From an uncultured Raoultella sp. (GTDB lineage Bacteria; Pseudomonadota; Gammaproteobacteria; Enterobacterales; Enterobacteriaceae), in assembly GCA_900759445.1 (NCBI GenBank), contig CAAEVH010000037.1:1-64000 (forward strand): a DNA stretch of 64,000 nt, given 5' to 3'. Of this stretch, positions 1 through 64,000 are shown in pieces (the stretch's first letter is position 1; every line of letters starts with the position of its first letter). Under the pieces are notes generated by a model. It had not been told where the DNA came from. It made no database searches and worked only from the letters and a program-made list of their open reading frames with translations. The position numbers were made by a program, and so were the translations under genes.

Positions 1-59
1 GGTAGAGCAGTTGACTTTTAATCAATTGGTCGCAGGTTCGAATCCTGCACGACCCACCA
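1..59 (+). tRNA. lysT-like: tRNA-Lys (TTT anticodon), 5' end cut by window
   Basis: The window opens inside a tRNA. The anticodon arm with loop CTTTTAA places a TTT anticodon at 17-19. A T arm with GCAGGTTCGAATCCTGC and an acceptor 3' strand ending in encoded CCA at 57-59 follow. It matches enterobacterial tRNA-Lys, which sits upstream of nadA in this group. The acceptor 5' strand and D arm lie before base 1. Confidence 0.95.
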
Positions 60-63
60 ATGT

Positions 64-90
64 AAAAAGGCGCCCTAAAGGCGCCTTTTT
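64..90 (+). terminator. Rho-independent terminator of the tRNA operon
   Basis: A GGCGCC / GGCGCC stem flanked by a run of A and followed by five T directly follows the tRNA-Lys CCA end. It is the expected end of the tRNA transcript. Confidence 0.8.
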
Positions 91-110
91 GCTATGCGCA
101 GAATGTAACG

Positions 111-236
111 ATTCGAACCTGCGGCAGGTTCGAGTCGAGCAAAGCGAGACAACGGAGCCGCTCGCGGCGACGGCCCGAAGGGCGAGCAAAGCGAGTCATC
201 CTGCACGACCCACCAATGTAAAAGGGCGCCTTTTTG
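111..236 (+). repeat. tRNA-Lys 3'-end repeat with a 64-bp insert in the T loop
   Basis: After the tRNA there is an inverted copy of its T arm (111-122) and then a direct copy GCAGGTTCGA (124-133). A 64-bp GC-rich insert (134-197) follows. The rest of the T arm plus acceptor and CCA (198-215) and a degenerate copy of the downstream terminator (219-236) complete it. The insert contains GAGCAAAGCGAG twice. This is not a functional tRNA because no anticodon or D arm is present. It resembles the tRNA-3'-end repeats that trail some enterobacterial tRNA operons, for instance rtT of tyrT; the relationship is inferred. Confidence 0.6.
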
Positions 237-239
237 CTA

Positions 240-423
240 TCTGTTGTTTTTCCTCCATAAATATTAATCCCCTTTTTTTGCCTTCAGACGACAATAAATT
301 CCACACGACATTTTCTGTACAATCCGCTATCTTGTTTAGCATATAAAACATCATGACCGCCGCTATGCCGTCTGAAGGCATATTAACGGTATTTGAGTTA
401 AGCCAGTAAAACGAGATTGCAAG
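240..423. other. nadA leader and promoter region
   Basis: Non-coding AT-rich stretch between the tRNA repeat and nadA. It contains a NadR-type operator (separate entry) about 75 bp before the nadA start. I see no convincing small gene. Confidence 0.6.
333..350 (+). promoter_or_regulatory. NadR operator upstream of nadA
   Basis: TGTTTA, six bases, then AAAACA: one mismatch from the NadR consensus TGTTTA-N6-TAAACA. NadR represses nadA-pnuC when NAD is plentiful in enterobacteria, and the position just before nadA fits. Confidence 0.75.
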
Positions 424-1467
424 ATGAGCGTAATGTTTGACCCTGAAACGGCGATTTATCCTTTCCCGCCGAAACCATTGCCATTAAGTCGCGATGAAAA
501 GCACTTTTACCGTGAAAAGATTAAACGTCTGCTGCGCGAGCGCGATGCGGTGATGGTGGCTCATTACTATACCGACCCTGAAATTCAGCAACTGGCCGAA
601 GAGACCGGCGGCTGTATCGCTGATTCTCTGGAAATGGCTCGTTTCGGCGCCCGCCATTCCGCTTCGACGTTACTGGTGGCCGGAGTACGCTTCATGGGGG
701 AAACGGCAAAAATTCTCAGTCCGGAGAAGACCATCCTGATGCCAACGCTGAATGCCGAGTGCTCTCTGGATCTGGGCTGCCCGATTGAGGAGTTTAATGC
801 GTTTTGCGATGCCCACCCGGATCGTACCGTCGTCGTTTATGCCAACACCTCAGCGGCGGTCAAAGCGCGCGCCGATTGGGTTGTGACCTCCAGTATTGCC
901 GTTGAGCTTATTGAGCATCTCGACAGCCTCGGGGAAAAAATTCTCTGGGCACCCGACCGTCACTTAGGCCGGTACGTACAGCGGCAAACCGGCGCAGATG
1001 TTTTGTGCTGGCAGGGCGCCTGTATTGTCCACGATGAGTTTAAAACCCAGGCGTTAACGCGGATGAAAGCTCTCTATCCCGATGCCGCCATTCTGGTGCA
1101 TCCTGAATCACCGCAGTCCATTGTAGATATGGCGGATGCGGTAGGGTCTACCAGCCAGCTGATTGCTGCGGCTAAAACGCTCCCGGCGCGTCAGCTCATT
1201 GTCGCCACCGATCGCGGGATCTTCTACAAAATGCAGCAGGCGGTACCGGAAAAAGAGCTGCTGGAAGCACCGACGGCGGGAGAGGGGGCAACCTGTCGTA
1301 GCTGTGCCCACTGCCCGTGGATGGCGATGAACGGCCTGCAAGCGATTGCAGAGGGACTGGAAAACGGTGGATCCGAACACGAAATTAAGGTCGATGCGCA
1401 GCTGCGTACCGGCGCATTAGTCCCGCTGAACAGAATGCTGGATTTTGCGGCTACACTTCGGGGATAG
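424..1467 (+). CDS. nadA: quinolinate synthase NadA
   Basis: Condenses iminoaspartate (from NadB) with dihydroxyacetone phosphate to quinolinate, the second step of de novo NAD synthesis in the cytoplasm. The 347-residue length matches E. coli NadA. A CRSCAHC cluster lies near residues 291-297, and further cysteines at about 113 and 200 supply ligands for the oxygen-sensitive 4Fe-4S cluster. The motif [10 protein letters not shown] near residue 43 is typical of the family. It is first in an operon with pnuC (36-bp gap) under a NadR box, so synthesis and salvage of the pyridine ring are co-controlled. The start is set by family alignment. Confidence 0.97.
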
Positions 1468-1503
1468 TGGTTAATTACGCAATCAATACAGTGCGGGGAA
1501 AAT

Positions 1504-2223
1504 ATGGATTTTTTTAGTACGCAGAATATCCTGGTGCATATACCCATCGGTGCCGGCGGATACGACTTATCATGGATCGAGGCGGTCGGCACGCTTGCCG
1601 GGCTGCTGTGTATCTGGCTGGCAAGTCTGGAAAAGATCAGCAACTATGCGTTTGGGCTGGTCAACGTCACCTTATTTGCCATTATTTTCTTTCAGATTCA
1701 GCTCTATGCCAGCCTGCTGCTGCAGGTCTTTTTCTTTGCCGCCAACGTTTATGGCTGGTACGCCTGGTCCCGGCAAACCAGCAGCCATGAAGCCGAACTG
1801 CGTATTCGGTGGTTGCCATTGCCGAAGGCGCTGGGCTGGCTGACGGCTTGTATTGTGGCAATTGCGCTGATGACGGTCTTCATTAATCCGGTCTTCGCCT
1901 TCCTGACGCGGATCGCGGTCACGCTGATGCAGAGCCTGGGACTGCGGGTGACGATGCCGGAACTGCAGCCGGATGCCTTCCCGTTCTGGGACTCCTGCAT
2001 GATGGTGCTGTCGATCGCCGCCATGATTCTGATGACCCGCAAATATGTCGAAAACTGGCTGCTTTGGGTGATCATCAACGTCATCAGCGTGGTGATTTTT
2101 GCCCTTCAGGGAGTCTATGCGATGTCGCTGGAATATCTGCTTTTGACCTTTATTGCTCTTAACGGCAGTCGGATGTGGATCAACAGCGCGCGTGAGCGAG
2201 GTTCTCACGCGTTTTCTCGCTAA
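1504..2223 (+). CDS. pnuC: nicotinamide riboside transporter PnuC
   Basis: Inner-membrane facilitator for nicotinamide riboside, with uptake driven by phosphorylation inside by NadR. The 239-residue protein has about seven hydrophobic helices, and the family signature W(E)[14 protein letters not shown] lies near residues 23-38. An aromatic-rich NVYGWYAW segment lies near 80. The gene follows nadA in the same NadR-controlled operon. Its stop codon overlaps the end of the convergent zitB by four bases, so the two 3' ends share sequence and no separate terminator fits between them. Confidence 0.96.
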
Positions 2224-3158
2224 TGGTGGTGATGATGGTCGTGCCCGGCGTGCGTCATGTTGAGACGGCATTCCGGGCCGTTACAGGGCTGGTACTCCAT
2301 CTGCACGGTCACATGCCCGATATTATATTTATGCTGTAAAAAGGCCTGGATGCGATTCAGCAAGGCATCGTGATCGTGCGGCGGGACAACCTGAACATGC
2401 AGCGTCATGACCGTTTTTTCGCCAACCAGCCAGACGTGGACGTGATGCACGTCGCGGACTTCCGCCACCGAACGGCGTAAATCGCGCTTTAACCCCTCGA
2501 CATCTAACGACCGCGGCGCTCCTTCCAACAGTTCGTTCAAACTTTCCTGCAACAGCCGCCAGGCGCTACGCAGTACCAGACATGAAACCAGCACCGACAA
2601 AATCGGGTCAATTGGCGTCCAGCCGGTGGTGAGAATCACGATAGCGGCAATGATCGCCCCGACCGAACCCAGCAGGTCGCCCAGAACGTGTAAGGCGGCC
2701 GCGCGGACGTTAAGATTGCTTGCTTCACTGCCGCGGTGCAGGATCCAGAATGCCAGTATGTTCGCCAGTAGCCCGGCAACGGCAATCACCATCATTGTGG
2801 TACCGGCAACGGGCTGAGGATGGTTAAAGCGTTGAATCGCTTCCCAGACAATCAGAATCGTGATGACAACCAGCGCAATAGCGTTGACGAAGGCCGCCAG
2901 GGTGGTCAGGCGCAGCCAGCCGAACGTGTGGCGGGTGTTGGGGGGACGGCTGGCGAAGCGGACCGCGAGTAGAGCGAATAACAGAGCGGCTGAATCGGTG
3001 AGCATGTGACCGGCATCAGCCAGCAGGGCCAGCGAGCCTGAAACGACGCCGCCGATGGCTTCAACAAGCATAAAGCCGGCGGTGACGATAAAAGCCTGCA
3101 ACAGGCGCTTTTCGTTACCGCGATCGGTGGTTTCTGACGGAGTGTGAGCATGGGCCAT
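2220..3158 (-). CDS. zitB: zinc transporter ZitB (cation diffusion facilitator)
   Basis: Proton-driven efflux of Zn2+ (and Cd2+) across the inner membrane. The 312-residue CDF protein has six helices. The metal-site motif HMLTD lies near residue 50 and HVLGD near 155. A cytoplasmic ferredoxin-like C-terminal domain ends in a histidine-rich tail ([10 protein letters not shown]), a common zinc-binding feature of ZitB. It is transcribed against pnuC, and its stop overlaps that gene's last codon. In E. coli K-12 ybgS lies between zitB and aroG; no ybgS is visible here. Confidence 0.96.
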
Positions 3159-3566
3159 TACAGAATCCTGTCATTATTTTATCAATTAGTCTCTGACCTT
3201 ATTACAGATTAACCACAATCGGGCGTCTGTTCCATTAGCCAATGTCGATAGGGCAAGGTGCTGCGGCATTTATCTTCAACAAGCCGCAAATGAGGCAACA
3301 ATAGGGTGAAAACGCGGGGAGGTGGAGTAATGTCGAGCTATTTCCCTTTTATGGCGATACATAATATTTATATATGATTGATTTGTAGGTTTTATAACTA
3401 TTCTTGAGGCTTTATTTTTTACTATTCTTATGGTTTGTATTGTTTTTATCTATTTAATCAGTGAATTACCCTTGCGACTGTAAAAGTCTGTTTACACTTT
3501 TCTGACGGCGAGTTAGATTGAAAGCATTGCACACAATTGATTAAGTATGGCAACGCTGGAAAGAAA
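3159..3566. other. zitB-aroG divergent intergenic region
   Basis: This 408-bp stretch lies between divergent zitB and aroG. The part near 3350-3470 is AT-rich for the host and the aroG promoter with its TyrR box sits at the right end. No open frame resembling YbgS, which occupies this gap in E. coli, is seen on either strand. Confidence 0.6.
3479..3496 (+). promoter_or_regulatory. TyrR box of aroG
   Basis: TGTAAA-N6-TTTACA, a perfect match to the strong TyrR box consensus. It lies about 70 bp before the aroG start. TyrR with phenylalanine represses aroG in E. coli through a single box in this position. Confidence 0.85.
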
Positions 3567-4619
3567 ATGAATTATCAGAACGACGATTTACGTATTAAAG
3601 AGATCAACGAATTATTACCTCCCGTTGCACTCCTGGAAAAGTTCCCCGCGACCGAAAATGCTGCTAACACCGTGGCGCACGCTCGTAAAGCGATCCATCA
3701 GATCCTTAAAGGCAACGACGATCGTCTGCTGGTGGTGATTGGCCCGTGTTCTATCCACGATCCTGCCGCAGCGAAAGAGTATGCTGAGCGCCTGCTGACG
3801 CTTCGTGAAGAGCTGAAGGGCGAGCTGGAAGTGGTGATGCGCGTTTACTTTGAAAAACCGCGTACCACCGTTGGCTGGAAGGGGTTAATCAACGACCCGC
3901 ATATGGATAACAGCTTCCGCATCAACGACGGCCTGCGCATTGCGCGTAAGCTGCTGCTGGAGATTAACGACAGCGGGCTGCCTGCGGCGGGTGAATTCCT
4001 TGATATGATCACCCCGCAGTACGTTGCTGACCTGATGAGCTGGGGCGCCATCGGCGCGCGCACCACCGAATCCCAGGTGCATCGCGAGCTTTCATCTGGC
4101 CTTTCTTGTCCGGTAGGTTTTAAAAACGGGACCGACGGGACAATAAAAGTGGCTATTGACGCGATCAACGCCGCTGGCGCACCGCACTGCTTCCTGTCAG
4201 TGACCAAATGGGGCCATTCGGCGATTGTGAATACCAGCGGCAACAGCGACTGTCATATCATTCTGCGCGGTGGCAAAGAGCCGAACTACAGTGCGAAGCA
4301 CGTTGCTGAAGTGAAGGTTGGGCTGGCGAAAGCGGGCCTGCCGGCGCAGATCATGATTGATTTCAGCCACGCAAATTCCAGCAAGCAGTTTAAAAAACAG
4401 ATGGAAGTGGGTGCCGATGTTTGCCGGCAGATTGCCAGCGGCGAGCAGGCGATTATGGGCGTGATGATTGAAAGCCATCTGGTGGAGGGTAGCCAGAGTC
4501 TGGAGAGCGGCGTGCCGCTGGCCTATGGCAAAAGCATCACCGATGCCTGTATCGGCTGGGAAGATACCGATACCATCCTGCGCCAGCTGGCGGATGCGGT
4601 AAAAGCCCGTCGCGGTTAA
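3567..4619 (+). CDS. aroG: phenylalanine-sensitive DAHP synthase AroG
   Basis: Condenses phosphoenolpyruvate and erythrose-4-phosphate to DAHP, the first step of the shikimate pathway. The isozyme is feedback-inhibited by phenylalanine. The start at 3567 (MNYQNDDLR) gives 350 residues, the exact E. coli length; an upstream TTG would add ten unrelated residues. Type I motifs are present: VVIGPCSIHD near residue 60, a KPRT loop near 95, and metal ligands including the C of GPCS and the H of DFSHANS. Upstream control is by the TyrR box. It converges on gpmA across a bidirectional terminator. Confidence 0.97.
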   Translation: MNYQNDDLRIKEINELLPPVALLEKFPATENAANTVAHARKAIHQILKGNDDRLLVVIGPCSIHDPAAAKEYAERLLTLREELKGELEVVMRVYFEKPRTTVGWKGLINDPHMDNSFRINDGLRIARKLLLEINDSGLPAAGEFLDMITPQYVADLMSWGAIGARTTESQVHRELSSGLSCPVGFKNGTDGTIKVAIDAINAAGAPHCFLSVTKWGHSAIVNTSGNSDCHIILRGGKEPNYSAKHVAEVKVGLAKAGLPAQIMIDFSHANSSKQFKKQMEVGADVCRQIASGEQAIMGVMIESHLVEGSQSLESGVPLAYGKSITDACIGWEDTDTILRQLADAVKARRG

Positions 4620-4669
4620 TCCGCAGCCTGGCCCGGCAGAGCGTCGCGACGCCGGGATTCAGAGCCAAT

Positions 4670-4700
4670 AAAAAAGCGTGGACGAATCCACGCTTTTTTT
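4670..4700. terminator. Bidirectional terminator between aroG and gpmA
   Basis: Stem GCGTGGA / TCCACGC with a CGAA loop, six A on one side and seven T on the other. It can stop both the rightward aroG and the leftward gpmA transcripts. Confidence 0.85.
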
Positions 4701-4714
4701 ATGGCTGGCGAAAA

Positions 4715-5467
4715 TTATTTCGCTTTACCCTGGTTTGCTACCGCGGCGGCTTTTGCGGCGATTTCATCTGCATTGCCCAGATAGTAGTGTTTGATCGGTT
4801 TGAAGTTTTCGTCGAACTCATAAACCAGCGGTACGCCGGTCGGGATGTTCAGTTCAAGGATTTCGTCTTCGCCCATATTGTCCAGGTACTTCACCAGTGC
4901 ACGCAGGGAGTTACCGTGAGCGGCAATAATCACGCGCTCACCGCTTTTCAGACGCGGCAGAATAGTTTCGTTCCAGTAAGGCACAACGCGCTCGATGGTC
5001 AGCGCCAGGCTTTCGGTAACCGGCAGCTCTTTATCGGTCAGTTTTGCATAACGCGGATCGTGGCCCGGGTAGCGCTCGTCGTCTTTGGTCAGCTCCGGCG
5101 GAGTAATAGCAAAGCCACGGCGCCACTGTTTAACCTGCTCATCGCCGTACTTCTCAGCGGTTTCAGCTTTGTTCAGACCCTGCAATGCCCCGTAGTGACG
5201 CTCGTTCAGTTTCCAGGATTTCTCAACCGGCAGCCAGGCCTGATCCAGTTCATCCAGGACGTTCCACAGAGTATGGATGGCACGTTTCAGCACAGAGGTA
5301 TAAGCAAAATCGAAGCTGAAGCCTTCGTCTTTCAGCAGTTTGCCTGCCGCTTTTGCTTCACCTACGCCTTTCTCGGACAGATCGACGTCGTACCAACCGG
5401 TGAAACGGTTTTCATTGTTCCATTGGCTTTCGCCATGACGGACCAGTACCAGCTTAGTTACAGCCAT
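4715..5467 (-). CDS. gpmA: 2,3-bisphosphoglycerate-dependent phosphoglycerate mutase
   Basis: Interconverts 3- and 2-phosphoglycerate in glycolysis and gluconeogenesis through a phosphohistidine. The [12 protein letters not shown] motif holds the catalytic histidine near residue 11. The second histidine lies in [10 protein letters not shown] near 184. Starting at MAVTKLV (5467) gives 250 residues as in E. coli, preceded by a GGAGT ribosome site; the longer frame adds twelve unrelated residues. A Fur-like box lies about 30 bp upstream, in line with reported iron control of gpmA in E. coli. Confidence 0.97.
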
Positions 5468-5494
5468 ACACTTACTCCTCAAGCTTTGTTTGAA

Positions 5495-5513
5495 TGATAA
5501 CAATTCTCATTAT
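5495..5513 (-). promoter_or_regulatory. Fur-like box upstream of gpmA
   Basis: Taken one base to the right (5496-5514), the sequence agrees with the GATAATGATAATCATTATC Fur consensus at 14 of 19 positions by hand count. It lies just upstream of gpmA, which is a known Fur target in E. coli. Confidence 0.6.
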
Positions 5514-5642
5514 ATTGCCGCAATTTGAGTCACGGCAACGCTTATCCCTAACCATAGCGAAAATAGTGGCTCAGTGTAAGATGCTTGTAAATCGGCGGTT
5601 ATATTTTTGTCTGTAAGTGGCGTAATTTGCAGCAAAATGACG

Positions 5643-5667
5643 AAAAAAAGCCCTCCGTCAGGAGGGC
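5643..5667 (-). terminator. Terminator of the gal operon
   Basis: On the minus strand a GCCCTCC / GGAGGGC stem with a four-base loop is followed by seven T. It lies just past the galM stop. Confidence 0.85.
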
Positions 5668-5674
5668 CGGGGGC

Positions 5675-6718
5675 TTATCGGGCAATAAACTGATATTCCG
5701 TCAGACTGACGTACTCCTCGCCCGGGCGCAATATGCAGTCGGGCTGGGGCCATTCCGGGTGATTTGGTGAGTCCGGCAGAAATTCACTCTCCAGCGCCAG
5801 ACCCTGCCAGTCGGCGTACGGCTGTTCCGTACGCGACGGTGTACCGCCCAGGTAGTTACCAGAATAAAACTGCAGGGCAGGGGCGGAGGTATACACCGCC
5901 ATCTGCAGTTGACCATCCTGAGACCAGACATGGGCCGCCGCCTTGCGGGCATCGCCTTTTGCCTGTAGCAGGAAAGCATGATCATACCCTTTTACTTTCT
6001 GCTGATCGGCATCGCGAAGAAAATCGACCGCTACGGTTTTCGGCGTGCGGAAATCGAAGCTGGTCCGGGTGACGTCCTGTAATTCGCCGCCCGGAATACC
6101 GTCGCTCTCCACCGGCAGGTAGCTGTCGGCGAAAATTTGCAGCTGGTGGTTGCGGACGTCCGTCTGCCCACCGTCCAGGTTGAAGTAGACGTGGTTGGTC
6201 AGGTTGACCGGACAGGGCCTGTCAACCGTCGCACGATACTCGATAGCGATGCGGTTATCTTCAGTAAGACGGTAGTGCGCCGTGGCTTTCAGGTTGCCGG
6301 GAAAACCCTGGTCGCCGTCATCGGAAGCGAGGGCAAACAGCGCCTGATGTTCGTCGGCGCTAACTATCTGCCAGCGACGTTTGTCGAAACCGTCTGGCCC
6401 GCCGTGCAGCTGATGACCGGCTTCGTTAGAAGGGGTCAGTTGGACCGTCTGGCCATCCAGAGTAAACCGGCTGTTGGCGATACGGTTGGCATAGCGGCCT
6501 ACGGAGGCGCCGAGATAGGCCGCCTGGCGGGTATAGTTTTCCGGCGCCGCGCAACCGAGCAGCGCTTCGCGTGCTTCGCCGTTGGCCAGCGGGACCTGGG
6601 CAGATAATAGCGTCGCGCCCCAGTCCATCAGCGTAACCACCATCCCGGCATTATTCCGCAGGGTGATCAGGTTCCACGGCTGGCCGTCCGGCGCCAGGTC
6701 TGTCGTTTGGTTTAGCAC
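5675..6718 (-). CDS. galM: aldose 1-epimerase (galactose mutarotase) GalM
   Basis: Interconverts alpha and beta anomers of D-galactose so that GalK can use it. The GTG at 6718 gives 347 residues beginning [15 protein letters not shown], which aligns with E. coli GalM (346). This start overlaps the galK stop by seven bases, as expected for coupling; an ATG 27 bases upstream is possible but less likely. Motifs NRIANSRF near 80 and the catalytic His region TNHVYFNL near 175 are present, with a Glu in [13 protein letters not shown] near 310. Last gene of galETKM. Confidence 0.95.
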
Positions 6719-7860
6719 TGGCCGGCCCCCTGTGACGGTTTGCAAACGTAGAAGGTCTCTTTAATGCCGGTTTTCGCTTCATACTGCTGCGCGACGGCTT
6801 GCTTAACGGGATCTACGCACTCTTCCGGCACCAGCGCCACGACGCAACCGCCAAATCCGCCGCCGGTCATGCGTACGCCGCCTTTATCGCCGATGGTGGC
6901 TTTGACGATCTCCACCAGCGTGTCAATTTGCGGAACGGTAATTTCAAAATCATCGCGCATCGAGGCATGGGATTCCGCCATCAGTTCACCCATACGCTTC
7001 AGGTCGCCTTTTTCCAGCGCGGTGGCGGCTTCGAGGGTACGTGCATTTTCGGTCAGGACATGGCGGACGCGTTTCGCAACCACCGGATCCAGCTCATGGG
7101 CAACGGCATTGAACTCGGCGATTTTGACATCGCGCAGCGCAGGCTGTTGGAAGAAACGTGCGCCGGTCTCGCACTGTTCGCGACGGGTGTTGTACTCGCT
7201 GCCGACCAGAGTACGTTTAAAATTACTGTTGATGATCACCACCGCGACGCCTTTTGGCATGGAGACGGCCTTGGTTCCTAATGTGCGGCAGTCAAGCAGC
7301 AGCGCGTGATCTTTCTTACCCAGCGCTGAGATAAGCTGGTCCATGATGCCGCAGTTACAGCCGACGAACTGGTTCTCCGCTTCCTGGCCATTAAGGGCAA
7401 TTTGCGCCCCGTCCAGCGGCAGATGGTACAGCTGCTGGAACACGGTTCCGACGGCCACTTCCAGCGAAGCGGAAGAGCTTAAACCCGCCCCCTGCGGTAC
7501 GTTACCGCTGATCACCAGATCGGCGCCGCCAAAATGGTTATTGCGCTTCTGCAGGTGTTTCACCACGCCGCGAACGTAGTTTGACCACTGCTGGGTCTCG
7601 TGGCTGACAATCGGCTTATCAAGGGAGAACTCGTCGCTCTGATTGTCATAATCGGCGGCAATCACCCGGACAATACGGTCCGTGCGCGGCGCGCAGCTGA
7701 TCACCGTCTGATAATCAATTGCGCAGGGCAGCACGAAGCCGTCGTTATAGTCGGTGTGTTCGCCGATCAGATTGACGCGGCCCGGTGCCTGAATAACGTG
7801 GGTGGCAGGGTAGCCGAACTTTTCAGCAAACAGGGTTTGGGTTTTCTCTTTCAGACTCAT
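6712..7860 (-). CDS. galK: galactokinase GalK
   Basis: ATP-dependent phosphorylation of alpha-D-galactose to galactose-1-phosphate. The 382-residue length is identical to E. coli. GHMP-kinase motifs are visible: the galactose signature [19 protein letters not shown] near residue 27, the phosphate loop [11 protein letters not shown] near 124, and [11 protein letters not shown] near 335. It lies two bases after galT and overlaps galM, so the operon is tightly coupled. Confidence 0.97.
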
Positions 7861-7862
7861 TG

Positions 7863-8909
7863 TTATTCTCCGGATTCGCGAAAATGGACGTCGCTCACTG
7901 CCCGCAGGCGTTCGGCGGCTTGTTCGGCCGTCAAATCGCGCTGAGTTTCAGCCAGCATTTCGTAGCCGACCATAAATTTACGCACCGTCGCCGAGCGCAG
8001 CAGCGGCGGATAAAAGTGAGCGTGTAGCTGCCAGTGATTATTCTCGTGGTTATTAAACGGTGCTCCGTGCCAGCCCATGGAATAAGGGAATGAGCACTGG
8101 AACAGGTTGTCGTAACGGCTGGTCAGCTTTTTCAGCGCCAGCGCAAGGTCGCTACGCTGGGCTGCGGTTAAATCGGTAAGGCGCTGAATGTGTGCTTTCG
8201 GCAGCAGCAGCGTCTCAAAAGGCCAGGCCGCCCAGTAAGGTACGACGGCCAGCCAATGTTCAGTCTCGACGACCGTCCGGCTACCGTCGGCTAATTCGCG
8301 CTGAACGTAATCCACCAGCATCGGCGAACCCTCAGCGGCGAAATACTCTTTTTGCAAACGATCTTCGCGTTCCGCCTCATTCGGCAGGAAGCTGTTGGCC
8401 CAGACCTGGCCGTGCGGGTGCGGGTTGGAGCAGCCCATCGCCGCGCCTTTATTCTCAAACACCTGCACCCACGGATACGTTTGGCCCAGCTCCGCCGTCT
8501 GTTCCTGCCACGTATTAACCACGCCTTCCAGCGCTTCAACGCTCAGCTCAGGCAGCGTTTTGCTGTGATCCGGCGAGAAGCAGATGACCCGGCTGGTGCC
8601 GCGCGCGCTTTGACAGCGCATCAGCGGATCGTCGCTATTCGGGGCATCGGGGGTGTCGGTCATCAATGCCGCAAAGTCATTGGTAAACACGTAGGTACCG
8701 GTGTAGTTCGGGTTCGTGTCGCCGGTGACGCGGGTGTTACCCGGACACAGAAAACAATCCGCATCGTGCGCCGGCAAGGTTGATTTTGCCGGCGTTTCCT
8801 GCGCCCCTTGCCAGGGGCGCTTGGCGCGATGCGGTGATACCAGAATCCACTGCCCGGTTAACGGGTTATAACGACGATGCGGATGGTCGACGGGGTTAAA
8901 TACGGTCAT
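7863..8909 (-). CDS. galT: galactose-1-phosphate uridylyltransferase GalT
   Basis: Transfers UMP from UDP-glucose to galactose-1-phosphate through a uridylyl-histidine. At 348 residues it equals the E. coli enzyme. The active-site HPHGQ motif lies near residue 164, and zinc ligands C52-x2-C55 lie in DCFLCPG. Second gene of the operon, nine bases after galE. Confidence 0.97.
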
Positions 8910-8918
8910 GACGGTTCC

Positions 8919-9935
8919 TTAGTCTGGGTAACCCTGCGGATGACGGGACTGCCAGTGCCAGGTGTCCTGCGCCATCTCGTCAAGGTCGCGCGTAACGCGC
9001 CAGTTCAGCTCGCGGTCGGCCTTTTCGGCATCCGCCCAGTAGGCCGGGAGGTCGCCATCGCGGCGCGGCGCGAAGTGGTAATTAACAGGTTTGCCGCAGG
9101 CTTTACTGAAGGCATTGATCACGTCGAGGACGCTGCTGCCGACGCCTGCGCCGAGGTTATAAATGTGTACGCCTTCGCGGCCCGCCAGTTTTTCCATCGC
9201 CGCAACGTGGCCATCGGCGAGGTCCATGACGTGGATATAGTCGCGTACGCCGGTACCGTCAGGGGTCGGATAATCATTGCCGAAAACGGCCAGCGATTCG
9301 CGACGACCCACGGCCACCTGCGCGATATAAGGCATCAGGTTGTTCGGGATACCCTGCGGATCTTCGCCCATGTCGCCTGATGGATGCGCGCCGACCGGGT
9401 TGAAGTAACGCAGCAGCGCAATGCTCCAGTCCGGCTGGGCTTTTTGCAGGTCGGTCAGGATTTGCTCGACCATCAGCTTGCTTTTGCCATACGGGCTCTG
9501 CGGCGTGCCGGTCGGGAAGCTTTCGACATAAGGGATCTTCGGCTGATCGCCGTAGACGGTCGCGGAGGAGCTAAAAATAAAGTTCTTCACGCCAGCGGCG
9601 CGCATGGCGGAAACTAATTTAAGTGTACCGGTGACGTTATTGTCGTAGTATTCCAGCGGCCTGGCGACGGATTCGCCGACGGCTTTCAGGCCGGCAAAGT
9701 GGATCACCGCTTCAATAGCGTGATCGTGCAGAATTTCCGTCATCAGCGCTTCATTACGAATATCGCCTTCAACAAAGGTGGCCGTTTTCCCGCCGAGACG
9801 TTCAATGACCGGCAATACGCTGCGCTTACTGTTGCAGAGATTGTCGAGAATAATCACTTCATGTCCCTGCAGCAGCAGTTGAACGCAGGTATGACTTCCA
9901 ATGTAACCGCTACCACCTGTAACCAGTACTTTCAT
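8919..9935 (-). CDS. galE: UDP-glucose 4-epimerase GalE
   Basis: Interconverts UDP-galactose and UDP-glucose using tightly bound NAD+. The start at 9935 (MKVLVTGGSGYIG) yields 338 residues, the E. coli length; an upstream extension of 14 residues would cross the promoter. The Rossmann loop GGSGYIGSH lies at residues 7-15, the catalytic Ser near 124 and the YxxxK motif YGKSK near 149-153. The internal gal operator lies within its first codons. Confidence 0.97.
   Translation of the reverse strand: MKVLVTGGSGYIGSHTCVQLLLQGHEVIILDNLCNSKRSVLPVIERLGGKTATFVEGDIRNEALMTEILHDHAIEAVIHFAGLKAVGESVARPLEYYDNNVTGTLKLVSAMRAAGVKNFIFSSSATVYGDQPKIPYVESFPTGTPQSPYGKSKLMVEQILTDLQKAQPDWSIALLRYFNPVGAHPSGDMGEDPQGIPNNLMPYIAQVAVGRRESLAVFGNDYPTPDGTGVRDYIHVMDLADGHVAAMEKLAGREGVHIYNLGAGVGSSVLDVINAFSKACGKPVNYHFAPRRDGDLPAYWADAEKADRELNWRVTRDLDEMAQDTWHWQSRHPQGYPD
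9901..9916 (-). promoter_or_regulatory. gal internal operator O-I (GalR/GalS)
   Basis: On the minus strand GTGGTAGCGGTTACAT, the same sequence as the E. coli internal gal operator, sits inside early galE. Its centre is about 113 bp from the external operator, the spacing that supports GalR-HU looping. Confidence 0.9.
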
Positions 9936-9970
9936 GATTCGCTCCAATAGGCTTATCGTGTGTGATGAAG

Positions 9971-10029
9971 ATAGCATATCAAAGAAGTGTAAAGTGTGAC
10001 ACAGGCCAAATTGGTGGAATCGCTTACAC
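9971..10029 (-). promoter_or_regulatory. gal promoter with CRP site and external operator O-E
   Basis: 10014-10029 reads GTGGAATCGCTTACAC, a GalR/GalS operator. Next to it a CRP-like AAGTGTGACACAGG starts at about 9992. A TATGCTAT -10 element on the minus strand lies at 9971-9978. The layout copies the E. coli gal control region: CRP activates one promoter and GalR represses by looping to O-I. Confidence 0.85.
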
Positions 10030-10106
10030 TAAAAGACATAATGCGATATTTTTCCATTTTTATGTTTAAAAACAGATTGTTGATGGTCTTTGTGGTTATT
10101 TCTCTG

Positions 10107-10138
10107 AAAAAAAACAGGGGGGCGTGGCCCCCTGTTTT
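10107..10138 (-). terminator. Terminator after modF
   Basis: A CAGGGGG / CCCCCTG stem with flanking A run on the plus strand, so the minus-strand RNA ends in a U run. It lies immediately past the modF stop and before the gal promoter. Confidence 0.8.
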
Positions 10139-10141
10139 GGC

Positions 10142-11617
10142 TCAGTCCGTGAGTGGACCGACCTGATAAGTGTAACCGTCTCCACTGCGCACAAACTCCA
10201 GACGATGGGTAATGCAGTCCGGCGCATCTTCGGCGTGATGGGAGACAAACAGCAGCTGAGTGGCGCCTTCGCTAATCAAAACATCCACGAAGCGCCGTAC
10301 CAGCTGACGGTTAAGCGGATCCAGTCCCTGCAGGGGCTCGTCAAGAATCAGCAGCGTCGGATGCTTCACCAGCGCCCGGACGATCAGCGCCAGCCGTTGT
10401 TGTCCCCAGGAGAGACTGTGGAACGGCGCATCGGCGGTACGCTTGTCGATTCCCAGAATATCCAGCCAGTTCTGCACCAGATGGCGTTGCTTATCAGAAA
10501 CGGCCTGATAAATGCCGATAGAGTCGAAATAGCCCGACAGAATCACGTTGCGTACCGTGGTGCTGACGCGGTATTCAAGGTGCAGGCTACTGCTGACGTA
10601 GCCAATATGCTTTTTGATATCCCAGATGGTTTCACCGCTGCCGCGGCGGCGGCCAAACAGGGTAAGATCGTTACTATAACCCTGCGGATGATCGCCGGTG
10701 ACCAGGCTAAGCAGGGTCGATTTTCCGGCGCCGTTGGGACCGACTATCTGCCAGTGTTCACCGGGGTTAACGGTCCAGCTCAGGTGCTCGATGATCGGCC
10801 GGTCGTTGTATGACACCACGCCCTCACGCAGGATGATGCGCGGGGCCCCGGCGTCGAGAGCATGGCGGGCGGCGGGGGCATCCGGTTCCGGTAAGCTCAT
10901 GCCAGCCAGTTTTTCGCTGTGCGCCAGTTGAGCAATCAGCGCCTGTTGCAGCAGCGCCTGCTTTTCTCCGGTTTCGCTCAGGGTACAGTCGGCCAGCACG
11001 CCGGCAAACTGGACAAACGACGGGATTTCGTCGAAGCGGTTGAGTACCAGTACCAGCGTGAGCCCTTCGAGGTGCAGTCTCTCCAGCAGCCCGGCAAGCT
11101 GCAGACGGGAAGCGACGTCCAGGCCATCAAAAGGCTCGTCAAGAATCAACAGATCCGGCTGCGTCATCAGCGCCTGACAGAGCAGCGTTTTACGCGTTTC
11201 TCCGGTGGAGAGATATTTAAAGCGGCGCTGGAGCAGAGAAGTAATACCGAACAATTCTGCCAGGCGCGCGCAGCGAGCGGCATCTTTGGACTCTTCCTGG
11301 ATAATCTCTTCCGTCGTGCGGCCGGTGTCCTCTTCGCCTGGGCTAAGTAGGTCCGTATTGTTTCGTTGCCATTCATCGCTGACCAGCTTCTGCAGCTGTT
11401 CGAAGGAGAGGCGGGTTACCCGGGAAAAGCGGTTTTCATACTGGCCGGACAGCAGGGTAAGCTCACCGGACAGCGCGCGAGCCAGCGCCGATTTCCCGCT
11501 GCCGTTGCTGCCGACGAAGGCCCAGCTTTCGCCAGCGTCAACGGTGAGGTGCTCGATTTTTAACGTTTTTGTGTCGCTCAGGCGAAACGTGCCTTGCGAA
11601 ATTTGCAATGATGACAT
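10142..11617 (-). CDS. modF: molybdate-related duplicated ABC ATPase ModF
   Basis: Two ABC ATPase modules in tandem (491 residues; E. coli ModF 490). Walker A sequences are GSNGSGKSALAR near residue 35 and GPNGAGKSTLLS near 295. The ABC signatures STGETRK and SWGQQR precede LLILDEP Walker B motifs. It is cotranscribed with modE but is not the transport ATPase; its role in molybdenum metabolism is still unclear. The start at MSSLQIS (11617) matches E. coli; the longer frame would reach into the end of modE. Confidence 0.94.
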   Translation of the reverse strand: MSSLQISQGTFRLSDTKTLKIEHLTVDAGESWAFVGSNGSGKSALARALSGELTLLSGQYENRFSRVTRLSFEQLQKLVSDEWQRNNTDLLSPGEEDTGRTTEEIIQEESKDAARCARLAELFGITSLLQRRFKYLSTGETRKTLLCQALMTQPDLLILDEPFDGLDVASRLQLAGLLERLHLEGLTLVLVLNRFDEIPSFVQFAGVLADCTLSETGEKQALLQQALIAQLAHSEKLAGMSLPEPDAPAARHALDAGAPRIILREGVVSYNDRPIIEHLSWTVNPGEHWQIVGPNGAGKSTLLSLVTGDHPQGYSNDLTLFGRRRGSGETIWDIKKHIGYVSSSLHLEYRVSTTVRNVILSGYFDSIGIYQAVSDKQRHLVQNWLDILGIDKRTADAPFHSLSWGQQRLALIVRALVKHPTLLILDEPLQGLDPLNRQLVRRFVDVLISEGATQLLFVSHHAEDAPDCITHRLEFVRSGDGYTYQVGPLTD

Positions 11618-11684
11618 TGTGTATCCCACTTTTTGCAGCGATTTGCCACAGGGATACGACGTCACGCGCGCAATGTCAATGCCG

Positions 11685-12473
11685 TCAGCATAACGTGGCG
11701 AGAATGATTCGATCAGCATTAAAATATGCTATCGCCTCAGCACCTTCTGCCAGTTTTCGGGTCTGTTCCAGCGGGAGGGTCGCGCACAAACTCTGGCCGT
11801 CAGGCAGCGCCATCAGCACTTCACACTGCTCCGGGCCGTATTCGATATGGCTGATTCGCCCGGCGAGTTGGTTATCGGCCTCTTTGGCAACCGCCGGATC
11901 CTGAGTCATCCCCACCCAGGGGGCCTTCAGTAGTACCAGCACTTCCTGGCCCTCATCCAGGCCAAGGCGCTCTGCGCTCTGCGCGGTGATAGCGACTTTT
12001 AAGCGGGTCTGGCGATCGGCAAGCAACACCTCGACATGCTGCTGTACCTGCTGGTGGTCGCGACCGGTGATGGTGCCAAACCACTGGTTACGTGCGCTGG
12101 TCTGCAGCGAGAAACGCGAAATAGCGGCCAGCAGGCTATCGAGAGGCAGGGCATCGTCGTCGCTCAGCACATCGAAGGCTTTTTGCTGAATTTGCGCCAG
12201 CAGATCGTACAGCTGGAGCAGCCGCTGACCGTAGCGGGTCAGTACGGCGCCGCCGCCGCCTTTACCGCCGGTAGCCCTGTCCACCAGCGTCTGTTCGCTG
12301 AGCTGGTTCATCTCATTGATGGCGTCCCATGCGCTTTTATAGCTAATACCCGCGTTTTTTGCCCCCTGGCTAATCGAACCGGTGGAATCGATCTGTTTTA
12401 ACAGGGCAATACGACGAGGATCGGCGAACAGGCGCTGCTGTAGCTTGAGGGTCAGAAGAATTTCAGCCTGCAT
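11685..12473 (-). CDS. modE: molybdate-responsive transcriptional regulator ModE
   Basis: Dimeric regulator that binds molybdate and represses modABC while activating molybdoenzyme genes. The 262 residues equal E. coli ModE. An N-terminal winged helix contains [33 protein letters not shown] turn follows, with two C-terminal MOP/TOBE domains containing TSARNQW and the SARLGL-like stretch. It is divergent from acrZ and upstream of modF (67-bp gap). Confidence 0.97.
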
Positions 12474-12626
12474 AATGATATCCTGGCAAAAAAGAGTATT
12501 GTGACCGATAGCGGTCATCTTGCAAGATGCATCTGTCGCCGTTATCGGCCAGCCACCGCACAAATGGGGCGTGTTTTTCCAGCTGAAGCGGTTACAATAA
12601 AGCATTCGTACTTTCTGGAGCCAACC

Positions 12627-12776
12627 ATGTTAGAGCTATTGAAAAGTCTGGTTTTTGCCGTTGTCATGGTCCCGGTGGTGATGGCCATCATCCTCGGTCT
12701 GATTTACGGTCTGGGCGAAGTGTTTAACATCTTCTCCGGCGTAGGTCACAAAGATCGCGGCCAGCAGAACAACTGA
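12627..12776 (+). CDS. acrZ: AcrAB-TolC accessory small protein AcrZ
   Basis: A 49-residue single-helix inner-membrane protein that binds AcrB and changes its drug preference. The start [18 protein letters not shown] is nearly identical to E. coli AcrZ (formerly YbhT). A CTGGAG ribosome site lies upstream. It sits between divergent modE and modA as in E. coli and is followed by a strong terminator. A longer reading frame upstream is non-homologous. Confidence 0.95.
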
Positions 12777-12782
12777 TTTCTC

Positions 12783-12806
12783 AACGCCCGGCTTTCCGGG
12801 CGTTTT
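12783..12806 (+). terminator. Terminator after acrZ
   Basis: ACGCCCGG / CCGGGCGT stem followed by TTTTC, seven bases after the acrZ stop. Confidence 0.85.
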
Positions 12807-12905
12807 CATTTCCTCTTTCTTTTTCACTTTTCCACCCTCTTTTCCTCTCTCTTTTGATCCTCCTCTACCTACCACCAATTCGCGCTGGGAAAACCCTGAC
12901 CTTAT

Positions 12906-12929
12906 CGTTATATTGTCATCTACATAACG
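12906..12929 (+). promoter_or_regulatory. ModE operator of modABC
   Basis: CGTTATAT, eight bases, then the inverted half ending ATAACG. It resembles the E. coli modA operator and lies 19 bp before the modA start. ModE-molybdate binding here would block transcription. Confidence 0.8.
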
Positions 12930-12947
12930 CAACTACAGGAGTTTCAG

Positions 12948-13721
12948 ATGGCACGTCAATGGTTACGCTTGTTTGCCGGAGCGACGCTAACACTTTCCGT
13001 CGCGGGTCACGCGCTGGCAGAAGAAGGGAAGATTACGGTGTTTGCCGCGGCGTCGTTAACGAATGCGATGCAGGATATTGCGAAGGCCTATAAGAAAGAG
13101 AAAAACGTCGATGTGGTCTCCTCGTTTGCCTCTTCATCAACGCTGGCACGGCAAATCGAAGCGGGCGCGCCTGCGGACCTGTTTATCTCTGCCGACCAGA
13201 AATGGATGGATTACGCGGTCGAGAAAAAAGCGATTGATACCGCCTCGCGCGCAACGCTGCTTGGCAACAGCCTGGTCGTTGTCGCGCCTAAAGCCAGCGC
13301 GCAGGGCGACATTGCGATTAACAACAAAACCGACTGGACCAGCCTGCTGAAAGGCGGCCGCCTGGCCGTTGGCGACCCGGAGCATGTACCGGCAGGGATC
13401 TACGCGAAAGAAGCGCTGCAAAAACTGGGGGCCTGGGAGACGCTGGCGCCGAAACTGGCGCCGGCTGAAGACGTGCGCGGAGCGCTGGCGCTGGTTGAAC
13501 GTAACGAAGCCCCGCTGGGTATCGTCTACGGTTCCGATGCGGTGGCGAGCAAAGGTGTGAAGGTGGTCGGGACGTTCCCGGAAGATTCGCACAAGAAAGT
13601 TGAATACCCGCTGGCTATCGTCGACGGGCATAAAAATGCCACCGTCACCGGATTTTACGACTACCTGAAAGGACCGCAGGCGGCCGCCATCTTCAAACAA
13701 TACGGATTTACCACCCGCTAA
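12948..13721 (+). CDS. modA: molybdate-binding periplasmic protein ModA
   Basis: Captures molybdate or tungstate in the periplasm for ModB. The 257-residue protein has a signal peptide with a cleavage site after AGHALA near residue 24. The mature start EEGKITVFAAASLTNAM contains the conserved SLT oxyanion-binding residues. The start codon follows CAGGAG. It is first in modABC; its stop overlaps the modB start. Confidence 0.96.
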   Translation: MARQWLRLFAGATLTLSVAGHALAEEGKITVFAAASLTNAMQDIAKAYKKEKNVDVVSSFASSSTLARQIEAGAPADLFISADQKWMDYAVEKKAIDTASRATLLGNSLVVVAPKASAQGDIAINNKTDWTSLLKGGRLAVGDPEHVPAGIYAKEALQKLGAWETLAPKLAPAEDVRGALALVERNEAPLGIVYGSDAVASKGVKVVGTFPEDSHKKVEYPLAIVDGHKNATVTGFYDYLKGPQAAAIFKQYGFTTR

Positions 13722-14410
13722 TGATTTTAAGCGATCCCGAATGGCAGGCGGTACTGCTGAGCCTGAAAGTCTCATCCCTGGCGGTGGTGTTAAGCTTACC
13801 TTTTGGGATTTTTATCTCATGGCTGCTGGTGCGGCGCAATTTCCCCGGAAAGGCGCTGCTCGACAGTATTATTCACCTGCCGCTGGTACTGCCGCCGGTG
13901 GTGGTGGGGTACCTGCTGTTGATTGCCATGGGGCGGCGTGGTTTTATCGGCAGCTGGCTATATGACTGGTTCGGTTTGACCTTTGCCTTCAGCTGGCGCG
14001 GGGCGGTGCTGGCGGCGGCGGTCATGTCCTTTCCGCTGATGGTGCGGGCCATTCGTCTGGCGCTGGAAGGGGTGGACGTGAAGCTGGAACAGGCGGCGCG
14101 AACCCTGGGGGCTGGCCGTTGGCGGGTGTTTTTTACGATAACGCTGCCGCTGACGCTGCCGGGCATTATCGTCGGTACCGTTCTGGCCTTCGCCCGTTCA
14201 CTAGGGGAGTTTGGCGCCACCATTACCTTTGTCTCCAATATCCCGGGGGAGACGCGCACTATTCCTTCGGCGATGTATACCCTGATTCAAACCCCTGGCG
14301 GCGAAGGGGCTGCCGCGCGCTTATGTTTGATTTCCATCGTGCTGGCGCTGGTTTCGCTGCTGATTTCTGAATGGCTGGCGCGCCTTAGCCGCGTGCGGAC
14401 AGGGAAATAA
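13721..14410 (+). CDS. modB: molybdate ABC transporter permease ModB
   Basis: Inner-membrane channel subunit, 229 residues, with about five helices. The cytoplasmic EAA-type loop [22 protein letters not shown] near residues 127-148 contacts ModC. The ATG overlaps the modA stop as TAATG, showing translational coupling. Confidence 0.96.
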
Positions 14411-14412
14411 CA

Positions 14413-15471
14413 ATGCTTGAACTCCATTTTACCCAGACGCTGGGCAACCACTGCCTGAGTATCAATGAAACGCTGCCTGCCAGCGGCATCACCGCCGTTT
14501 TTGGCGTCTCCGGCGCGGGAAAAACCTCCCTGATTAATGCGATCAGCGGCCTGACCCGGCCGCAGAAAGGGCGCATTGTGCTCAACGGCAGGGTCTTAAA
14601 TGACACGGAAAAACGCATCTGCCTGGCCCCGGAAAAGCGGCGGGTGGGCTATGTATTTCAGGACGCGCGCCTGTTTCCGCACTATAAGGTACGCGGCAAT
14701 CTGAAGTACGGCATGGCGAAAAGTATGGCGGGGCAGTTTGATAAGCTGGTGGCGTTGCTCGGTATTGAACCGCTGCTGGATCGCCTGCCGGGCGGCCTGT
14801 CCGGTGGAGAAAAGCAGCGTGTGGCGATTGGCAGAGCGCTGCTCACCTCACCTGAACTTTTGCTGCTTGATGAACCGCTGGCCTCGCTGGATATTCCTCG
14901 TAAACGTGAGCTTCTGCCGTATCTGCAGCGGCTGGCGCGCGAAATACATATTCCGATGCTCTACGTCAGCCACTCACTTGATGAGATTCAACATCTGGCG
15001 GATAAGGTGCTGGTGCTGGAGGAGGGGAGCGTCAAAGCCTTTGGCTGCCTGGAGGAGGTATGGAGTAGCAGCGTGATGCATCCGTGGCTGCCGCCGGATC
15101 AGCAGAGCACAATACTCAACGTGTCGGTCGCCGCACAGCATCCCCGTTATGCCATGACCGCGCTGGCGCTGGGCGAGCAGCAGATCTGGGTGAACTATCT
15201 CGACCGGCCAGTCGGCGAGGCGACGCGAATTCGCATCCAGGCCTCTGACGTATCGCTGGTGCTTGAGCCGCCGCAGCAGACCAGTATTCGCAATGTTTTG
15301 CCGGCCCAGGTGGTGCAGTGTCTTGAAACACACGGACAGATTGAAGTGCAGCTGAACGTCAGCGGCCGCACGCTGTGGGCGCGCATCAGCCCGTGGGCCA
15401 GAGATGACCTGGGGATCACGCCAGGTCAATGGCTGTATGCGCAGATTAAAAGCGTATCGATTGCCGCCTGA
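14413..15471 (+). CDS. modC: molybdate ABC transporter ATPase ModC
   Basis: Energises molybdate uptake. The 352 residues hold Walker [11 protein letters not shown] near residue 31, ABC signature [10 protein letters not shown] near 130, Walker [10 protein letters not shown] near 150 and the switch histidine in [10 protein letters not shown]-terminal MOP/TOBE domain binds molybdate. It ends immediately against the convergent ybhA remnant. Confidence 0.96.
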
Positions 15472-16082
15472 TTACAGCAGGTTGCGGTTGATGAAGTCGG
15501 CAATACTGTTGCTTTCGTTTTCGCCAATGACCACGTTGGCGCGCGCTTTGACTTCCTCAACCGCATTGCCCATCGCCACGCCGGTTCCGGCGGCTTCCAG
15601 CATGCTGAGGTCATTATAGTTATCGCCAAAGGCCACCACGTCCTGCATGGACAGGCCCTGTGCTTCCACCCATTGCGTCAGGCGCTTGCCTTTGCTGTTG
15701 CCCGCGCGGGCGATATCGACCTGATCGTGCCACGACCATTCGCACTCCAGTCCCAGCGTCTGGCCCACATCAAGGGCAAACTGCTGCAGCTTAGGAATAT
15801 CTTCATCGGTGAGGGCAAACTTCCACACCGACTGGACGTCGCGGGCGGCCTGCGCCAGCGAATCGACCTGGGTGAACACCGGACGCTGCTCGACGGGCAG
15901 CGACTGTGCCCAGCGGCTAGTACGGATAACGTGCCCGGTCGGGCGTTCATAGAGCATGGCGTCGTCAACATACATCAGACCGTGAATATCCTGCGCGGCG
16001 AGCATATCGGTCAGGCTCAACGCTTTATCAACCGGCATCGGATCGGACTGCAGAACCTTTTTTGCCTGATAATCATACAAAT
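15472..16082 (-). pseudogene. ybhA: host ybhA, 3' part (C-terminal fragment), disrupted by prophage
   Basis: This is the rear three quarters of the HAD-family (Cof-type) sugar-phosphate or pyridoxal-phosphate phosphatase YbhA. It keeps the lysine motif SKGKRLTQW and the acidic motif GDNYNDLSML but lacks the nucleophile motif DLDGT, which lies in the other host fragment at 51372-51593. The frame opens in phage DNA with a stop 12 bases past the junction; its only start is a TTG in the shared core with no ribosome site. It is GC-rich like the host and is judged non-functional. Confidence 0.93.
16078..16082. other. attL crossover (CAAAT)
   Basis: Left prophage junction. To the left the sequence continues ybhA codons for Y-D-Y-Q; to the right it is phage. 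The five bases CAAAT recur at 51381-51385. A serine integrase exchanges at a central dinucleotide, so the true crossover lies within or next to these five bases. Confidence 0.85.
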
Positions 16083-16124
16083 GGCTGTGGTATTATTACA
16101 AATACCAATCTTGAGGCGGAAAAG

Positions 16125-17966
16125 ATGAGAAGAGTATTTGTATATCATAGGGTTAGTTCTGATCAACAGGCGGAGCGGGGCGGCGGCATGGAACGCCAAG
16201 CCAAACTTCTGGAAGATTATCTTGCCCGTACAAAACTTTGTGAAGAGATGGATGATCCAGAACCGATAGTACTCGGAGATCCGGGACTCAGTGCATTTAA
16301 GGGGCACAACCTCCAGCATGGGGAATTGGGCACGTGGGTAGACCAGGTCAAGAAAGGTATGTGGGATGGCTCTATACTCGTCCTTGAATCCATCGACAGA
16401 TTTTCCAGGTTGAACCCGTTTGAGGTACTGGACTATCTGAACTCTATCATTGAGCGAAATGTATCTATTCATGACGTATACGATAACAACATAATCAACC
16501 GTAAAGATATTTCGGCTTTCACGCGAGCATTGAATCAGGCGGATAGGGCGTTTAAAGAATCAAAATTTAAAAGCGATCGTATCAGTGCTGGATGGAGACG
16601 TAAGCGTGAACAGGCATTTAATAACGGTACTATTGTTACTAAAAAGCGTCCTGTATGGATTGATGTAGTAGATAACAAGTATGTTCTTAACGAGAAAGCA
16701 GCAGTAGTTAAAGAGATTTTTCGCTTGTATCAAACAGGTATTGGTTGTCCTACCATTGCTAAAATTCTTCAAAAGAAAGAGGGTAGTGAATGGAAGTTTG
16801 ATCGTGCTTGGAGTTCTGAACACGTTCATAAAATTCTACGTAACAAAAGGGTAACTGGTAAAATTCTTATCAGTGAAATCATCCGTGATTATGAAACTGA
16901 TGATAAAGAAAAACAGTTCACGCAAAATTTTTATGATATGGATGTTTATCCGGTTGTTATTGATGAGAAGGAATTTGAACTTGTTCAGGAGTTACTAAAA
17001 AGCCGTCGTCCAAACGCAGGTAGAGCTACCACAAAGAAAGATGGTGATCAGGAAATTGTAGTTAAACACAACATGTTTAGTGGTATCTTCCGTTGTGGTG
17101 ATTGTGGTCAGGGTATGTTTCATAATGTTGTTAAATCGAAGAGAAACCCCAAGAAAAGCGAACCACGAGTAGAGGAATACAGATACATACGTTGCATAGT
17201 AGAACGTGACGATCTATGCCATAACAAAGCAATGGATTACACCATTATTGAAAAGTTCTTAATAGGACGCATAAAGAATTTAGATTTCTCAGAAATCATT
17301 AAAGTTAATGAGGTGAATCCAGAAGTAGAATTAGTACGTTTGCAGATTGAACAAGAAAAGACACATATACAAGAGTATGAATTAGGTATTGAGCGTTTAC
17401 TTAATGCAGGTAAAAGAGTTTCATTTGATATGCGTCAGGAATTGGATGAAGCGAAAGAACGTTTAGAACTACTCGAAAGTCGCCAAGCAGCTTTTGAAAC
17501 TGTCAGAGTAGATACTGATGTACTGACTAACTTTGATATGAATGAATTACTTGATATTACAAATGTTGGTTTACGTTCACGTTATGAACGTGAGTTAGCA
17601 AAAGTAGTTGATCGTATCGAACTATGCAGAAGAGATAACTTATACTTTGTATCAATCAACTATAAAAGTACTGATTTAATCAAACATTGGTTAGTTATTG
17701 AAAATGGTAAGAAGAAGGGAGCACATCTAAGAGGCGATTTTCGAATCGTGAAGGATGGGGACACCGTATACTATGGAACCGATTCGTTTGTACTATCATC
17801 AGTCAATGATGGTATGCCACGTATACACTTCATAGAAAATGAACCATTGAACATGATTGATTATGCAATGTTACTTAATTTCATTGACTACATAGATCAG
17901 AACCATACTGTAGCGGTATGGATGAGGCACAATATGAACTTCCTATTCATGGATACATCTGATTGA
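16125..17966 (+). CDS. int: large serine recombinase (phage integrase)
   Basis: Catalyses integration and, with a directionality factor, excision. The start at 16125 follows GAGGCGG and gives 613 residues; an earlier in-frame start would lie across attL in host DNA. The N-terminal resolvase domain has VYHRVSSDQQ with catalytic Ser11, and a DRFSR motif at 91-95. The recombinase domain spans about 150-290. A zinc ribbon follows with C324, C327, C357 and C365, then a coiled coil at about 400-450 and a C-terminal domain. No directionality factor is identifiable nearby. Confidence 0.93.
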   Translation: MRRVFVYHRVSSDQQAERGGGMERQAKLLEDYLARTKLCEEMDDPEPIVLGDPGLSAFKGHNLQHGELGTWVDQVKKGMWDGSILVLESIDRFSRLNPFEVLDYLNSIIERNVSIHDVYDNNIINRKDISAFTRALNQADRAFKESKFKSDRISAGWRRKREQAFNNGTIVTKKRPVWIDVVDNKYVLNEKAAVVKEIFRLYQTGIGCPTIAKILQKKEGSEWKFDRAWSSEHVHKILRNKRVTGKILISEIIRDYETDDKEKQFTQNFYDMDVYPVVIDEKEFELVQELLKSRRPNAGRATTKKDGDQEIVVKHNMFSGIFRCGDCGQGMFHNVVKSKRNPKKSEPRVEEYRYIRCIVERDDLCHNKAMDYTIIEKFLIGRIKNLDFSEIIKVNEVNPEVELVRLQIEQEKTHIQEYELGIERLLNAGKRVSFDMRQELDEAKERLELLESRQAAFETVRVDTDVLTNFDMNELLDITNVGLRSRYERELAKVVDRIELCRRDNLYFVSINYKSTDLIKHWLVIENGKKKGAHLRGDFRIVKDGDTVYYGTDSFVLSSVNDGMPRIHFIENEPLNMIDYAMLLNFIDYIDQNHTVAVWMRHNMNFLFMDTSD

Positions 17967-17971
17967 ACATT

Positions 17972-17993
17972 AAGCCCCGAAAGGGGCTTTTTT
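17972..17993 (+). terminator. Terminator after integrase
   Basis: AAGCCCC-gaaa-GGGGCTT stem followed by a T run, six bases after the integrase stop. Confidence 0.85.
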
Positions 17994-18062
17994 GTGTCTA
18001 TTTAAGCATGTTTTTCAGAGTTCCGAATAAATATATATATGATAACTAATGAGGAACCATCA

Positions 18063-18230
18063 ATGAATTTTCTAATAGAAGTACTCGCATTCGTTCTTTA
18101 CATTTGCGTACTATTCCCGTTCTACATAATCTGTACAATCTTCTTTATGGTGCTATGTATCATTGCATTACCATTGAAGATACCAGCCATAAATAGAATA
18201 CTAACAAACTATCTGAAACAGAAAAAATAA
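18063..18230 (+). CDS. small hydrophobic membrane protein, unknown
   Basis: 55 residues starting MNFLIEVLAF, preceded by GAGGA at good spacing. Nearly the whole chain from residue 3 to 42 is hydrophobic, consistent with one long or two short membrane helices, and it ends in a basic tail NYLKQKK. I do not recognise a family. Its place beside the integrase rather than in the lysis region argues against a holin; superinfection exclusion is only a guess. A longer in-frame start eight codons upstream has no ribosome site. Confidence 0.6.
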   Translation: MNFLIEVLAFVLYICVLFPFYIICTIFFMVLCIIALPLKIPAINRILTNYLKQKK

Positions 18231-18545
18231 ATTTGGTATAATGTATATATCGAATGCTTCCGTTTTAACTCATACTTTAATAGTACTTTCATAATAAAAG
18301 TGTAGTAACTATCGGTACTAAAAATTCTCCTGAAACAATCAGGAAAAAAATCCTATACTGTAAATGTCATCATGAACATATCACACGTGTTCTGAAGAAA
18401 AATAATAAATAAAACATAGATTGTGGCTCATCTATAAATTTCCTTGAGAAATATCCTTCCATTTAAAGACGCCCTACCCACAGTAGGGTTATTTTTACAT
18501 GGAATTTACTAAGAAATCGAAATCAAACCTAATATGGAAATTAAC
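18231..18545. other. Non-coding AT-rich stretch with promoter-like and hairpin elements
   Basis: No open frame is supported. TATAAT at 18237-18242 could be a rightward -10 element without a clear -35. At 18472-18488 CCCTAC-ccaca-GTAGGG forms a hairpin followed by TTATTTTT, terminator-like. The rest holds nothing I can name. Confidence 0.45.
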
Positions 18546-18716
18546 ATGAAAACTAATAAAAAAGACGTAAAAACTAACTTGGTATCAGTACGTATCACTG
18601 ACTCACAATTAGAAGAACTTAAGAAACTTAGTGAAAGTGGTGTATGTGATCGTGAAACACTTGCGAGTGCCTTCCAGTACTTACTAAACCAACACATCAT
18701 TTTAAAAAAGGGCTAA
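18546..18716 (+). CDS. small protein, possible ribbon-helix-helix fold
   Basis: 56 residues; start ATG 18546 is preceded by GGAAA, while an ATG 12 bases upstream has no ribosome site. The pattern of a basic N-terminus, a strand-like NLVSVRITDSQLEELKKL and a following helix recalls ribbon-helix-helix DNA-binding proteins, with VSVRIT as the strand. It would be the only small DNA-binding candidate near the integrase and thus a possible regulator or excision factor. The fold assignment is an inference from pattern only. Confidence 0.5.
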   Translation: MKTNKKDVKTNLVSVRITDSQLEELKKLSESGVCDRETLASAFQYLLNQHIILKKG

Positions 18717-18790
18717 TGCTATACGCCTAATGAAGTTATAGCAAATGGTTGAAACAGGACGTTTCACCACCAATGTAAGGATACAAAACC

Positions 18791-19321
18791 ATGGTAAGAA
18801 ATAATGATTTAAAAAATGTACGTGAGCATAAAGATTACCCAAACCTAAAAAAAGGTCGCAAAACATTTAATAACATGTTCGATAGAACACTATACAACCC
18901 TGATTATGCTGATGTAACAATCAGCGGTGATTTTAGTAGTCTAACATCGTTTTTAGATTGGAATGAAGAAAACTACGATCCAGATTGGGAAGATTGGCAA
19001 CTTGATAAAGACATACTAAATCCAGGAGCACGAGAGTATTCACCACAAAACTGTATGTACGTTCCTCCTGAAGTAAACCAACTATTCAAAAGTACTAAAT
19101 CTGGTAAGTATATGAAAGGTGTGGAAGCGTCAGGTAAGAAATTCAAAGCATATTGTAGTGTTGAAGGGAAAAAGATTTGTTTAGGTACTTATCCCACAGA
19201 ACTTGAAGCACATAAAGTACATATGAAGTGGCGTAAGGCACGTTTGATAGAACTCGCTGAGAAGTACAAGGAATATGAAAAACTAAGTGCGGCACTATTA
19301 GAACACGCTAAAAAAATATAA
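18791..19321 (+). CDS. HNH-like/AP2-domain phage protein
   Basis: 176 residues, AAGGA nine bases before the start. Residues 22-90 match the pattern of phage HNH-type homing proteins: a FNNMFDRT-type start, then WQLDKDIL, YSPQNCMYVPPEVN. The usual catalytic histidines are not evident, so activity is doubtful. Residues 103-150 (YMKGVEASGKKFKAYCSVEGK then LGTYPTELEAHKV) fit an AP2 DNA-binding domain, often found with HNH nucleases. Likely a selfish or degenerate homing element in a phage early region. Confidence 0.65.
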   Translation: MVRNNDLKNVREHKDYPNLKKGRKTFNNMFDRTLYNPDYADVTISGDFSSLTSFLDWNEENYDPDWEDWQLDKDILNPGAREYSPQNCMYVPPEVNQLFKSTKSGKYMKGVEASGKKFKAYCSVEGKKICLGTYPTELEAHKVHMKWRKARLIELAEKYKEYEKLSAALLEHAKKI

Positions 19322-19393
19322 AGAAAATGGCCTGTGGTGGGTGGAATTACTACAGGCCATCTATTAATTAACATTTATACAGGAGTATTTATC

Positions 19394-19855
19394 ATGGCAA
19401 AGACCTATTCAACTTTTGATAACAGAAACATAAAGGCACTAATTAGCCAGTACAAGCTATATAAAGATATCCCATGTGAAGATATCAAGAACATTATGAA
19501 GGATTCAGTAGCAAAGCTTAAGGTGAGAGATAAGATTAGTGTCTATGACGTGTTTACAGTATTGAGTAATGAAGATGAAATACGAAATGATTTACTATTC
19601 AATACTATCAATGCTATTAAAGTAGAACAGGATAAGAAACAAGTAAAAGAACGTATGATTAGGTACTATGGGGCAGCGATAACGGATGCAGCAAAACGAA
19701 TAGAGCAATATATGATAGAACACCCAAACGCACTACCAGCACCAGCATATGGGCAAAGAACACTAACATATAAAGAGGTAGGTAAGCTATTAGAACTACA
19801 AAAACAAGGTAATTTTATTGATGACATGATTGAGTACTTAAGTAGCTTGCGTTAG
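19394..19855 (+). CDS. phage protein of unknown function
   Basis: 153 residues from MAKTYSTFDN, preceded by AGGAG; a longer frame beginning at 19334 lacks a ribosome site. Mostly helical and charged, with a C-terminal segment TLTYKEVGKLLELQKQG that could be a helix-turn-helix. No family is recognised. It lies immediately upstream of a cluster of TTACGGCA repeats, so a DNA-binding or replication role is possible but unproven. Confidence 0.6.
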   Translation: MAKTYSTFDNRNIKALISQYKLYKDIPCEDIKNIMKDSVAKLKVRDKISVYDVFTVLSNEDEIRNDLLFNTINAIKVEQDKKQVKERMIRYYGAAITDAAKRIEQYMIEHPNALPAPAYGQRTLTYKEVGKLLELQKQGNFIDDMIEYLSSLR

Positions 19856-19863
19856 TTGTGCCT

Positions 19864-19947
19864 TATTACGGCATATTACGGCATATATCCATGCCGTATT
19901 ACGGCAGAAAAAGCCCCTGAAACCCGCGTCTTACCATCAATACGGCA
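19864..19947 (+). repeat. Clustered TATTACGGCA repeats (iteron- or operator-like)
   Basis: TATTACGGCAT occurs at 19864-19874 and, starting exactly ten bases later, at 19874-19884. An inverted TGCCGTA (19892-19898) abuts a third direct copy at 19897-19906. A fifth ACGGCA lies at 19942-19947. The helical-turn spacing suggests cooperative protein binding. Confidence 0.65.
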
Positions 19948-20072
19948 ACTAAGTATAGAGATACGAAATCCATTCCATTTCATTCCATGTATTTCTTTCT
20001 CTATCAGTATTCAATGAAACTGTGACTGCGTCACGAATACTACTCGTCGTGAACTCCTCGTAGTATTGGTTA

Positions 20073-20120
20073 GAAACGTTCCGTTTTTCTCGCTGTACTC
20101 GAAAAGACGGAAGGCGTTTC
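20073..20120 (+). repeat. Extended imperfect hairpin
   Basis: GAAACG (20073-20078) pairs with CGTTTC (20115-20120), and TTCCGT (20079-20084) with ACGGAA (20107-20112). An imperfect inner stem surrounds the CTGTA loop. There is no T run after it, so it is not a typical terminator; RNA structure or a protein site is possible. Confidence 0.5.
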
Positions 20121-20317
20121 TTCTCGCTTTGCTCGATAGGTGTTAGTACAGCAAGTGAAGTACCTAAAGTGAACTGGTAAGTACGAAATGCCCCGCCAGT
20201 TTCACACCTCTCGCTCCGGTCATTTCCCCTTACTATGATGCCATTTGATAACTACATAAAGTACTGGATCAAGTGTGCAATTTTTGTGTACAAAGAGGTA
20301 CTTAAGAGAGGGATAAC

Positions 20318-21043
20318 ATGAACAGAAAACAATTCATCCAGTCGCATGGTGCTACTTGTAGTAACTGGACTTGGAGTTGGTCATTTGTTAATCATGACAA
20401 GAAAATGGTGATCTTTGGTGCTTGGGATGTTCAGAAAGAGCAAGAAAGATCAGTCATACTAAGGGAGCGGTGGAAAACTAAAGTAGTTGACGGTAGGACA
20501 AGAAAAAATCTGGGATACATTCAAGCTATTGAACACATCCAGTTGATAGCTGAAGGTTATGATCTTTTCACGTTTGATATGGAGCAGGGGCGAAACGATG
20601 AGGATAGAGATGTAGCTGTTATCAAACGTTTCACCCCTAAACTTGAAAAGCGTTACCTTAGAAAAGAAGGTACTGTTTGGTATGCAGACTTCTTACCTAA
20701 TCCGTTTCCTGATGAAATTACCTCACCTGAAAACTACGCTGAAGGTGCAAAAAAGCAAGTTACAGTAAACTCCTACGAGCGTGATCCAAAAGCACGACAG
20801 GCTTGTATTGACCATCATGGAACTTCATGCATGTGTTGTGGGTTTGACTTTGAGAAAGTCTATGGCGAACACGGTAAAGGATTTATACACGTTCATCATA
20901 TAAAACCACTGCATACAGTAGGTGATAACTATGTGGTAAACCCGATTGAGGACATGGTTCCCCTTTGTCCAAACTGTCATGCAATGATACATAGGGGAAG
21001 TGAAGTGTTAAGCGTTGATGGGTTAAAAGATCTTCTACGCTAA
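20318..21043 (+). CDS. HNH endonuclease, McrA-like architecture
   Basis: 241 residues after a GAGGG ribosome site. The C-terminal 90 residues form a zinc-supported HNH nuclease: CMCCGF near 170, HVHHIKPL near 190, then CPNCHAMIHRG near 220. The N-terminal half carries a WTWSWSFVNHDKKMVIFGAWD pattern and a following basic region, as in modification-sensing or restriction-type HNH proteins. It could be a restriction enzyme against modified DNA or a homing nuclease; terminase-associated HNH is unlikely as it is far from the packaging genes. A strong terminator follows. Confidence 0.75.
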   Translation: MNRKQFIQSHGATCSNWTWSWSFVNHDKKMVIFGAWDVQKEQERSVILRERWKTKVVDGRTRKNLGYIQAIEHIQLIAEGYDLFTFDMEQGRNDEDRDVAVIKRFTPKLEKRYLRKEGTVWYADFLPNPFPDEITSPENYAEGAKKQVTVNSYERDPKARQACIDHHGTSCMCCGFDFEKVYGEHGKGFIHVHHIKPLHTVGDNYVVNPIEDMVPLCPNCHAMIHRGSEVLSVDGLKDLLR

Positions 21044-21094
21044 TTATGGTAGTTAGACGTTTCATAACAAACCTTAATACCCTATTTTATGAAG

Positions 21095-21129
21095 TACCCT
21101 CACTGCATATGGTGAGGGTATTTTTTTTT
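21095..21129 (+). terminator. Terminator after HNH gene
   Basis: Nine-base perfect stem TACCCTCAC / GTGAGGGTA followed by nine T. Confidence 0.9.
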
Positions 21130-21224
21130 CAAATACTCATATGTTCTGTTTTATTGCTTAATTAAAAATTATTAGTAAATACATAGAAAAGTTAGCGGTA
21201 CTAACTTACTATGGAATTTATGAA

Positions 21225-21494
21225 ATGATAAGAATGGAATTCAATACATACCAGGATGATATGTACTACTTTCTCTACATTACCGAGGAAGTAAGGATTG
21301 AAACTAATGGCGTATCAGGCATACAGTTACAAACCCGCGATTCGAGGGTAAGGAATTTAGGTGATCCGTTCCAGTACTTAACACTGCGAGAACGAAAAGA
21401 TGAGTACTTTAATGAAAGTCTTATCAATCCGTATGTAGATGAAGTGATTAAAGCTGTTGAAGTACTTGTTCCTCTTTTGACTTTAGATGATTAA
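21225..21494 (+). CDS. small acidic protein, unknown
   Basis: 89 residues, acidic, no membrane segment. The start at 21225 is uncertain: a second ATG three codons later is also possible and neither has a strong ribosome site. Composition and GTAC-rich codon pattern match the phage core rather than the leftward cassette that follows. No family is recognised. Confidence 0.5.
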   Translation: MIRMEFNTYQDDMYYFLYITEEVRIETNGVSGIQLQTRDSRVRNLGDPFQYLTLRERKDEYFNESLINPYVDEVIKAVEVLVPLLTLDD

Positions 21495-21524
21495 AAACAT
21501 GCCCCATTGAGAGGCACGAGGTGA

Positions 21525-22259
21525 TTATTTTATAACTTCGATAAATTCAGTTGTTGGTTTATTATCATCATAAATTGATTTAACAAAATCCTGTAAGCTA
21601 TGGTTTAATTCGATAGCTTCAAGTTGTATATCAATAATTTCTTTTGCTGTTAAACGTATAGCTTCTTCATCAGCATACATGAGCATTGGAACTTCAGAGG
21701 CTGCCAGTTCAAATTGAGTTTGTAGTCGATTGTAACAATCTGCAATATGTTTTATAGTGTTCATTATATTCACTGTATAAGGTGTGATTTTATAGTTATA
21801 CCTCTGGATTGCCTTTAATCTATTTTGTATTGAATATGATAAGTTGAAAAATTCGATAAGCAAATTTTCAATTTTATCAAAAGTTTCGCCTATATCTTTT
21901 GGCAGTTCTTCTTTATCGTTTAAATGGTTTTTTAGCGTTTTACTTGTATGAACAATATAGCTTTTATATTGAATGCTCAGTGATGACAACTTTCGTAAGT
22001 CTTCATATATTGCTTCTTCGATAACTTTAGAAACTATATCGTAATGTTTTTGAGACAGCCATTCGGGGGCTTTTCTATATGCGGCATAAGCTACACCCAA
22101 AGTACCCAATGTCGATAAAGAACTGATCCAATCGGTAAAACTACCCCATTCGAAGTTATTACTTCCAAAAAAAAGTGCTTTCAAGATGACACAAATCAAA
22201 AGTAATGAAAGAATCAATACAACTGCAAGTATTGTTTGGTTTAGATTTTTATATTCCAT
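21525..22259 (-). CDS. two-helix membrane protein, unknown (candidate exclusion protein)
   Basis: 244 residues. A hydrophobic helix at about 9-31 and a second weaker one at about 43-62 (WISSLSTLGTLGVAYAAYRKAPEW) are followed by a 180-residue helical cytoplasmic domain. This two-helix-plus-long-soluble-domain layout with the SSLSTLGTLGVAYAA segment is widespread in prophage and genomic-island hypothetical proteins. It is leftward, opposite to its phage neighbours, and likely expressed in the lysogen. No enzymatic motif is seen. Confidence 0.6.
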   Translation of the reverse strand: MEYKNLNQTILAVVLILSLLLICVILKALFFGSNNFEWGSFTDWISSLSTLGTLGVAYAAYRKAPEWLSQKHYDIVSKVIEEAIYEDLRKLSSLSIQYKSYIVHTSKTLKNHLNDKEELPKDIGETFDKIENLLIEFFNLSYSIQNRLKAIQRYNYKITPYTVNIMNTIKHIADCYNRLQTQFELAASEVPMLMYADEEAIRLTAKEIIDIQLEAIELNHSLQDFVKSIYDDNKPTTEFIEVIK

Positions 22260-22335
22260 TTACTTGTTTCCGACATGATAGTGAATCTTGAGTTAGTACT
22301 TTACCATTACAGCCACAATCATGTACACTCTGAAC

Positions 22336-22387
22336 ATCACGCCCACCCACTATGGGTAGGTTTGTTTAAGGTGTGGGTGGGCGTGAT
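22336..22387. repeat. Perfect 15-bp inverted repeat
   Basis: ATCACGCCCACCCAC (22336-22350) and its exact complement (22373-22387) are separated by 22 bases. It is GC-rich in AT-rich surroundings and lies between two leftward genes. Neither strand shows a U run after the stem, so a simple terminator is doubtful. It could be a regulatory RNA stem, or a border of the accessory cassette. Confidence 0.7.
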
Positions 22388-22455
22388 TGTTATAATTTCT
22401 ACTCTTATTAAATAGCTTAGCCTACATACTTTAATCGGTAGCGTGCAAATAACAA

Positions 22456-23646
22456 TTAATAAATTAACTTTATTGTTTTACCTAAATCTATTTGAAAATC
22501 AATAGCTTTATCCGCGAAAAGTTTGCCTAATCTTTTAGTTTTTGGATTCCATCCTGGAAAGGGCTCATCCAACATATCCATAATTTCTTTTGTAATATTT
22601 AATTCCAAACATGACAATACATAGGAAATGAAGTTTTGTACACTCTCATATCTTTTTAATAAGGTTTGGTATTCAATTCCTGTTTGCGAGGCGAGGTAGG
22701 AGTCAAAAGCTAAATTGGTAAATTTTGCAAAGAGCGGGGTTCTATCATCAAAATAAACAGTGTCAAAATGATTGGTGTATGGATTTACATTTCCATGTAA
22801 CATCTCATTTCTAATATTCATTATCGACTGGAACTCTTTACATGCCTCATTATTGTTATAATCCACAGGGCAATGGAAACCTTTACATTTAAGATGTAAG
22901 TTTTTCACGCGTTCGTGGATTGGGCTTCGTATAAAAGATTCATAATCTTCTTTATTTTCATATGCATTAACTTTTGCGAGGGTGAAAATTAAAAAATTAA
23001 TGAAAGACTCTGCATAAATAGGTAGTGTTAAGGAAATGTTGATTCCTAAAGTATTTGCTTTTGAAAATTTCTCTCCTACAATGGACATTTCTTTCTTAGT
23101 TCTATTGTTAAATTTTTTAAAGTCAGGGTGCTTTATTTCATCAATTTTCAGATTATCTAACTCTACAAAGTTTGAATCAATTGCGGTTTTAATTCTTTTG
23201 AAAGGATTTATAAATAGATGCCACGTTTCTACTTTTGTTCTAAATGTGGAAATTTGTTTGCCGTAATTCTTAAAATCATCTTTTAAATCTTTGATGAATT
23301 CATCTTTTGCAAATTTCTGATCTTGAAAATCTATTGATTTGTGTATCTCTATACGATAGGTCATACACATAATCGTTATACGATAACCTTCATAATCAAA
23401 TGTATAATCCCAATGAATGAGATTTGATGAATCATATTTTCGGAACAAAGATTGCATTCCGTTAGGTTTCCCAAAACGAGCTTGCAAGTAGCAATATAAA
23501 TCTACAGGTTTGATATTATTGATATCTACCCATAATGTATAATCTTTGTCATGTTTAATTATAGAGGTTTTCTGCTGGAACTCATTAACAACGATCCGCT
23601 GATCTAAGTAAATCATTTTATCAATATTAATTTTTGTTTTTTTCAT
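22456..23646 (-). CDS. HEPN-motif protein, candidate abortive-infection effector
   Basis: 396 residues, no membrane segment. Near residues 276-286 the sequence NIRNEMLHGN carries R279-N-x3-H284, the R-x4-H signature of HEPN ribonucleases, embedded in predicted helices (residues 205-300). The family is not otherwise recognised. It is leftward and AT-rich with few GTAC sites, so it looks like separately acquired cargo. With the membrane protein downstream it may form a defence pair. A non-catalytic helical role is equally possible. Confidence 0.55.
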   Translation of the reverse strand: MKKTKINIDKMIYLDQRIVVNEFQQKTSIIKHDKDYTLWVDINNIKPVDLYCYLQARFGKPNGMQSLFRKYDSSNLIHWDYTFDYEGYRITIMCMTYRIEIHKSIDFQDQKFAKDEFIKDLKDDFKNYGKQISTFRTKVETWHLFINPFKRIKTAIDSNFVELDNLKIDEIKHPDFKKFNNRTKKEMSIVGEKFSKANTLGINISLTLPIYAESFINFLIFTLAKVNAYENKEDYESFIRSPIHERVKNLHLKCKGFHCPVDYNNNEACKEFQSIMNIRNEMLHGNVNPYTNHFDTVYFDDRTPLFAKFTNLAFDSYLASQTGIEYQTLLKRYESVQNFISYVLSCLELNITKEIMDMLDEPFPGWNPKTKRLGKLFADKAIDFQIDLGKTIKLIY

Positions 23647-23732
23647 TTTACTTGTTCACACTCTTTATAAGAGGAATATTTAATGTTCGCTGAGTATAGT
23701 GATAGCCAACTGAAAATATCAAGAGATCATGA

Positions 23733-24068
23733 TCAAAACGGCAGCTCACCCTGCATAACACAGAAAGCATCATCCTTATCATGTACCTCTAACATAGCTT
23801 GTTGTGCGTAGAACCAACTACTAACAGCAAAGATATCCACTGGCTGAGCTACCTCAAGCATAAAGTAGTATGCGTTACTTGAAGTCACACCGAACCAGTA
23901 CAAACGAGTACCATCCTCATGAGGTGTTGTCTCGAACAAGACACATTGCCCATCTTCAATACGTTCTAAGTACCCTCCAGGATGAACAACCACTATCCGT
24001 TGTCCACACTGCCAATACACCTGAACACCTTTTCGAACGCTTGAATCAAACGAATTCTTATTACCCAT
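23733..24068 (-). CDS. small soluble protein, unknown
   Basis: 111 residues with a GAAGGGCAGGA ribosome-site region upstream. Beta-rich appearance with many aromatic residues (VYWQCGQRIVVVHPGGYLERI) and no membrane segment. It is divergent from the EAL gene across a region of TGATCA palindromes, so the two may share control. No family is recognised. Confidence 0.55.
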   Translation of the reverse strand: MGNKNSFDSSVRKGVQVYWQCGQRIVVVHPGGYLERIEDGQCVLFETTPHEDGTRLYWFGVTSSNAYYFMLEVAQPVDIFAVSSWFYAQQAMLEVHDKDDAFCVMQGELPF

Positions 24069-24153
24069 TTTCCTGCCCTTCGATGAGATTATGATACTGT
24101 AAATTTATACAGTGGTTTGATGTTAATCAATACGAAACGCTAAAAATCACATA

Positions 24154-24240
24154 AAAATGATCATTTTCAATAGCTTAAGTAATGTTATTTGGTAGGGTAG
24201 CTCTATTATTGATATCTAAAAATGATCAATAATTGATCAT
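24154..24240. promoter_or_regulatory. TGATCA palindromes in a divergent promoter region
   Basis: AAAATGATCATTTT (24154-24167) is a perfect palindrome. 24222-24240 is a 19-base perfect palindrome made of two TGATCA blocks around a central A. They lie between a leftward 111-residue gene and the rightward EAL gene, in the position of an operator for either. The binding protein is unknown. Confidence 0.55.
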
Positions 24241-24265
24241 CTACCATTATTAGAGATAAGCAGGG

Positions 24266-24940
24266 ATGATCACCAAAACCTTCATAGCAGAACCAATCAT
24301 GACAACATCAGGCCAGCTCGTAGGGTGTGAACTGTTAACCCGCTTCCATCGTGAAGATCTTCCAGTACTGAACAGTAAGTACTTCATCATGGCTATGTCG
24401 GTCGAAGGGAAGAAGGAACTACTGAAACAACAATTAGAGACTGTAGAAGTTCATGCGTCATGGTTCAGAGAGCACCGGCTTTTCTGTACCGTTAACGTTG
24501 ATACCATACAGGCACGGCTATGTGTGTTTGACAGGGAGATTATTCAGCTATTGGATAAAATGGATTTCATCAGGCTTGAGATATCAGAGAACTTTGAAGG
24601 GCTTGAACTCGGTATCAATCATCCAGTACTTAAAACACTGTTAAACGTTGGCTATCGCCTGTTCATTGATGATCTTGGCTCAGGCCGTGCGAATACCGCA
24701 GCACTTTCTACTGGTTGCTATGAGGCGGTCAAACTTGATAGGGCGTTCTACAATCAAGAAGTACAGAAACCTACATTCAACGTACTGATAAAGAACATCA
24801 TGAAGTACTGCCCGTATGTGATCGTTGAGGGAGTAGAGCAGCGGCAAGAACTACCAGTACTACGTGATGCGGGAGTATCAGCGGTGCAAGGATATCTTTA
24901 TCGTTCAGTGAACTTCTCTAAGGTGACATCTCTTTTATAA
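24266..24940 (+). CDS. EAL-domain protein (c-di-GMP phosphodiesterase family), phage-borne
   Basis: 224 residues, almost exactly one EAL domain with no sensor domain. The expected catalytic positions appear present: ELL in place of EAL with E22, N77, E105, the DD pair D135-D136 in IDDLGSG, K156 in KLDR, E188 in VEGVE and Q208 in QGYLY. The family hydrolyses cyclic di-GMP, although stand-alone members can instead bind protein partners, as YdiV does. In a prophage it could lower host c-di-GMP and favour motility over biofilm. Start choice is uncertain: AGGG lies very close to the ATG. Confidence 0.8.
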   Translation: MITKTFIAEPIMTTSGQLVGCELLTRFHREDLPVLNSKYFIMAMSVEGKKELLKQQLETVEVHASWFREHRLFCTVNVDTIQARLCVFDREIIQLLDKMDFIRLEISENFEGLELGINHPVLKTLLNVGYRLFIDDLGSGRANTAALSTGCYEAVKLDRAFYNQEVQKPTFNVLIKNIMKYCPYVIVEGVEQRQELPVLRDAGVSAVQGYLYRSVNFSKVTSLL

Positions 24941-24963
24941 ATCTAAGCCGCATTACAGCGGCT

Positions 24964-25554
24964 TTACTCACCATCATCTAATTCATTTAAAAATCTGGCA
25001 AGAACATCTCCGTGGCACGGATAAGGTTTGCAATGGCAGCCAAGGATTTTCCCTCTATGTGCTTTAAGCTTTTCTTTGAAATCTTCCCCGCCTTTTAAGA
25101 AATTTCTATCAAAGTCGTACTTAAACTTTCTTATAACTTCATCACGATCACCATCGGCTCCAATCGCATAGGGATTACCCCATAAAGTACCGCGACCGCA
25201 ATATACATCGAAGTGTTCGCCCCTGTCTTTATTGGATACAAACGTAATTTTATCCTTTATATACCTTACAGGAATTTGTGATGATAACGTTTCATAAACA
25301 GTTGTGAAATCTGGTTTCAATGCTGAATCAAAAATAATAGCGTGCGTCAATCCTATTTTAAATGGGTCAGCAAGAGTATCATGATTAAGTTTAAAAATTA
25401 AATCAGAGGAAAAATAGTTATGTATCAAATCCTGGTGATCCTCAAAATAGAAGATTTTGTATTCACTCGATTCGGAGAAGATACGGGTAAGCTTTCGCTC
25501 AAACTTACCCTTTGAAGCAAAATCAGGATGATACATAATTAGTACTTTCATCAT
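24964..25554 (-). CDS. DUF4326-domain protein
   Basis: 196 residues. The C-terminal 80 residues match DUF4326: VYCGRGTLWGNPYAIG, then DRDEVIRKFKYD, and the cysteine-histidine motif ILGCHCKPYPCHGDVLA. The N-terminal 110 residues resemble a small alpha/beta domain (KVLIMYHPDF). Its start ATG overlaps the stop of the DUF488 gene as ATGA, so translation is coupled. The CHC...CHG cluster could bind metal. Function is unknown; domain and context place it in a three-gene cargo cassette. Confidence 0.75.
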   Translation of the reverse strand: MMKVLIMYHPDFASKGKFERKLTRIFSESSEYKIFYFEDHQDLIHNYFSSDLIFKLNHDTLADPFKIGLTHAIIFDSALKPDFTTVYETLSSQIPVRYIKDKITFVSNKDRGEHFDVYCGRGTLWGNPYAIGADGDRDEVIRKFKYDFDRNFLKGGEDFKEKLKAHRGKILGCHCKPYPCHGDVLARFLNELDDGE

Positions 25555-25988
25555 ATTAAATGCTTAACCTCAAAATCTGTATCCCAATGCTTGTTCAGAT
25601 ATTCTATCACAAGACGGCGATGACAGTGATGGGGCTTGTGCTCACTACATAACAAGCAACCGTCAGAGATTAAGCTCTTATCTATACGCTCAATATTCCT
25701 TTTTGCCATAAGATTCAGAAAGTTATCTTCGTAAATCTCCCAAGAGACTTTTCCTTTCTTATAAGGATCGAGCATCTCTTTGGTTGGTGCCAGGTCTGGA
25801 ACATGGGCGTAGCCTACCCCACAAAGTTCGCGAAGGAAAAATTCCAAGTCTTTCTTTTTAGCAAAACCAGCAAGCTGAGATACATTATTTAGACGGACAT
25901 CAACCAGAGTTTTGATTGGCTGAGACTTAATCAAGGTAAAAAATTTCTCAGCAGTTTTTTCAGTAAAGCCAATTGAAAATACTTTCAT
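25551..25988 (-). CDS. DUF488 family protein
   Basis: 145 residues matching DUF488 throughout: KVFSIGFTEKTAEKFF at the start, LVDVRLNN near 33, GVGYAHVPDLAPT near 77, and C-terminal CLLCSEHKPHHCHRRLV near 115. The conserved cysteines and CHR motif suggest metal binding or a catalytic thiol. The start overlaps the upstream dual-OB gene stop as TAATG. No established activity. Confidence 0.85.
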   Translation of the reverse strand: MKVFSIGFTEKTAEKFFTLIKSQPIKTLVDVRLNNVSQLAGFAKKKDLEFFLRELCGVGYAHVPDLAPTKEMLDPYKKGKVSWEIYEDNFLNLMAKRNIERIDKSLISDGCLLCSEHKPHHCHRRLVIEYLNKHWDTDFEVKHLI

Positions 25989-26671
25989 TAAATTATCTCA
26001 GCTATTAATTTGTAATGAAATTTCCCTGCTAAATTTTCAAATGCTTCTAATGCAAGGCTTACAGTTATAAAACAATCAGGCTTCGTGTAGCGGCCTACCT
26101 CTTTACTCTCAAAATAATTTAGCCATTTGTGATCAGTTACCTTGAGGTTGTATGTTACTTCGTTATAAGTAAACTCGGCTCGCACTTTTACCTTTTGGTC
26201 TTCCCAACGAGACGTTATAAAAGTAATCAGCCCGGCCTCTATAAAATAAAGGCTATCGTTAAGATCTTCTACTTCATCTGGGTGTACTTGATCAAACTTA
26301 CCGCTACTTGTCTGATGATTGTTTATCCACAGAGTTTCTGGATAATCACAAAGAAGTCTTAGAGAGTCAGGATGCGAACTATAAACTCCTTCTTTTTTCC
26401 AGTACTGGGTTTCATCTATCAGGTAGTTTTCTGTTTGAAATTTTTCTGGAGTAGGTTTGATAAATATTGCTGTGATTATATCAAGTGACTGAGAATCTGA
26501 GCTGTTACCATAAATACTATCATAGCGAGTTATAGCACCAGACTGGTTAACAGGTCTAATCCATTCGCCAACGTCAATACCTTGATCATGTTGATGAATG
26601 ATTTTACCTGCGACGCAAAAATCTTTATTTTTCTTGGACTTACTTAAGCAAACAAAAGTTTTATCTACCAT
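25988..26671 (-). CDS. dual OB-fold domain protein
   Basis: 227 residues from MVDKTFVCLSKSKK at 26671; an upstream ATG adds 16 hydrophobic residues but is less likely. The beginning FVCLSKSKKNKDFCVAGK and GEWIRPVN pattern fit the dual OB-containing domain seen beside DUF488 and DUF4326 proteins. Nucleic-acid or nucleotide recognition is plausible. It is the first gene of the coupled leftward trio and is divergent from the terminase operon. Family assignment is by memory of pattern. Confidence 0.65.
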   Translation of the reverse strand: MVDKTFVCLSKSKKNKDFCVAGKIIHQHDQGIDVGEWIRPVNQSGAITRYDSIYGNSSDSQSLDIITAIFIKPTPEKFQTENYLIDETQYWKKEGVYSSHPDSLRLLCDYPETLWINNHQTSSGKFDQVHPDEVEDLNDSLYFIEAGLITFITSRWEDQKVKVRAEFTYNEVTYNLKVTDHKWLNYFESKEVGRYTKPDCFITVSLALEAFENLAGKFHYKLIAEII

Positions 26672-26832
26672 GATGCAACTCTCAATTGAATAGTAAACAA
26701 ACATTACCATCAGATTCATCCCAAATCAACATAGGTTCTTCTCATTGAAGCAAGCGTTCGCGTAGTTTCGCCGCACCCTTTGAATAGAATATATGATGTT
26801 TTGAACCTAATTCATTCACAATACGAGGAAAT
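26672..26832. other. Divergent region before terminase; possible cos vicinity
   Basis: 161 bp between the accessory trio and the small terminase gene, including a GC-richer stretch near 26755-26785. In lambda-type phages the cos site lies just before the small terminase gene, so this is where it would be expected. I cannot identify cohesive ends from sequence alone. Confidence 0.35.
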
Positions 26833-27372
26833 ATGACGTACTTACAATTAGCAAAAATCTACGGATACGACCCTGCAACAGTTAGCCGTGATTGGAAAGC
26901 AAAAGGTTTAGATATAAATGGAACAGACGATGAGATCTATCAATGGGTACAAGATAATGTACTAACACCATTGAGAGGTCAAACAGATTTAAAAGAAGAA
27001 ACTCAGCGTGAACAATTACGATTAGCAAAAGCTAAAGCAGACATTGAAGAAATGGAAGCTGATCTAAAAAGAAGAAACTTAGTAGAAGTGGATTATGTAA
27101 CTGACTCACTTTCAAGTTACTTACTTCAACTAAAGAACATGTTGCGTAGTATTCCAAACACAACTTATGTAGAACTCTTTGCAAGTGAAGATGCAAACCA
27201 ATTGAGGGAAACGCTAAAAGATAAAATTGATGAAGTACTCAGAGATATTGGAAATTATGAGTACGAGGAAGATGAATATGAAAATGGATTTTCAGAATCA
27301 GAAGAAATTAATAACAATATTGAACCAGGCGGTGAAGAACATACTACCGCCAGAGAAGATCAAGCCGAGTGA
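26833..27372 (+). CDS. terminase small subunit (Nu1-like)
   Basis: 179 residues after a CGAGGAA ribosome site. The N-terminal winged-helix-like segment MTYLQLAKIYGYDPATVSRDW resembles lambda gpNu1 and would bind cos. A central heptad region (EETQREQLRLAKAKADIEEMEADLKRRN) and a C-terminal acidic tail for contact with the large subunit follow. It overlaps the large terminase gene by nearly 100 bases, unusual but common in compact phages. Confidence 0.85.
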   Translation: MTYLQLAKIYGYDPATVSRDWKAKGLDINGTDDEIYQWVQDNVLTPLRGQTDLKEETQREQLRLAKAKADIEEMEADLKRRNLVEVDYVTDSLSSYLLQLKNMLRSIPNTTYVELFASEDANQLRETLKDKIDEVLRDIGNYEYEEDEYENGFSESEEINNNIEPGGEEHTTAREDQAE

Positions 27373-29200
27373 TTGGGTAGAAAAGAATTTAAAGTTCTGT
27401 GATGGTGAGCTACAAAATAGTCCGATGCGTTTGTACGAATTCCAAAAACAACCTTTGGATTCAATTATTGAACCAGGAGTAAGGAAGGTTGTACTAATGA
27501 GTTCAGCCCAACTTTTGAAAACAACAATAGTTACTGGGGCTTCTTTATTCTTCCTTCAAACAGATCCCTCAAATATGGTAATTGCTGGTACAACAGCAAA
27601 CACAGTAAAGAAATATAAGAATGGTAAGTACGATCCAACCATCCAGCTAACGCCATCACTCGCAAAACTAATCACGAGCAAATCAGACAAGACGAAAACT
27701 AACGATGCAACCACGCAGGAAACAACAGTTGGTACATTCAACTATTTCGTAAGTCTCTCAAGCCCAAGTACATTACGTGGCCTAACAGCAAAGAGAGTGT
27801 TCTGTGATGAAATTTCAGGCGTAGATACTGAAGGTGATGAAGGGAACCCAATAGCTTTAGTTTCACAGCGTTGTGAAAGTTTCCGTGATTCTCTAATCAT
27901 GATGTGCTCAACGCCGTTAGTACCTGATGATCCCATATGCCAGGAATTTGCTATGAGCGATCAGAGATACTTTCATGTGCCTTGCCCTGAATGCGGTGAT
28001 GAACAACGTCTGATATGGGAAAACGTAAAATTCAAATGGAAGGTTATAGACGGTGGCCGCCGTTCTATCCCTGATGCCGATACCGCTTATCTCGAATGCC
28101 CCCAATGCAAACACCAGTACACAGAAGCCGAACGTGTAAGAGCAGTATCACAAGGACGTTGGATCGCAACACATCCAGAGATTAAGGATGTGAGGGGCTA
28201 CCACATCTCACGTTTGTACTCTCCGGTTTCGTCAATCCGTAAGTTAGTACAGGACTTTGCCGAAGCATTTAAGAACTTTGACCATATGCGTTTTGTTAAC
28301 AACGCATTAGGTGAACCATACATTGATAAAGAAAACGTAGAACATGATTTAACCCTACTGGAACAATTACGTGATTTTGATATTGATATACAAAACATAC
28401 CTAATGATTGTGTTGGGTTAGCGTATGCAGTTGACCAACAATTAGACCGCCTTGAATGTACTTTAGTTGGCATATCAGAAAAGAATTATTATGTACTCGA
28501 CCATAGAAGCTTTTACGCGGTTGATTGTAATAAATATAACTCGCCAGCATATACAGAATTACAAAGTTTTATAAATAATACAAAGCTAAAAACTAAAAAT
28601 GGAACACCTCTACGAGTACTTCAAGTATGGGTAGATAGTTCTAACGGTGCGGCAACTAATACCATTTACCGTTTCTGTAATAAAACAGGTAATGAGATAT
28701 ACAAACCTATCAAGGGTGATGGACGTACAACTATTCCGCTATACAAAGAAAGTACATCCGGTGGTTATAAGTTCATGCTACTGAACGTTAACGAAGGGAA
28801 GAACCGTATCAGAAAGCTCCTTAACGCAGCTATGAACGATGAAGCACATGAAGGTAAGAGAATCCATTTTAGCCATTCATTACCGGATGATGCATTCCTT
28901 CAATACACCAGTGAAAAGCGTGTAATGAAAGGTGGTCAATTAGTATGGGTAAAACGCAGCAATTCTAAAGATGATAGAAATGAACTTTTGGATACGCTCA
29001 ACTACTGCCTAATTAGCTTTGAATATATGTTAAATAAACTTGGTGTTGATGCCTATAAAAAACTAAGGAACTACAACTCCAATATAGCAAAAACTAAATA
29101 CAGTGAACAAACACAAACCAATGATACACCAACAGAACATGTTCCAGTACGTAAACCACGTAAAAGGCGTATGGGTGGAAGGAATTGGTTTAATGAATAA
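27278..29200 (+). CDS. terminase large subunit (lambda gpA-like)
   Basis: ATP-driven DNA packaging motor and cos nuclease. The start at 27278 is preceded by GAGGAA with seven-base spacing, giving about 640 residues (lambda gpA 641). The ATPase domain shows a deviant Walker A VLMSSAQLLKTT near residue 75 and Walker B RVFCDEISG near 175. A zinc-like CPECGDEQ...CPQCKHQY pair near 250-290 and nuclease-domain features such as VWVDSSNGAAT follow. Operon leader of the late genes. Confidence 0.93.
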   Translation: MKMDFQNQKKLITILNQAVKNILPPEKIKPSDWVEKNLKFCDGELQNSPMRLYEFQKQPLDSIIEPGVRKVVLMSSAQLLKTTIVTGASLFFLQTDPSNMVIAGTTANTVKKYKNGKYDPTIQLTPSLAKLITSKSDKTKTNDATTQETTVGTFNYFVSLSSPSTLRGLTAKRVFCDEISGVDTEGDEGNPIALVSQRCESFRDSLIMMCSTPLVPDDPICQEFAMSDQRYFHVPCPECGDEQRLIWENVKFKWKVIDGGRRSIPDADTAYLECPQCKHQYTEAERVRAVSQGRWIATHPEIKDVRGYHISRLYSPVSSIRKLVQDFAEAFKNFDHMRFVNNALGEPYIDKENVEHDLTLLEQLRDFDIDIQNIPNDCVGLAYAVDQQLDRLECTLVGISEKNYYVLDHRSFYAVDCNKYNSPAYTELQSFINNTKLKTKNGTPLRVLQVWVDSSNGAATNTIYRFCNKTGNEIYKPIKGDGRTTIPLYKESTSGGYKFMLLNVNEGKNRIRKLLNAAMNDEAHEGKRIHFSHSLPDDAFLQYTSEKRVMKGGQLVWVKRSNSKDDRNELLDTLNYCLISFEYMLNKLGVDAYKKLRNYNSNIAKTKYSEQTQTNDTPTEHVPVRKPRKRRMGGRNWFNE

Positions 29201-29209
29201 GGAATAAAC

Positions 29210-29695
29210 ATGGCAACACGCAGCGTTGATTTCACCACTGATATTATTAAAGGTGAAAGCATTGTGTTTTGTTTTGCCGCAGATTCTAAAGTAGATATTG
29301 TAGATGTGGATGGGATTAATGTTACATATAACTATCCATATTCAGTAACTGATACTTCAAACTGGAAAGCAGGTGCATATACGGCAATTATCAATGATAA
29401 AACATTTGCTGTACGTACCTTTCAGATATTAGATCCAACTGCGACAGCAAACAAATACAATCAATACCTATCTATCATTGATGAAATAAATATTGTTATA
29501 GAGTCAAAAGTACAGGGCGGTGGTGTAATTACACAGAGCATCAACAACAAAAGCCTAACTACAGAATCTATGGACGCATTACTAAAACTCCGCAATCACT
29601 ATACAAAGCTTGCTAACCAAGAATTAGCACGTATGAGGGGGCTTTCATCTGGTAATCCGATTAAATCAATAACAACTTTTAACAGGGGTAACTAA
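29210..29695 (+). CDS. head-tail joining protein with gpW-like C-terminus
   Basis: 161 residues. The last 65 residues (SINNKSLTTESMDALLKLRNHYTKLANQELARMRG) resemble lambda gpW, the joiner that extends the portal, and the position between terminase and portal is that of W. The N-terminal 95 residues are beta-rich and not in gpW, so this is an extended or fused version. The stop overlaps the portal start. Confidence 0.7.
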   Translation: MATRSVDFTTDIIKGESIVFCFAADSKVDIVDVDGINVTYNYPYSVTDTSNWKAGAYTAIINDKTFAVRTFQILDPTATANKYNQYLSIIDEINIVIESKVQGGGVITQSINNKSLTTESMDALLKLRNHYTKLANQELARMRGLSSGNPIKSITTFNRGN

Positions 29696-31209
29696 TGTTC
29701 TGGAAAAAGAAAAAAATTGATGAACCTGAACAAGTACCTAAACCACAGTTTGAACGTAAACAACTTACAGATAACGCATTAAAACGTGAACTAAAAGAGA
29801 TTCGTACTAACTCACAATCACCAATCATTAGTTTTGGGTTTTCAGCAGGTAATTCAGCAGGAAATATTAATAGCATCATCAATATGACTTTGCCAACCTT
29901 AGTAGCTAAGTCACGTGAGCTAAGTTTGAATAATGGAATTGCTAAAAAGTACTTTCAGGTTAACAGCGATGGTGTAACAGGTGCATCAGGTCTGTATATC
30001 CGTCCTGATGTTAATCTTCATGATAACAATGAAGAAAACTTAGTGATTAACGAGGAACTTGAACAGCTATTCTACAAGTACGCAGATAATCCAGAAACAT
30101 TTAGTATGAATGGTAAGATGGATTTAGCAGCTTTTCAGCGTTTAGTAGAACGTACACGTAGTATTGATGGTGAAGCATTCATTATTTGTCATGATGTAAA
30201 CGGTACTGTTAAGTTTGAACTCATCGATTCTATGCGAGTACCGACTACTGGGAACCGTATTTTTGATGATGGTTCATATGTTTCTAATGGTATTCATTTT
30301 GATCGATATGGAAAAGTAATTGAGTACTATGTAACTCGTTTAAACCCCTCTACATATACGTATCAAACAGGTGATTATGAAGTAATTCCAGCATCAAATA
30401 TGCTTCATCTAATGATTCAGGACTACCCAAATCAAGAGCGTGGTATACCGGATATCATTGCAGGTACTACTTTACTGAAAGATCTGGAAGCCTTTATTAA
30501 AGCAGCCATTATCTCAAAGAAACTATCAGCCTCCGCTATGGCTTTCATTACTAACTCAGCAAGTAATGATGAAGACGTTGATTTTATGAAAGGGTATGAA
30601 CCTGATTACTATGATAATGACAGTCTACAAAGTGGTGCTTTAGTAGAACTTCAGCCAGGTCAAAACGTAACAAGTGTAAACCCAAACGGGGCTACTGATG
30701 GTATTACAGAGTTTGTAGATACGCAGATGCAACAAATTGCTATGTCTCTTGGTATCACAGAGCAATCACTAAGCGGTTCTACAGCAAATGCTTCTTTCTC
30801 AGCAGCAAAACTAACAGACCGCCTACAACGTCAGACTTTCAAAACACGTACTAATGCGTTAACCACGTTTGTATTGAAACCAATTTACGCACGCTGGCTT
30901 AAAGCAGAAATGTTACGCAATCAGAGTTTAAATCTGAAATTTAGCGATTTCGATAAATTAGTGAACGCTAAATATATTAGTGAATTTGTGGAATCCCTTG
31001 ATCCTCTCAAAGACGTACAAACCCAAGTACTAATGATTGATAACAAGATCAAGAGTCGTTCTATGGTTGTTTCTGAATTTGGTTATGACCCATATCAAGT
31101 ACAGAAAGAAATTGAATTAGAGGAAGTTCAAACAATTAATAATAAACAGGAAGTTATTCAGGATGAAGAAACAACTAACGAGGGAACTGAACCTACAGAA
31201 AATAAATAA
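29695..31209 (+). CDS. portal protein (lambda gpB family)
   Basis: 504 residues forming the DNA entry ring of the head. Family motifs include LVAKSRELSLNNGIAKKYFQVN near 65, FQRLVERTRSIDGEAFII near 145, LHLMIQDYPNQERGIPDI near 240 and MSLGITEQSLSGSTANASFSAA near 350. The acidic C-terminus overlaps the protease-capsid gene by 47 bases, as lambda B and C are tightly packed. Confidence 0.92.
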   Translation: MFWKKKKIDEPEQVPKPQFERKQLTDNALKRELKEIRTNSQSPIISFGFSAGNSAGNINSIINMTLPTLVAKSRELSLNNGIAKKYFQVNSDGVTGASGLYIRPDVNLHDNNEENLVINEELEQLFYKYADNPETFSMNGKMDLAAFQRLVERTRSIDGEAFIICHDVNGTVKFELIDSMRVPTTGNRIFDDGSYVSNGIHFDRYGKVIEYYVTRLNPSTYTYQTGDYEVIPASNMLHLMIQDYPNQERGIPDIIAGTTLLKDLEAFIKAAIISKKLSASAMAFITNSASNDEDVDFMKGYEPDYYDNDSLQSGALVELQPGQNVTSVNPNGATDGITEFVDTQMQQIAMSLGITEQSLSGSTANASFSAAKLTDRLQRQTFKTRTNALTTFVLKPIYARWLKAEMLRNQSLNLKFSDFDKLVNAKYISEFVESLDPLKDVQTQVLMIDNKIKSRSMVVSEFGYDPYQVQKEIELEEVQTINNKQEVIQDEETTNEGTEPTENK

Positions 31210-33031
31210 TGCAATTGATGTAGAAAACCGAAACATTGAGATTGCCTTTGCAAGTGAAACACCTGTTAAACGTGATTTTGGTGAAGGTATTGGTGTACTG
31301 AACGAAATTCTTAAATGTACTCCAGATTCCGTTGATCTATCTCGTATGCTAAATGGTGCTCCATTACTAATTGAACATGACTTTACCCGTCATGTTGGAA
31401 TTGTATTAGATGCGAGAGTAGATAGCGATCATATATGCCGTGCAACAGTAAAACTATCTTCCATTCAAGAAGCAGAAACTATTTTTACAATGATTCAGGA
31501 AGGTATCCGTACCAAAATTTCCGTTGGATACAATATCGAATCTTATCATATCGAAGGTGAAAACCTAATTGTAGATCTTTGGTCGCCATATGAAGTAAGT
31601 AGCGTATCTGTACCCGCAGATGATTATGTTGGTGTTTCACGGTCACTAAATACAAATGAAATTCTAATTAGTGAAGGTGAACAAATGGATATTGAAAACC
31701 AACAAGAAGAACTACGTACTGATGATGTAGTTGAACAAATTGAAGAAGAAAACGAAAGTACTGAATCTGATGAACATGTTGAAGTACAGGAAAGTACCGA
31801 AGCAGTAGAAGATAGTACAGAAGAAACTGAAACGGTAGAAGTACAGGATAGTACTGAAATTGTTGAAGTAGAAGCACAGGAACGTGCAGCACTAAATAAA
31901 GGTGAATCTGACGAAATTAGAATTCGTGAGTTAACCGCTATTGCAGAACTTTTCAATGTAGACGGTTCTGAAGCAATTAAATCAGGTGTATCAGTTGAAC
32001 AGTTTAAACAGGAAGTTCAAACCAGATCCCTAAATAAAGAAACAAATCTAATTAACAAGGATGTTAATCTTATGAAAAAAAATGTAATTGGTGAACTAAT
32101 CCGTAGTATCAACGAAGATAAATTTGATTCTGTAAAAGCTGAACTTGAAAAAGGGCAACGCGGTTTCAAAATGGATTTTTCCCGTGCTCTCGGTGCTAAT
32201 ACCGATACTCAAACAGCAGCAGGAACAGTAAAAACCGTTTATGCGGATTCTTATCTAACCGCTCTATTGGCTCAATCTATTCTTGGTAGGCTAAACCCAA
32301 CTATCTATAGTGGCCTTGCTTATCGTGGCGTTCTAAGTATTCCTCGCCTAACTGGTCTATCTCCAGCAGCTCCAGGTAACTTCAAATTCTATGAAGAAGG
32401 TGACGCAGTAGTTGATTCAATCGCTAACTTTGACTCGATCAAACTATCACCAAAAATGTTTGCTGGTGCTGTACCTGTAACTAAGCAGTTGATGCTAAGT
32501 TCCGATACCGCAGCTACTTTTGTTCAGGATGCTCTAATCCGTTATGCGGCTAATGGTCTTGAAGAACAAATTTTTGATTCTCTACAGGCAGCTATTCCAG
32601 TAGTTAACACCGCAGCAGTTGGTGAAATGACCGAAGCTGATGTACAGAAAGCTATTGAAGCACTCGGTACTGCTAACGTGGATGTACGTTCTTGTGTAGC
32701 TGTAATGCACCCAAGTACCTTAGCAAAACTACGCCAAACCGCAGTATTGGACAACACCGCAGCCGTTTCTATGGTTGAAGGTCATCGTTACGATATGTGG
32801 CTAAACGATGAAGTTCGCGTAATTGAAAGTACTTTTGTAGATGTTGATTCAGTGATCATCGGTGACTTCCGCAATCTAATTATTGCGAACTGGTCAGAAG
32901 GTCAGGAAATTGACGTTGATACAACTACCCATCGTGCAGCACAAATTACTGTTTTCCGCAGCTTCCAGTACTTAGCAACTGCTATTGCTCATGAAGAAGG
33001 TTTTGTAAATCTAAAAATCAAATCCGCTTAA
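31163..33031 (+). CDS. prohead protease - scaffold - major capsid polyprotein
   Basis: 622 residues joining three roles. Residues 1-170 are a prohead serine protease with a candidate His in PLLIEHDFTRHVG near 70 and Ser in TKISVGYNIES near 115. Residues 175-290 form a very acidic, low-complexity scaffold-like linker with repeated ESTE/DSTE units. Residues 304-622 are an HK97-fold major capsid protein (LAQSILGRLNP, AIAHEEGFVNLKIKSA). In-frame ATGs at 31685 and 32072 each have a ribosome site, so separate scaffold and capsid proteins may also be made, similar to lambda C/Nu3. Confidence 0.88.
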   Translation: MKKQLTRELNLQKINNAIDVENRNIEIAFASETPVKRDFGEGIGVLNEILKCTPDSVDLSRMLNGAPLLIEHDFTRHVGIVLDARVDSDHICRATVKLSSIQEAETIFTMIQEGIRTKISVGYNIESYHIEGENLIVDLWSPYEVSSVSVPADDYVGVSRSLNTNEILISEGEQMDIENQQEELRTDDVVEQIEEENESTESDEHVEVQESTEAVEDSTEETETVEVQDSTEIVEVEAQERAALNKGESDEIRIRELTAIAELFNVDGSEAIKSGVSVEQFKQEVQTRSLNKETNLINKDVNLMKKNVIGELIRSINEDKFDSVKAELEKGQRGFKMDFSRALGANTDTQTAAGTVKTVYADSYLTALLAQSILGRLNPTIYSGLAYRGVLSIPRLTGLSPAAPGNFKFYEEGDAVVDSIANFDSIKLSPKMFAGAVPVTKQLMLSSDTAATFVQDALIRYAANGLEEQIFDSLQAAIPVVNTAAVGEMTEADVQKAIEALGTANVDVRSCVAVMHPSTLAKLRQTAVLDNTAAVSMVEGHRYDMWLNDEVRVIESTFVDVDSVIIGDFRNLIIANWSEGQEIDVDTTTHRAAQITVFRSFQYLATAIAHEEGFVNLKIKSA

Positions 33032-33343
<312 letters not shown>

Positions 33344-33344
33344 T

Positions 33345-33782
33345 ATGTTCACGGCAGACTATAAAATCAGAAAGTACTTAATTAATAAACTCTCTCCAGT
33401 TACTAATTTACACTTTCCATCAAAAGCATCAGTAGATGATATTACTGTTGTTTATATTGGTGATTCTTCTGTACAACGTACTCAAGTTGCTAAAGCAAAC
33501 ACAGTTATTAATAATCAAATCGTGCCATCAACTATAAGAAATTTATGTGAATTTCGAGTTGAGTTTGTATCTGTCGGGCAATCATATAAAGAAGCATCCG
33601 ATGAAATTGAAAAAATACTTGAAGCAATTTATACGCCTGGTTTCTTTAATGATTTAAACCAGCAACTTCCAATGCCATTATTCAATATCCGTATTGAAGA
33701 TAGCCTAATGACTTCTCAAGCCGAAGCTACGGAAACCGCTTATGTACACACGCAAACTCTATCTTTTAGCTATGGGGAATAA
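33345..33782 (+). CDS. tail terminator (gpU-like)
   Basis: 145 residues; caps the tail tube during assembly. The length and the mixed alpha/beta pattern (CEFRVEFVSVGQSYKEASDEIEKILEAIY) resemble lambda gpU, and it precedes tail-tube genes as in lambda. Spacing of one or two bases to both neighbours supports an operon. Confidence 0.65.
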   Translation: MFTADYKIRKYLINKLSPVTNLHFPSKASVDDITVVYIGDSSVQRTQVAKANTVINNQIVPSTIRNLCEFRVEFVSVGQSYKEASDEIEKILEAIYTPGFFNDLNQQLPMPLFNIRIEDSLMTSQAEATETAYVHTQTLSFSYGE

Positions 33783-33784
33783 TT

Positions 33785-35473
33785 ATGGCTCAAACATTTT
33801 TAGGGAATCTAACTACGGTATGGATTAACACCGATACAACAAACGTTGATCCTAATTCCCGTAACTTTTCCCAAGTAGAAAACCTTTCAGGATTTCCAAG
33901 TTTTAGTGAAACAACAAACGTATCTACCATTGAAACATATGATAGTACTTACACCTCGAAAGTAGCGGGTGATAGTTCATATGGTGATATGACCATTGAA
34001 GTAAACTATAACCCAACCGAGCATTCTGAACTTGATGCAATTGTTGACTCACAACAGTTAGTACAAGTTAAGGTTGAAATGCTTGATGAAGGTACTAACG
34101 ATACGTCAGTAAACTATGTGATGTACAACGGCTATCTATCCAAAACATCTGACTCATCAGATATTGATACTGTCGTTACTCGCTCGTATGTGTTTACGCC
34201 AGAATCACAGGTATCAGCGGGTATCCTTGATGAATCCGTAGTACCGCTTAACCGTGGTGATTGGGGCGTTGGATCTAACGGGGTAGAGTTCCCAAGCTAT
34301 CAAGGCCGTGATGGTAACTCATTCGTTAAGATCCCAGCGGTGAACTCACCATCAGGCGTAGATATGTTGGGTATCACAAACCTTGATGGTTCTAACGGTA
34401 CTCAGTTAGTGATGAACAAATCCGGTACGCCGGTACTAAATTTCCGTAACTTCTCATCAGCAAGTACTGGTGCATGGTACAAGGTCTATACCACTGCCGA
34501 TAAGCCTACATTGGCAGAGCTTGGTGCGGCAGCCGCTACAGATCTCAGTAATTACGTACCAATCACACGTACTGTCAATGGCAAGCCACTAACTGGAAAT
34601 ATCACCCTTTTAGCAGCCGATATTTCTGATGTGTACTCAAAGACTCAGACCGATAACAGCTATGTTCCTAAAGTGTTTCAGTTAAACGGACACGCACTAA
34701 CAGGTACGGCGTTGAACTTGGTAGCAGCCGATATTTTAGATGTATATTCACAGACGCAGGTTAATACAAACTTTGTATCAAAAACTACTACAGTAAATGG
34801 ATTGGCATTAACAGGTAATATTACTCTAACGGCAGCACAGTTAACCGATATGGCAAGCCTAAGTTATAGTAATAGTACTTTCGTTCCAAAGACGTTCTTG
34901 ATTAATAACAAGCCATTATCTGGTACTAACATTCAATTGGTAGCAGCAGATATTAGTGACGTATATTCACGTACTCAGGCTAACGATCTCTTTGCACTAC
35001 GTATTACTACTGTTAACGGTTATCCATTAAGTTCTAACGTATCTCTAACCTATAATGATGTTGGTACTTACTCGAAAGCACAGATTGATTCAAAGGATGC
35101 AGCACTACAGGCAAACATTGATACTAAGGTAACTATTACGCAGGATTTATTAGTACTAAATACCGTAACAGACACACTTGCTCTTGATATGTCAGATGGG
35201 AAAAGAGTATTCACAGCAACACTTACATTTGCAAGTACACAATTAAGTATTCTCAATGCAAGCGGTAATACTAAGAACAGTCAAACCATCACCGTATATA
35301 TAACTCAAGGTACTGGTGCTAATAAAATAGAATGGCCTTCAAATGTTAAATGGTCATATGGGCGTACACCGGTTTTAACCTTCACTAAAGATTCAGTTGA
35401 TGTTTTTCAATTTAGTTCAGTAGATGGGGGAAGTACCTGGTACGGCTCATTACTAATGGCGGATCTTCATTAA
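33785..35473 (+). CDS. tail-tube paralogue fused to fibre-like repeats
   Basis: 562 residues. Residues about 28-150 align with the separate tail-tube protein at 38353: both share a VE.(L/V)(S/G)(G/A)FP opening, a LT(I/V).VN(Y/W).P segment, QVKV.ML/.TYF, Y.(M/I)(Y/V)NGY(L/V)S and a VVTR.(Y/F)V end. After a spacer come four or five copies of a VNGxxLTGNITL...AADISDVYSxTQ repeat (about 260-430). A fibre tip module ends the protein (GANKIEWPSNVKWSYGRTPVLTFT...VDVFQF). It would place receptor-binding or enzyme-docking arms along or atop the tail tube. Confidence 0.75.
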   Translation: MAQTFLGNLTTVWINTDTTNVDPNSRNFSQVENLSGFPSFSETTNVSTIETYDSTYTSKVAGDSSYGDMTIEVNYNPTEHSELDAIVDSQQLVQVKVEMLDEGTNDTSVNYVMYNGYLSKTSDSSDIDTVVTRSYVFTPESQVSAGILDESVVPLNRGDWGVGSNGVEFPSYQGRDGNSFVKIPAVNSPSGVDMLGITNLDGSNGTQLVMNKSGTPVLNFRNFSSASTGAWYKVYTTADKPTLAELGAAAATDLSNYVPITRTVNGKPLTGNITLLAADISDVYSKTQTDNSYVPKVFQLNGHALTGTALNLVAADILDVYSQTQVNTNFVSKTTTVNGLALTGNITLTAAQLTDMASLSYSNSTFVPKTFLINNKPLSGTNIQLVAADISDVYSRTQANDLFALRITTVNGYPLSSNVSLTYNDVGTYSKAQIDSKDAALQANIDTKVTITQDLLVLNTVTDTLALDMSDGKRVFTATLTFASTQLSILNASGNTKNSQTITVYITQGTGANKIEWPSNVKWSYGRTPVLTFTKDSVDVFQFSSVDGGSTWYGSLLMADLH

Positions 35474-38295
35474 TGATTAGAAAAGGTAACATAAGTAATG
35501 CCCAACAAATGATTGAAGGGCACTGGAAATTTTTAGAACGTAATACGGGTTTAGTTAATGACAATAAAACAGATCACTATGTACTAAACCCTCAGAACGT
35601 CCTATGTAACAACAGGCATTTTATAGCGGAAACGGGCTGGGAAGCACAGCCGGACGGTGACGCAACCACAGAAGGACAATCCTTAGCAATTCTTGGTGCT
35701 ATCTATGCGTATCAGGCAACCAAAGAACCATACTACCTACAACGTGCCAAAGATTTTTTTAATGCCTATCACCTGGCGTTCTTCCGTGGTGTGGCGTTTC
35801 CCGATCCACCTAATGGTTCACTACGCTGTAACTGGATTTGTAACGGCAAGGCTCCAGTACTGGCACATTACCCATTAGACCCAGAGTATCCAACTCACGG
35901 CGGGTTCAAGGGCGTATTGTTCACATGGACGAACGGACAAACACAGATACCTCATGGTTCACCTAACTACGGTGAATACCTCGATGCTGTATGGTTTGCT
36001 TTTCCCGAAAGAGCGGGGCTTGGTTGGAACCAGGTTAACGCTACCGTATATGCATGGTTAGATGATGAAGACTCTATCAATTGGGACGTTAAGGCACCTA
36101 CCTTTGATGTCGCCTGGATAGTCGATAGAACCGGGCGAAAGGTTGATAGTAATGGGGATGTACTGGAAGAAGGACTAACAAGCCAGATAGGTACAGTGCA
36201 GCTCAAGGATACTTCCATCAACGGTAATTACCGCTTCAACTATGCAACACGTAACCCTGTAGAACACGGCGGTTATCTGATGGGGCGTAATGAACGTTGG
36301 CACAACAGGCCAGTACATGTACCACTTGATAACTATGGCTCTCTTGATTTCAGTGATAACGCATCAGATGCCGAATTGTGGTTCTGTCAGGCATGTAAAT
36401 TACTATGGGATATTACAGGCGAACGTATCTATTACTTAGCATGGCAAAATTCATTAATTACATGTACTGGTTATTCTGATATTGACAAATATGATATGTT
36501 TTTCCGTAAAAGTACTATCGCATTAACGCCATTTACAGACGGTATCTCATATGATTATTTCTATCCAAGTGACCAAGTAGCATCATATTCACGTGATTCA
36601 AATGGCTATATAGTAATTAGTCAAAGTGCTTCAGCACAAACAACCCTTGAACAACAATCTATATGGTTCAAGTTCAATAATAGTTCTACTTTCCATGTTG
36701 AATATGGTGGTGTTGATACTACAGGAAAGGCGTTAAGTCTTGCTGTAGCAATGACAGTTAATAAAACTAAAACAGAAGATGGTGCGGTACGATACCGTTG
36801 TGGTTTACCTATTACAAATACTGATGGCAGTGTTATTTCAATGGATGTTCCAATGAACCACTTTACACGTATTGCTAAACCAGATGGTGGACAATATCTA
36901 ACGGCAGATATGCGTATGATTTCTGATTATGGGGATAATACAGTAACTACTTTACAATTTGTTTCCGGTATCGCTGGTACGTACTATGACAATGTAATTT
37001 CTACTACAATGGATTCTGACGGAAGTTCTACAGTAGGTTTCTGGATCTTTGATGATGAAACACAGGACTTAAACACATTCACGTATAGAACATATGCTGA
37101 TGATTTTAATATCCGTATTACTGATGATCTTGGTTGGCGTTGGTGGGCTATGCTACCAGCAAGTAATGGGGCATGGTTAACACAAACGTTTAATGTACTT
37201 GATTTCAAGTTAAGTTCCTATCAACCAGACCATCAGGAAGGTGATGAACAGCCAGGACAACCAACGCTAACAGGACGTGAAGAATTTACACTATTACTTG
37301 ATACCGATCCGATTGATGGCGTTTCAGGTCGTATTGATTGGTATTGTGTTAACGATTTGCCAACACTGTATAATGATGGTGGTACGGGCGATTATTCAGT
37401 ATTAGTAAGTTTAACATTCAATGATAGTACTGGTAATGGATATACCGCACGTTTAGGTGATTGTGTAATCCGTAATTACATGCTTGATAGTCTTTCATAC
37501 ACGCCAGGACTAATACCATTTAGTAACATCACAGATCCGTATGCTCAGCTTTACTCAGGTTGGCGGGGGCTACCATACCCCGGTTATCAATCAGGGGTGA
37601 TATGGTGTTTTAAAGGTACAGCAATTGATGAAACAAGACTAAATAATAGCATTAAGTTCTTATGTGATGCTCAGGACTGGTTTACTAATAAGTTCCATCC
37701 TGCTTTACCTGGCCCTTGTGCTCAAGCATATATATGGAACCGTCAAGACGCATTAGCATATGCCCCTGATGGTAAACCCGATCAATTTACTATGCAGCAC
37801 TGGTATGAAGAGGCCTGGTCTGGTTATGAACCACGAGCGTTCTTCGCAGGTTGTGATGTAGTACATGAACTTTATCAACGTGGTGATTACACCATTCCAC
37901 AGAACATACTTACGTACTGTAAGAACTGGATGAATTATTTGCAGTGGTTCATGAAGAATAATGATGGTCATGCACCAACACGATTTAAAGATGATGGTGA
38001 AGTTATCTATGATGGCTTTACAGGTCATATGTCTGGTTTATGGCTTGCAGGTGCTTCTATGATGGCAATTGCAGGTTATCCAGATCACGAGTTACTTGAT
38101 TTACTATTCACAGAGATACAACAGAACTACGATGTAGTTAGTGCTAATCATGTAATGAATGGTAGCTGGTCATCAGCTATCAGGAGTGGCACACCTACAA
38201 CACCACAAAATAATTCAATGTACTTTGGTTTCTATACAGGTGAATTACTAAGAGGTTTAGCTTTATATATGAAGTACTACAACCTACATACATAA
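35473..38295 (+). CDS. large alpha-toroid protein, putative phage glycan-degrading enzyme
   Basis: 940 residues; the ATG overlaps the stop of the fibre fusion. Residues 1-330 and 700-940 have repeating helical hairpins (EGQSLAILGAIYAYQATKEPYYLQRA; GHMSGLWLAGASMMAIAG) like six-hairpin glycoside hydrolases, split by a beta-rich middle (about 360-640). No catalytic pair can be assigned with confidence. Coupling to the tube-fibre gene suggests a virion enzyme against surface polysaccharide such as capsule. The family name is not recalled. Confidence 0.55.
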   Translation: MIRKGNISNAQQMIEGHWKFLERNTGLVNDNKTDHYVLNPQNVLCNNRHFIAETGWEAQPDGDATTEGQSLAILGAIYAYQATKEPYYLQRAKDFFNAYHLAFFRGVAFPDPPNGSLRCNWICNGKAPVLAHYPLDPEYPTHGGFKGVLFTWTNGQTQIPHGSPNYGEYLDAVWFAFPERAGLGWNQVNATVYAWLDDEDSINWDVKAPTFDVAWIVDRTGRKVDSNGDVLEEGLTSQIGTVQLKDTSINGNYRFNYATRNPVEHGGYLMGRNERWHNRPVHVPLDNYGSLDFSDNASDAELWFCQACKLLWDITGERIYYLAWQNSLITCTGYSDIDKYDMFFRKSTIALTPFTDGISYDYFYPSDQVASYSRDSNGYIVISQSASAQTTLEQQSIWFKFNNSSTFHVEYGGVDTTGKALSLAVAMTVNKTKTEDGAVRYRCGLPITNTDGSVISMDVPMNHFTRIAKPDGGQYLTADMRMISDYGDNTVTTLQFVSGIAGTYYDNVISTTMDSDGSSTVGFWIFDDETQDLNTFTYRTYADDFNIRITDDLGWRWWAMLPASNGAWLTQTFNVLDFKLSSYQPDHQEGDEQPGQPTLTGREEFTLLLDTDPIDGVSGRIDWYCVNDLPTLYNDGGTGDYSVLVSLTFNDSTGNGYTARLGDCVIRNYMLDSLSYTPGLIPFSNITDPYAQLYSGWRGLPYPGYQSGVIWCFKGTAIDETRLNNSIKFLCDAQDWFTNKFHPALPGPCAQAYIWNRQDALAYAPDGKPDQFTMQHWYEEAWSGYEPRAFFAGCDVVHELYQRGDYTIPQNILTYCKNWMNYLQWFMKNNDGHAPTRFKDDGEVIYDGFTGHMSGLWLAGASMMAIAGYPDHELLDLLFTEIQQNYDVVSANHVMNGSWSSAIRSGTPTTPQNNSMYFGFYTGELLRGLALYMKYYNLHT

Positions 38296-38352
38296 ATAAT
38301 ATATGAAAGGGATAGCAAGGATCGTTATCCCTAAATTTAAAGGAATAATAAA

Positions 38353-38826
38353 ATGGCTTTTAATTCTATTTTCATTGGTAATAATGTCAAAGTTGAAATC
38401 GCAGAAGCTCCAGCTAATGGCGGTCAGGCAACTACTTTTACCGTTGTTGAAGAAGTTGGTGCTTTCCCAGCAGCAGCAGGTGCTGAATCGAACGTAGTTA
38501 GCGTAAATACTTTCGGTCAACAGTACGCCAAGAAACTTCTTGGTTCTCGTAGTGTTCCAGATCTAACGCTAACAGTTAACTGGAAACCAGGTTCAACAGG
38601 TCAGGAACTACTTGCATCGGCAGCAGCATCACAAAAACTCATGCAAGTTAAAGTTACCTATTTCCAGAACATCGCAGATCAAGACGGCCCTGCATATTAC
38701 AGCATCGTTAATGGTTACGTAAGTTCTGATGTTGTTAACGGTGATTTTGACGGGGTAGTTACTCGTGATTTCGTTGTATCTGTAACGGGTGCTCCAATCG
38801 CAGTTGGTGAAGTAACTGGTGCTTAA
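38353..38826 (+). CDS. major tail tube protein (gpV-like)
   Basis: 157 residues; polymerises into the tail tube. Homologous to the N-terminal part of the fibre fusion upstream. It carries no Ig-like extension, unlike lambda gpV. It stands immediately before the G/T chaperone pair, the canonical position. A good AAAGGA ribosome site lies upstream. Confidence 0.85.
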   Translation: MAFNSIFIGNNVKVEIAEAPANGGQATTFTVVEEVGAFPAAAGAESNVVSVNTFGQQYAKKLLGSRSVPDLTLTVNWKPGSTGQELLASAAASQKLMQVKVTYFQNIADQDGPAYYSIVNGYVSSDVVNGDFDGVVTRDFVVSVTGAPIAVGEVTGA

Positions 38827-38867
38827 TTACTAAATACTCTACGAATTAATTACAAGGATAAACAAAA

Positions 38868-39158
38868 ATGGATTTCTCTAATCTTATGAAAGCTATTGGT
38901 GTGAAAGTAACACCAGTAGAACTAACACCAGAATGTACTGTATATATTAAACTACCTAACATTACCCAACATGCAGAATGTGCTGATCCATATAAGGCAA
39001 TTTTCTATTGTGTAGTTGATGAAGAAGGTAAACAGATTTTTGATTCACCTGAACAAGTTGAAGAAAAAGTTGATCTTACTGTACAACTAAAATTGAATGC
39101 TGAAATTGGAAACGTTTTTGCTAAATCCTTTAATGTTGAGGATGTAGAGGGAAAGTAA
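38868..39158 (+). CDS. tail assembly chaperone G
   Basis: 96 residues, gpG-like, ending ...DVEGK. Its last codons form the slippery site G-GGA-AAG at 39149-39155 just before the stop, the same heptamer as in lambda. Most ribosomes stop here to give G; some shift -1 to make GT. G recruits the tape measure during tail assembly. Confidence 0.85.
   Translation: MDFSNLMKAIGVKVTPVELTPECTVYIKLPNITQHAECADPYKAIFYCVVDEEGKQIFDSPEQVEEKVDLTVQLKLNAEIGNVFAKSFNVEDVEGK
39149..39155 (+). promoter_or_regulatory. -1 programmed frameshift site (GGGAAAG)
   Basis: In the zero frame the reading is G-GGA-AAG-TAA. A -1 slip lets ribosomes continue from 39155 in the T frame, open to 39523. Lambda G/GT uses the identical heptamer. 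Confidence 0.85.
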
Positions 39159-39523
39159 GACGCGATCCGATTCTCAAACTATCACTATCTTTATTGTATA
39201 ACAACGGGTGTAGTGTGGATGAACTCTGCACTATGCCCGTTTTGCTTTTCTACTACCTGTTAGTTTTTAAAGAAATCGTTGATCCTGAATCTTCACAGAT
39301 AGAGCAAATCAGGCATACCGAACTACTACAGGCAATATGGTTAAGTACTGGCAACATAAAGAAAGAAGATATACCTAAATTTAATATCTATGAACTCGAC
39401 TCACTGAATATTATTTCAAATAAAACCTTAGCTGAACAACATGCAGAGAGGGAGAAGAAGATCGCAGAACAAAACAAAGCAAATATGCTTAATTGGATGG
39501 GAGTAAAGCCTAATGGCAAATAA
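39155..39523 (+). CDS. T segment of the GT tail chaperone fusion (by -1 frameshift)
   Basis: The frame opened by the -1 slip encodes about 122 residues beyond G, making a GT protein of about 218. It has no proper start codon of its own: only a TTG at 39194 without a ribosome site. Lambda T likewise exists only as GT. GT bridges tape measure and tail tube. The end overlaps the tape-measure start by 11 bases. Confidence 0.8.
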   Translation, partial: VRRDPILKLSLSLLYNNGCSVDELCTMPVLLFYYLLVFKEIVDPESSQIEQIRHTELLQAIWLSTGNIKKEDIPKFNIYELDSLNIISNKTLAEQHAEREKKIAEQNKANMLNWMGVKPNGK

Positions 39524-41975
39524 CAATAGACAATCAATGATTTTTGAAATCACTGGTGATGAATCAGGATTACAAAGATCATTAAAAAATGTAGCCAATG
39601 ATATAGGTAACTTTGGTGATCAGGCGGGTGGGGTATTCGGTGGGATCAATACTGGCTTATCTACTACCTCTAAAGCTATGTCAGGTTTTGCAGGTGCTGT
39701 AGGTGTGGCAGGCTTAGCCATTGCTGCAACTATGGCAAAAGTACAGGAACAATCAGAAAAGGCTTTTGAAGTCTTTCAGGCAGCATCTCTATCACAGTCA
39801 GGTATAGTACAGATTCAACAGGCCGCTAATATGTTCGCCGCCGTTGGTCTTACTATGGATAACGTAGCTGATCAGATAAAAGACTCAAAGGATAAGTTGG
39901 GCGATGCCATAACTAACAATGCTGGTTCTATGTTAACTGACGTTATTCAACCGTTGAAATTGAATATGTTCGAGCTACAGAAAGCAGCAGAAAACGGTGA
40001 AGATATTATTGCAAAGATTTACTATCAGGCTAAACAAATGGGATTCAGTCAGTCTCAGATAGTAAACATGATGGAAACTGTTGCAAACGATGCATCAAAA
40101 CGCATGACTATCTACAGAGAGTTTAATAGTGAACAAGAGTATCAAAACAGCCTTGCTAATGAAACCATACAACTAACCGCAGAACAATCACGACAATTTG
40201 AAGAATACAGGACTGCAACTAATAATTTATCCAGAGCGTGGGATAGCTGGAAAAACTCAACCCTTGCACCTGTTGCACAGAACCTTGCTGAAATTCTCGA
40301 TTTAATGACGAAAATTCTTAATAGCAAACCTGTTAATGCAGCGGCAGCAGCAGTTAGTAAAGAAGGCATTCAGGCAACTCAACAGTACCAACAACAGTTT
40401 CAACAACAGATACTAAAAAATTCTTCAATCTATGGTACACAAATAGTAGCAGATCAGCAAAAGCAGCAAGAGGAAAATAATAAAACCTTTGCAAACTTAT
40501 TAGCAAATCTTGATGCAGCACATAACCTACTTGATAAACAGAAAGAAGAATACAATAAAGGCTCAGATAGAAGCGTAATTGATACTGCATTAAAACCTTA
40601 TCTTTCCGCTAAACAAAAAACTCAAGCACAGATTGATACCCTTGATGCAACACATGCACAATTAAGAGCAACTATTAAAGATTCTTTGGTACGAGCATAT
40701 AAAGGCGATCAGGCAGCTATGAATGCCGATTTAGCTAAACTTGATGAAGGTTATAAAGACAACAGAGAGAAATTAGTAAAAAGCCTAACAGCCGATGAAG
40801 ATAAAGCACGTGATGCAAAGTTAAAAAAAGATGATGCCGCAGCGAAAGCAGCTAAGGCAGCACAAGATAAAATTAATGAGCAAACGAAGAGAGCAAAGGC
40901 ATTATTAGAACAAACGTTATCACAGATCGGTACTAATGAAACTCAAGTACGTATTACCCGTTTTAACTATGAACAAGATCAGATTGAAAAGCGTATACGT
41001 GAAGCAGGTAAATTAGCTGGTAGTTCTGAATCTGAAATTACAGATATGTTATCCAAGCAATATGAAAGCCGTAAAACTAAGTACAAAGATATGGTTGATC
41101 AAATGCTTGATGAAACTGACAGACTAAAACAGGCACAGAACATTGCAGCTATTGCTAACGATCCCAATGCAACACCAGATGCTAAGGCACGAGCAGCAGC
41201 AGCGGGTACTACCTGGATGAATGATACCGTTAGTCAGGGTTTAGGGTACAAGAACCCGTTAGATTTTTCGCCAGATCAAGTACAGAACCAGAACATCAAC
41301 ACCGAAGAACAAGAGAACCAAGATGGGGCTAAGGCTCTATACGATGCCAAAGTAATTGGATTCCAGGAGTACCAGGATCAGCTAACAGCGATTCAGGCCA
41401 ACGCCGATATAAAACGTGGTCGATTAACCGCAGACGCACTAACCAGTACGTTAGGGATGTGGCAAGCGGGGGCAGGTAACGTAGGGGATATCATGGCTGG
41501 TGTGTTCGGTGAGTCATCAGCAGCGGCAAAGGCAGCATTTGCCGTAAGCAAAGGCATTGCCATTGCTCAGGCAGTGATCAACATCCAGCAGGGCATATCC
41601 GAAGCCATAAAACTTGGATGGCCTATGGGGATCGCAGCAGGGCTACAGGTAGCAGCTCAGGGTGCTTCCATTGTACGTACTATCAAGGGTACAGCTATCC
41701 AGGGGCAAGCCCACGATGGATGGGATTCACTACCAAGTACTGGTACATACAATCTTGAAAAAGGTGAACGTGTAGTAGGTAAATCATTAAACCAAGATTT
41801 AACCAAATACTTGAGTAATCAGGATGGCAGTAAATCAGGTGATGTTAAAATTGATGCACCATTAATTATTAATAGTAATGGTCAAATCTCAGATGCTGAT
41901 TTCCAAAAGATGTGTGATAAACACGCTGATGTAATAGTCCAGGCAACACGTAAATCTCAAAAAAATAACGTATAA
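39513..41975 (+). CDS. tape measure protein
   Basis: 820 residues setting tail length. Long helical stretches with coiled-coil character (about 300-480), an N-terminal amphipathic head domain and hydrophobic segments near 55-75 and 640-710 (AAFAVSKGIAIAQAVINIQQGISEA). The C-terminus contains the AHDGWDSLPSTGTYNLEKGERVV motif typical of lambda-type tape measures. Position after GT is canonical. Confidence 0.92.
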   Translation: MANNNRQSMIFEITGDESGLQRSLKNVANDIGNFGDQAGGVFGGINTGLSTTSKAMSGFAGAVGVAGLAIAATMAKVQEQSEKAFEVFQAASLSQSGIVQIQQAANMFAAVGLTMDNVADQIKDSKDKLGDAITNNAGSMLTDVIQPLKLNMFELQKAAENGEDIIAKIYYQAKQMGFSQSQIVNMMETVANDASKRMTIYREFNSEQEYQNSLANETIQLTAEQSRQFEEYRTATNNLSRAWDSWKNSTLAPVAQNLAEILDLMTKILNSKPVNAAAAAVSKEGIQATQQYQQQFQQQILKNSSIYGTQIVADQQKQQEENNKTFANLLANLDAAHNLLDKQKEEYNKGSDRSVIDTALKPYLSAKQKTQAQIDTLDATHAQLRATIKDSLVRAYKGDQAAMNADLAKLDEGYKDNREKLVKSLTADEDKARDAKLKKDDAAAKAAKAAQDKINEQTKRAKALLEQTLSQIGTNETQVRITRFNYEQDQIEKRIREAGKLAGSSESEITDMLSKQYESRKTKYKDMVDQMLDETDRLKQAQNIAAIANDPNATPDAKARAAAAGTTWMNDTVSQGLGYKNPLDFSPDQVQNQNINTEEQENQDGAKALYDAKVIGFQEYQDQLTAIQANADIKRGRLTADALTSTLGMWQAGAGNVGDIMAGVFGESSAAAKAAFAVSKGIAIAQAVINIQQGISEAIKLGWPMGIAAGLQVAAQGASIVRTIKGTAIQGQAHDGWDSLPSTGTYNLEKGERVVGKSLNQDLTKYLSNQDGSKSGDVKIDAPLIINSNGQISDADFQKMCDKHADVIVQATRKSQKNNV

Positions 41976-42026
41976 ATATCATATAGCCCACATGGATTGT
42001 GGGCTAATCATTAAAGGAATAATAAT

Positions 42027-42581
42027 ATGTTAAACAACGCTCTTATTAGTGAGTTCATGTTAACGGATAATATACCGCAATACCAAAACCAAACCTGGAC
42101 AGGTGAAACTATTACACGTGTGGTTGGTTCGCAGTACTTTACCCTTAGTTTTAAAGTTACCTTGAACAAAATGAACCGTGCAGAACTCGCTAACTTCTAC
42201 GCATTATATGGTCAGGGCAAACCGTTCTCAATGCCTCTTGGTTGGTGGAGCACATACAACGGTACTCAAATCTCACAGGTACAGGCAACCGCAGCAAGGG
42301 CAGCAGGGGCAACTTCAATTGCCGTGAATGCTAATTCTCTTGAGGTTGGTACATTAGTACAATTCAATGGACACACTAAACTGTATCGAATTATCGCCAA
42401 TAATGGCAGTGTGATTACTATTTTCCCTGGTCTTGTTAAAAATATTCAGCTTGGGGAAGTAATGAAATATGACAATATTCAAGGTTCATTTATTCTTACA
42501 CCACAGAACGCAGCATATAAAATGCCAAGTACTAACGTAATGGAAGTGACAATAAACGCAACCGAAAACATCAGAGGTTAA
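42027..42581 (+). CDS. minor tail protein (gpM-like position)
   Basis: 184 residues. The opening PQYQNQTWTGETITRVVGSQYFTLSF and the central AGATSIAVNANSLEVGTLVQFNGHTKLYRI look like a distal-tail protein with an inserted small beta domain. It lies between tape measure and the L-like gene and so should form part of the tail tip ring. Assignment is mostly by position. Confidence 0.6.
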   Translation: MLNNALISEFMLTDNIPQYQNQTWTGETITRVVGSQYFTLSFKVTLNKMNRAELANFYALYGQGKPFSMPLGWWSTYNGTQISQVQATAARAAGATSIAVNANSLEVGTLVQFNGHTKLYRIIANNGSVITIFPGLVKNIQLGEVMKYDNIQGSFILTPQNAAYKMPSTNVMEVTINATENIRG

Positions 42582-42583
42582 TT

Positions 42584-43228
42584 ATGTCAATTCCAAACAA
42601 TGTACTAAACAATCCAGAACTTGTTAGTTACTGGAATCTGACTCGTGGTGATAACAAAACGATTCTAACAGAGAAAGAACTCTATCAGTGTGGCGTTATG
42701 GTAAAGCTAATTGATGTACTTCCACCTACTGGCAGCAGCATATATCTCACTGATTCATTGGCAGACCAGAACTACAACGGCATTACATATAAATCGGTTC
42801 CTGATTTTCTTGATTCATCATTTGCGAATTATGTAGAAAAAACACAAATCAACAATAACGGTACTTCATTGAAAGTAAGTAACGTAAGCCAGGATTATCT
42901 TTCTATGGCCTTACGTGGATTATGGAATGATGCAAAAGTAAACATCTGGATGGGGATTGTTAATCCGGCTACAGGTAGCATTCTTTATGCCTACCGTATG
43001 TTCAGTGGTTACATCGATTACTTTAGTTCTGACTTTAACAATGCAGCAAGTAATACCACAAATGAAACTACTGTTAATCTAAGTTCGATGTGGAAGAAAT
43101 TAGATCAGACACAACGCTTGTTATCAAGTACATCAGTACACCAATCAATGCATACTGGCGATAAGTTCTTTGACTTAATCGGCATACTAAATAGTTCAGA
43201 GCAATTCTGGAAGAGTAGTAAGAAATAA
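42584..43228 (+). CDS. minor tail protein (gpL-like / DUF2163-like)
   Basis: 214 residues, beta-rich tip protein with LTDSLADQNYNGITYKSVPDF and LSMALRGLWNDAKVNIWMGIVNPATG, in the position of lambda L. Its stop overlaps the next start by one base. No cysteine cluster for an iron-sulphur site as in lambda gpL is visible, apart from one isolated cysteine. Confidence 0.6.
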   Translation: MSIPNNVLNNPELVSYWNLTRGDNKTILTEKELYQCGVMVKLIDVLPPTGSSIYLTDSLADQNYNGITYKSVPDFLDSSFANYVEKTQINNNGTSLKVSNVSQDYLSMALRGLWNDAKVNIWMGIVNPATGSILYAYRMFSGYIDYFSSDFNNAASNTTNETTVNLSSMWKKLDQTQRLLSSTSVHQSMHTGDKFFDLIGILNSSEQFWKSSKK

Positions 43229-43623
43229 TGAAAAATGGATTTATAACAGAGTACCTAAGTGGTTTAGTTGGTGAACCGTTAGTGTACGGTACTAATGATT
43301 GTCATATCATGGTACTTACCGTAATAGATATGATTACTGGTAGTAATTACCGTGATGAAATCTATCAGAAATACACAACACCAACAGCAGGTAGAAAATA
43401 CGCAAAAGCAAACTGTAGTTATTCTACTCTACATCTATTGTGTAAAGAAAAAGGCCAATTGGTAAGTGAACCACTTGATGGGGATATAATTATTTCATCA
43501 GGTCACAGTACAGTTTATTGGCGAGGGAAAGTTGTAATTTTATCAGAAGATAAATCCAACTATATCGTTTCTCAATATATCCCAAATGAAAAAGACAAAA
43601 TATACAGATTTAAAGGGGAATAA
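43228..43623 (+). CDS. NlpC/P60-like tail protein (gpK-like)
   Basis: 131 residues. YGTNDCHIM near residue 20 gives the catalytic Cys (NDC motif) and the IISSGHSTVYW segment near 90 the His of a papain-like NlpC/P60 fold. In tails this acts as a peptidoglycan peptidase or a tip-assembly factor. Overlaps the L-like gene and lies two bases before the J-like gene. Confidence 0.7.
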   Translation: MKNGFITEYLSGLVGEPLVYGTNDCHIMVLTVIDMITGSNYRDEIYQKYTTPTAGRKYAKANCSYSTLHLLCKEKGQLVSEPLDGDIIISSGHSTVYWRGKVVILSEDKSNYIVSQYIPNEKDKIYRFKGE

Positions 43624-43625
43624 CT

Positions 43626-46600
43626 ATGGCAGTAGCAGCAGTTGCCGTAGCTATTATCGCAGGAGCATCAGCAGCGGCAGCAGCATACGCAGCAGGTTTA
43701 GCTTTAGCAGCAGTAGTAGCTATAGGTATTGGTACAGCAGCACTATCTTACATTAGTTCATCACAGATGATGAATGTAGGTCAAATGGGGGTAACGTATC
43801 CGAGTACGGGTAGTAACAATGCCCGTTCAACATCACCAAGTACTGGCATACCAATTTCATACGGTGGTTCTAACCGCAACGCAACAGAAGTCGCCTATAA
43901 CAAGTTAGGCTCTATCGTCGTATGGCAGAACGTCTATAAAGGTACTTCAAACCAGTTATGTACGGTTCACGCGATCAGTATCGGTGAAATCGGGCAAGTA
44001 CCAGGGGAACAATCACAAGGCGTAATCAAGCAGATCTATTTTGATAATGCTCCGGTACTCATGGATGGTGCGTACATCACCACAGAGGGGATCGTACCTA
44101 CCTCAATGATGATTGAGAAGTACCGCAAGTACTTGCAGATTGAGGTACGTTTCGGTAAGCCTTCCTACGGTGGTTCTATGACGCTTGCCCGTCAATATGG
44201 CGGCAGTCAATGGACTGACAACATGCGTGGTGATGGTCTTGTACAGATCTGTACTGTAATCAAGAAAACCAACGATTCACTAATTGATGGAATTCTAACG
44301 AACCAGAACTATACATTATCGGTAGAAATGCGTGGACGTATGATCTATGACTTAACTGATAATGTACGTAAACCAAGTTCAAACCCACCAAGCCAACTAT
44401 ATGACTTTATCACTAATACAGAATTTGGATTCGGTCTTGATCCTAATGATATTGATATTACCAGTTTCCTTAACATAGCAAACTATTGTGCTCAGAATCA
44501 TTTCTATTCCAATGGAAATATTCAGTATGATAAATCCTTTAAGGAAAACATCGAAAACATTCTACAAACATTTGGTGGTGTACTTTATGAATCGAATGGG
44601 AGGTACTATCTAACCGTAGATGCACCAGACATTCCTGTTAAGCATTTTGATGAATCAAGCATTATTGGCGGTGTAAATATCACAACTGGTTCAAAGTCAG
44701 AGTACTTTAACTGTATGGATTCTACCTATACAAACCCAGGTAATGACTATTCACAAGATATTATCCGTTATCCAAGTAATGCCCTTAATAATGAAACTAT
44801 TACTAAAGATGGTTACATTATCAAGAAGGATTTAAACTACCTTTGGGTACAGGATAAGACTCAACTTGCAACACTAAGTAATATCGAACTGCTCAAATCT
44901 AAGTACATCAGCAATACCATCACATTCAACACTTACGTATCAGACTTGAAAGTATTCGATGTTTTTACAATCGATTTTGATGAAGCCGGTTTTAGTAATA
45001 ACAAGTATAGATGTGTGCAACGTACTGTACCAATGACTGTAGACAAAACAGGCATCATCCAGATTACAGCAATTTCCTACGCTGATGGGGTGTATCAGGG
45101 CAAAGATCCAGGGCAGTTCCCACAGGATGGATTGACCAATCTACCTAACCCAACATACGTAGAACCGCCAAGTAATCTAAAGGCTCAGCGTCTTGGGGCA
45201 ACAGCTACAGGTAACGCAGTACTACTAACATGGGATCTCAGTCAGGATACCTCAGTACGTGGATACAAGATCCGCTACAAGCGTAGTGATTCCGGTACTT
45301 GGGTTAACATCGGTAACGTAGGGCAGTACTCAACCAGTTTTGAAATTTTGAATCTACTATATGGTGTACAGTATGATTTTGCTATTGAGGCGTATAACAC
45401 ATTAGGTTATTCATCAGAATTAGTAGCAATCTATAATCAAACACCGCAAGTTATTTTTGCATTACCTAAAATAACTAACCTTAATATGGTGAATGATGAT
45501 GTTGGTCTAAATCAGACTTATGCTCAGGATTTTATTTTCAGATGGGATGATCAGAGTAATGTTGCTGTTAATGGAAAAACATTTACTGATTTCTTTAAAC
45601 ATTATGAAATTCGTGTGTATGACCGATACAGGAACTACATCACCTCGTACTACACCACTACAAGCAACTGGACGTATACATTTGCAATGAATACCAGCGA
45701 TGGCCTAAGCCGTTATCGCGTGTTTGGTATCATCGCTCATGGTTGGGGTACTGGTATCTACAGTGAGGAAGTACAGATAGAGGTAAGTAACCCGCAGCAT
45801 CCACAAATCTTAGGTATCACATTACGTAACGGTTATGAAAATGTGTTCATCGACTGGACTGAATCAAACATCCCTGATTACTCAGGTATCGTTATGCAGA
45901 TCGCCAAAGATGAGGGGTTCAGTTCAGATACCCACTATTTCAGTAGTTCGAACCGCTATAGTGCGTCGTTCGGCGTTGAGGATGGTAGCTGGTTCGCACG
46001 TGTGGCAGCGTATGACGTATTCGGTCAGGATGAACTTGTATGGTCGCCTACTATCGGTTTTAACCAGAACACGAAAGTACCTTACAGTAAGCTGAATGAT
46101 GATGTAATTGATGGGCTACTTAACAGTGATAAAGCTACAGGTATTGTTGAGAAACAGATCGTAGATGAACTTGGTTCACGCTGGCAGCTACAGGTATCAA
46201 ACAACGGCAATGTAACGGGTATTGCTCTTGCAGCAGATGAAAAAACATCAATATTTACCGTTATGGCGGATCGCTTCAGCGTGATCAGTACTGATAGTGC
46301 TAAACAGAGTGATAAGGTTTATCCGTTTGTGATTCAGAACGGCAAGACTTACATCAACTCAGCGGTTATAGCTGATGCGAGTATCAATACAGCTCAAATT
46401 AACAACTTAGCAGTTACTACCGCCAAGATTCAAAACGCCGCTATTGATAATACTAAAATCGCCAATGCTGCTATTCGTAATGCACATATCATGAATGGTG
46501 AAATAGACTCAGCCAAAATCAGCCAGCAGATACAATCAAGTAATTGGGATGGTTCAAATGGTTGGATGATCAACAAGAATGGTACTGCCAACTTTAGTAA

Positions 46601-47159
46601 CGCTACTATTCGCGGTACAATTTTTGCGAACAGTGGGGTACTCAACAACGTTACTATCAATGAAAACTGTAATATTCTTGGTACGTTAAGTGCTACTCGT
46701 ATAGTTGGTGATGTTTGTCGCCCACAATCAACAGGCATCCAGTCTAATCAATTCCTTTTTGGTTCGAAGGTGGTTAGTGGTGGTACAGTCGGCTTATCTC
46801 CAGTACCGAACCAACACTATGTAGCGTTGCGTATACGTGGTGAAGATTTTGACAGATACTTAGATAGTAATATGTCAATCAGTCTTGCAAGTTATGAACG
46901 CCAGTACTTCTATATACGTATGGGTGGTGATGGAATTGGGTTAACCAATTTGGCTTACATAGATGCAGGTAACGATGGACACAATACACCTTATACTTAT
47001 CGTTTAAATGGTGTTTTTATACCTCGTGTTGGTCGCGGTAACTGGAACTATATCTATGTTATGTGTACTACAAGCCGTGGTTCTACTGCTTCACTAAATG
47101 TTCCTGCTGATTTCCAAGCATGGGTTTACAGAGCAGGGGATCAACCGCTCTATAACTAA
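43626..47159 (+). CDS. tail tip / host-specificity protein (gpJ-like)
   Basis: 1177 residues. A hydrophobic alanine-rich N-terminus (about 1-50) of the gpI-type is followed by the conserved J hub (TSPSTGIPISYGGSNRNATEV; GSIVVWQNVYKG). A fibronectin-III domain lies at about 518-620 (PSNLKAQRLGATATGNAVLLTWDLS), with a second weaker one after it. A C-terminal stem with AKIQNAAIDNTKIANAAIRNAHI precedes a receptor-binding tip at about 1040-1177. It appears to fuse I-like and J-like parts since no separate I gene is present. Confidence 0.9.
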   Translation: MAVAAVAVAIIAGASAAAAAYAAGLALAAVVAIGIGTAALSYISSSQMMNVGQMGVTYPSTGSNNARSTSPSTGIPISYGGSNRNATEVAYNKLGSIVVWQNVYKGTSNQLCTVHAISIGEIGQVPGEQSQGVIKQIYFDNAPVLMDGAYITTEGIVPTSMMIEKYRKYLQIEVRFGKPSYGGSMTLARQYGGSQWTDNMRGDGLVQICTVIKKTNDSLIDGILTNQNYTLSVEMRGRMIYDLTDNVRKPSSNPPSQLYDFITNTEFGFGLDPNDIDITSFLNIANYCAQNHFYSNGNIQYDKSFKENIENILQTFGGVLYESNGRYYLTVDAPDIPVKHFDESSIIGGVNITTGSKSEYFNCMDSTYTNPGNDYSQDIIRYPSNALNNETITKDGYIIKKDLNYLWVQDKTQLATLSNIELLKSKYISNTITFNTYVSDLKVFDVFTIDFDEAGFSNNKYRCVQRTVPMTVDKTGIIQITAISYADGVYQGKDPGQFPQDGLTNLPNPTYVEPPSNLKAQRLGATATGNAVLLTWDLSQDTSVRGYKIRYKRSDSGTWVNIGNVGQYSTSFEILNLLYGVQYDFAIEAYNTLGYSSELVAIYNQTPQVIFALPKITNLNMVNDDVGLNQTYAQDFIFRWDDQSNVAVNGKTFTDFFKHYEIRVYDRYRNYITSYYTTTSNWTYTFAMNTSDGLSRYRVFGIIAHGWGTGIYSEEVQIEVSNPQHPQILGITLRNGYENVFIDWTESNIPDYSGIVMQIAKDEGFSSDTHYFSSSNRYSASFGVEDGSWFARVAAYDVFGQDELVWSPTIGFNQNTKVPYSKLNDDVIDGLLNSDKATGIVEKQIVDELGSRWQLQVSNNGNVTGIALAADEKTSIFTVMADRFSVISTDSAKQSDKVYPFVIQNGKTYINSAVIADASINTAQINNLAVTTAKIQNAAIDNTKIANAAIRNAHIMNGEIDSAKISQQIQSSNWDGSNGWMINKNGTANFSNATIRGTIFANSGVLNNVTINENCNILGTLSATRIVGDVCRPQSTGIQSNQFLFGSKVVSGGTVGLSPVPNQHYVALRIRGEDFDRYLDSNMSISLASYERQYFYIRMGGDGIGLTNLAYIDAGNDGHNTPYTYRLNGVFIPRVGRGNWNYIYVMCTTSRGSTASLNVPADFQAWVYRAGDQPLYN

Positions 47160-47201
47160 GTTCATAAATACTATTACCAAATATAATATGTAGGAACATA
47201 A

Positions 47202-47480
47202 ATGGACATTTTAACAATTGGTTCATTAGTTGTTTCCGCTTTAGTATTGTGCTGGACTGTTTATAGGGATTTTACATCTGACTCAGACGAATTAGATGCA
47301 CGTATTTCTACCGTTGAAACAAAAGTTGCTTTGATGGATCAGTCTCTAACTTCGCTTGAGCAGGAACAAGATCAGATGAAGCAGACTTTGAAAAACTTAG
47401 AAGATAGTGTGCATATGCTTGATATTAAAATTGAGCGTGTGATTGCTATGCTTGAAACGCTAAAAAACAAAAGGGGCTAA
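47202..47480 (+). CDS. single-helix coiled-coil membrane protein (XhlA-like)
   Basis: 92 residues: a short membrane helix at about 5-22, then a continuous heptad coiled coil. The layout resembles XhlA-type lysis accessory proteins that act with holin. Its location between the tip gene and the endolysin supports a lysis role. It ends in a bidirectional terminator. Confidence 0.55.
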   Translation: MDILTIGSLVVSALVLCWTVYRDFTSDSDELDARISTVETKVALMDQSLTSLEQEQDQMKQTLKNLEDSVHMLDIKIERVIAMLETLKNKRG

Positions 47481-47494
47481 ATAGCCCCTTTTTT
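47465..47494. terminator. Bidirectional terminator
   Basis: AAGGGGCT-aaat-AGCCCCTT with A run before and T run after. It overlaps both the end of the coiled-coil gene and the convergent endolysin stop. Confidence 0.9.
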
Positions 47495-47939
47495 ATTTGT
47501 TGGTGAGTTCTACAATCATCTGATCTACTCGTGATTTTGTTTGTCCGTACCATAGTGAATCCTTAGCTTGTACAATCGCTTCTTTATAGTTTTTATCACG
47601 TAAGGCTTGAATCATCTTTCTGAACTTTAAAGTACCTGATAGGCCAAGTTGAAAAACCATAATGATCATGAAGTCTTGCCAGTCAGCAGGCAAATCTAAT
47701 CCTATTGAACGAACAGCAGACTTAGCAGTACTGATATCTTCTTCTAACATCCTTTCGGCTTGTTCTGGTGTAATGCCGTTTGGATATGATTCGCCGGATT
47801 TTAGTAGTCTACCGTACCCAATAGTTGGATAACCAAGACTATCTTTATATGTCCAGAATTTACCATTCTTAAAATAACCAACTTTAGTTTGATAGGCAAT
47901 TGAACCCTCATAGTTAATTAGTCTGTTTTTTATATCCAT
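47493..47939 (-). CDS. endolysin, T4-type lysozyme (GH24)
   Basis: 148 residues. Catalytic triad of T4 lysozyme type: E11 in INYEGS, D33 and T39 in YKDSLGYPTIGYG, the D-to-T spacing equal to that of T4. No signal or SAR helix, so it needs a holin; the likely holin is at 49357. Unusually it runs leftward against the late operon and must have its own promoter near 47945. Confidence 0.88.
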   Translation of the reverse strand: MDIKNRLINYEGSIAYQTKVGYFKNGKFWTYKDSLGYPTIGYGRLLKSGESYPNGITPEQAERMLEEDISTAKSAVRSIGLDLPADWQDFMIIMVFQLGLSGTLKFRKMIQALRDKNYKEAIVQAKDSLWYGQTKSRVDQMIVELTNK

Positions 47940-47978
47940 TAAATAAATACCTTATAACAGTTATCATAGGGTATTTAT

Positions 47979-48410
47979 ATGAAGCAATGGAATTACAATG
48001 ATGATTGGAGTGAGGGAGAATTAACAAACGGTAGTTATGTAGGATTCGTGTACTTGTTCCAGTTTGAGGACAACACCTCTTATATTGGTAGTAAGCAGAT
48101 GTATAAGAGAGTTAAGGACGTTAAGAAACTAAAAGCTAATTCAATCGAAAATGGATGGCGTGAGTACAGTTCAAGTTCAAAGATAGTAAATCAAAAGATA
48201 GAAGAGGGTTTAGATTATACTCGTACCATTTTGTGGGCTTTCCCATCAATGAAAGAAACACTTTTCGTAGAAACAGCACTCATCATAAATGAAGGACTGA
48301 AAACAGGTAATCTGAATCTTTCTGTTATGCATAAGGCAAGATTACCGAGTGGTAAGGATGCTGTACGTATTCGGGGAATCCTACAATCACTATATGAAAT
48401 TTTAAATTAA
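47979..48410 (+). CDS. GIY-YIG-like endonuclease
   Basis: 143 residues. The opening GFVYLFQFEDNTSYIGSKQ fits the first two strands of the GIY-YIG fold (GIY replaced by FVY, YIG intact), and an acidic residue in ETLFVETALIINEGL could be the metal ligand. Similar stand-alone proteins occur as homing endonucleases in T-even and T7-like phages. Inserted between endolysin and a tail-associated gene. Confidence 0.6.
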   Translation: MKQWNYNDDWSEGELTNGSYVGFVYLFQFEDNTSYIGSKQMYKRVKDVKKLKANSIENGWREYSSSSKIVNQKIEEGLDYTRTILWAFPSMKETLFVETALIINEGLKTGNLNLSVMHKARLPSGKDAVRIRGILQSLYEILN

Positions 48411-48419
48411 GGATGAATT

Positions 48420-49028
48420 ATGGCATGGCGTAGGGGCAATAGCCCAAATGATATGAGGCGTTTTATAAACAACAATAGCCCAGCGATAGGGCAAGAGTTC
48501 AAAAAAGAACTAAGCAACCGTATCCGTATAGTTACCCAGCATATGCAACGTAAAGTAGATAATGATGTAGCAGGTGGTGGTGTACCGTTTACTGGTAAGA
48601 GTATGTTCTTTAACTTTAGAAAGATTAGTGACTACAAGACTGTAAACCAGATCATAGTACTACCTAATCAAACTTCATACTTGAAGTACATTCTTGATCC
48701 TGCTTACAGACACATTAACGAAGGAAAAATTATTCCGTACAAGAATGCAAAGTTAACGAAGCAGGGGAACATTACACAACTACGCTCAAGAACTCAGAGT
48801 GATAAATACAAAAAGGTAAAGAGCAAGAACGGAAATACGTACTTGATCGATACTACCAAGAAATCCTCTAAGCGTAATCCCAAGTTGGCACGTGAAAAAA
48901 GGGTTATTGGTTACTATGGTTCCGTTGGTAGAAAGCCATTGTTTGATTTCTACGATGAAACCGAGAAACAAGTAATAGAACAATTAAGAACATTACGCGG
49001 TACGTTTGATTACCGTTGGAGGAATTAA
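48420..49028 (+). CDS. basic phage protein, possible tail completion (gpZ-like)
   Basis: 202 residues, very basic in the middle (KNAKLTKQGNITQLRSRTQSDKYKKVKSKNG) with helical ends. General character and length resemble tail-completion proteins such as lambda gpZ, which is otherwise missing from the expected place before U. The similarity is weak and location after the endolysin is odd. Unrecognised otherwise. Confidence 0.4.
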   Translation: MAWRRGNSPNDMRRFINNNSPAIGQEFKKELSNRIRIVTQHMQRKVDNDVAGGGVPFTGKSMFFNFRKISDYKTVNQIIVLPNQTSYLKYILDPAYRHINEGKIIPYKNAKLTKQGNITQLRSRTQSDKYKKVKSKNGNTYLIDTTKKSSKRNPKLAREKRVIGYYGSVGRKPLFDFYDETEKQVIEQLRTLRGTFDYRWRN

Positions 49029-49029
49029 G

Positions 49030-49353
49030 ATGGATAACTTAGAAAATTTCCCATGTTATGATCATTCTGTACTAACAGATTTTTCTTTTCAGACAATCCA
49101 ACCAGTAAGTGTTACCTTACCATATGATAAAGCACTATCTGGTAGTAAGCTCATAAAAAAGAAGGTTGATAAAACAAAAGGTGATTTAGTCGTATACAGC
49201 TTTCATCATCATACAAAACCTAACGTAAGTGATGGTGATGTACTGATGGTAGAGTTGCAGAAAAATAAAATAGACGTGCAGGTATTACTATCTTATAACC
49301 ACATCTACAAAGGTCATCGCGTATTTTCTTGTGTTTGCCAAATACAAGGATAA
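49030..49353 (+). CDS. small phage protein, unknown
   Basis: 107 residues from MDNLENFPCYDH, preceded by GGAGGAA; an earlier in-frame start overlaps the previous gene. Beta-rich C-terminus (VVYSFHHHTKPNVSDGDVLMVELQKNKID). No family recognised. It lies four bases before the holin candidate. Confidence 0.5.
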   Translation: MDNLENFPCYDHSVLTDFSFQTIQPVSVTLPYDKALSGSKLIKKKVDKTKGDLVVYSFHHHTKPNVSDGDVLMVELQKNKIDVQVLLSYNHIYKGHRVFSCVCQIQG

Positions 49354-49356
49354 AAT

Positions 49357-49659
49357 ATGTTAAGTATTATCATAGATCTTATCAAATCAGGGGTTGGTCT
49401 TTTTACTAAGAACAAAACCGAAGTAGAGAAATCAAAAGACGAGCTTGAAACAGAAAAGACAAATGAGGCACAGGAAACTAACCGTGAAGAGATTAAAGCT
49501 GGAAAAGGGTGGAGATCATTTTTAGGTTATGCTTGTACTATCATTCTTACATACAACTACATCATAGTACCGCTTTTAGATTACTTTGGTATTGTTGTGT
49601 TCTCATTCCCACTATCTGACATTATCAGAATTCTAATCTTGCTACTTAGTGGCAATTAA
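49357..49659 (+). CDS. holin, 3TM-type
   Basis: 100 residues. After a charged helix (KDELETEKTNEAQETNREEIK) comes AGKGWRSFLGYACTIILTYNYIIVPLLDYFGI, the typical core of the three-helix holin family used by phages and gene-transfer agents, then a final hydrophobic segment. It would release the endolysin encoded at 47493. Followed by a terminator. Confidence 0.8.
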   Translation: MLSIIIDLIKSGVGLFTKNKTEVEKSKDELETEKTNEAQETNREEIKAGKGWRSFLGYACTIILTYNYIIVPLLDYFGIVVFSFPLSDIIRILILLLSGN

Positions 49660-49663
49660 AAGT

Positions 49664-49690
49664 AAAGCCCCGCAAGGGGCTTTATTTTTT
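49664..49690. terminator. Terminator after holin
   Basis: AAAGCCCC-gcaa-GGGGCTTT stem followed by ATTTTTT. Located between the holin and a convergent leftward gene, likely bidirectional. Confidence 0.88.
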
Positions 49691-50113
49691 TATGATAGTA
49701 GTGATTTTTGTCTCTGAGTTGGTTTCATCTATAATTGTCTCTGATTGATGTACTGTTCGGCTGGTTTGCTTATTTTTAAATAGTAACCAGTCTAAAAACA
49801 GGCCGATTAATCCAATTCCTGCGATAAAAACATAGATATTACTATCATTACTATTATTGCCAAAATTAGCTGCCCACGGCCCAAATCCAGCAGAAACAGC
49901 TACAGCAACTGCAACAACATTAAGTATATCGATTTTTTTACCAGCTTTATTTGTGTAAGTTCCATATTCTTTACCTAAATAGCTAACGCCAAGTAAAGTC
50001 AAAGCAAGTGACTCCCAGCCTAATAATATGGCTGGATCTGTATTAGTTAAATACATAATTGCTATATTTAAGGCTAATACTGGTAGTGTAATAAAAAATA
50101 AAATCATTTCCAT
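49682..50113 (-). CDS. multi-helix membrane protein, unknown
   Basis: 143 residues with about four hydrophobic helices (1-22, 28-47, 62-85, 90-110) and a polar C-terminal tail. Leftward and next to the phage ybhA, so probably expressed from the prophage. Candidate superinfection exclusion or lysogenic conversion gene by position only. Confidence 0.55.
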   Translation of the reverse strand: MEMILFFITLPVLALNIAIMYLTNTDPAILLGWESLALTLLGVSYLGKEYGTYTNKAGKKIDILNVVAVAVAVSAGFGPWAANFGNNSNDSNIYVFIAGIGLIGLFLDWLLFKNKQTSRTVHQSETIIDETNSETKITTIIKK

Positions 50114-50129
50114 TGTCCTTAATGATTTA

Positions 50130-50336
50130 TTATTCCCAATTAACAGTAGTATCTAAACCACGCAAGTTAGTGTGTTCAGTACGTGTAGCTGTACGCACGA
50201 CTTCGCCTGTTTCCTTAGACAAAATATCAAATACTTCAATTTCAGTTTGTCCCATAGTTCCTTTAGTTCTAAAGCTTTTGCGGACATAGTCAAACTTATC
50301 TTTTGGGTATTTAGCTTCAAAATCTGCTTCTTTCAT
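50130..50336 (-). CDS. small basic protein, unknown
   Basis: 68 residues starting at the second ATG (50336), which has AAGGA at proper distance; the first ATG three codons upstream abuts that ribosome site. Charged, beta-containing (QTEIEVFDILSKETGEVVRTATRT). No family recognised. Leftward in the same direction as the membrane gene downstream. Confidence 0.5.
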   Translation of the reverse strand: MKEADFEAKYPKDKFDYVRKSFRTKGTMGQTEIEVFDILSKETGEVVRTATRTEHTNLRGLDTTVNWE

Positions 50337-50419
50337 ATTCTTCATCCTTAAAATTTTATTTGATTATATGACGCAACCTAAAGGCTTAGCCGGTTTGCTT
50401 TCAAAACTAATCTTAACGG

Positions 50420-51247
50420 TTACGATTGTAATTCAAAATACTTATTAACTATTTCTGCTATTCCAGGCTCAACATTAGCACCTATAACCAGATCAGCACT
50501 ATCTTTTACCTTATCAGAAGCGTTACCCATAGCTACACCAAGACCAGCATTCTTTAGCATACTGATATCGTTGTAGTTGTCACCAAAAGCGATAACTTGG
50601 TTCATAGATAAACCCTGAGATTCAACCCATTGTGCTAAGCGTTTACCCTTACTGTTTCCGCTTTGGGCTATATCTACCTGATCATGCCAAGACCATTCAC
50701 AAGCAAGGCCAAGCTCACTTTCAACCACATCTGCAAAATCTTGCAACTTCACTATATCAGTATCGGTCAGAGCAAATTTCCAGATAGAAGATACTTCATG
50801 TGCGGCTTCTCGTATCGAGTTTACTTTTTTGAACACAGGACGTTGCGATTCTGGCAGGGATCTTGCCCAATTTTCAGTACGGATAATGTGTCCGGTTGCC
50901 TCTTGATAAATCATGGCGTCATCGGCGTACATCAATCCATGAACATCGTAACTATCAAGCAGGTCAATCAGTCGAATAGCTTCTTCAGATTGCAGGGGAT
51001 CAGACTCAAGCACCTTCTTTTCTTGGTAATCGTACAATAATGCACCATTACAACATATTGCAGGAGTATCTAAGCCAAGTGATTGATAAAATGGATGAAT
51101 TGCAACAAAATGCCTTCCAGTAACAATGACGACTTTTGCACCAGATTTACGGGCATTCTCTAAGGCAGTGAGTGATTCAGGAAGGATTTTTTTTTCTGGG
51201 GTTAATAAAGTACCGTCCAGATCGAGAGCTATTACCTGATAATTCAT
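50420..51247 (-). CDS. ybhA: phage-borne complete YbhA (HAD phosphatase)
   Basis: 275 residues from MNYQVIALDLDGTLL; an earlier ATG 15 codons upstream is less likely. All HAD motifs are intact: nucleophile DLDGT at 9-13, VTGRH near 45, the lysine of SKGKRLAQW and the metal site GDNYNDISML. It is closely similar to the two host ybhA halves, roughly two thirds identical by eye, but AT-rich and recoded. The family dephosphorylates small phosphorylated metabolites such as pyridoxal phosphate. At the site that corresponds to attB the codons read GCA TTA TTG TAC rather than ACT TAT TTG TAT. Confidence 0.92.
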   Translation of the reverse strand: MNYQVIALDLDGTLLTPEKKILPESLTALENARKSGAKVVIVTGRHFVAIHPFYQSLGLDTPAICCNGALLYDYQEKKVLESDPLQSEEAIRLIDLLDSYDVHGLMYADDAMIYQEATGHIIRTENWARSLPESQRPVFKKVNSIREAAHEVSSIWKFALTDTDIVKLQDFADVVESELGLACEWSWHDQVDIAQSGNSKGKRLAQWVESQGLSMNQVIAFGDNYNDISMLKNAGLGVAMGNASDKVKDSADLVIGANVEPGIAEIVNKYFELQS

Positions 51248-51380
51248 GCTATTTTCGCTGTGTCTTAGTTTGTGATTGCTCTGATAGTACACCGCTTACT
51301 TTGTTGATCAAAACTTGTAACTCATGGAAAGGGAAGCACTGAAGAGCTGAAAAATATTTTGTAGTAATGCTTCACCTATT
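51248..51380. other. Phage ybhA promoter region and right arm of attP
   Basis: 133 bp of non-coding phage DNA. In the excised circular phage this stretch would abut 16083-16124, placing attP between the divergent phage ybhA and integrase genes. Integration moves it 35 kb from the integrase. Confidence 0.6.
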
Positions 51381-51593
51381 CAAATAAGTGCCATTACAAC
51401 AAATTGCAGGTGTATCCAGAGCCAGTGCCTGATAAAAAGGATGGATAGCGACGTGATGTCGGCCAGTGACGACGATCACCTGGAACCCAGCCGCTCTGGC
51501 GCGGGCCAGGGCTTCCAGCGAGGCGGGCAGGATAGTTTTGTTGGAGGTGAGCAGGGTGCCGTCTAAATCCAGTGCAATCACGCGTGATGTCAT
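51372..51593 (-). pseudogene. ybhA: host ybhA, 5' part (N-terminal fragment)
   Basis: Residues 1 to about 71 of host YbhA, from MTSRVIALDLDGTLL (start 51593) to CCNGTYL, followed by two phage-derived codons and a stop. It contains the nucleophile and TGRH motifs but lacks the lysine and GDNYND metal motifs. Still likely transcribed from the host promoter but not functional. Confidence 0.93.
51381..51385. other. attR crossover (CAAAT)
   Basis: Right prophage junction. To the right the host ybhA continues leftward codons for C-C-N-G-T-Y; to the left is phage DNA. Shares CAAAT with attL. Confidence 0.85.
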
Positions 51594-51766
51594 GTGTTGT
51601 TTCCGGTTAATGATGAAAAAATTGCCTGACATGATGGTACACCGCTATGCCAGCGGGGCAAATTTTTCAGCATCTACCGTTAAAAGAGTCTATACATTGC
51701 ATCAGCTCAGCAGCTTGATGAATGAAATGTATACGTTTTCCCTGTGCAGTGAGGAAAGGAGCAGTC

Positions 51767-52762
51767 ATGAAACAAACCGTTTATACCGCCAGCCCGGAAA
51801 GCCAGCAGATTCATGTCTGGAGTCTCGATCTTGAGGGTAACCTGAAGCTTGTTCAGGTTGTGGATGCCCCGGGTCAGGTTCAGCCGATGGTGGTGAGCCC
51901 GAATAAAGAGTATCTCTACGTTGGCGTACGTCCGGAGTTTCGCGTCCTGGCTTACCGCATTGCGCCCGATAACGGCGCGCTGACTTTCGCCGGCGAAGCG
52001 GCGCTGCCGGGCAGCCCGACGCATATTTCGACCGACCATCAGGGCCGTTTTGTCTTCAGCGCGTCCTATAACGCCGGCTGCGTGAGCGTGACTCCGCTGA
52101 TCGATGGCCTGCCGGGTGAAACGGTGGCCGTTGTGGAAGGACTGGAAGGGTGCCACTCGGCCAATATTTCTCCCGACAACCGCACCCTGTGGGTCCCGGC
52201 GCTGAAACAGGATCGTATTTGCCTGTTTACCCTCAGCGATGATGGATTCCTCGCCGCGCAAGAACCGGCGGAAGTGACCACCGTTGAAGGGGCCGGTCCG
52301 CGTCACATGGTGTTCCATCCGAATCAACAATACGGCTACTGCGTGAATGAACTGAACAGCTCCGTTGACGTCTGGGCGCTGAAAGATCCGCATGGCAAAA
52401 TTGAGTGCGTCCAGACGCTGGATATGATGCCTGCCGATTTTACCGGCGTACGTTGGGCGGCGGATATTCATCTGACGCCGGATGGCCGTCATCTGTACGC
52501 CTGTGACCGCACCGCCAGCCTTATCACCATTTTCAGCGTATCCGAAGATGGCAGCGTGCTGTCGATTGAAGGGTATCAGCCGACGGAGGCGCAGCCGCGC
52601 GGTTTCAATCTCGATCACAGCGGTAAATATCTGATCGCTGCGGGGCAGAAATCACACCATATTGCGGTCTATGAGATCGCCGGTGAGCAGGGGCTGCTGA
52701 CCGAGAAAGGGCGCTACGCCGTCGGTCAGGGGCCAATGTGGGTGGTGGTTAACGCTTACTAA
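51767..52762 (+). CDS. pgl: 6-phosphogluconolactonase
   Basis: Hydrolyses 6-phosphogluconolactone in the pentose phosphate pathway. Starting at [14 protein letters not shown] after AGGAG gives 331 residues, as in E. coli (YbhE). Seven-bladed propeller pattern with repeated [30 protein letters not shown] and DGRHLYACD strands. An upstream in-frame start lacks homology. Confidence 0.97.
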
Positions 52763-52771
52763 GTTGCTGAG

Positions 52772-52800
52772 AAAAAACCTCGCTGCGGCGAGGTTTTTTT
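52772..52800 (+). terminator. Terminator after pgl
   Basis: CCTCGC / GCGAGG stem with A run before and seven T after. Confidence 0.88.
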
Positions 52801-52888
52801 TATCGGTTAGCGCAGCCTGAGGCGCTGGCAAACAAAGAGCCATCAACCTGACGGATGCCCCGTCCCGATCGGTAGCGGAGAACGCCCG

Positions 52889-53518
52889 TTAATCCAGCGC
52901 CACCCAGCGTCTGCCAACCAACACCGTCAGCGCCACGATCGTGACTATCGCCGCCAGATGCATGACAAAATCTATCGCGTGCAGATGTACCGGATGGCAA
53001 AACGCCAGCAGACTGACCGCCATGCTGGCAATGCCCAGTCCTGCCATCCCCAGGCTGCGCACCGGATGTAGCGTTCGGGTGCGGCGCAGGCTGGCAATCA
53101 TCAGTACCATCATTGGCGTGCTGACCACCAGCAAAAAGGTAAAGCAGGGCGTGCTGTCGCTCTCCGGCACCCGCAGCGCCGGATAGGGAATGCTGCTGAT
53201 ACTCAGCCCCAGCCACATCAGCCCAATCGGCAGCAGGGCTTTCCAGCTGAGAGAACGCCGACCGGCAATACTCATCGTGAAGGCGCTACGAATCGCCAGC
53301 GCGCCGAGCACAAAAGCCAGCAGCAGCTGCACCACCGCCAGAGAGGCGCCAGGCTGTGACCAGTCGGTCGGGCTGCGTTGCACAAGGAAACTGGCGGCCA
53401 CCGCGCACGGCAGAGCCGCTGCCAGCCAGCTCAGAACCCGCCTGCCGGTCGATGGCAGGCGTTTCACCGGCCGCATGTCGCGCCCCAGCTTGTCTATTAA
53501 CAGGTCATGATTCGTCAT
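52889..53518 (-). CDS. NrsF-like membrane anti-sigma factor (DUF1109)
   Basis: 209 residues from MTNHDLLIDKLGRD. Short cytoplasmic N-terminus then six hydrophobic helices. The DUF1109 pattern MRPVKRLPSTGRRVLSWL and a periplasm-facing FCHPVHLHAIDF near the last helices are typical. In Caulobacter NrsF holds the ECF factor SigF at the membrane until oxidant exposure. It overlaps the ECF sigma gene by 14 bases. Confidence 0.8.
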   Translation of the reverse strand: MTNHDLLIDKLGRDMRPVKRLPSTGRRVLSWLAAALPCAVAASFLVQRSPTDWSQPGASLAVVQLLLAFVLGALAIRSAFTMSIAGRRSLSWKALLPIGLMWLGLSISSIPYPALRVPESDSTPCFTFLLVVSTPMMVLMIASLRRTRTLHPVRSLGMAGLGIASMAVSLLAFCHPVHLHAIDFVMHLAAIVTIVALTVLVGRRWVALD

Positions 53519-54062
53519 GATGAGCTCCAAAACGGCGCAGGTTTTTCAGCGCCCGATGCAGCAGCGATTTCACTGCGGCGACACTCAGATTATTATGTGC
53601 AGCGGCTTCCGTCAGGCTCATTTCGCGTAGATGGACATGCTCCACAATGGCTCGTTGGCGGGAGGGGAGCTGGCGCAAATAGCCTGCCAGCTCCTCCCGG
53701 CTATCCCGTTTTTGCGGATCCGCTAACGTTGCCGCTTCCGGCAACGTCTCTTCGGGGATCTCCCACTGCTGATAGCGGCCGCGACGGCGCAACGCATCAA
53801 CGGCCCGCGCCGAGATAATCGCCATCAGCCAGGGCAAAAAAGGGTAGGTCGGATCGTAGGTATGGCGTACCCGATGCACCGTCAGCAGCACATCCTGAAT
53901 GACATCTTCGACTAACGCGTCGTCGGCGATTCGCTTACGTATCTGCGAACGAATGACCGGGACCAGCGCTTTTAACAGCCGGGTGTAGGCGAGCCGATCG
54001 CCCGCCTGCGCCTGCGCCATTAGCGCGGGCCAGCTTTCGCGCGCGCTATCGTTTATTTCCAT
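53505..54062 (-). CDS. ECF sigma factor (SigF-type partner of NrsF)
   Basis: 185 residues with region 2 (ADDALVEDVIQDVLLTVHRVRHTYDPTYPFLPWLMAIISARAVD) and region 4 (LPSRQRAIVEHVHLREMSLTEAAAHNNLSVAAVKSLLHRALKNLR). The PWLMAI element is typical of ECF region 2.4 to 3. Cotranscribed with the NrsF-like gene and downstream of the DsbD-like gene. Likely controls redox protection genes in this same island. Confidence 0.88.
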   Translation of the reverse strand: MEINDSARESWPALMAQAQAGDRLAYTRLLKALVPVIRSQIRKRIADDALVEDVIQDVLLTVHRVRHTYDPTYPFLPWLMAIISARAVDALRRRGRYQQWEIPEETLPEAATLADPQKRDSREELAGYLRQLPSRQRAIVEHVHLREMSLTEAAAHNNLSVAAVKSLLHRALKNLRRFGAHHDES

Positions 54063-54079
54063 AATCCGCCTTGTTGCGT

Positions 54080-55318
54080 TTATGCTTTTTTGCCGGTGGC
54101 CTGGTTCAGCGCGTTCACGACGATGCCCGGCGTCAGGAGCTGCGGCAGTACTTTTGGCGGCCCGCCATCGGCAGGATAGACCACGTACAGCGGCAGACCG
54201 CCCTGGCCAAACTGATTCAGCGCATCATCGACATCCGGATTAAATTTAGTCGAGTCTGCCACCATATACAGCGTCCCGGTTTTTGCCAGCGCGTCTTTTA
54301 CGGCCTGGGTTGAAAGCGATGTCTTTTCGTTAACCTGGCAAGTGATACACCAGGAGGCGGTGAAGTTAACAAAGATCGCTTTGCCGTGGCCGCGCTGCGC
54401 CTCGACGGCCTGCGGTGTCCATTTTTCCGCAGCGCTCCCGGCGGTCGCGACAGTCTGTGCGCCGGGCGGCACGGAATCGGCATGAATCAGACCGGCCAGC
54501 GGAGCAATAACCGCGACGGCGAGCACGCCGGTGACGGCGAACAGGCTCCTGTGCCCTTTGCCCTGAAAGCGGCGCTGCTGGGCTATACCATAGAGCCAGG
54601 CAGCAAAGCCCAGCACCACCGAGACCGCCAGTAGCGTCGCCAGCGCGCTGCTACCGGCCTGCTGCGCCAGTACCCATACCAGCCAGGCGTAAGCGCCGAA
54701 CATCGGAAAGGCCAGCGCACGTTTAAGCATATCCATCCACCTGCCAGGCCGGGGGAGGAGAGAAGCCAGCGCCGGAAACAGCGAAACGAGGGTGAATGGC
54801 GCGGAAAAACCGAGCGCGAGGGCAAAAAACACGGCCAGCGCGCTGGCCGGCGGCTGCACCAGCGCATAGCCAATCGCACTGGCCATAAACGGCGCCGCGC
54901 ACGGGGTTGCAACGACGATCGCCAGCGCCCCGGTCATCGCCGAGCGTACAAAGGCGCCGCGACCAATATCCAGAGCGCCGACGCGCTGCGCCGATAGCCC
55001 GACCTCAAACACCCCCAGCAGGTTCAGCGCGGCGGCGAGCATCACCAGCGAAAGCAGGGCAATCACCAGCGGCGATTGCAGCTGGAATCCCCAGCCGACA
55101 GCGACGCCGCCGGCGCGGGCGGCCAGCAGAACGGCGGCCAGCAGCATCATGGTGACCATCACACCAAGTAAAAAAGCCAGCCCTTCGCGACGAGCGCCCA
55201 CGGCGTTATCCGTATGGCGCAGAAGCCCGAGCGCTTTCAGGGAGATAACCGGAAAAACGCAGGGCATAAAGTTGAGTATGATGCCGCCAATAAAGGCGGC
55301 CAGCATGGCGGTGAGCAT
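54080..55318 (-). CDS. short DsbD/ScsB-like thiol-disulfide transporter
   Basis: 412 residues. An eight-helix DsbD core with redox cysteines in NFMPCVFPV near 19 and ATPCAAPFMA near 138, then a periplasmic thioredoxin-like domain with WCITC near 323-326. The N-terminal periplasmic domain (DsbD alpha) is absent. It would move electrons from cytoplasmic thioredoxin to periplasmic partners, perhaps the peroxiredoxin encoded 15 bases upstream. Start follows AGAGG. Confidence 0.88.
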   Translation of the reverse strand: MLTAMLAAFIGGIILNFMPCVFPVISLKALGLLRHTDNAVGARREGLAFLLGVMVTMMLLAAVLLAARAGGVAVGWGFQLQSPLVIALLSLVMLAAALNLLGVFEVGLSAQRVGALDIGRGAFVRSAMTGALAIVVATPCAAPFMASAIGYALVQPPASALAVFFALALGFSAPFTLVSLFPALASLLPRPGRWMDMLKRALAFPMFGAYAWLVWVLAQQAGSSALATLLAVSVVLGFAAWLYGIAQQRRFQGKGHRSLFAVTGVLAVAVIAPLAGLIHADSVPPGAQTVATAGSAAEKWTPQAVEAQRGHGKAIFVNFTASWCITCQVNEKTSLSTQAVKDALAKTGTLYMVADSTKFNPDVDDALNQFGQGGLPLYVVYPADGGPPKVLPQLLTPGIVVNALNQATGKKA

Positions 55319-55333
55319 CGCTGGCCTCTTTGT

Positions 55334-55906
55334 TTAGTGGGTTTGCGGGTGGGCGGCGTCGTACTGCTTGACGGCGGCCAGGGTTTTCTCAATATGGGCA
55401 TCCGGATTTCGATCGGTGTAGCTGAGCAGAATCGTGTTGTCCGGCGCAATGACAAATGAAGTCCGGTCGGAAACGGTCTTGCCCTTCATCTCCATCAGCG
55501 TTTGATACTGCGCGGCCACTTTGGCCCCCGGATCCGCGGCGACGGCGAACTTATCGCGGCACTCCAGTTTAGAGAAATCGCTAACCTGATCGGTGTTACC
55601 GGCGGTGACGCCGATGACGGTGGCACCCATTTTGTTAAATTCATCGCTGGCTTCGGCGAAGTCGTGGGCCTCAATGGTGCAGCCGGCGGTAAATGCCGCC
55701 GGGAAGAAATAGAGCACCACCGGCCCCTTTTGCAAAGCCTGCTGCAGGGAGAAGGCGATCGGTTTACCGGCTAAGGCGCCCTGCAGTTCGAAAGCAGGGG
55801 CTTTCGCGCCGACGGGCAGCGCCGCGCCGGCGTTAAATGCGGTGGCGGACAGGCCAAGCGCGACGGTCAGGGTCAAAGAACGAGCAAGGTTTTTCATCAG
55901 TTTCAT
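55334..55906 (-). CDS. exported thioredoxin-type peroxiredoxin
   Basis: 190 residues from MKLMKNLARS (GGAG before start). Signal peptide cleaved near ATAFNAGA (about residue 26-29), then an AhpC/TSA-fold with YFFPAAFTAGCTIEAHDF holding the peroxidatic Cys near residue 76. A second cysteine in KLECRDKF may resolve. Reduces peroxides in the periplasm; the adjacent DsbD-like protein is the obvious electron donor. Confidence 0.88.
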   Translation of the reverse strand: MKLMKNLARSLTLTVALGLSATAFNAGAALPVGAKAPAFELQGALAGKPIAFSLQQALQKGPVVLYFFPAAFTAGCTIEAHDFAEASDEFNKMGATVIGVTAGNTDQVSDFSKLECRDKFAVAADPGAKVAAQYQTLMEMKGKTVSDRTSFVIAPDNTILLSYTDRNPDAHIEKTLAAVKQYDAAHPQTH

Positions 55907-56086
55907 TATTAGCTCCAGCGATGTCAGGGCGTTCTGGTCAGGTGACTCTGCTATACAGTTCGCCGGAGTGAGAAAGAAAGTTTCGCCGGGTGAAAAATAT
56001 TTAGCGGCCGGATGCGATGGCCGGCGGCAATTCTCAGCGAAACATCGCCCGCGATCGCTGGTCATCGCCCCGAACGGCGACGTTGG
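55907..56086. other. Promoter-bearing gap inside the redox island
   Basis: 180 bp between the anti-sigma gene and the peroxiredoxin gene, the largest gap in this leftward series. A promoter for the peroxiredoxin-DsbD-sigma-NrsF genes is expected here; no clear ECF consensus could be picked by eye. Confidence 0.4.
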
Positions 56087-56890
56087 CTATGACAGTAAGT
56101 CCTGCAACTGGCGGGCGTTATCGTGCAATTGCGCGCCAGGATTGCGACCAATCAGCACAAACTGATACCCGTTAGCGCGCCACCAAGCGAGATTCATGCC
56201 GTGTCGCCGTTCCGCGGCTATCCTGGTATCGTTTTGCGGGCTGTCCGGAGAGATGCACAGCGCCATCGGCCCATACGCCGCGTGAATCCAGGCGATCTGC
56301 GCAATGGTGGTGCGCTCATAGCGCAGAATACGCACCATTTTTAGCTCGGCGCCCGGTAGCGCGAGCTGCTGCGGCTTGAGCGCTAAACCGATATCCTCGG
56401 CGGTACGCGCCAGGCCGCGCTGTAATATCGCCGGTGAACTGTCCATATCGAGCAGGGTTTCCGCGCTGTAGAGCGACATGTAACGGGCCTCAAGATCGCG
56501 AATGTTTTCGCTCTCATCAGGTTCACCGGCATCGGGACGGGCCAGATAGCCTAAGCCGCTGCCGATGAGTAAAAAAGTGAGCGAGGCGGCAATCATGGCG
56601 CGGCGACTAAAGGCCGGGAGAGGTGCAGAGCTCTTCGGCGCGGGCATTGCTGCCAGATGGGCATCAAGCCGGCTCCGCATGCGCGCGACGGGAGCCTGCT
56701 CCAGCAGCGGGGCAAACGCCTGCTGATAATTCTGCGCGATGCTCTTCAGTTCGGCGGTGCGTGCGGCCAGCTGCCGATCCTCTCTGAAGGCGGCTTCAAA
56801 GCGGAGGGCGTCGGGAGCGCTCATTTCGCCATCCAGCCAGGCAATAATGGCCTCATCGCCATAGGGGGGAGTAAAAAAGGATGATTTCAC
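56087..56890 (-). CDS. transmembrane anti-sigma factor
   Basis: 267 residues. N-terminal cytoplasmic anti-sigma domain (IIAWLDGEMSAPDALRFEAAFREDRQL) without the zinc HxxxCxxC motif, a single helix at about 94-115 (AMIAASLTFLLIGSGLGYLA), and a periplasmic domain. It overlaps the sigma gene by ATGA, typical of sigma/anti-sigma pairs. Confidence 0.85.
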   Translation of the reverse strand: MKSSFFTPPYGDEAIIAWLDGEMSAPDALRFEAAFREDRQLAARTAELKSIAQNYQQAFAPLLEQAPVARMRSRLDAHLAAMPAPKSSAPLPAFSRRAMIAASLTFLLIGSGLGYLARPDAGEPDESENIRDLEARYMSLYSAETLLDMDSSPAILQRGLARTAEDIGLALKPQQLALPGAELKMVRILRYERTTIAQIAWIHAAYGPMALCISPDSPQNDTRIAAERRHGMNLAWWRANGYQFVLIGRNPGAQLHDNARQLQDLLS

Positions 56891-57402
56891 AAGCGTTTCT
56901 CCCTGGCTGCAGCGGCGGTAGCGGGGGCTTTTGCCAGCGTCGATCGCGCCGCCGCCAGCCGGCTCATCACCGTACCGATGGGGACCGATAGCGTGTCTGC
57001 CGCCTCTTGATAGGTAAAACCTTCAACATACACTAAAAACACCGCGTTGCGCTGGGCTTCCGGCAGGGCGCTGACCTGACGCATAAGTTGCTGATACTGG
57101 CGATGATCCTCATTCATTTCGCGATCGTCTGTGGCGAGCTGCGGGTCGTTTTCGACGAAGCCTTGCCCCCTTCGGACGTGACGCGCCCGCAGCTCGGAAA
57201 TCCAGATGGAGTGGAGAATAGTGAACAGCCACCGGTCGATACGGGTGCCCGGCGTAAACTGCGCGCTCCGTTCGAGCGCGCGAACACAGGTTGACTGAAC
57301 CAGCTCTTCGGCAATATCGCGATTGTGCGACAGAATTAGCCCGTAGCGCCAAAGACGGGCCAGATGTGCGGCAAGCTGTGAGCGAACGTCGCTGGTAGTA
57401 AT
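56887..57402 (-). CDS. ECF sigma factor with probable ATT start codon
   Basis: 171 residues if translated from ATT at 57402, preceded by GAGGG with seven-base spacing. The frame is open upstream to 57502 but contains no ATG, GTG or TTG before an internal ATG at 57117, which would remove all of region 2. From the ATT the protein has region 2 (LSHNRDIAEELVQSTCVRALERSAQF, then DRWLFTILHSIWISELR) and region 4 (LPEAQRNAVFLVYVEGFTYQEAADTLSVPIGTVMSRLAAARSTL). So the short version cannot be the sigma factor. Confidence 0.75.
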   Translation of the reverse strand: MTTSDVRSQLAAHLARLWRYGLILSHNRDIAEELVQSTCVRALERSAQFTPGTRIDRWLFTILHSIWISELRARHVRRGQGFVENDPQLATDDREMNEDHRQYQQLMRQVSALPEAQRNAVFLVYVEGFTYQEAADTLSVPIGTVMSRLAAARSTLAKAPATAAAAREKRL

Positions 57403-57424
57403 TTTTTTACCCTCGCGATGAGCT

Positions 57425-57976
57425 TCAGGATTCCGGATGTCCGTTAATGGCGGCCTGCAAATCGCGATACTCCTCGCAGCTTTGACCGCAAATCCCGGAA
57501 ATCACTTTGAGCTGTTCCTGCGCCAAATCCCGGCGGCCTTTTACCATCCACGCTTCGCCAAGATACTCACGCGCTTTGGCGTAGTTGGGCTCAAGCGCCA
57601 GCGCGCGCTGATAATAGCCAATCCCTTCATCCGTACGTCCGAGCTTACGGGTGGCATAGCCGCGATAGTTCCAGGCTTCGGCAGTATTACCGTTTTTCAG
57701 CGAATCCAGCAGGTTCAGTGCCGCCTGATATTCCCCTTTTTTCGCCAGATGATAGGCGTAGTTGGTTTTATCCTGGTCGCTAAGACTGCTGGTTTTATCC
57801 GGGACGCACCGTTTGCTGACGCTGTCATACACCTGTCCGCTGGGGCAGTCCGGCGTTTTGCTCTGGGTGCTGTTATCGCCCATGGCGAATGACGGCGATG
57901 CATATAACAAACATAGCAGTGCCGGAACCATTAAGCGGCGTGAAGCCGGCACAATCGATGAGATAAGAGTGTTCAT
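57425..57976 (-). CDS. exported TPR-repeat protein
   Basis: 183 residues with signal peptide (cleavage near SPSFA, residue 31). Then a cysteine-containing segment CPSGQVYDSVSKRCVPD and three TPR-like repeats (YAYHLAKKGEYQAALNLLD; WNYRGYATRKLGRTDEGIGYYQRAL; AREYLGEAWMVKGRRDLAQEQL). Its stop is 22 bases before the ATT start of the sigma gene, so it probably belongs to that operon. May sense or signal in the periplasm. Confidence 0.7.
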   Translation of the reverse strand: MNTLISSIVPASRRLMVPALLCLLYASPSFAMGDNSTQSKTPDCPSGQVYDSVSKRCVPDKTSSLSDQDKTNYAYHLAKKGEYQAALNLLDSLKNGNTAEAWNYRGYATRKLGRTDEGIGYYQRALALEPNYAKAREYLGEAWMVKGRRDLAQEQLKVISGICGQSCEEYRDLQAAINGHPES

Positions 57977-58266
57977 TTTTCGTCTCCAGGGGCAACGATG
58001 CGGGTAACCCGGCGGTATCCCTTTCGCGGGGAAGCGTGCCGGAAGGCCGTTGTGTTGTTACAGAGAGTAAACGCATCAGCGCAGATATTTATTCGCCAGA
58101 AAACGCTATTTTTTGCACGCGCAAGAGAAGCGGCTGCGGTAGCGATCAATTGAGGGGCGCAGCGGAGGAAAAAAGCAGAAGAGAAAGTCGCGAAAGAGCA
58201 CGGCGCTAAGAAAAAGAGGGGGAAAAGAGAGGAAAAAGGGGGAGACGCGCTCCCCCTCGCGAAGAT
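57977..58266. other. Intergenic region between ybhC and the TPR gene
   Basis: 290 bp containing the promoter of the leftward TPR-sigma operon on the left part and the ybhC terminator at the right end. I see no supported small gene. Confidence 0.5.
58236..58257 (-). terminator. Terminator after ybhC
   Basis: On the minus strand GGGGGAG / CTCCCCC with a five-base loop followed by TTTTT. Confidence 0.8.
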
Positions 58267-59550
58267 TTACTGCTTCGGCTCTGCGACAACCACGCTGCCC
58301 ACGCCGCGGTTATTGTATTCCCACATGCGGTTGAAGCTGCTGTCGTTGAGATTACGCTGCGGCACGCCTTTCGCATCCGCGGCGCCGGTGTTGCCGCTGA
58401 ACGCGCGGTTGGAAATTGCCGCGTCGGCCCACGGTTTCGCCACGTTGAAGCCTTCATTGATGGCGCTGTCGCGGATCACCACCTGGCCACTGGTGGCGCT
58501 GTCGACATCAAGAGAGCGTCCCAGTTGCGCCACGCCGTCGCCGGAGGCGGTAAAGCGGCTGTTCACGGCCAGGAAGCCGTAGGTGACGCTTTTCAGCGTT
58601 GCCGGTGCAAAGACGTAGGCTTCTTTCTGGGTGCGTGAATTTACGACGCGGAAATCGGTGTTATCAAACACCACGGCACCGCGGCCGGAAACGATATCAA
58701 CATCGCCTTCAATGTAGCTGTTGCTCACCAGAGTACGGGTCTGGCGATCGTTTTGCAGACGGTTCTGCACGCCGCTGTTGGTGACGAAGAAGGTGTTCTG
58801 GCGACCCAGAATGTTGACGTTGTTAATCTGGACCTGGTCGCCATCGCTGCGCAGCGCAACGGCCTGGTGAGTCCCGGCATCCACGCTGTCGCCGAGGTTG
58901 TTGGCGATGGTCAGGTTTTGCAGCTGCAGGCCATTGTTCTGCGACCAGAATACCGCTGAACACATCACGCCGACGGTGGCGGCGCGTTTGCTCTGGCAGC
59001 TGTCAAACATATACCACGCCGGTTTACCTGGCATATATTTGCCGGCCGGGTTGACCAGGTGGCGCCAGGTGTTCACGTCCATCTCCGAGTCAATGGCCTG
59101 GCTGATTTTCACATCCAGAGGCTTCTCGCCGGTACCGTACAGCGTCAGCGCACCGGGTGCCGCAGGGACATAAACGGTACCCGTATATTCACCCGGCATA
59201 ATCGCAATAAACTGACGACGATCGGAGTGGCGGGCGATAGCCGCATCAACCGCAGCCTGAATGGTGGTATGGGTCACGCCCTGGGCGCCCGCCGGGCCGA
59301 CGACGAAGTCAGGCTGAGACGGTATGCTGATGGCCGCCGGGGTCCACGCCGCGGCGTTTGGATCCAGGGACTGGAAATAGCTTGCCGGAGTGAAGTTTTT
59401 CGCTTCATCAGCGGTTAACACAGGGCGAGAGGCGGTGCCCGGCGCAGTCTGCGTCGAGGGCTGTTGATCGGCAGGGGTTGAGCTACAGGCGGATAACGTC
59501 ACGCCAAAAGCCAGTGCCAGCGTCAGGCGGGAAACTGAGAATGTGTTCAT
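58267..59550 (-). CDS. ybhC: outer-membrane lipoprotein, pectinesterase-fold YbhC
   Basis: 427 residues from MNTFSVSRLTL (GGAG before start), the E. coli length. Lipobox LSACSS near residues 26-31 gives a lipid-anchored protein. Right-handed beta-helix pattern of pectin methylesterases, with QNTFFVTNSGVQNR and VDIVSGRGAVVFDNTDF containing the active-site-like Asp pair region. E. coli YbhC has lost pectinesterase activity toward pectin; its substrate is unclear. Confidence 0.93.
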   Translation of the reverse strand: MNTFSVSRLTLALAFGVTLSACSSTPADQQPSTQTAPGTASRPVLTADEAKNFTPASYFQSLDPNAAAWTPAAISIPSQPDFVVGPAGAQGVTHTTIQAAVDAAIARHSDRRQFIAIMPGEYTGTVYVPAAPGALTLYGTGEKPLDVKISQAIDSEMDVNTWRHLVNPAGKYMPGKPAWYMFDSCQSKRAATVGVMCSAVFWSQNNGLQLQNLTIANNLGDSVDAGTHQAVALRSDGDQVQINNVNILGRQNTFFVTNSGVQNRLQNDRQTRTLVSNSYIEGDVDIVSGRGAVVFDNTDFRVVNSRTQKEAYVFAPATLKSVTYGFLAVNSRFTASGDGVAQLGRSLDVDSATSGQVVIRDSAINEGFNVAKPWADAAISNRAFSGNTGAADAKGVPQRNLNDSSFNRMWEYNNRGVGSVVVAEPKQ

Positions 59551-59917
59551 GTTGCTCCGGGCAAGAATCAATTAACAAGACCTGTCATTCTTCAGGCTGC
59601 CTCTCTGTTGGCGTATTTGTTGATTTCCGCCGCAAAGCAACCCGAATGATTTGGGCAGGGCATTATACAAAAAACATGCAAGCGGCGTCAGGCCGGCAAG
59701 GTATGAATTACGCGTATAACGTCCTTTAAAACCTGCTTTTTATACTAAGTTGAGCGAAACGGGAAGACGCTGCGTGAAAAAGTTCGCCTGAACAGGTCAG
59801 ATGGCCGCAGCGTCGCTCGCGTCCGGTCACAAAAAAATAACAATTACCTCTGCTTTTATTGACATTCCGCGTGGAATGAAAATAAATGTCTATACAACCC
59901 ATGACAAGTTGACTGGT
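59551..59917. other. ybhC-hutI divergent control region
   Basis: 367 bp between divergent genes. The right end holds a HutC-like operator at 59887-59897. Remaining sequence shows no gene; a longer hutI reading frame starting at 59801 is judged non-coding before 59918. Confidence 0.55.
59887..59897 (-). promoter_or_regulatory. HutC-like operator before hutI
   Basis: TGTCTATACAA, the reverse complement of the TTGTATAGACA motif found before hutU. Only 20 bp from the hutI start. Repression by HutC, relieved by urocanate, is expected. Confidence 0.7.
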
Positions 59918-61135
59918 ATGACTGAAGCCACCTCCGATCGCGTTATCTGGCGAAATGCCCGCCTCGCCACTCTGAACCCTGATGATTCGCAACCTTATGG
60001 CCTGCGGGAGGGTCATGCGCTGCTGGTGCGCAATGGCCGGATTGAAGCCATTGTGCCTGAAAACGATGCCCCTGCCGGGCGGAGCATTGACCTTGGCGGC
60101 AGGCTGCTGACGCCGGGACTGATTGATTGCCACACCCATCTGGTCTTCGGCGGCAGCCGGGCGCAGGAGTGGGAGCAGCGTCTGAACGGCGTCTCCTACC
60201 AGACGATCAGCGCCAACGGCGGCGGCATTAACTCCACTGTGCGCGCCACCCGTGAAAGCAGCGAAGCGCAGCTGTTAGCGCTGGCCCAGCAGCGACTGGA
60301 CCGTCTGCTTCGCGAGGGAGTGACTACGCTGGAAATTAAATCCGGCTACGGGCTGGATCTGGAAAACGAACGCAAAATGCTGCGCGTGGCGCGCCAGCTT
60401 GCGCAGAACAATGCGGTCGAGCTGTCGCCGACGCTGCTCTCGGCTCACGCCACGCCGCCGGAATATAAAGACCGCCCGGATGCCTATATTACGCTGGTGT
60501 GTGAAACCCTGCTGCCGACGCTGTGGGAAGAGGGGCTGTTTGAAAGCGTCGATGTTTTCTGCGAAAACGTCGGCTTCAGCCCGCAGCAGACTGAACGCGT
60601 ATTCCAGGCCGCGCAGGCACGCGGTATTCCGGTCAGAGGGCACGTTGAACAGCTCTCTTCGCTGGGAGGCGCGCAGCTGGTGAGCCGTTATCAGGGGCTC
60701 TCGGCCGATCATATCGAATATTTAACGGAAGAGGGGGTTGCGGCGATGAGCCGCAGCGCGACGGTGGCGGTGCTGCTGCCCGGCGCGTTCTATTTCCTCA
60801 ATGAAACCCGCAAACCGCCGGTCGGGCTGCTGCGTCAGTATCAGGTGCCGATGGCGGTGGCGACGGATTACAATCCGGGCACCAGCCCCTTTGCCAGCCT
60901 GCATCTGGCGATGAACATGGCCTGCGTCAAGTTTGGCTTGACCCCGGAGGAGGCGTGGGCGGGCGTGACGCGTCATGCCGCGCAGGCGCTGGGACGCCAG
61001 AATAGCCACGGCCAGCTGGCGGCGGGGTTTGTTGCCGATTTTGCTATCTGGGATGCTGAACATCCGGTTGAAATGGTCTATGAACCGGGGCGTAGTCCGC
61101 TCTGGCATCGCGTGGTGCGAGGAGAAATGCAATGA
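59918..61135 (+). CDS. hutI: imidazolonepropionase HutI
   Basis: Opens imidazolone-propionate to formiminoglutamate, third step of histidine breakdown. The start at [14 protein letters not shown] gives 405 residues, the Klebsiella length; the ribosome site is weak, and upstream ATGs would put the HutC operator inside the gene. Amidohydrolase metal motif [12 protein letters not shown] near 75 and SAHATPPEY near 180 support activity. First of hutIGC. Confidence 0.95.
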
Positions 61136-62088
61136 CATTGTGGCAACCGACCCCCGCCGACATCTGGCAAGGGCGTGACGACAGCGCGGAAGCCGCCAAT
61201 GCGCTGCGCCTGTTTCAGACTATCGTGCGGGCCGAACGCTTTGCGCCACAGGCGCTGCCGGGGGATATTGCCCTGCTGGGGTTCGCCTGCGATGAAGGCG
61301 TTCGCCGCAACCGCGGACGCACCGGGGCCGAAAAGGGGCCGGAAACCCTGCGTCGGGCGCTGGCGAACATGGCCAGCCACAGCGGTCACGAGCGCTGTGT
61401 CGATATGGGCACCATCAGCGTCGCCGGTGAAGGGCTGGAGGCAGCCCAGCAGGCGCTGCGCGAAGCGGTGGCAGCCTGCCAGCGCGCAGGCAAACGCACG
61501 CTGGTTCTCGGCGGCGGGCATGAGACGGCATTCGGTCATGGCGCGGGTGTGCTCGATGCTTTCCCCGGTGAAAAGGTCGGGATCATTAACCTCGATGCGC
61601 ACCTGGATTTGCGGATAGCTGACCAGGCCAGCTCCGGTACGCCGTTCCGCCAGCTGGCGCTGGAGTGCGACGCGCAGCAGCGCGGCTTTCACTATACCTG
61701 TATCGGCGCCAGCCGTGCGGCGAACACCCTGGCGCTGTGGGATGAGGCCGCGCGTCGTCAGGTGCGGGTTATCGAAGATCTGGAAGTGCTGGACGCCTTT
61801 GAATTACGCGTTGCGCCGGAAATCGCGCGTCATATTGCCCTCTATGACAGGCTCTATTTGACCATCGACCTGGATGTGCTGCCGGCGCGCGAAATGCCGG
61901 CGGTCTCGGCGCCTGCCGCGCTGGGCATTACGCTGGCGACCCTGTTGCGCATCGTTGAACCATTATGCCGCAGCGGAAAACTGCAGGCGGTGGATCTGGT
62001 GGAGTTTAATCCGCGGTTTGACATTGACAGTCAGGGGGCCCGTGCGGCGGCCCGACTGGCATGGCAAATCGCCCATTGGTGGCGCTGA
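61132..62088 (+). CDS. hutG: formimidoylglutamase HutG
   Basis: Hydrolyses N-formimino-glutamate to glutamate and formamide. 318 residues of the arginase/ureohydrolase fold with manganese motifs [11 protein letters not shown] near 127, NLDAHLDLR near 154 and [10 protein letters not shown] near 245. The ATG overlaps the hutI stop as ATGA. Confidence 0.96.
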
Positions 62089-62144
62089 CGATTCAGTATA
62101 TTCTGACCGTTTCGCCGCCCATTGCGTATAAGGAAAGACAGGCT

Positions 62145-62870
62145 ATGTTTTCACAGCAACCTCGAACCGCGCCTGCCCCGTTTTATGAAAAGGTGAAGCA
62201 GGCGATCAGCGAAAAGATTCAGCGCGGCGTCTGGCGTCCCCACGACCGCATTCCTTCCGAGGCGGAACTGGTAGCCCAGTTTGGTTTCAGTCGCATGACC
62301 ATCAATCGGGCACTGCGTGAACTCACGGATGAAGGTTTACTGGTACGTTTGCAGGGCGTCGGTACCTTTGTGGCGGAGCCGAAAGGGCAGTCGGCGCTGT
62401 TCGAAGTGCGTAGCATCGCCGACGAGATTATCTCCCGTCGCCATCAGCACCGCTGCGAGGTGCTGCTGCTGGAAGAGACCGAAGCCGATCTTATTCAGTC
62501 GGCGGCGCTGAATGTCGCTGAAGGGACGCGGATTTTTCACTCTCTGATGGTGCATTTTGAAAACGACATTCCGGTACAGATCGAAGACCGCTGCGTCAAT
62601 GCGGCGGTGGTGCCGGCGTATTTAGATCAGGACTATACCGTCACCACGCCGCATGATTATCTGTCGCTGATTGCGCCGTTAACCGAAGGCGAGCATATCG
62701 TCGAAGCGGTACAGGCCAGCGCCAAAGAGTGCGAGCTGCTGCATATCCATGCCCACGATCCTTGCCTGCTGATCCGGCGCCGTACCTGGTCTACCACGCA
62801 TATTGTTTCCCACGCCCGTCTTCTGTTCCCGGGTAGCCGCTACCGGCTGCAGGGCCACTTCACTTCCTGA
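62145..62870 (+). CDS. hutC: histidine utilisation repressor HutC (GntR family)
   Basis: 241 residues from MFSQQPRTAPAPFYEK, with AAGGAA upstream. N-terminal winged helix (IPSEAELVAQFGFSRMTINRALRELTDEGLLVRLQGVGTFVAE) and C-terminal UTRA ligand domain that binds urocanate. It represses both hut operons through the TTGTATAGACA-type sites, and so is autoregulated within hutIGC. Confidence 0.95.
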   Translation: MFSQQPRTAPAPFYEKVKQAISEKIQRGVWRPHDRIPSEAELVAQFGFSRMTINRALRELTDEGLLVRLQGVGTFVAEPKGQSALFEVRSIADEIISRRHQHRCEVLLLEETEADLIQSAALNVAEGTRIFHSLMVHFENDIPVQIEDRCVNAAVVPAYLDQDYTVTTPHDYLSLIAPLTEGEHIVEAVQASAKECELLHIHAHDPCLLIRRRTWSTTHIVSHARLLFPGSRYRLQGHFTS

Positions 62871-62910
62871 CGATCGCTTGCGTCGGCAAAAGCGTGATTG
62901 CTGACGCAAT

Positions 62911-62925
62911 ATAACAAAATTGTAT
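62911..62925 (+). promoter_or_regulatory. NAC binding site of hutU
   Basis: ATAACAAAATTGTAT fits the NAC consensus ATAA-N5-TNGTAT exactly. NAC activates hutUH in Klebsiella under nitrogen limitation from this position upstream of the promoter. Confidence 0.85.
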
Positions 62926-62955
62926 CATTTCTGTTAAATCCTGGCTTGCGTAGAG

Positions 62956-62966
62956 TTGTATAGACA
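62956..62966 (+). promoter_or_regulatory. HutC-like operator before hutU
   Basis: TTGTATAGACA followed by AGTATATGTA; the eleven-base core recurs, inverted, before hutI. About 48 bp upstream of the hutU start. Confidence 0.7.
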
Positions 62967-63013
62967 AGTATATGTATCTACGTAAACAACGTTAATTGTC
63001 AGGAGAAACCCCG

Positions 63014-64000
63014 ATGTCGCAAAGCAAATATCGCCAGCAAGACGTACGTGCACCGCGAGGCACGACGTTGAATGCCAAGAGCTGGTTGACCGAAGCCCCG
63101 CTGCGTATGTTAATGAATAACCTCGATCCCGATGTTGCCGAGAACCCACATGAGCTGGTGGTCTACGGCGGGATTGGACGCGCGGCGCGTAACTGGGAAT
63201 GCTATGACGCTATCGTGAAGGCGCTGAAAAACCTGGAAAGCGACGAGACGCTGCTGGTGCAGTCCGGTAAACCGGTCGGCGTATTTAAAACCCACGAAAA
63301 TTCACCGCGCGTACTGATTGCCAACTCCAACCTGGTCCCGCACTGGGCGACCTGGGAACATTTCAACGAGCTGGACGCAAAAGGTCTGGCGATGTACGGC
63401 CAGATGACCGCGGGCAGCTGGATCTATATCGGTAGCCAGGGCATCGTGCAGGGGACCTACGAAACGTTCGTCGAAGCCGGACGTCAGCACTATCAGGGCA
63501 GCCTGAAGGGGCGCTGGGTGTTAACCGCCGGTCTGGGCGGTATGGGCGGCGCACAGCCGCTGGCGGCGACGCTGGCAGGTGCCTGCTCGCTGAACATCGA
63601 ATGTCAGCAGAGCCGGATCGATTTTCGTCTGCGTACCCGCTACGTTGACGAGCAGGCCACCTCGCTGGACGACGCGCTGGCGCGGATCAAGAAATACACT
63701 GCGGAAGGCCGGGCTATCTCTATCGCTCTGTGCGGCAATGCCGCCGATATCGTGCCGGAGATGGTGAAACGCGGCGTGCGCCCGGATATGGTCACCGACC
63801 AGACCAGCGCCCACGATCCGCTGCATGGCTATCTGCCGAAAGGCTGGACCTGGGAAGAGTACCAGGCGAAAGCCGAATCTGACCCGCAGGGGACGATTCT
63901 GGCGGCCAAGCGTTCGATGGCCGACCATGTTCAGGCGATGCTGGCCTTCAACGAAATGGGCGTACCGACCTTCGACTACGGCAACAATATCCGCCAGATG
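63014..64000 (+). CDS. hutU: urocanate hydratase HutU, 3' end beyond window
   Basis: Converts urocanate to imidazolonepropionate, second step of histidine degradation, using tightly bound NAD+. 329 residues are visible of about 560. It begins [16 protein letters not shown] after AGGAG. Conserved segments [12 protein letters not shown] near 51, [10 protein letters not shown] near 85, [22 protein letters not shown] near 128 and [19 protein letters not shown] near 173 are clear. Normally followed by hutH. Confidence 0.97.

Follow-up and report, generated by a model that had tools for sequence, protein, structure and literature searches.

A prophage inserted in ybhA carries a complete, target-recoded ybhA that probably substitutes for the gene it disrupts

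In the 64,000-nucleotide stretch of Raoultella DNA analysed here (the window), an AT-rich prophage of 35,303 bp interrupts the host ybhA gene at codon 71 (Leu, TTG) and carries, just inside its right end, a complete second ybhA. The surrounding chromosome is Klebsiella-like: in a collection of plasmid records, the best matches to a 12-kb query were about 84% identical to Klebsiella over 36–47% of its length. This second gene is very probably a replacement that was captured once and recoded at the integration target: insertion would break ybhA and the element-borne copy would substitute for it. The lysogen would thereby probably keep YbhA, an enzyme of vitamin B6 metabolism. We infer from the comparisons below that the copy is expressed, that its product is active and of benefit to fitness, and that the recoded site would fail as a substrate of the integrase.

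The interrupted host gene and the copy beside it

When the two flanks of the prophage were joined, the resulting 819 bases had two mismatches with the intact ybhA of a near-identical strain (G001, the nearest genome compared, with protein identities to the window of 100% for pgl and 99.5–100% for the parts of ybhA). Integration was therefore exact and, as judged from the joined flanks, exact excision would restore host ybhA. As had been predicted, the HAD domain is parted between the two host fragments (Table 1). The host-derived part of the 5′ fragment (51381–51593, minus strand, codons 1–71) is followed by two phage codons and a stop at 51372, and the phage copy stands apart as a full gene of its own; in the window, no missing end is supplied in frame with the host part. 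The resolvase, recombinase and zinc-ribbon domains found together in about 600 aa identify the enzyme at the left end as a large serine integrase, and the short common core, CAAAT, with exact conservative junctions is as expected of this class. Minus-strand ORFs lying between the integrase and the terminase genes (21525–25988) may be accessory or defence cargo; an NCBIfam search of four of them gave no match. Near the left end, positions 20318–21043 matched a phosphorothioate-DNA restriction endonuclease model weakly (18.9 bits against a cut-off of 180).

Table 1. Positions in the window of the host ybhA fragments, the element and its ybhA copy
Feature	Position	Strand	Evidence
Host ybhA 3′ fragment, codons 71–272	15472..16080	-	PF08282 positions 68–255; 99.5% protein identity to G001 ybhA
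attL core CAAAT (gene strand ATTTG)	16078..16082	.	same junction in 11 elements compared
Large serine integrase, 613 aa	16125..17966	+	PF00239, PF07508, PF13408; phrog_95 integrase
Packaging, head and tail genes (terminases, portal, major head protein, tape measure, tail tip)	26833..47159	+	family matches
Complete phage ybhA, 275 aa	50420..51247	-	PF08282 1–254/255; NF007821 pyridoxal phosphatase, 471.5 bits
attB-equivalent codons 69–74 of phage copy (GCA TTA TTG TAC GAT TAC)	51026..51043	-	codon comparison
Promoter-like element GTGTACTATC of phage copy	51283..51292	-	TGTACTAT upstream of 14/14 aligned copies and of the G418 copy
Host ybhA 5′ fragment	51372..51593	-	truncated 73-codon ORF; PF08282 1–66/255
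attR core CAAAT	51381..51385	.	common to both junctions
Promoter-like element GTGTACCATC of host ybhA	51633..51642	-	sequence comparison

The phage copy scored well above the curated cut-off of the NCBIfam pyridoxal-phosphatase equivalog (NF007821, HAD-IIB Cof type; 274 bits). The listed ORF of 290 aa (50420–51292) opens at a GTG within the promoter-like element; the true start is likely the ATG at 51247, which aligns with the start of the relatives. The copy is on the strand of the interrupted host ybhA, with its start 133 bp away from the crossover core. The copy and host ybhA have 507 of 819 aligned bases in common (61.9%), with a longest exact run of 11 bases, and their GC contents are 40.6% (31% at third positions) and 57.5% (68%), respectively. 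The residues DxDGT, T43, K200 and GDNxND, which we take to be the HAD motifs, were invariant in all 16 phage-type copies aligned. The element thus carries a full-length version of the gene that it destroys, and the intact, AT-rich YbhA with all catalytic motifs that had been read from the window was borne out. The primary paper on YbhA as a pyridoxal phosphate (PLP) phosphatase is said to be that of Sugimoto et al. This activity is also given in passages of PMC12393044 and PMC9997740. Since ybhA is non-essential in E. coli, and its loss was even favoured in one ΔpdxB evolution background (a passage of PMC12393044), the benefit of rescue may be modest.

The copies bring their own upstream region, and this might be taken as a sign of regulatory takeover, in which the copy would serve to alter the timing or strength of YbhA production much as the HK022 promoter does at torS, a precedent described in part of PMC6814406. 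The promoter-like element of the phage copy nevertheless matches that of the host (GTGTACTATC against GTGTACCATC), the phage-type copies having TGTACTAT where the host genes of G001 and K-12 have TGTACCAT; this likeness suggests similar control, and takeover is an unlikely account of the copy. A sigma-70 scan of positions 50000–51800 returned four sites against 4.5 expected, none of them at the upstream element of the copy, and no terminator-like site was found in a scan of the same interval. Directly 3′ of the phage ybhA lies a 71-aa ORF (50130..50345, minus strand), possibly co-transcribed with it, which is kept in that place in several relatives (tblastn matches beside the copy in L004, L014, L058 and L063).

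Recurrence of the copy at one integration site

A full-length ybhA copy in the same place and orientation was present at 15 of the 16 right junctions of this site, which span at least four genera plus metagenomes; such recurrence makes chance unlikely. Besides the window, the junctions were those of E. coli SW071618, G3/10, ESBLEC_MG48 and FDN-24 and of further elements in Citrobacter sp. 18056, Mangrovibacter phragmitis, M. plantisponsor, four IMG/VR records (3300048924, 3300031418, 2700989490 and 3300014072), G241, G098 and G418, together with the copy-less IMG/VR record 3300013678. The core is no longer recognisable in G098, which was counted because the host 5′ fragment directly adjoins the copy. 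The window's own phage also has an IMG/VR record (G002/G394), which begins within the copy and was not counted a second time; L072, L074 and L078, which start at the ATG of the copy and show no junction, and L077, L079, L080 and L081, which hold a full host-type ybhA, were outside the count. The last three are virus records that end with this full host-type gene, and other prophages may therefore lie beside, not in, ybhA. Four further virus records without a copy (G395, G396, G397 and G400, ends L065–L068) were rejected as copy-less junctions, since they contain no host 5′ fragment and so stop short of the right junction.

Comparison of 11 elements gave CYTATTTG at attR, followed by phage sequence, and A(T/C)TTG at attL, followed by host TATGATTATC; all thus cross over at the same few bases. 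Their integrases are only 50–58% identical to that of the window, and their attP arms differ.

The original prediction had proposed a search for the same integrase beside ybhA copies in other genomes, and had named related phages at this site without any ybhA as evidence against it. The search found the arrangement in E. coli, Citrobacter, Mangrovibacter and IMG/VR. On the second point the outcome was divided: 15 of the 16 junctions have the copy, and one has none. That one (IMGVR_UViG_3300013678_000001, L082/L117) is known only from a 10,457-bp metagenome contig that lacks its integrase end; the host 5′ fragment and the same attR core are followed directly by a holin gene (L082:279–928), and no ybhA copy was found anywhere in the contig. 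It could represent secondary loss or a phage that never had ybhA. It is the result that speaks most against a strict rule, and it weakens 'always' more than it does the idea of replacement.

Among 5426 E. coli genomes, five matched the integrase. In each of the four examined the element occupied ybhA and a 'pyridoxal phosphatase' was encoded immediately within its right end; in strain G3/10 the integrase was cut by IS1. The same five genomes gave the five best matches to the phage copy (73–77% identity over 91–98% of it), the remaining rows being at most 65% identical among the best 50 of 5341 rows; one short piece elsewhere reached 70% (strain A34, 25% of the query). ybhA lay in one place over at least 80% of its length in 5334 of the 5341 E. 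coli genomes with a match, and, going by fragment sizes, the five elements should account for five of these seven exceptions; in strain A34, ybhA was broken by an IS66-type element. An integrase profile matched four of 392 family genomes at an E value of 1e-60 (two Mangrovibacter ybhA elements and two at other loci) and two of 394 relatives. The distant integrases of G251 and G367 were rejected as ybhA elements: they lie elsewhere, beside a YggS-like gene in G251 and with no ybhA in the flanks in G367 (names assigned by eye), and both genomes have a full-length ybhA match on another contig.

Two of the elements with a copy appear not to be phages. In the 14-kb element of SW071618 no phage structural gene was annotated, and in that of G418 (about 11.5 kb) none was recognised by eye among the ORFs; in both, integrase and ybhA copy occupy opposite ends. 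The carrier therefore seems to be a module of integrase, attP and ybhA, not the phage as such. The cargo of the SW071618 element (10 of 11 genes tested, the IS being left out) includes a CBASS cyclase, a 2TM effector and a PDC-S20 gene. These defence genes, the last coding for an NTPase, lie at L001:22150–33002, and a 33-residue match to the C-terminal part of the integrase was seen near 29560.

Two other elements have decayed. The G241 integrase breaks off after about 94 residues, beside a transposase-like ORF, and less than 5 kb of that element is left; its ybhA copy is open. At the G098 locus the decayed element is reduced to the phage ybhA plus two small genes, lying between pgl and modC (L116:9991–11669); this integrase had no match there, and a host 3′ part was not found. 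This genome has no full-length YbhA other than the phage copy: besides a 69-residue host fragment, the next matches are paralogues of at most 29% identity. The phage gene, to judge from these matches, is standing in for host ybhA in this genome. Retention of just ybhA in these decayed elements is good evidence of host use. The same observations bear on the possibility that ybhA is an auxiliary metabolic gene, a PLP/FBP phosphatase serving phage replication whose place beside attP reflects only where it was picked up. Phage-like, AT-rich codon use and long residence in the module would fit such a role; against it, the copy adjoins its own target gene at all 15 junctions that have it, is present in two apparently non-phage elements and is kept in both decayed ones, and the concentration of differences at attB described below would be unexpected. 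An auxiliary role is therefore very unlikely.

Origin, selection and recoding at attB

In the protein tree, phage-type and host-type YbhA parted on one branch with an SH-aLRT of 100 (68 against 83 rows, the 68 phage-type rows being 57 database proteins plus 11 elements, some of them the same); all phage-type rows have Leu, or once Val, at residue 70. The same split was obtained when residues 64–78 were left out (47 against 66 rows). The clade must be larger than the sample, since the protein searches took the best 120 of 537 and the best 120 of 548 matches. The nearest host rows were three proteins, followed by proteins named Dryocola, Buttiauxella and Cedecea. Single capture is the simplest reading of this tree, and phage-type ybhA was probably taken once from a relative of Dryocola, Cedecea or Buttiauxella hosts; the upstream region seems to have been included. 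Capture by imprecise excision alone was rejected, since an integrated element is bordered by nothing more than the two parts of the split gene; a full-length copy would thus need recombination with an intact one.

Open frames of 271–280 aa were found in all 18 copies read. Median dN/dS was 0.122 among the phage copies (57 usable of 136 pairs, 17 copies) and 0.133 among host ybhA genes (207 usable pairs, 34 genes), and median dS between phage copies was about 1.7. These values indicate that the copies are under purifying selection like that on the host genes. A neutral hitch-hiker, captured by chance and still to be lost, might explain the one junction in 16 without a copy; retention at the other 15, the open frames of all copies read and a dN/dS equal to that of host genes at so high a dS make it extremely improbable.

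The prediction that the copy differs from host ybhA in the codons corresponding to attB was exact: the copy reads GCA TTA TTG TAC and the host ACT TAT TTG TAT. The exact 14-base core TATTTGTATGATTA was present in 27 of 34 host genes and in none of 17 phage copies. Near-fixed differences between the two groups (at least 80% on each side) numbered 18 over 813 sites; six of these surround the core within a stretch of 36 bases, and no other 36-base window of the gene had more; 1.2% of window positions reach this count (3.4% for windows of 50 bases). Tyr72 and Tyr74 were encoded by TAC in 33 of 34 phage cases, against 35 of 101 other Tyr codons of the same genes, and by TAT in 62 of 66 cases in the host genes; TAC was present at both residues in the G418 copy. 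Since the phage copies are related to one another, none of these counts of bases or codons can be treated as independent, and a phage-type profile, through its best matches, was the source of most of the 34 host genes. General AT-amelioration was rejected as the sole cause, since AT-rich copies use the C-ending codon at Tyr72 and Tyr74 and the near-fixed differences are densest at attB. TTG at codon 71 is kept in most copies, and loss of recognition by the integrase would therefore rest on the flanking changes. Residues 69–70 are AY, SV, AV and GE in four solved relatives; given this variation, T69A and Y70L are plausibly tolerated.

The central proposal of the original prediction, that the copy is replacement cargo that avoids self-targeting, gains support from its recurrence, its single clade, purifying selection, the differences centred on attB and its survival in decayed elements.

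Proposed mechanism and relation to known systems

In the proposed mechanism, the large serine integrase would insert the element at codon 71 of ybhA, breaking the host PLP phosphatase gene. The complete ybhA beside attP, transcribed away from it and equipped with a host-derived promoter element, could be transcribed both from a promoter of its own and by read-through starting at that of host ybhA, and so supply the enzyme. Recoding of the attB codons by synonymous changes together with T69A and Y70L would prevent attP from recombining with the element's own copy and a second element from integrating there, and the lysogen would be left without attB. RecA-mediated excision has a length threshold; with 62% DNA identity and a longest common run of 11 bases, homologous excision against the host fragments would be hindered. 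Since its capture, the copy would have evolved together with the integration module. On balance it seems probable, with some reserve, that integrase, attP and a recoded full-length substitute for the target form a natural integrate-and-rescue cassette: one portable module, captured once and common to prophages and defence islands, which would keep the cost of integration to the host low, block self-integration and second integration, and be able to replace the host gene permanently, as in G098.

Phage 21 and e14, which integrate at icd, and tRNA-integrating phages restore the 3′ end of their target gene. They resemble the ybhA element in that integration occurs inside a gene whose function is kept afterwards, in the case of ybhA probably; the ybhA element differs in supplying a separate, diverged and attB-recoded whole gene, while the host fragments stay broken. 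Synthetic home-and-rescue gene drives destroy a target and carry a recoded rescue copy that resists targeting. The likeness, target destroyed and recoded copy carried, is one of analogy only: the ybhA element is natural, is based on an integrase and has no copying bias. The target gene of Listeria phage 10403S is presumably comK. This phage is an example of active lysogeny, as described in part of PMC6814406; its insertion likewise breaks a host gene, but function is regained there by excision, whereas the ybhA element has its copy present while integrated. From the same part of that source, phage DNA at the junction of HK022 takes over the function of the interrupted torS/torT locus, as proposed for ybhA, with the difference that HK022 supplies a promoter to a host gene and the ybhA element a complete coding gene. 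A Mycobacterium abscessus prophage likewise carries, as a separate gene, a tRNA-Thr that would substitute for a target damaged on integration; its authors speculate in a passage of PMC9934374 that it complements the impaired host tRNA. That case is a single, speculative one concerning a tRNA, while ybhA encodes a protein enzyme and its copies form one clade in several genera. Serine-integrase IMEs in rumA and other genes, like the ybhA element, disrupt conserved protein genes by means of a serine integrase; the relevant part of PMC5704250 describes disruption of dispensable genes and mentions no replacement copy. Among the matches listed in a search of open-access full-text literature, where subscription journals are mostly absent, no phage-borne full-length ybhA and no such arrangement was found by title or start of abstract. 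Integration that preserves the function of the target is known; a separate, whole, recoded substitute gene seems to be new.

The usual view is that phages keep integration cheap by inserting at the ends of tRNA genes or in genes that the host can spare, or by repairing one end of the gene that they enter. The ybhA element offers a testable explanation of how conserved coding sequence can serve an integrase as target. It also parallels, in nature, the recoded rescue genes of engineered systems, and it suggests how a viral gene may come to replace that of a host core enzyme. Loss of function need not follow where a host gene looks 'disrupted' by an adjoining prophage and, if the proposal is true, the cassette would let an integrase exploit a conserved protein gene of value to the host without costing that host much.
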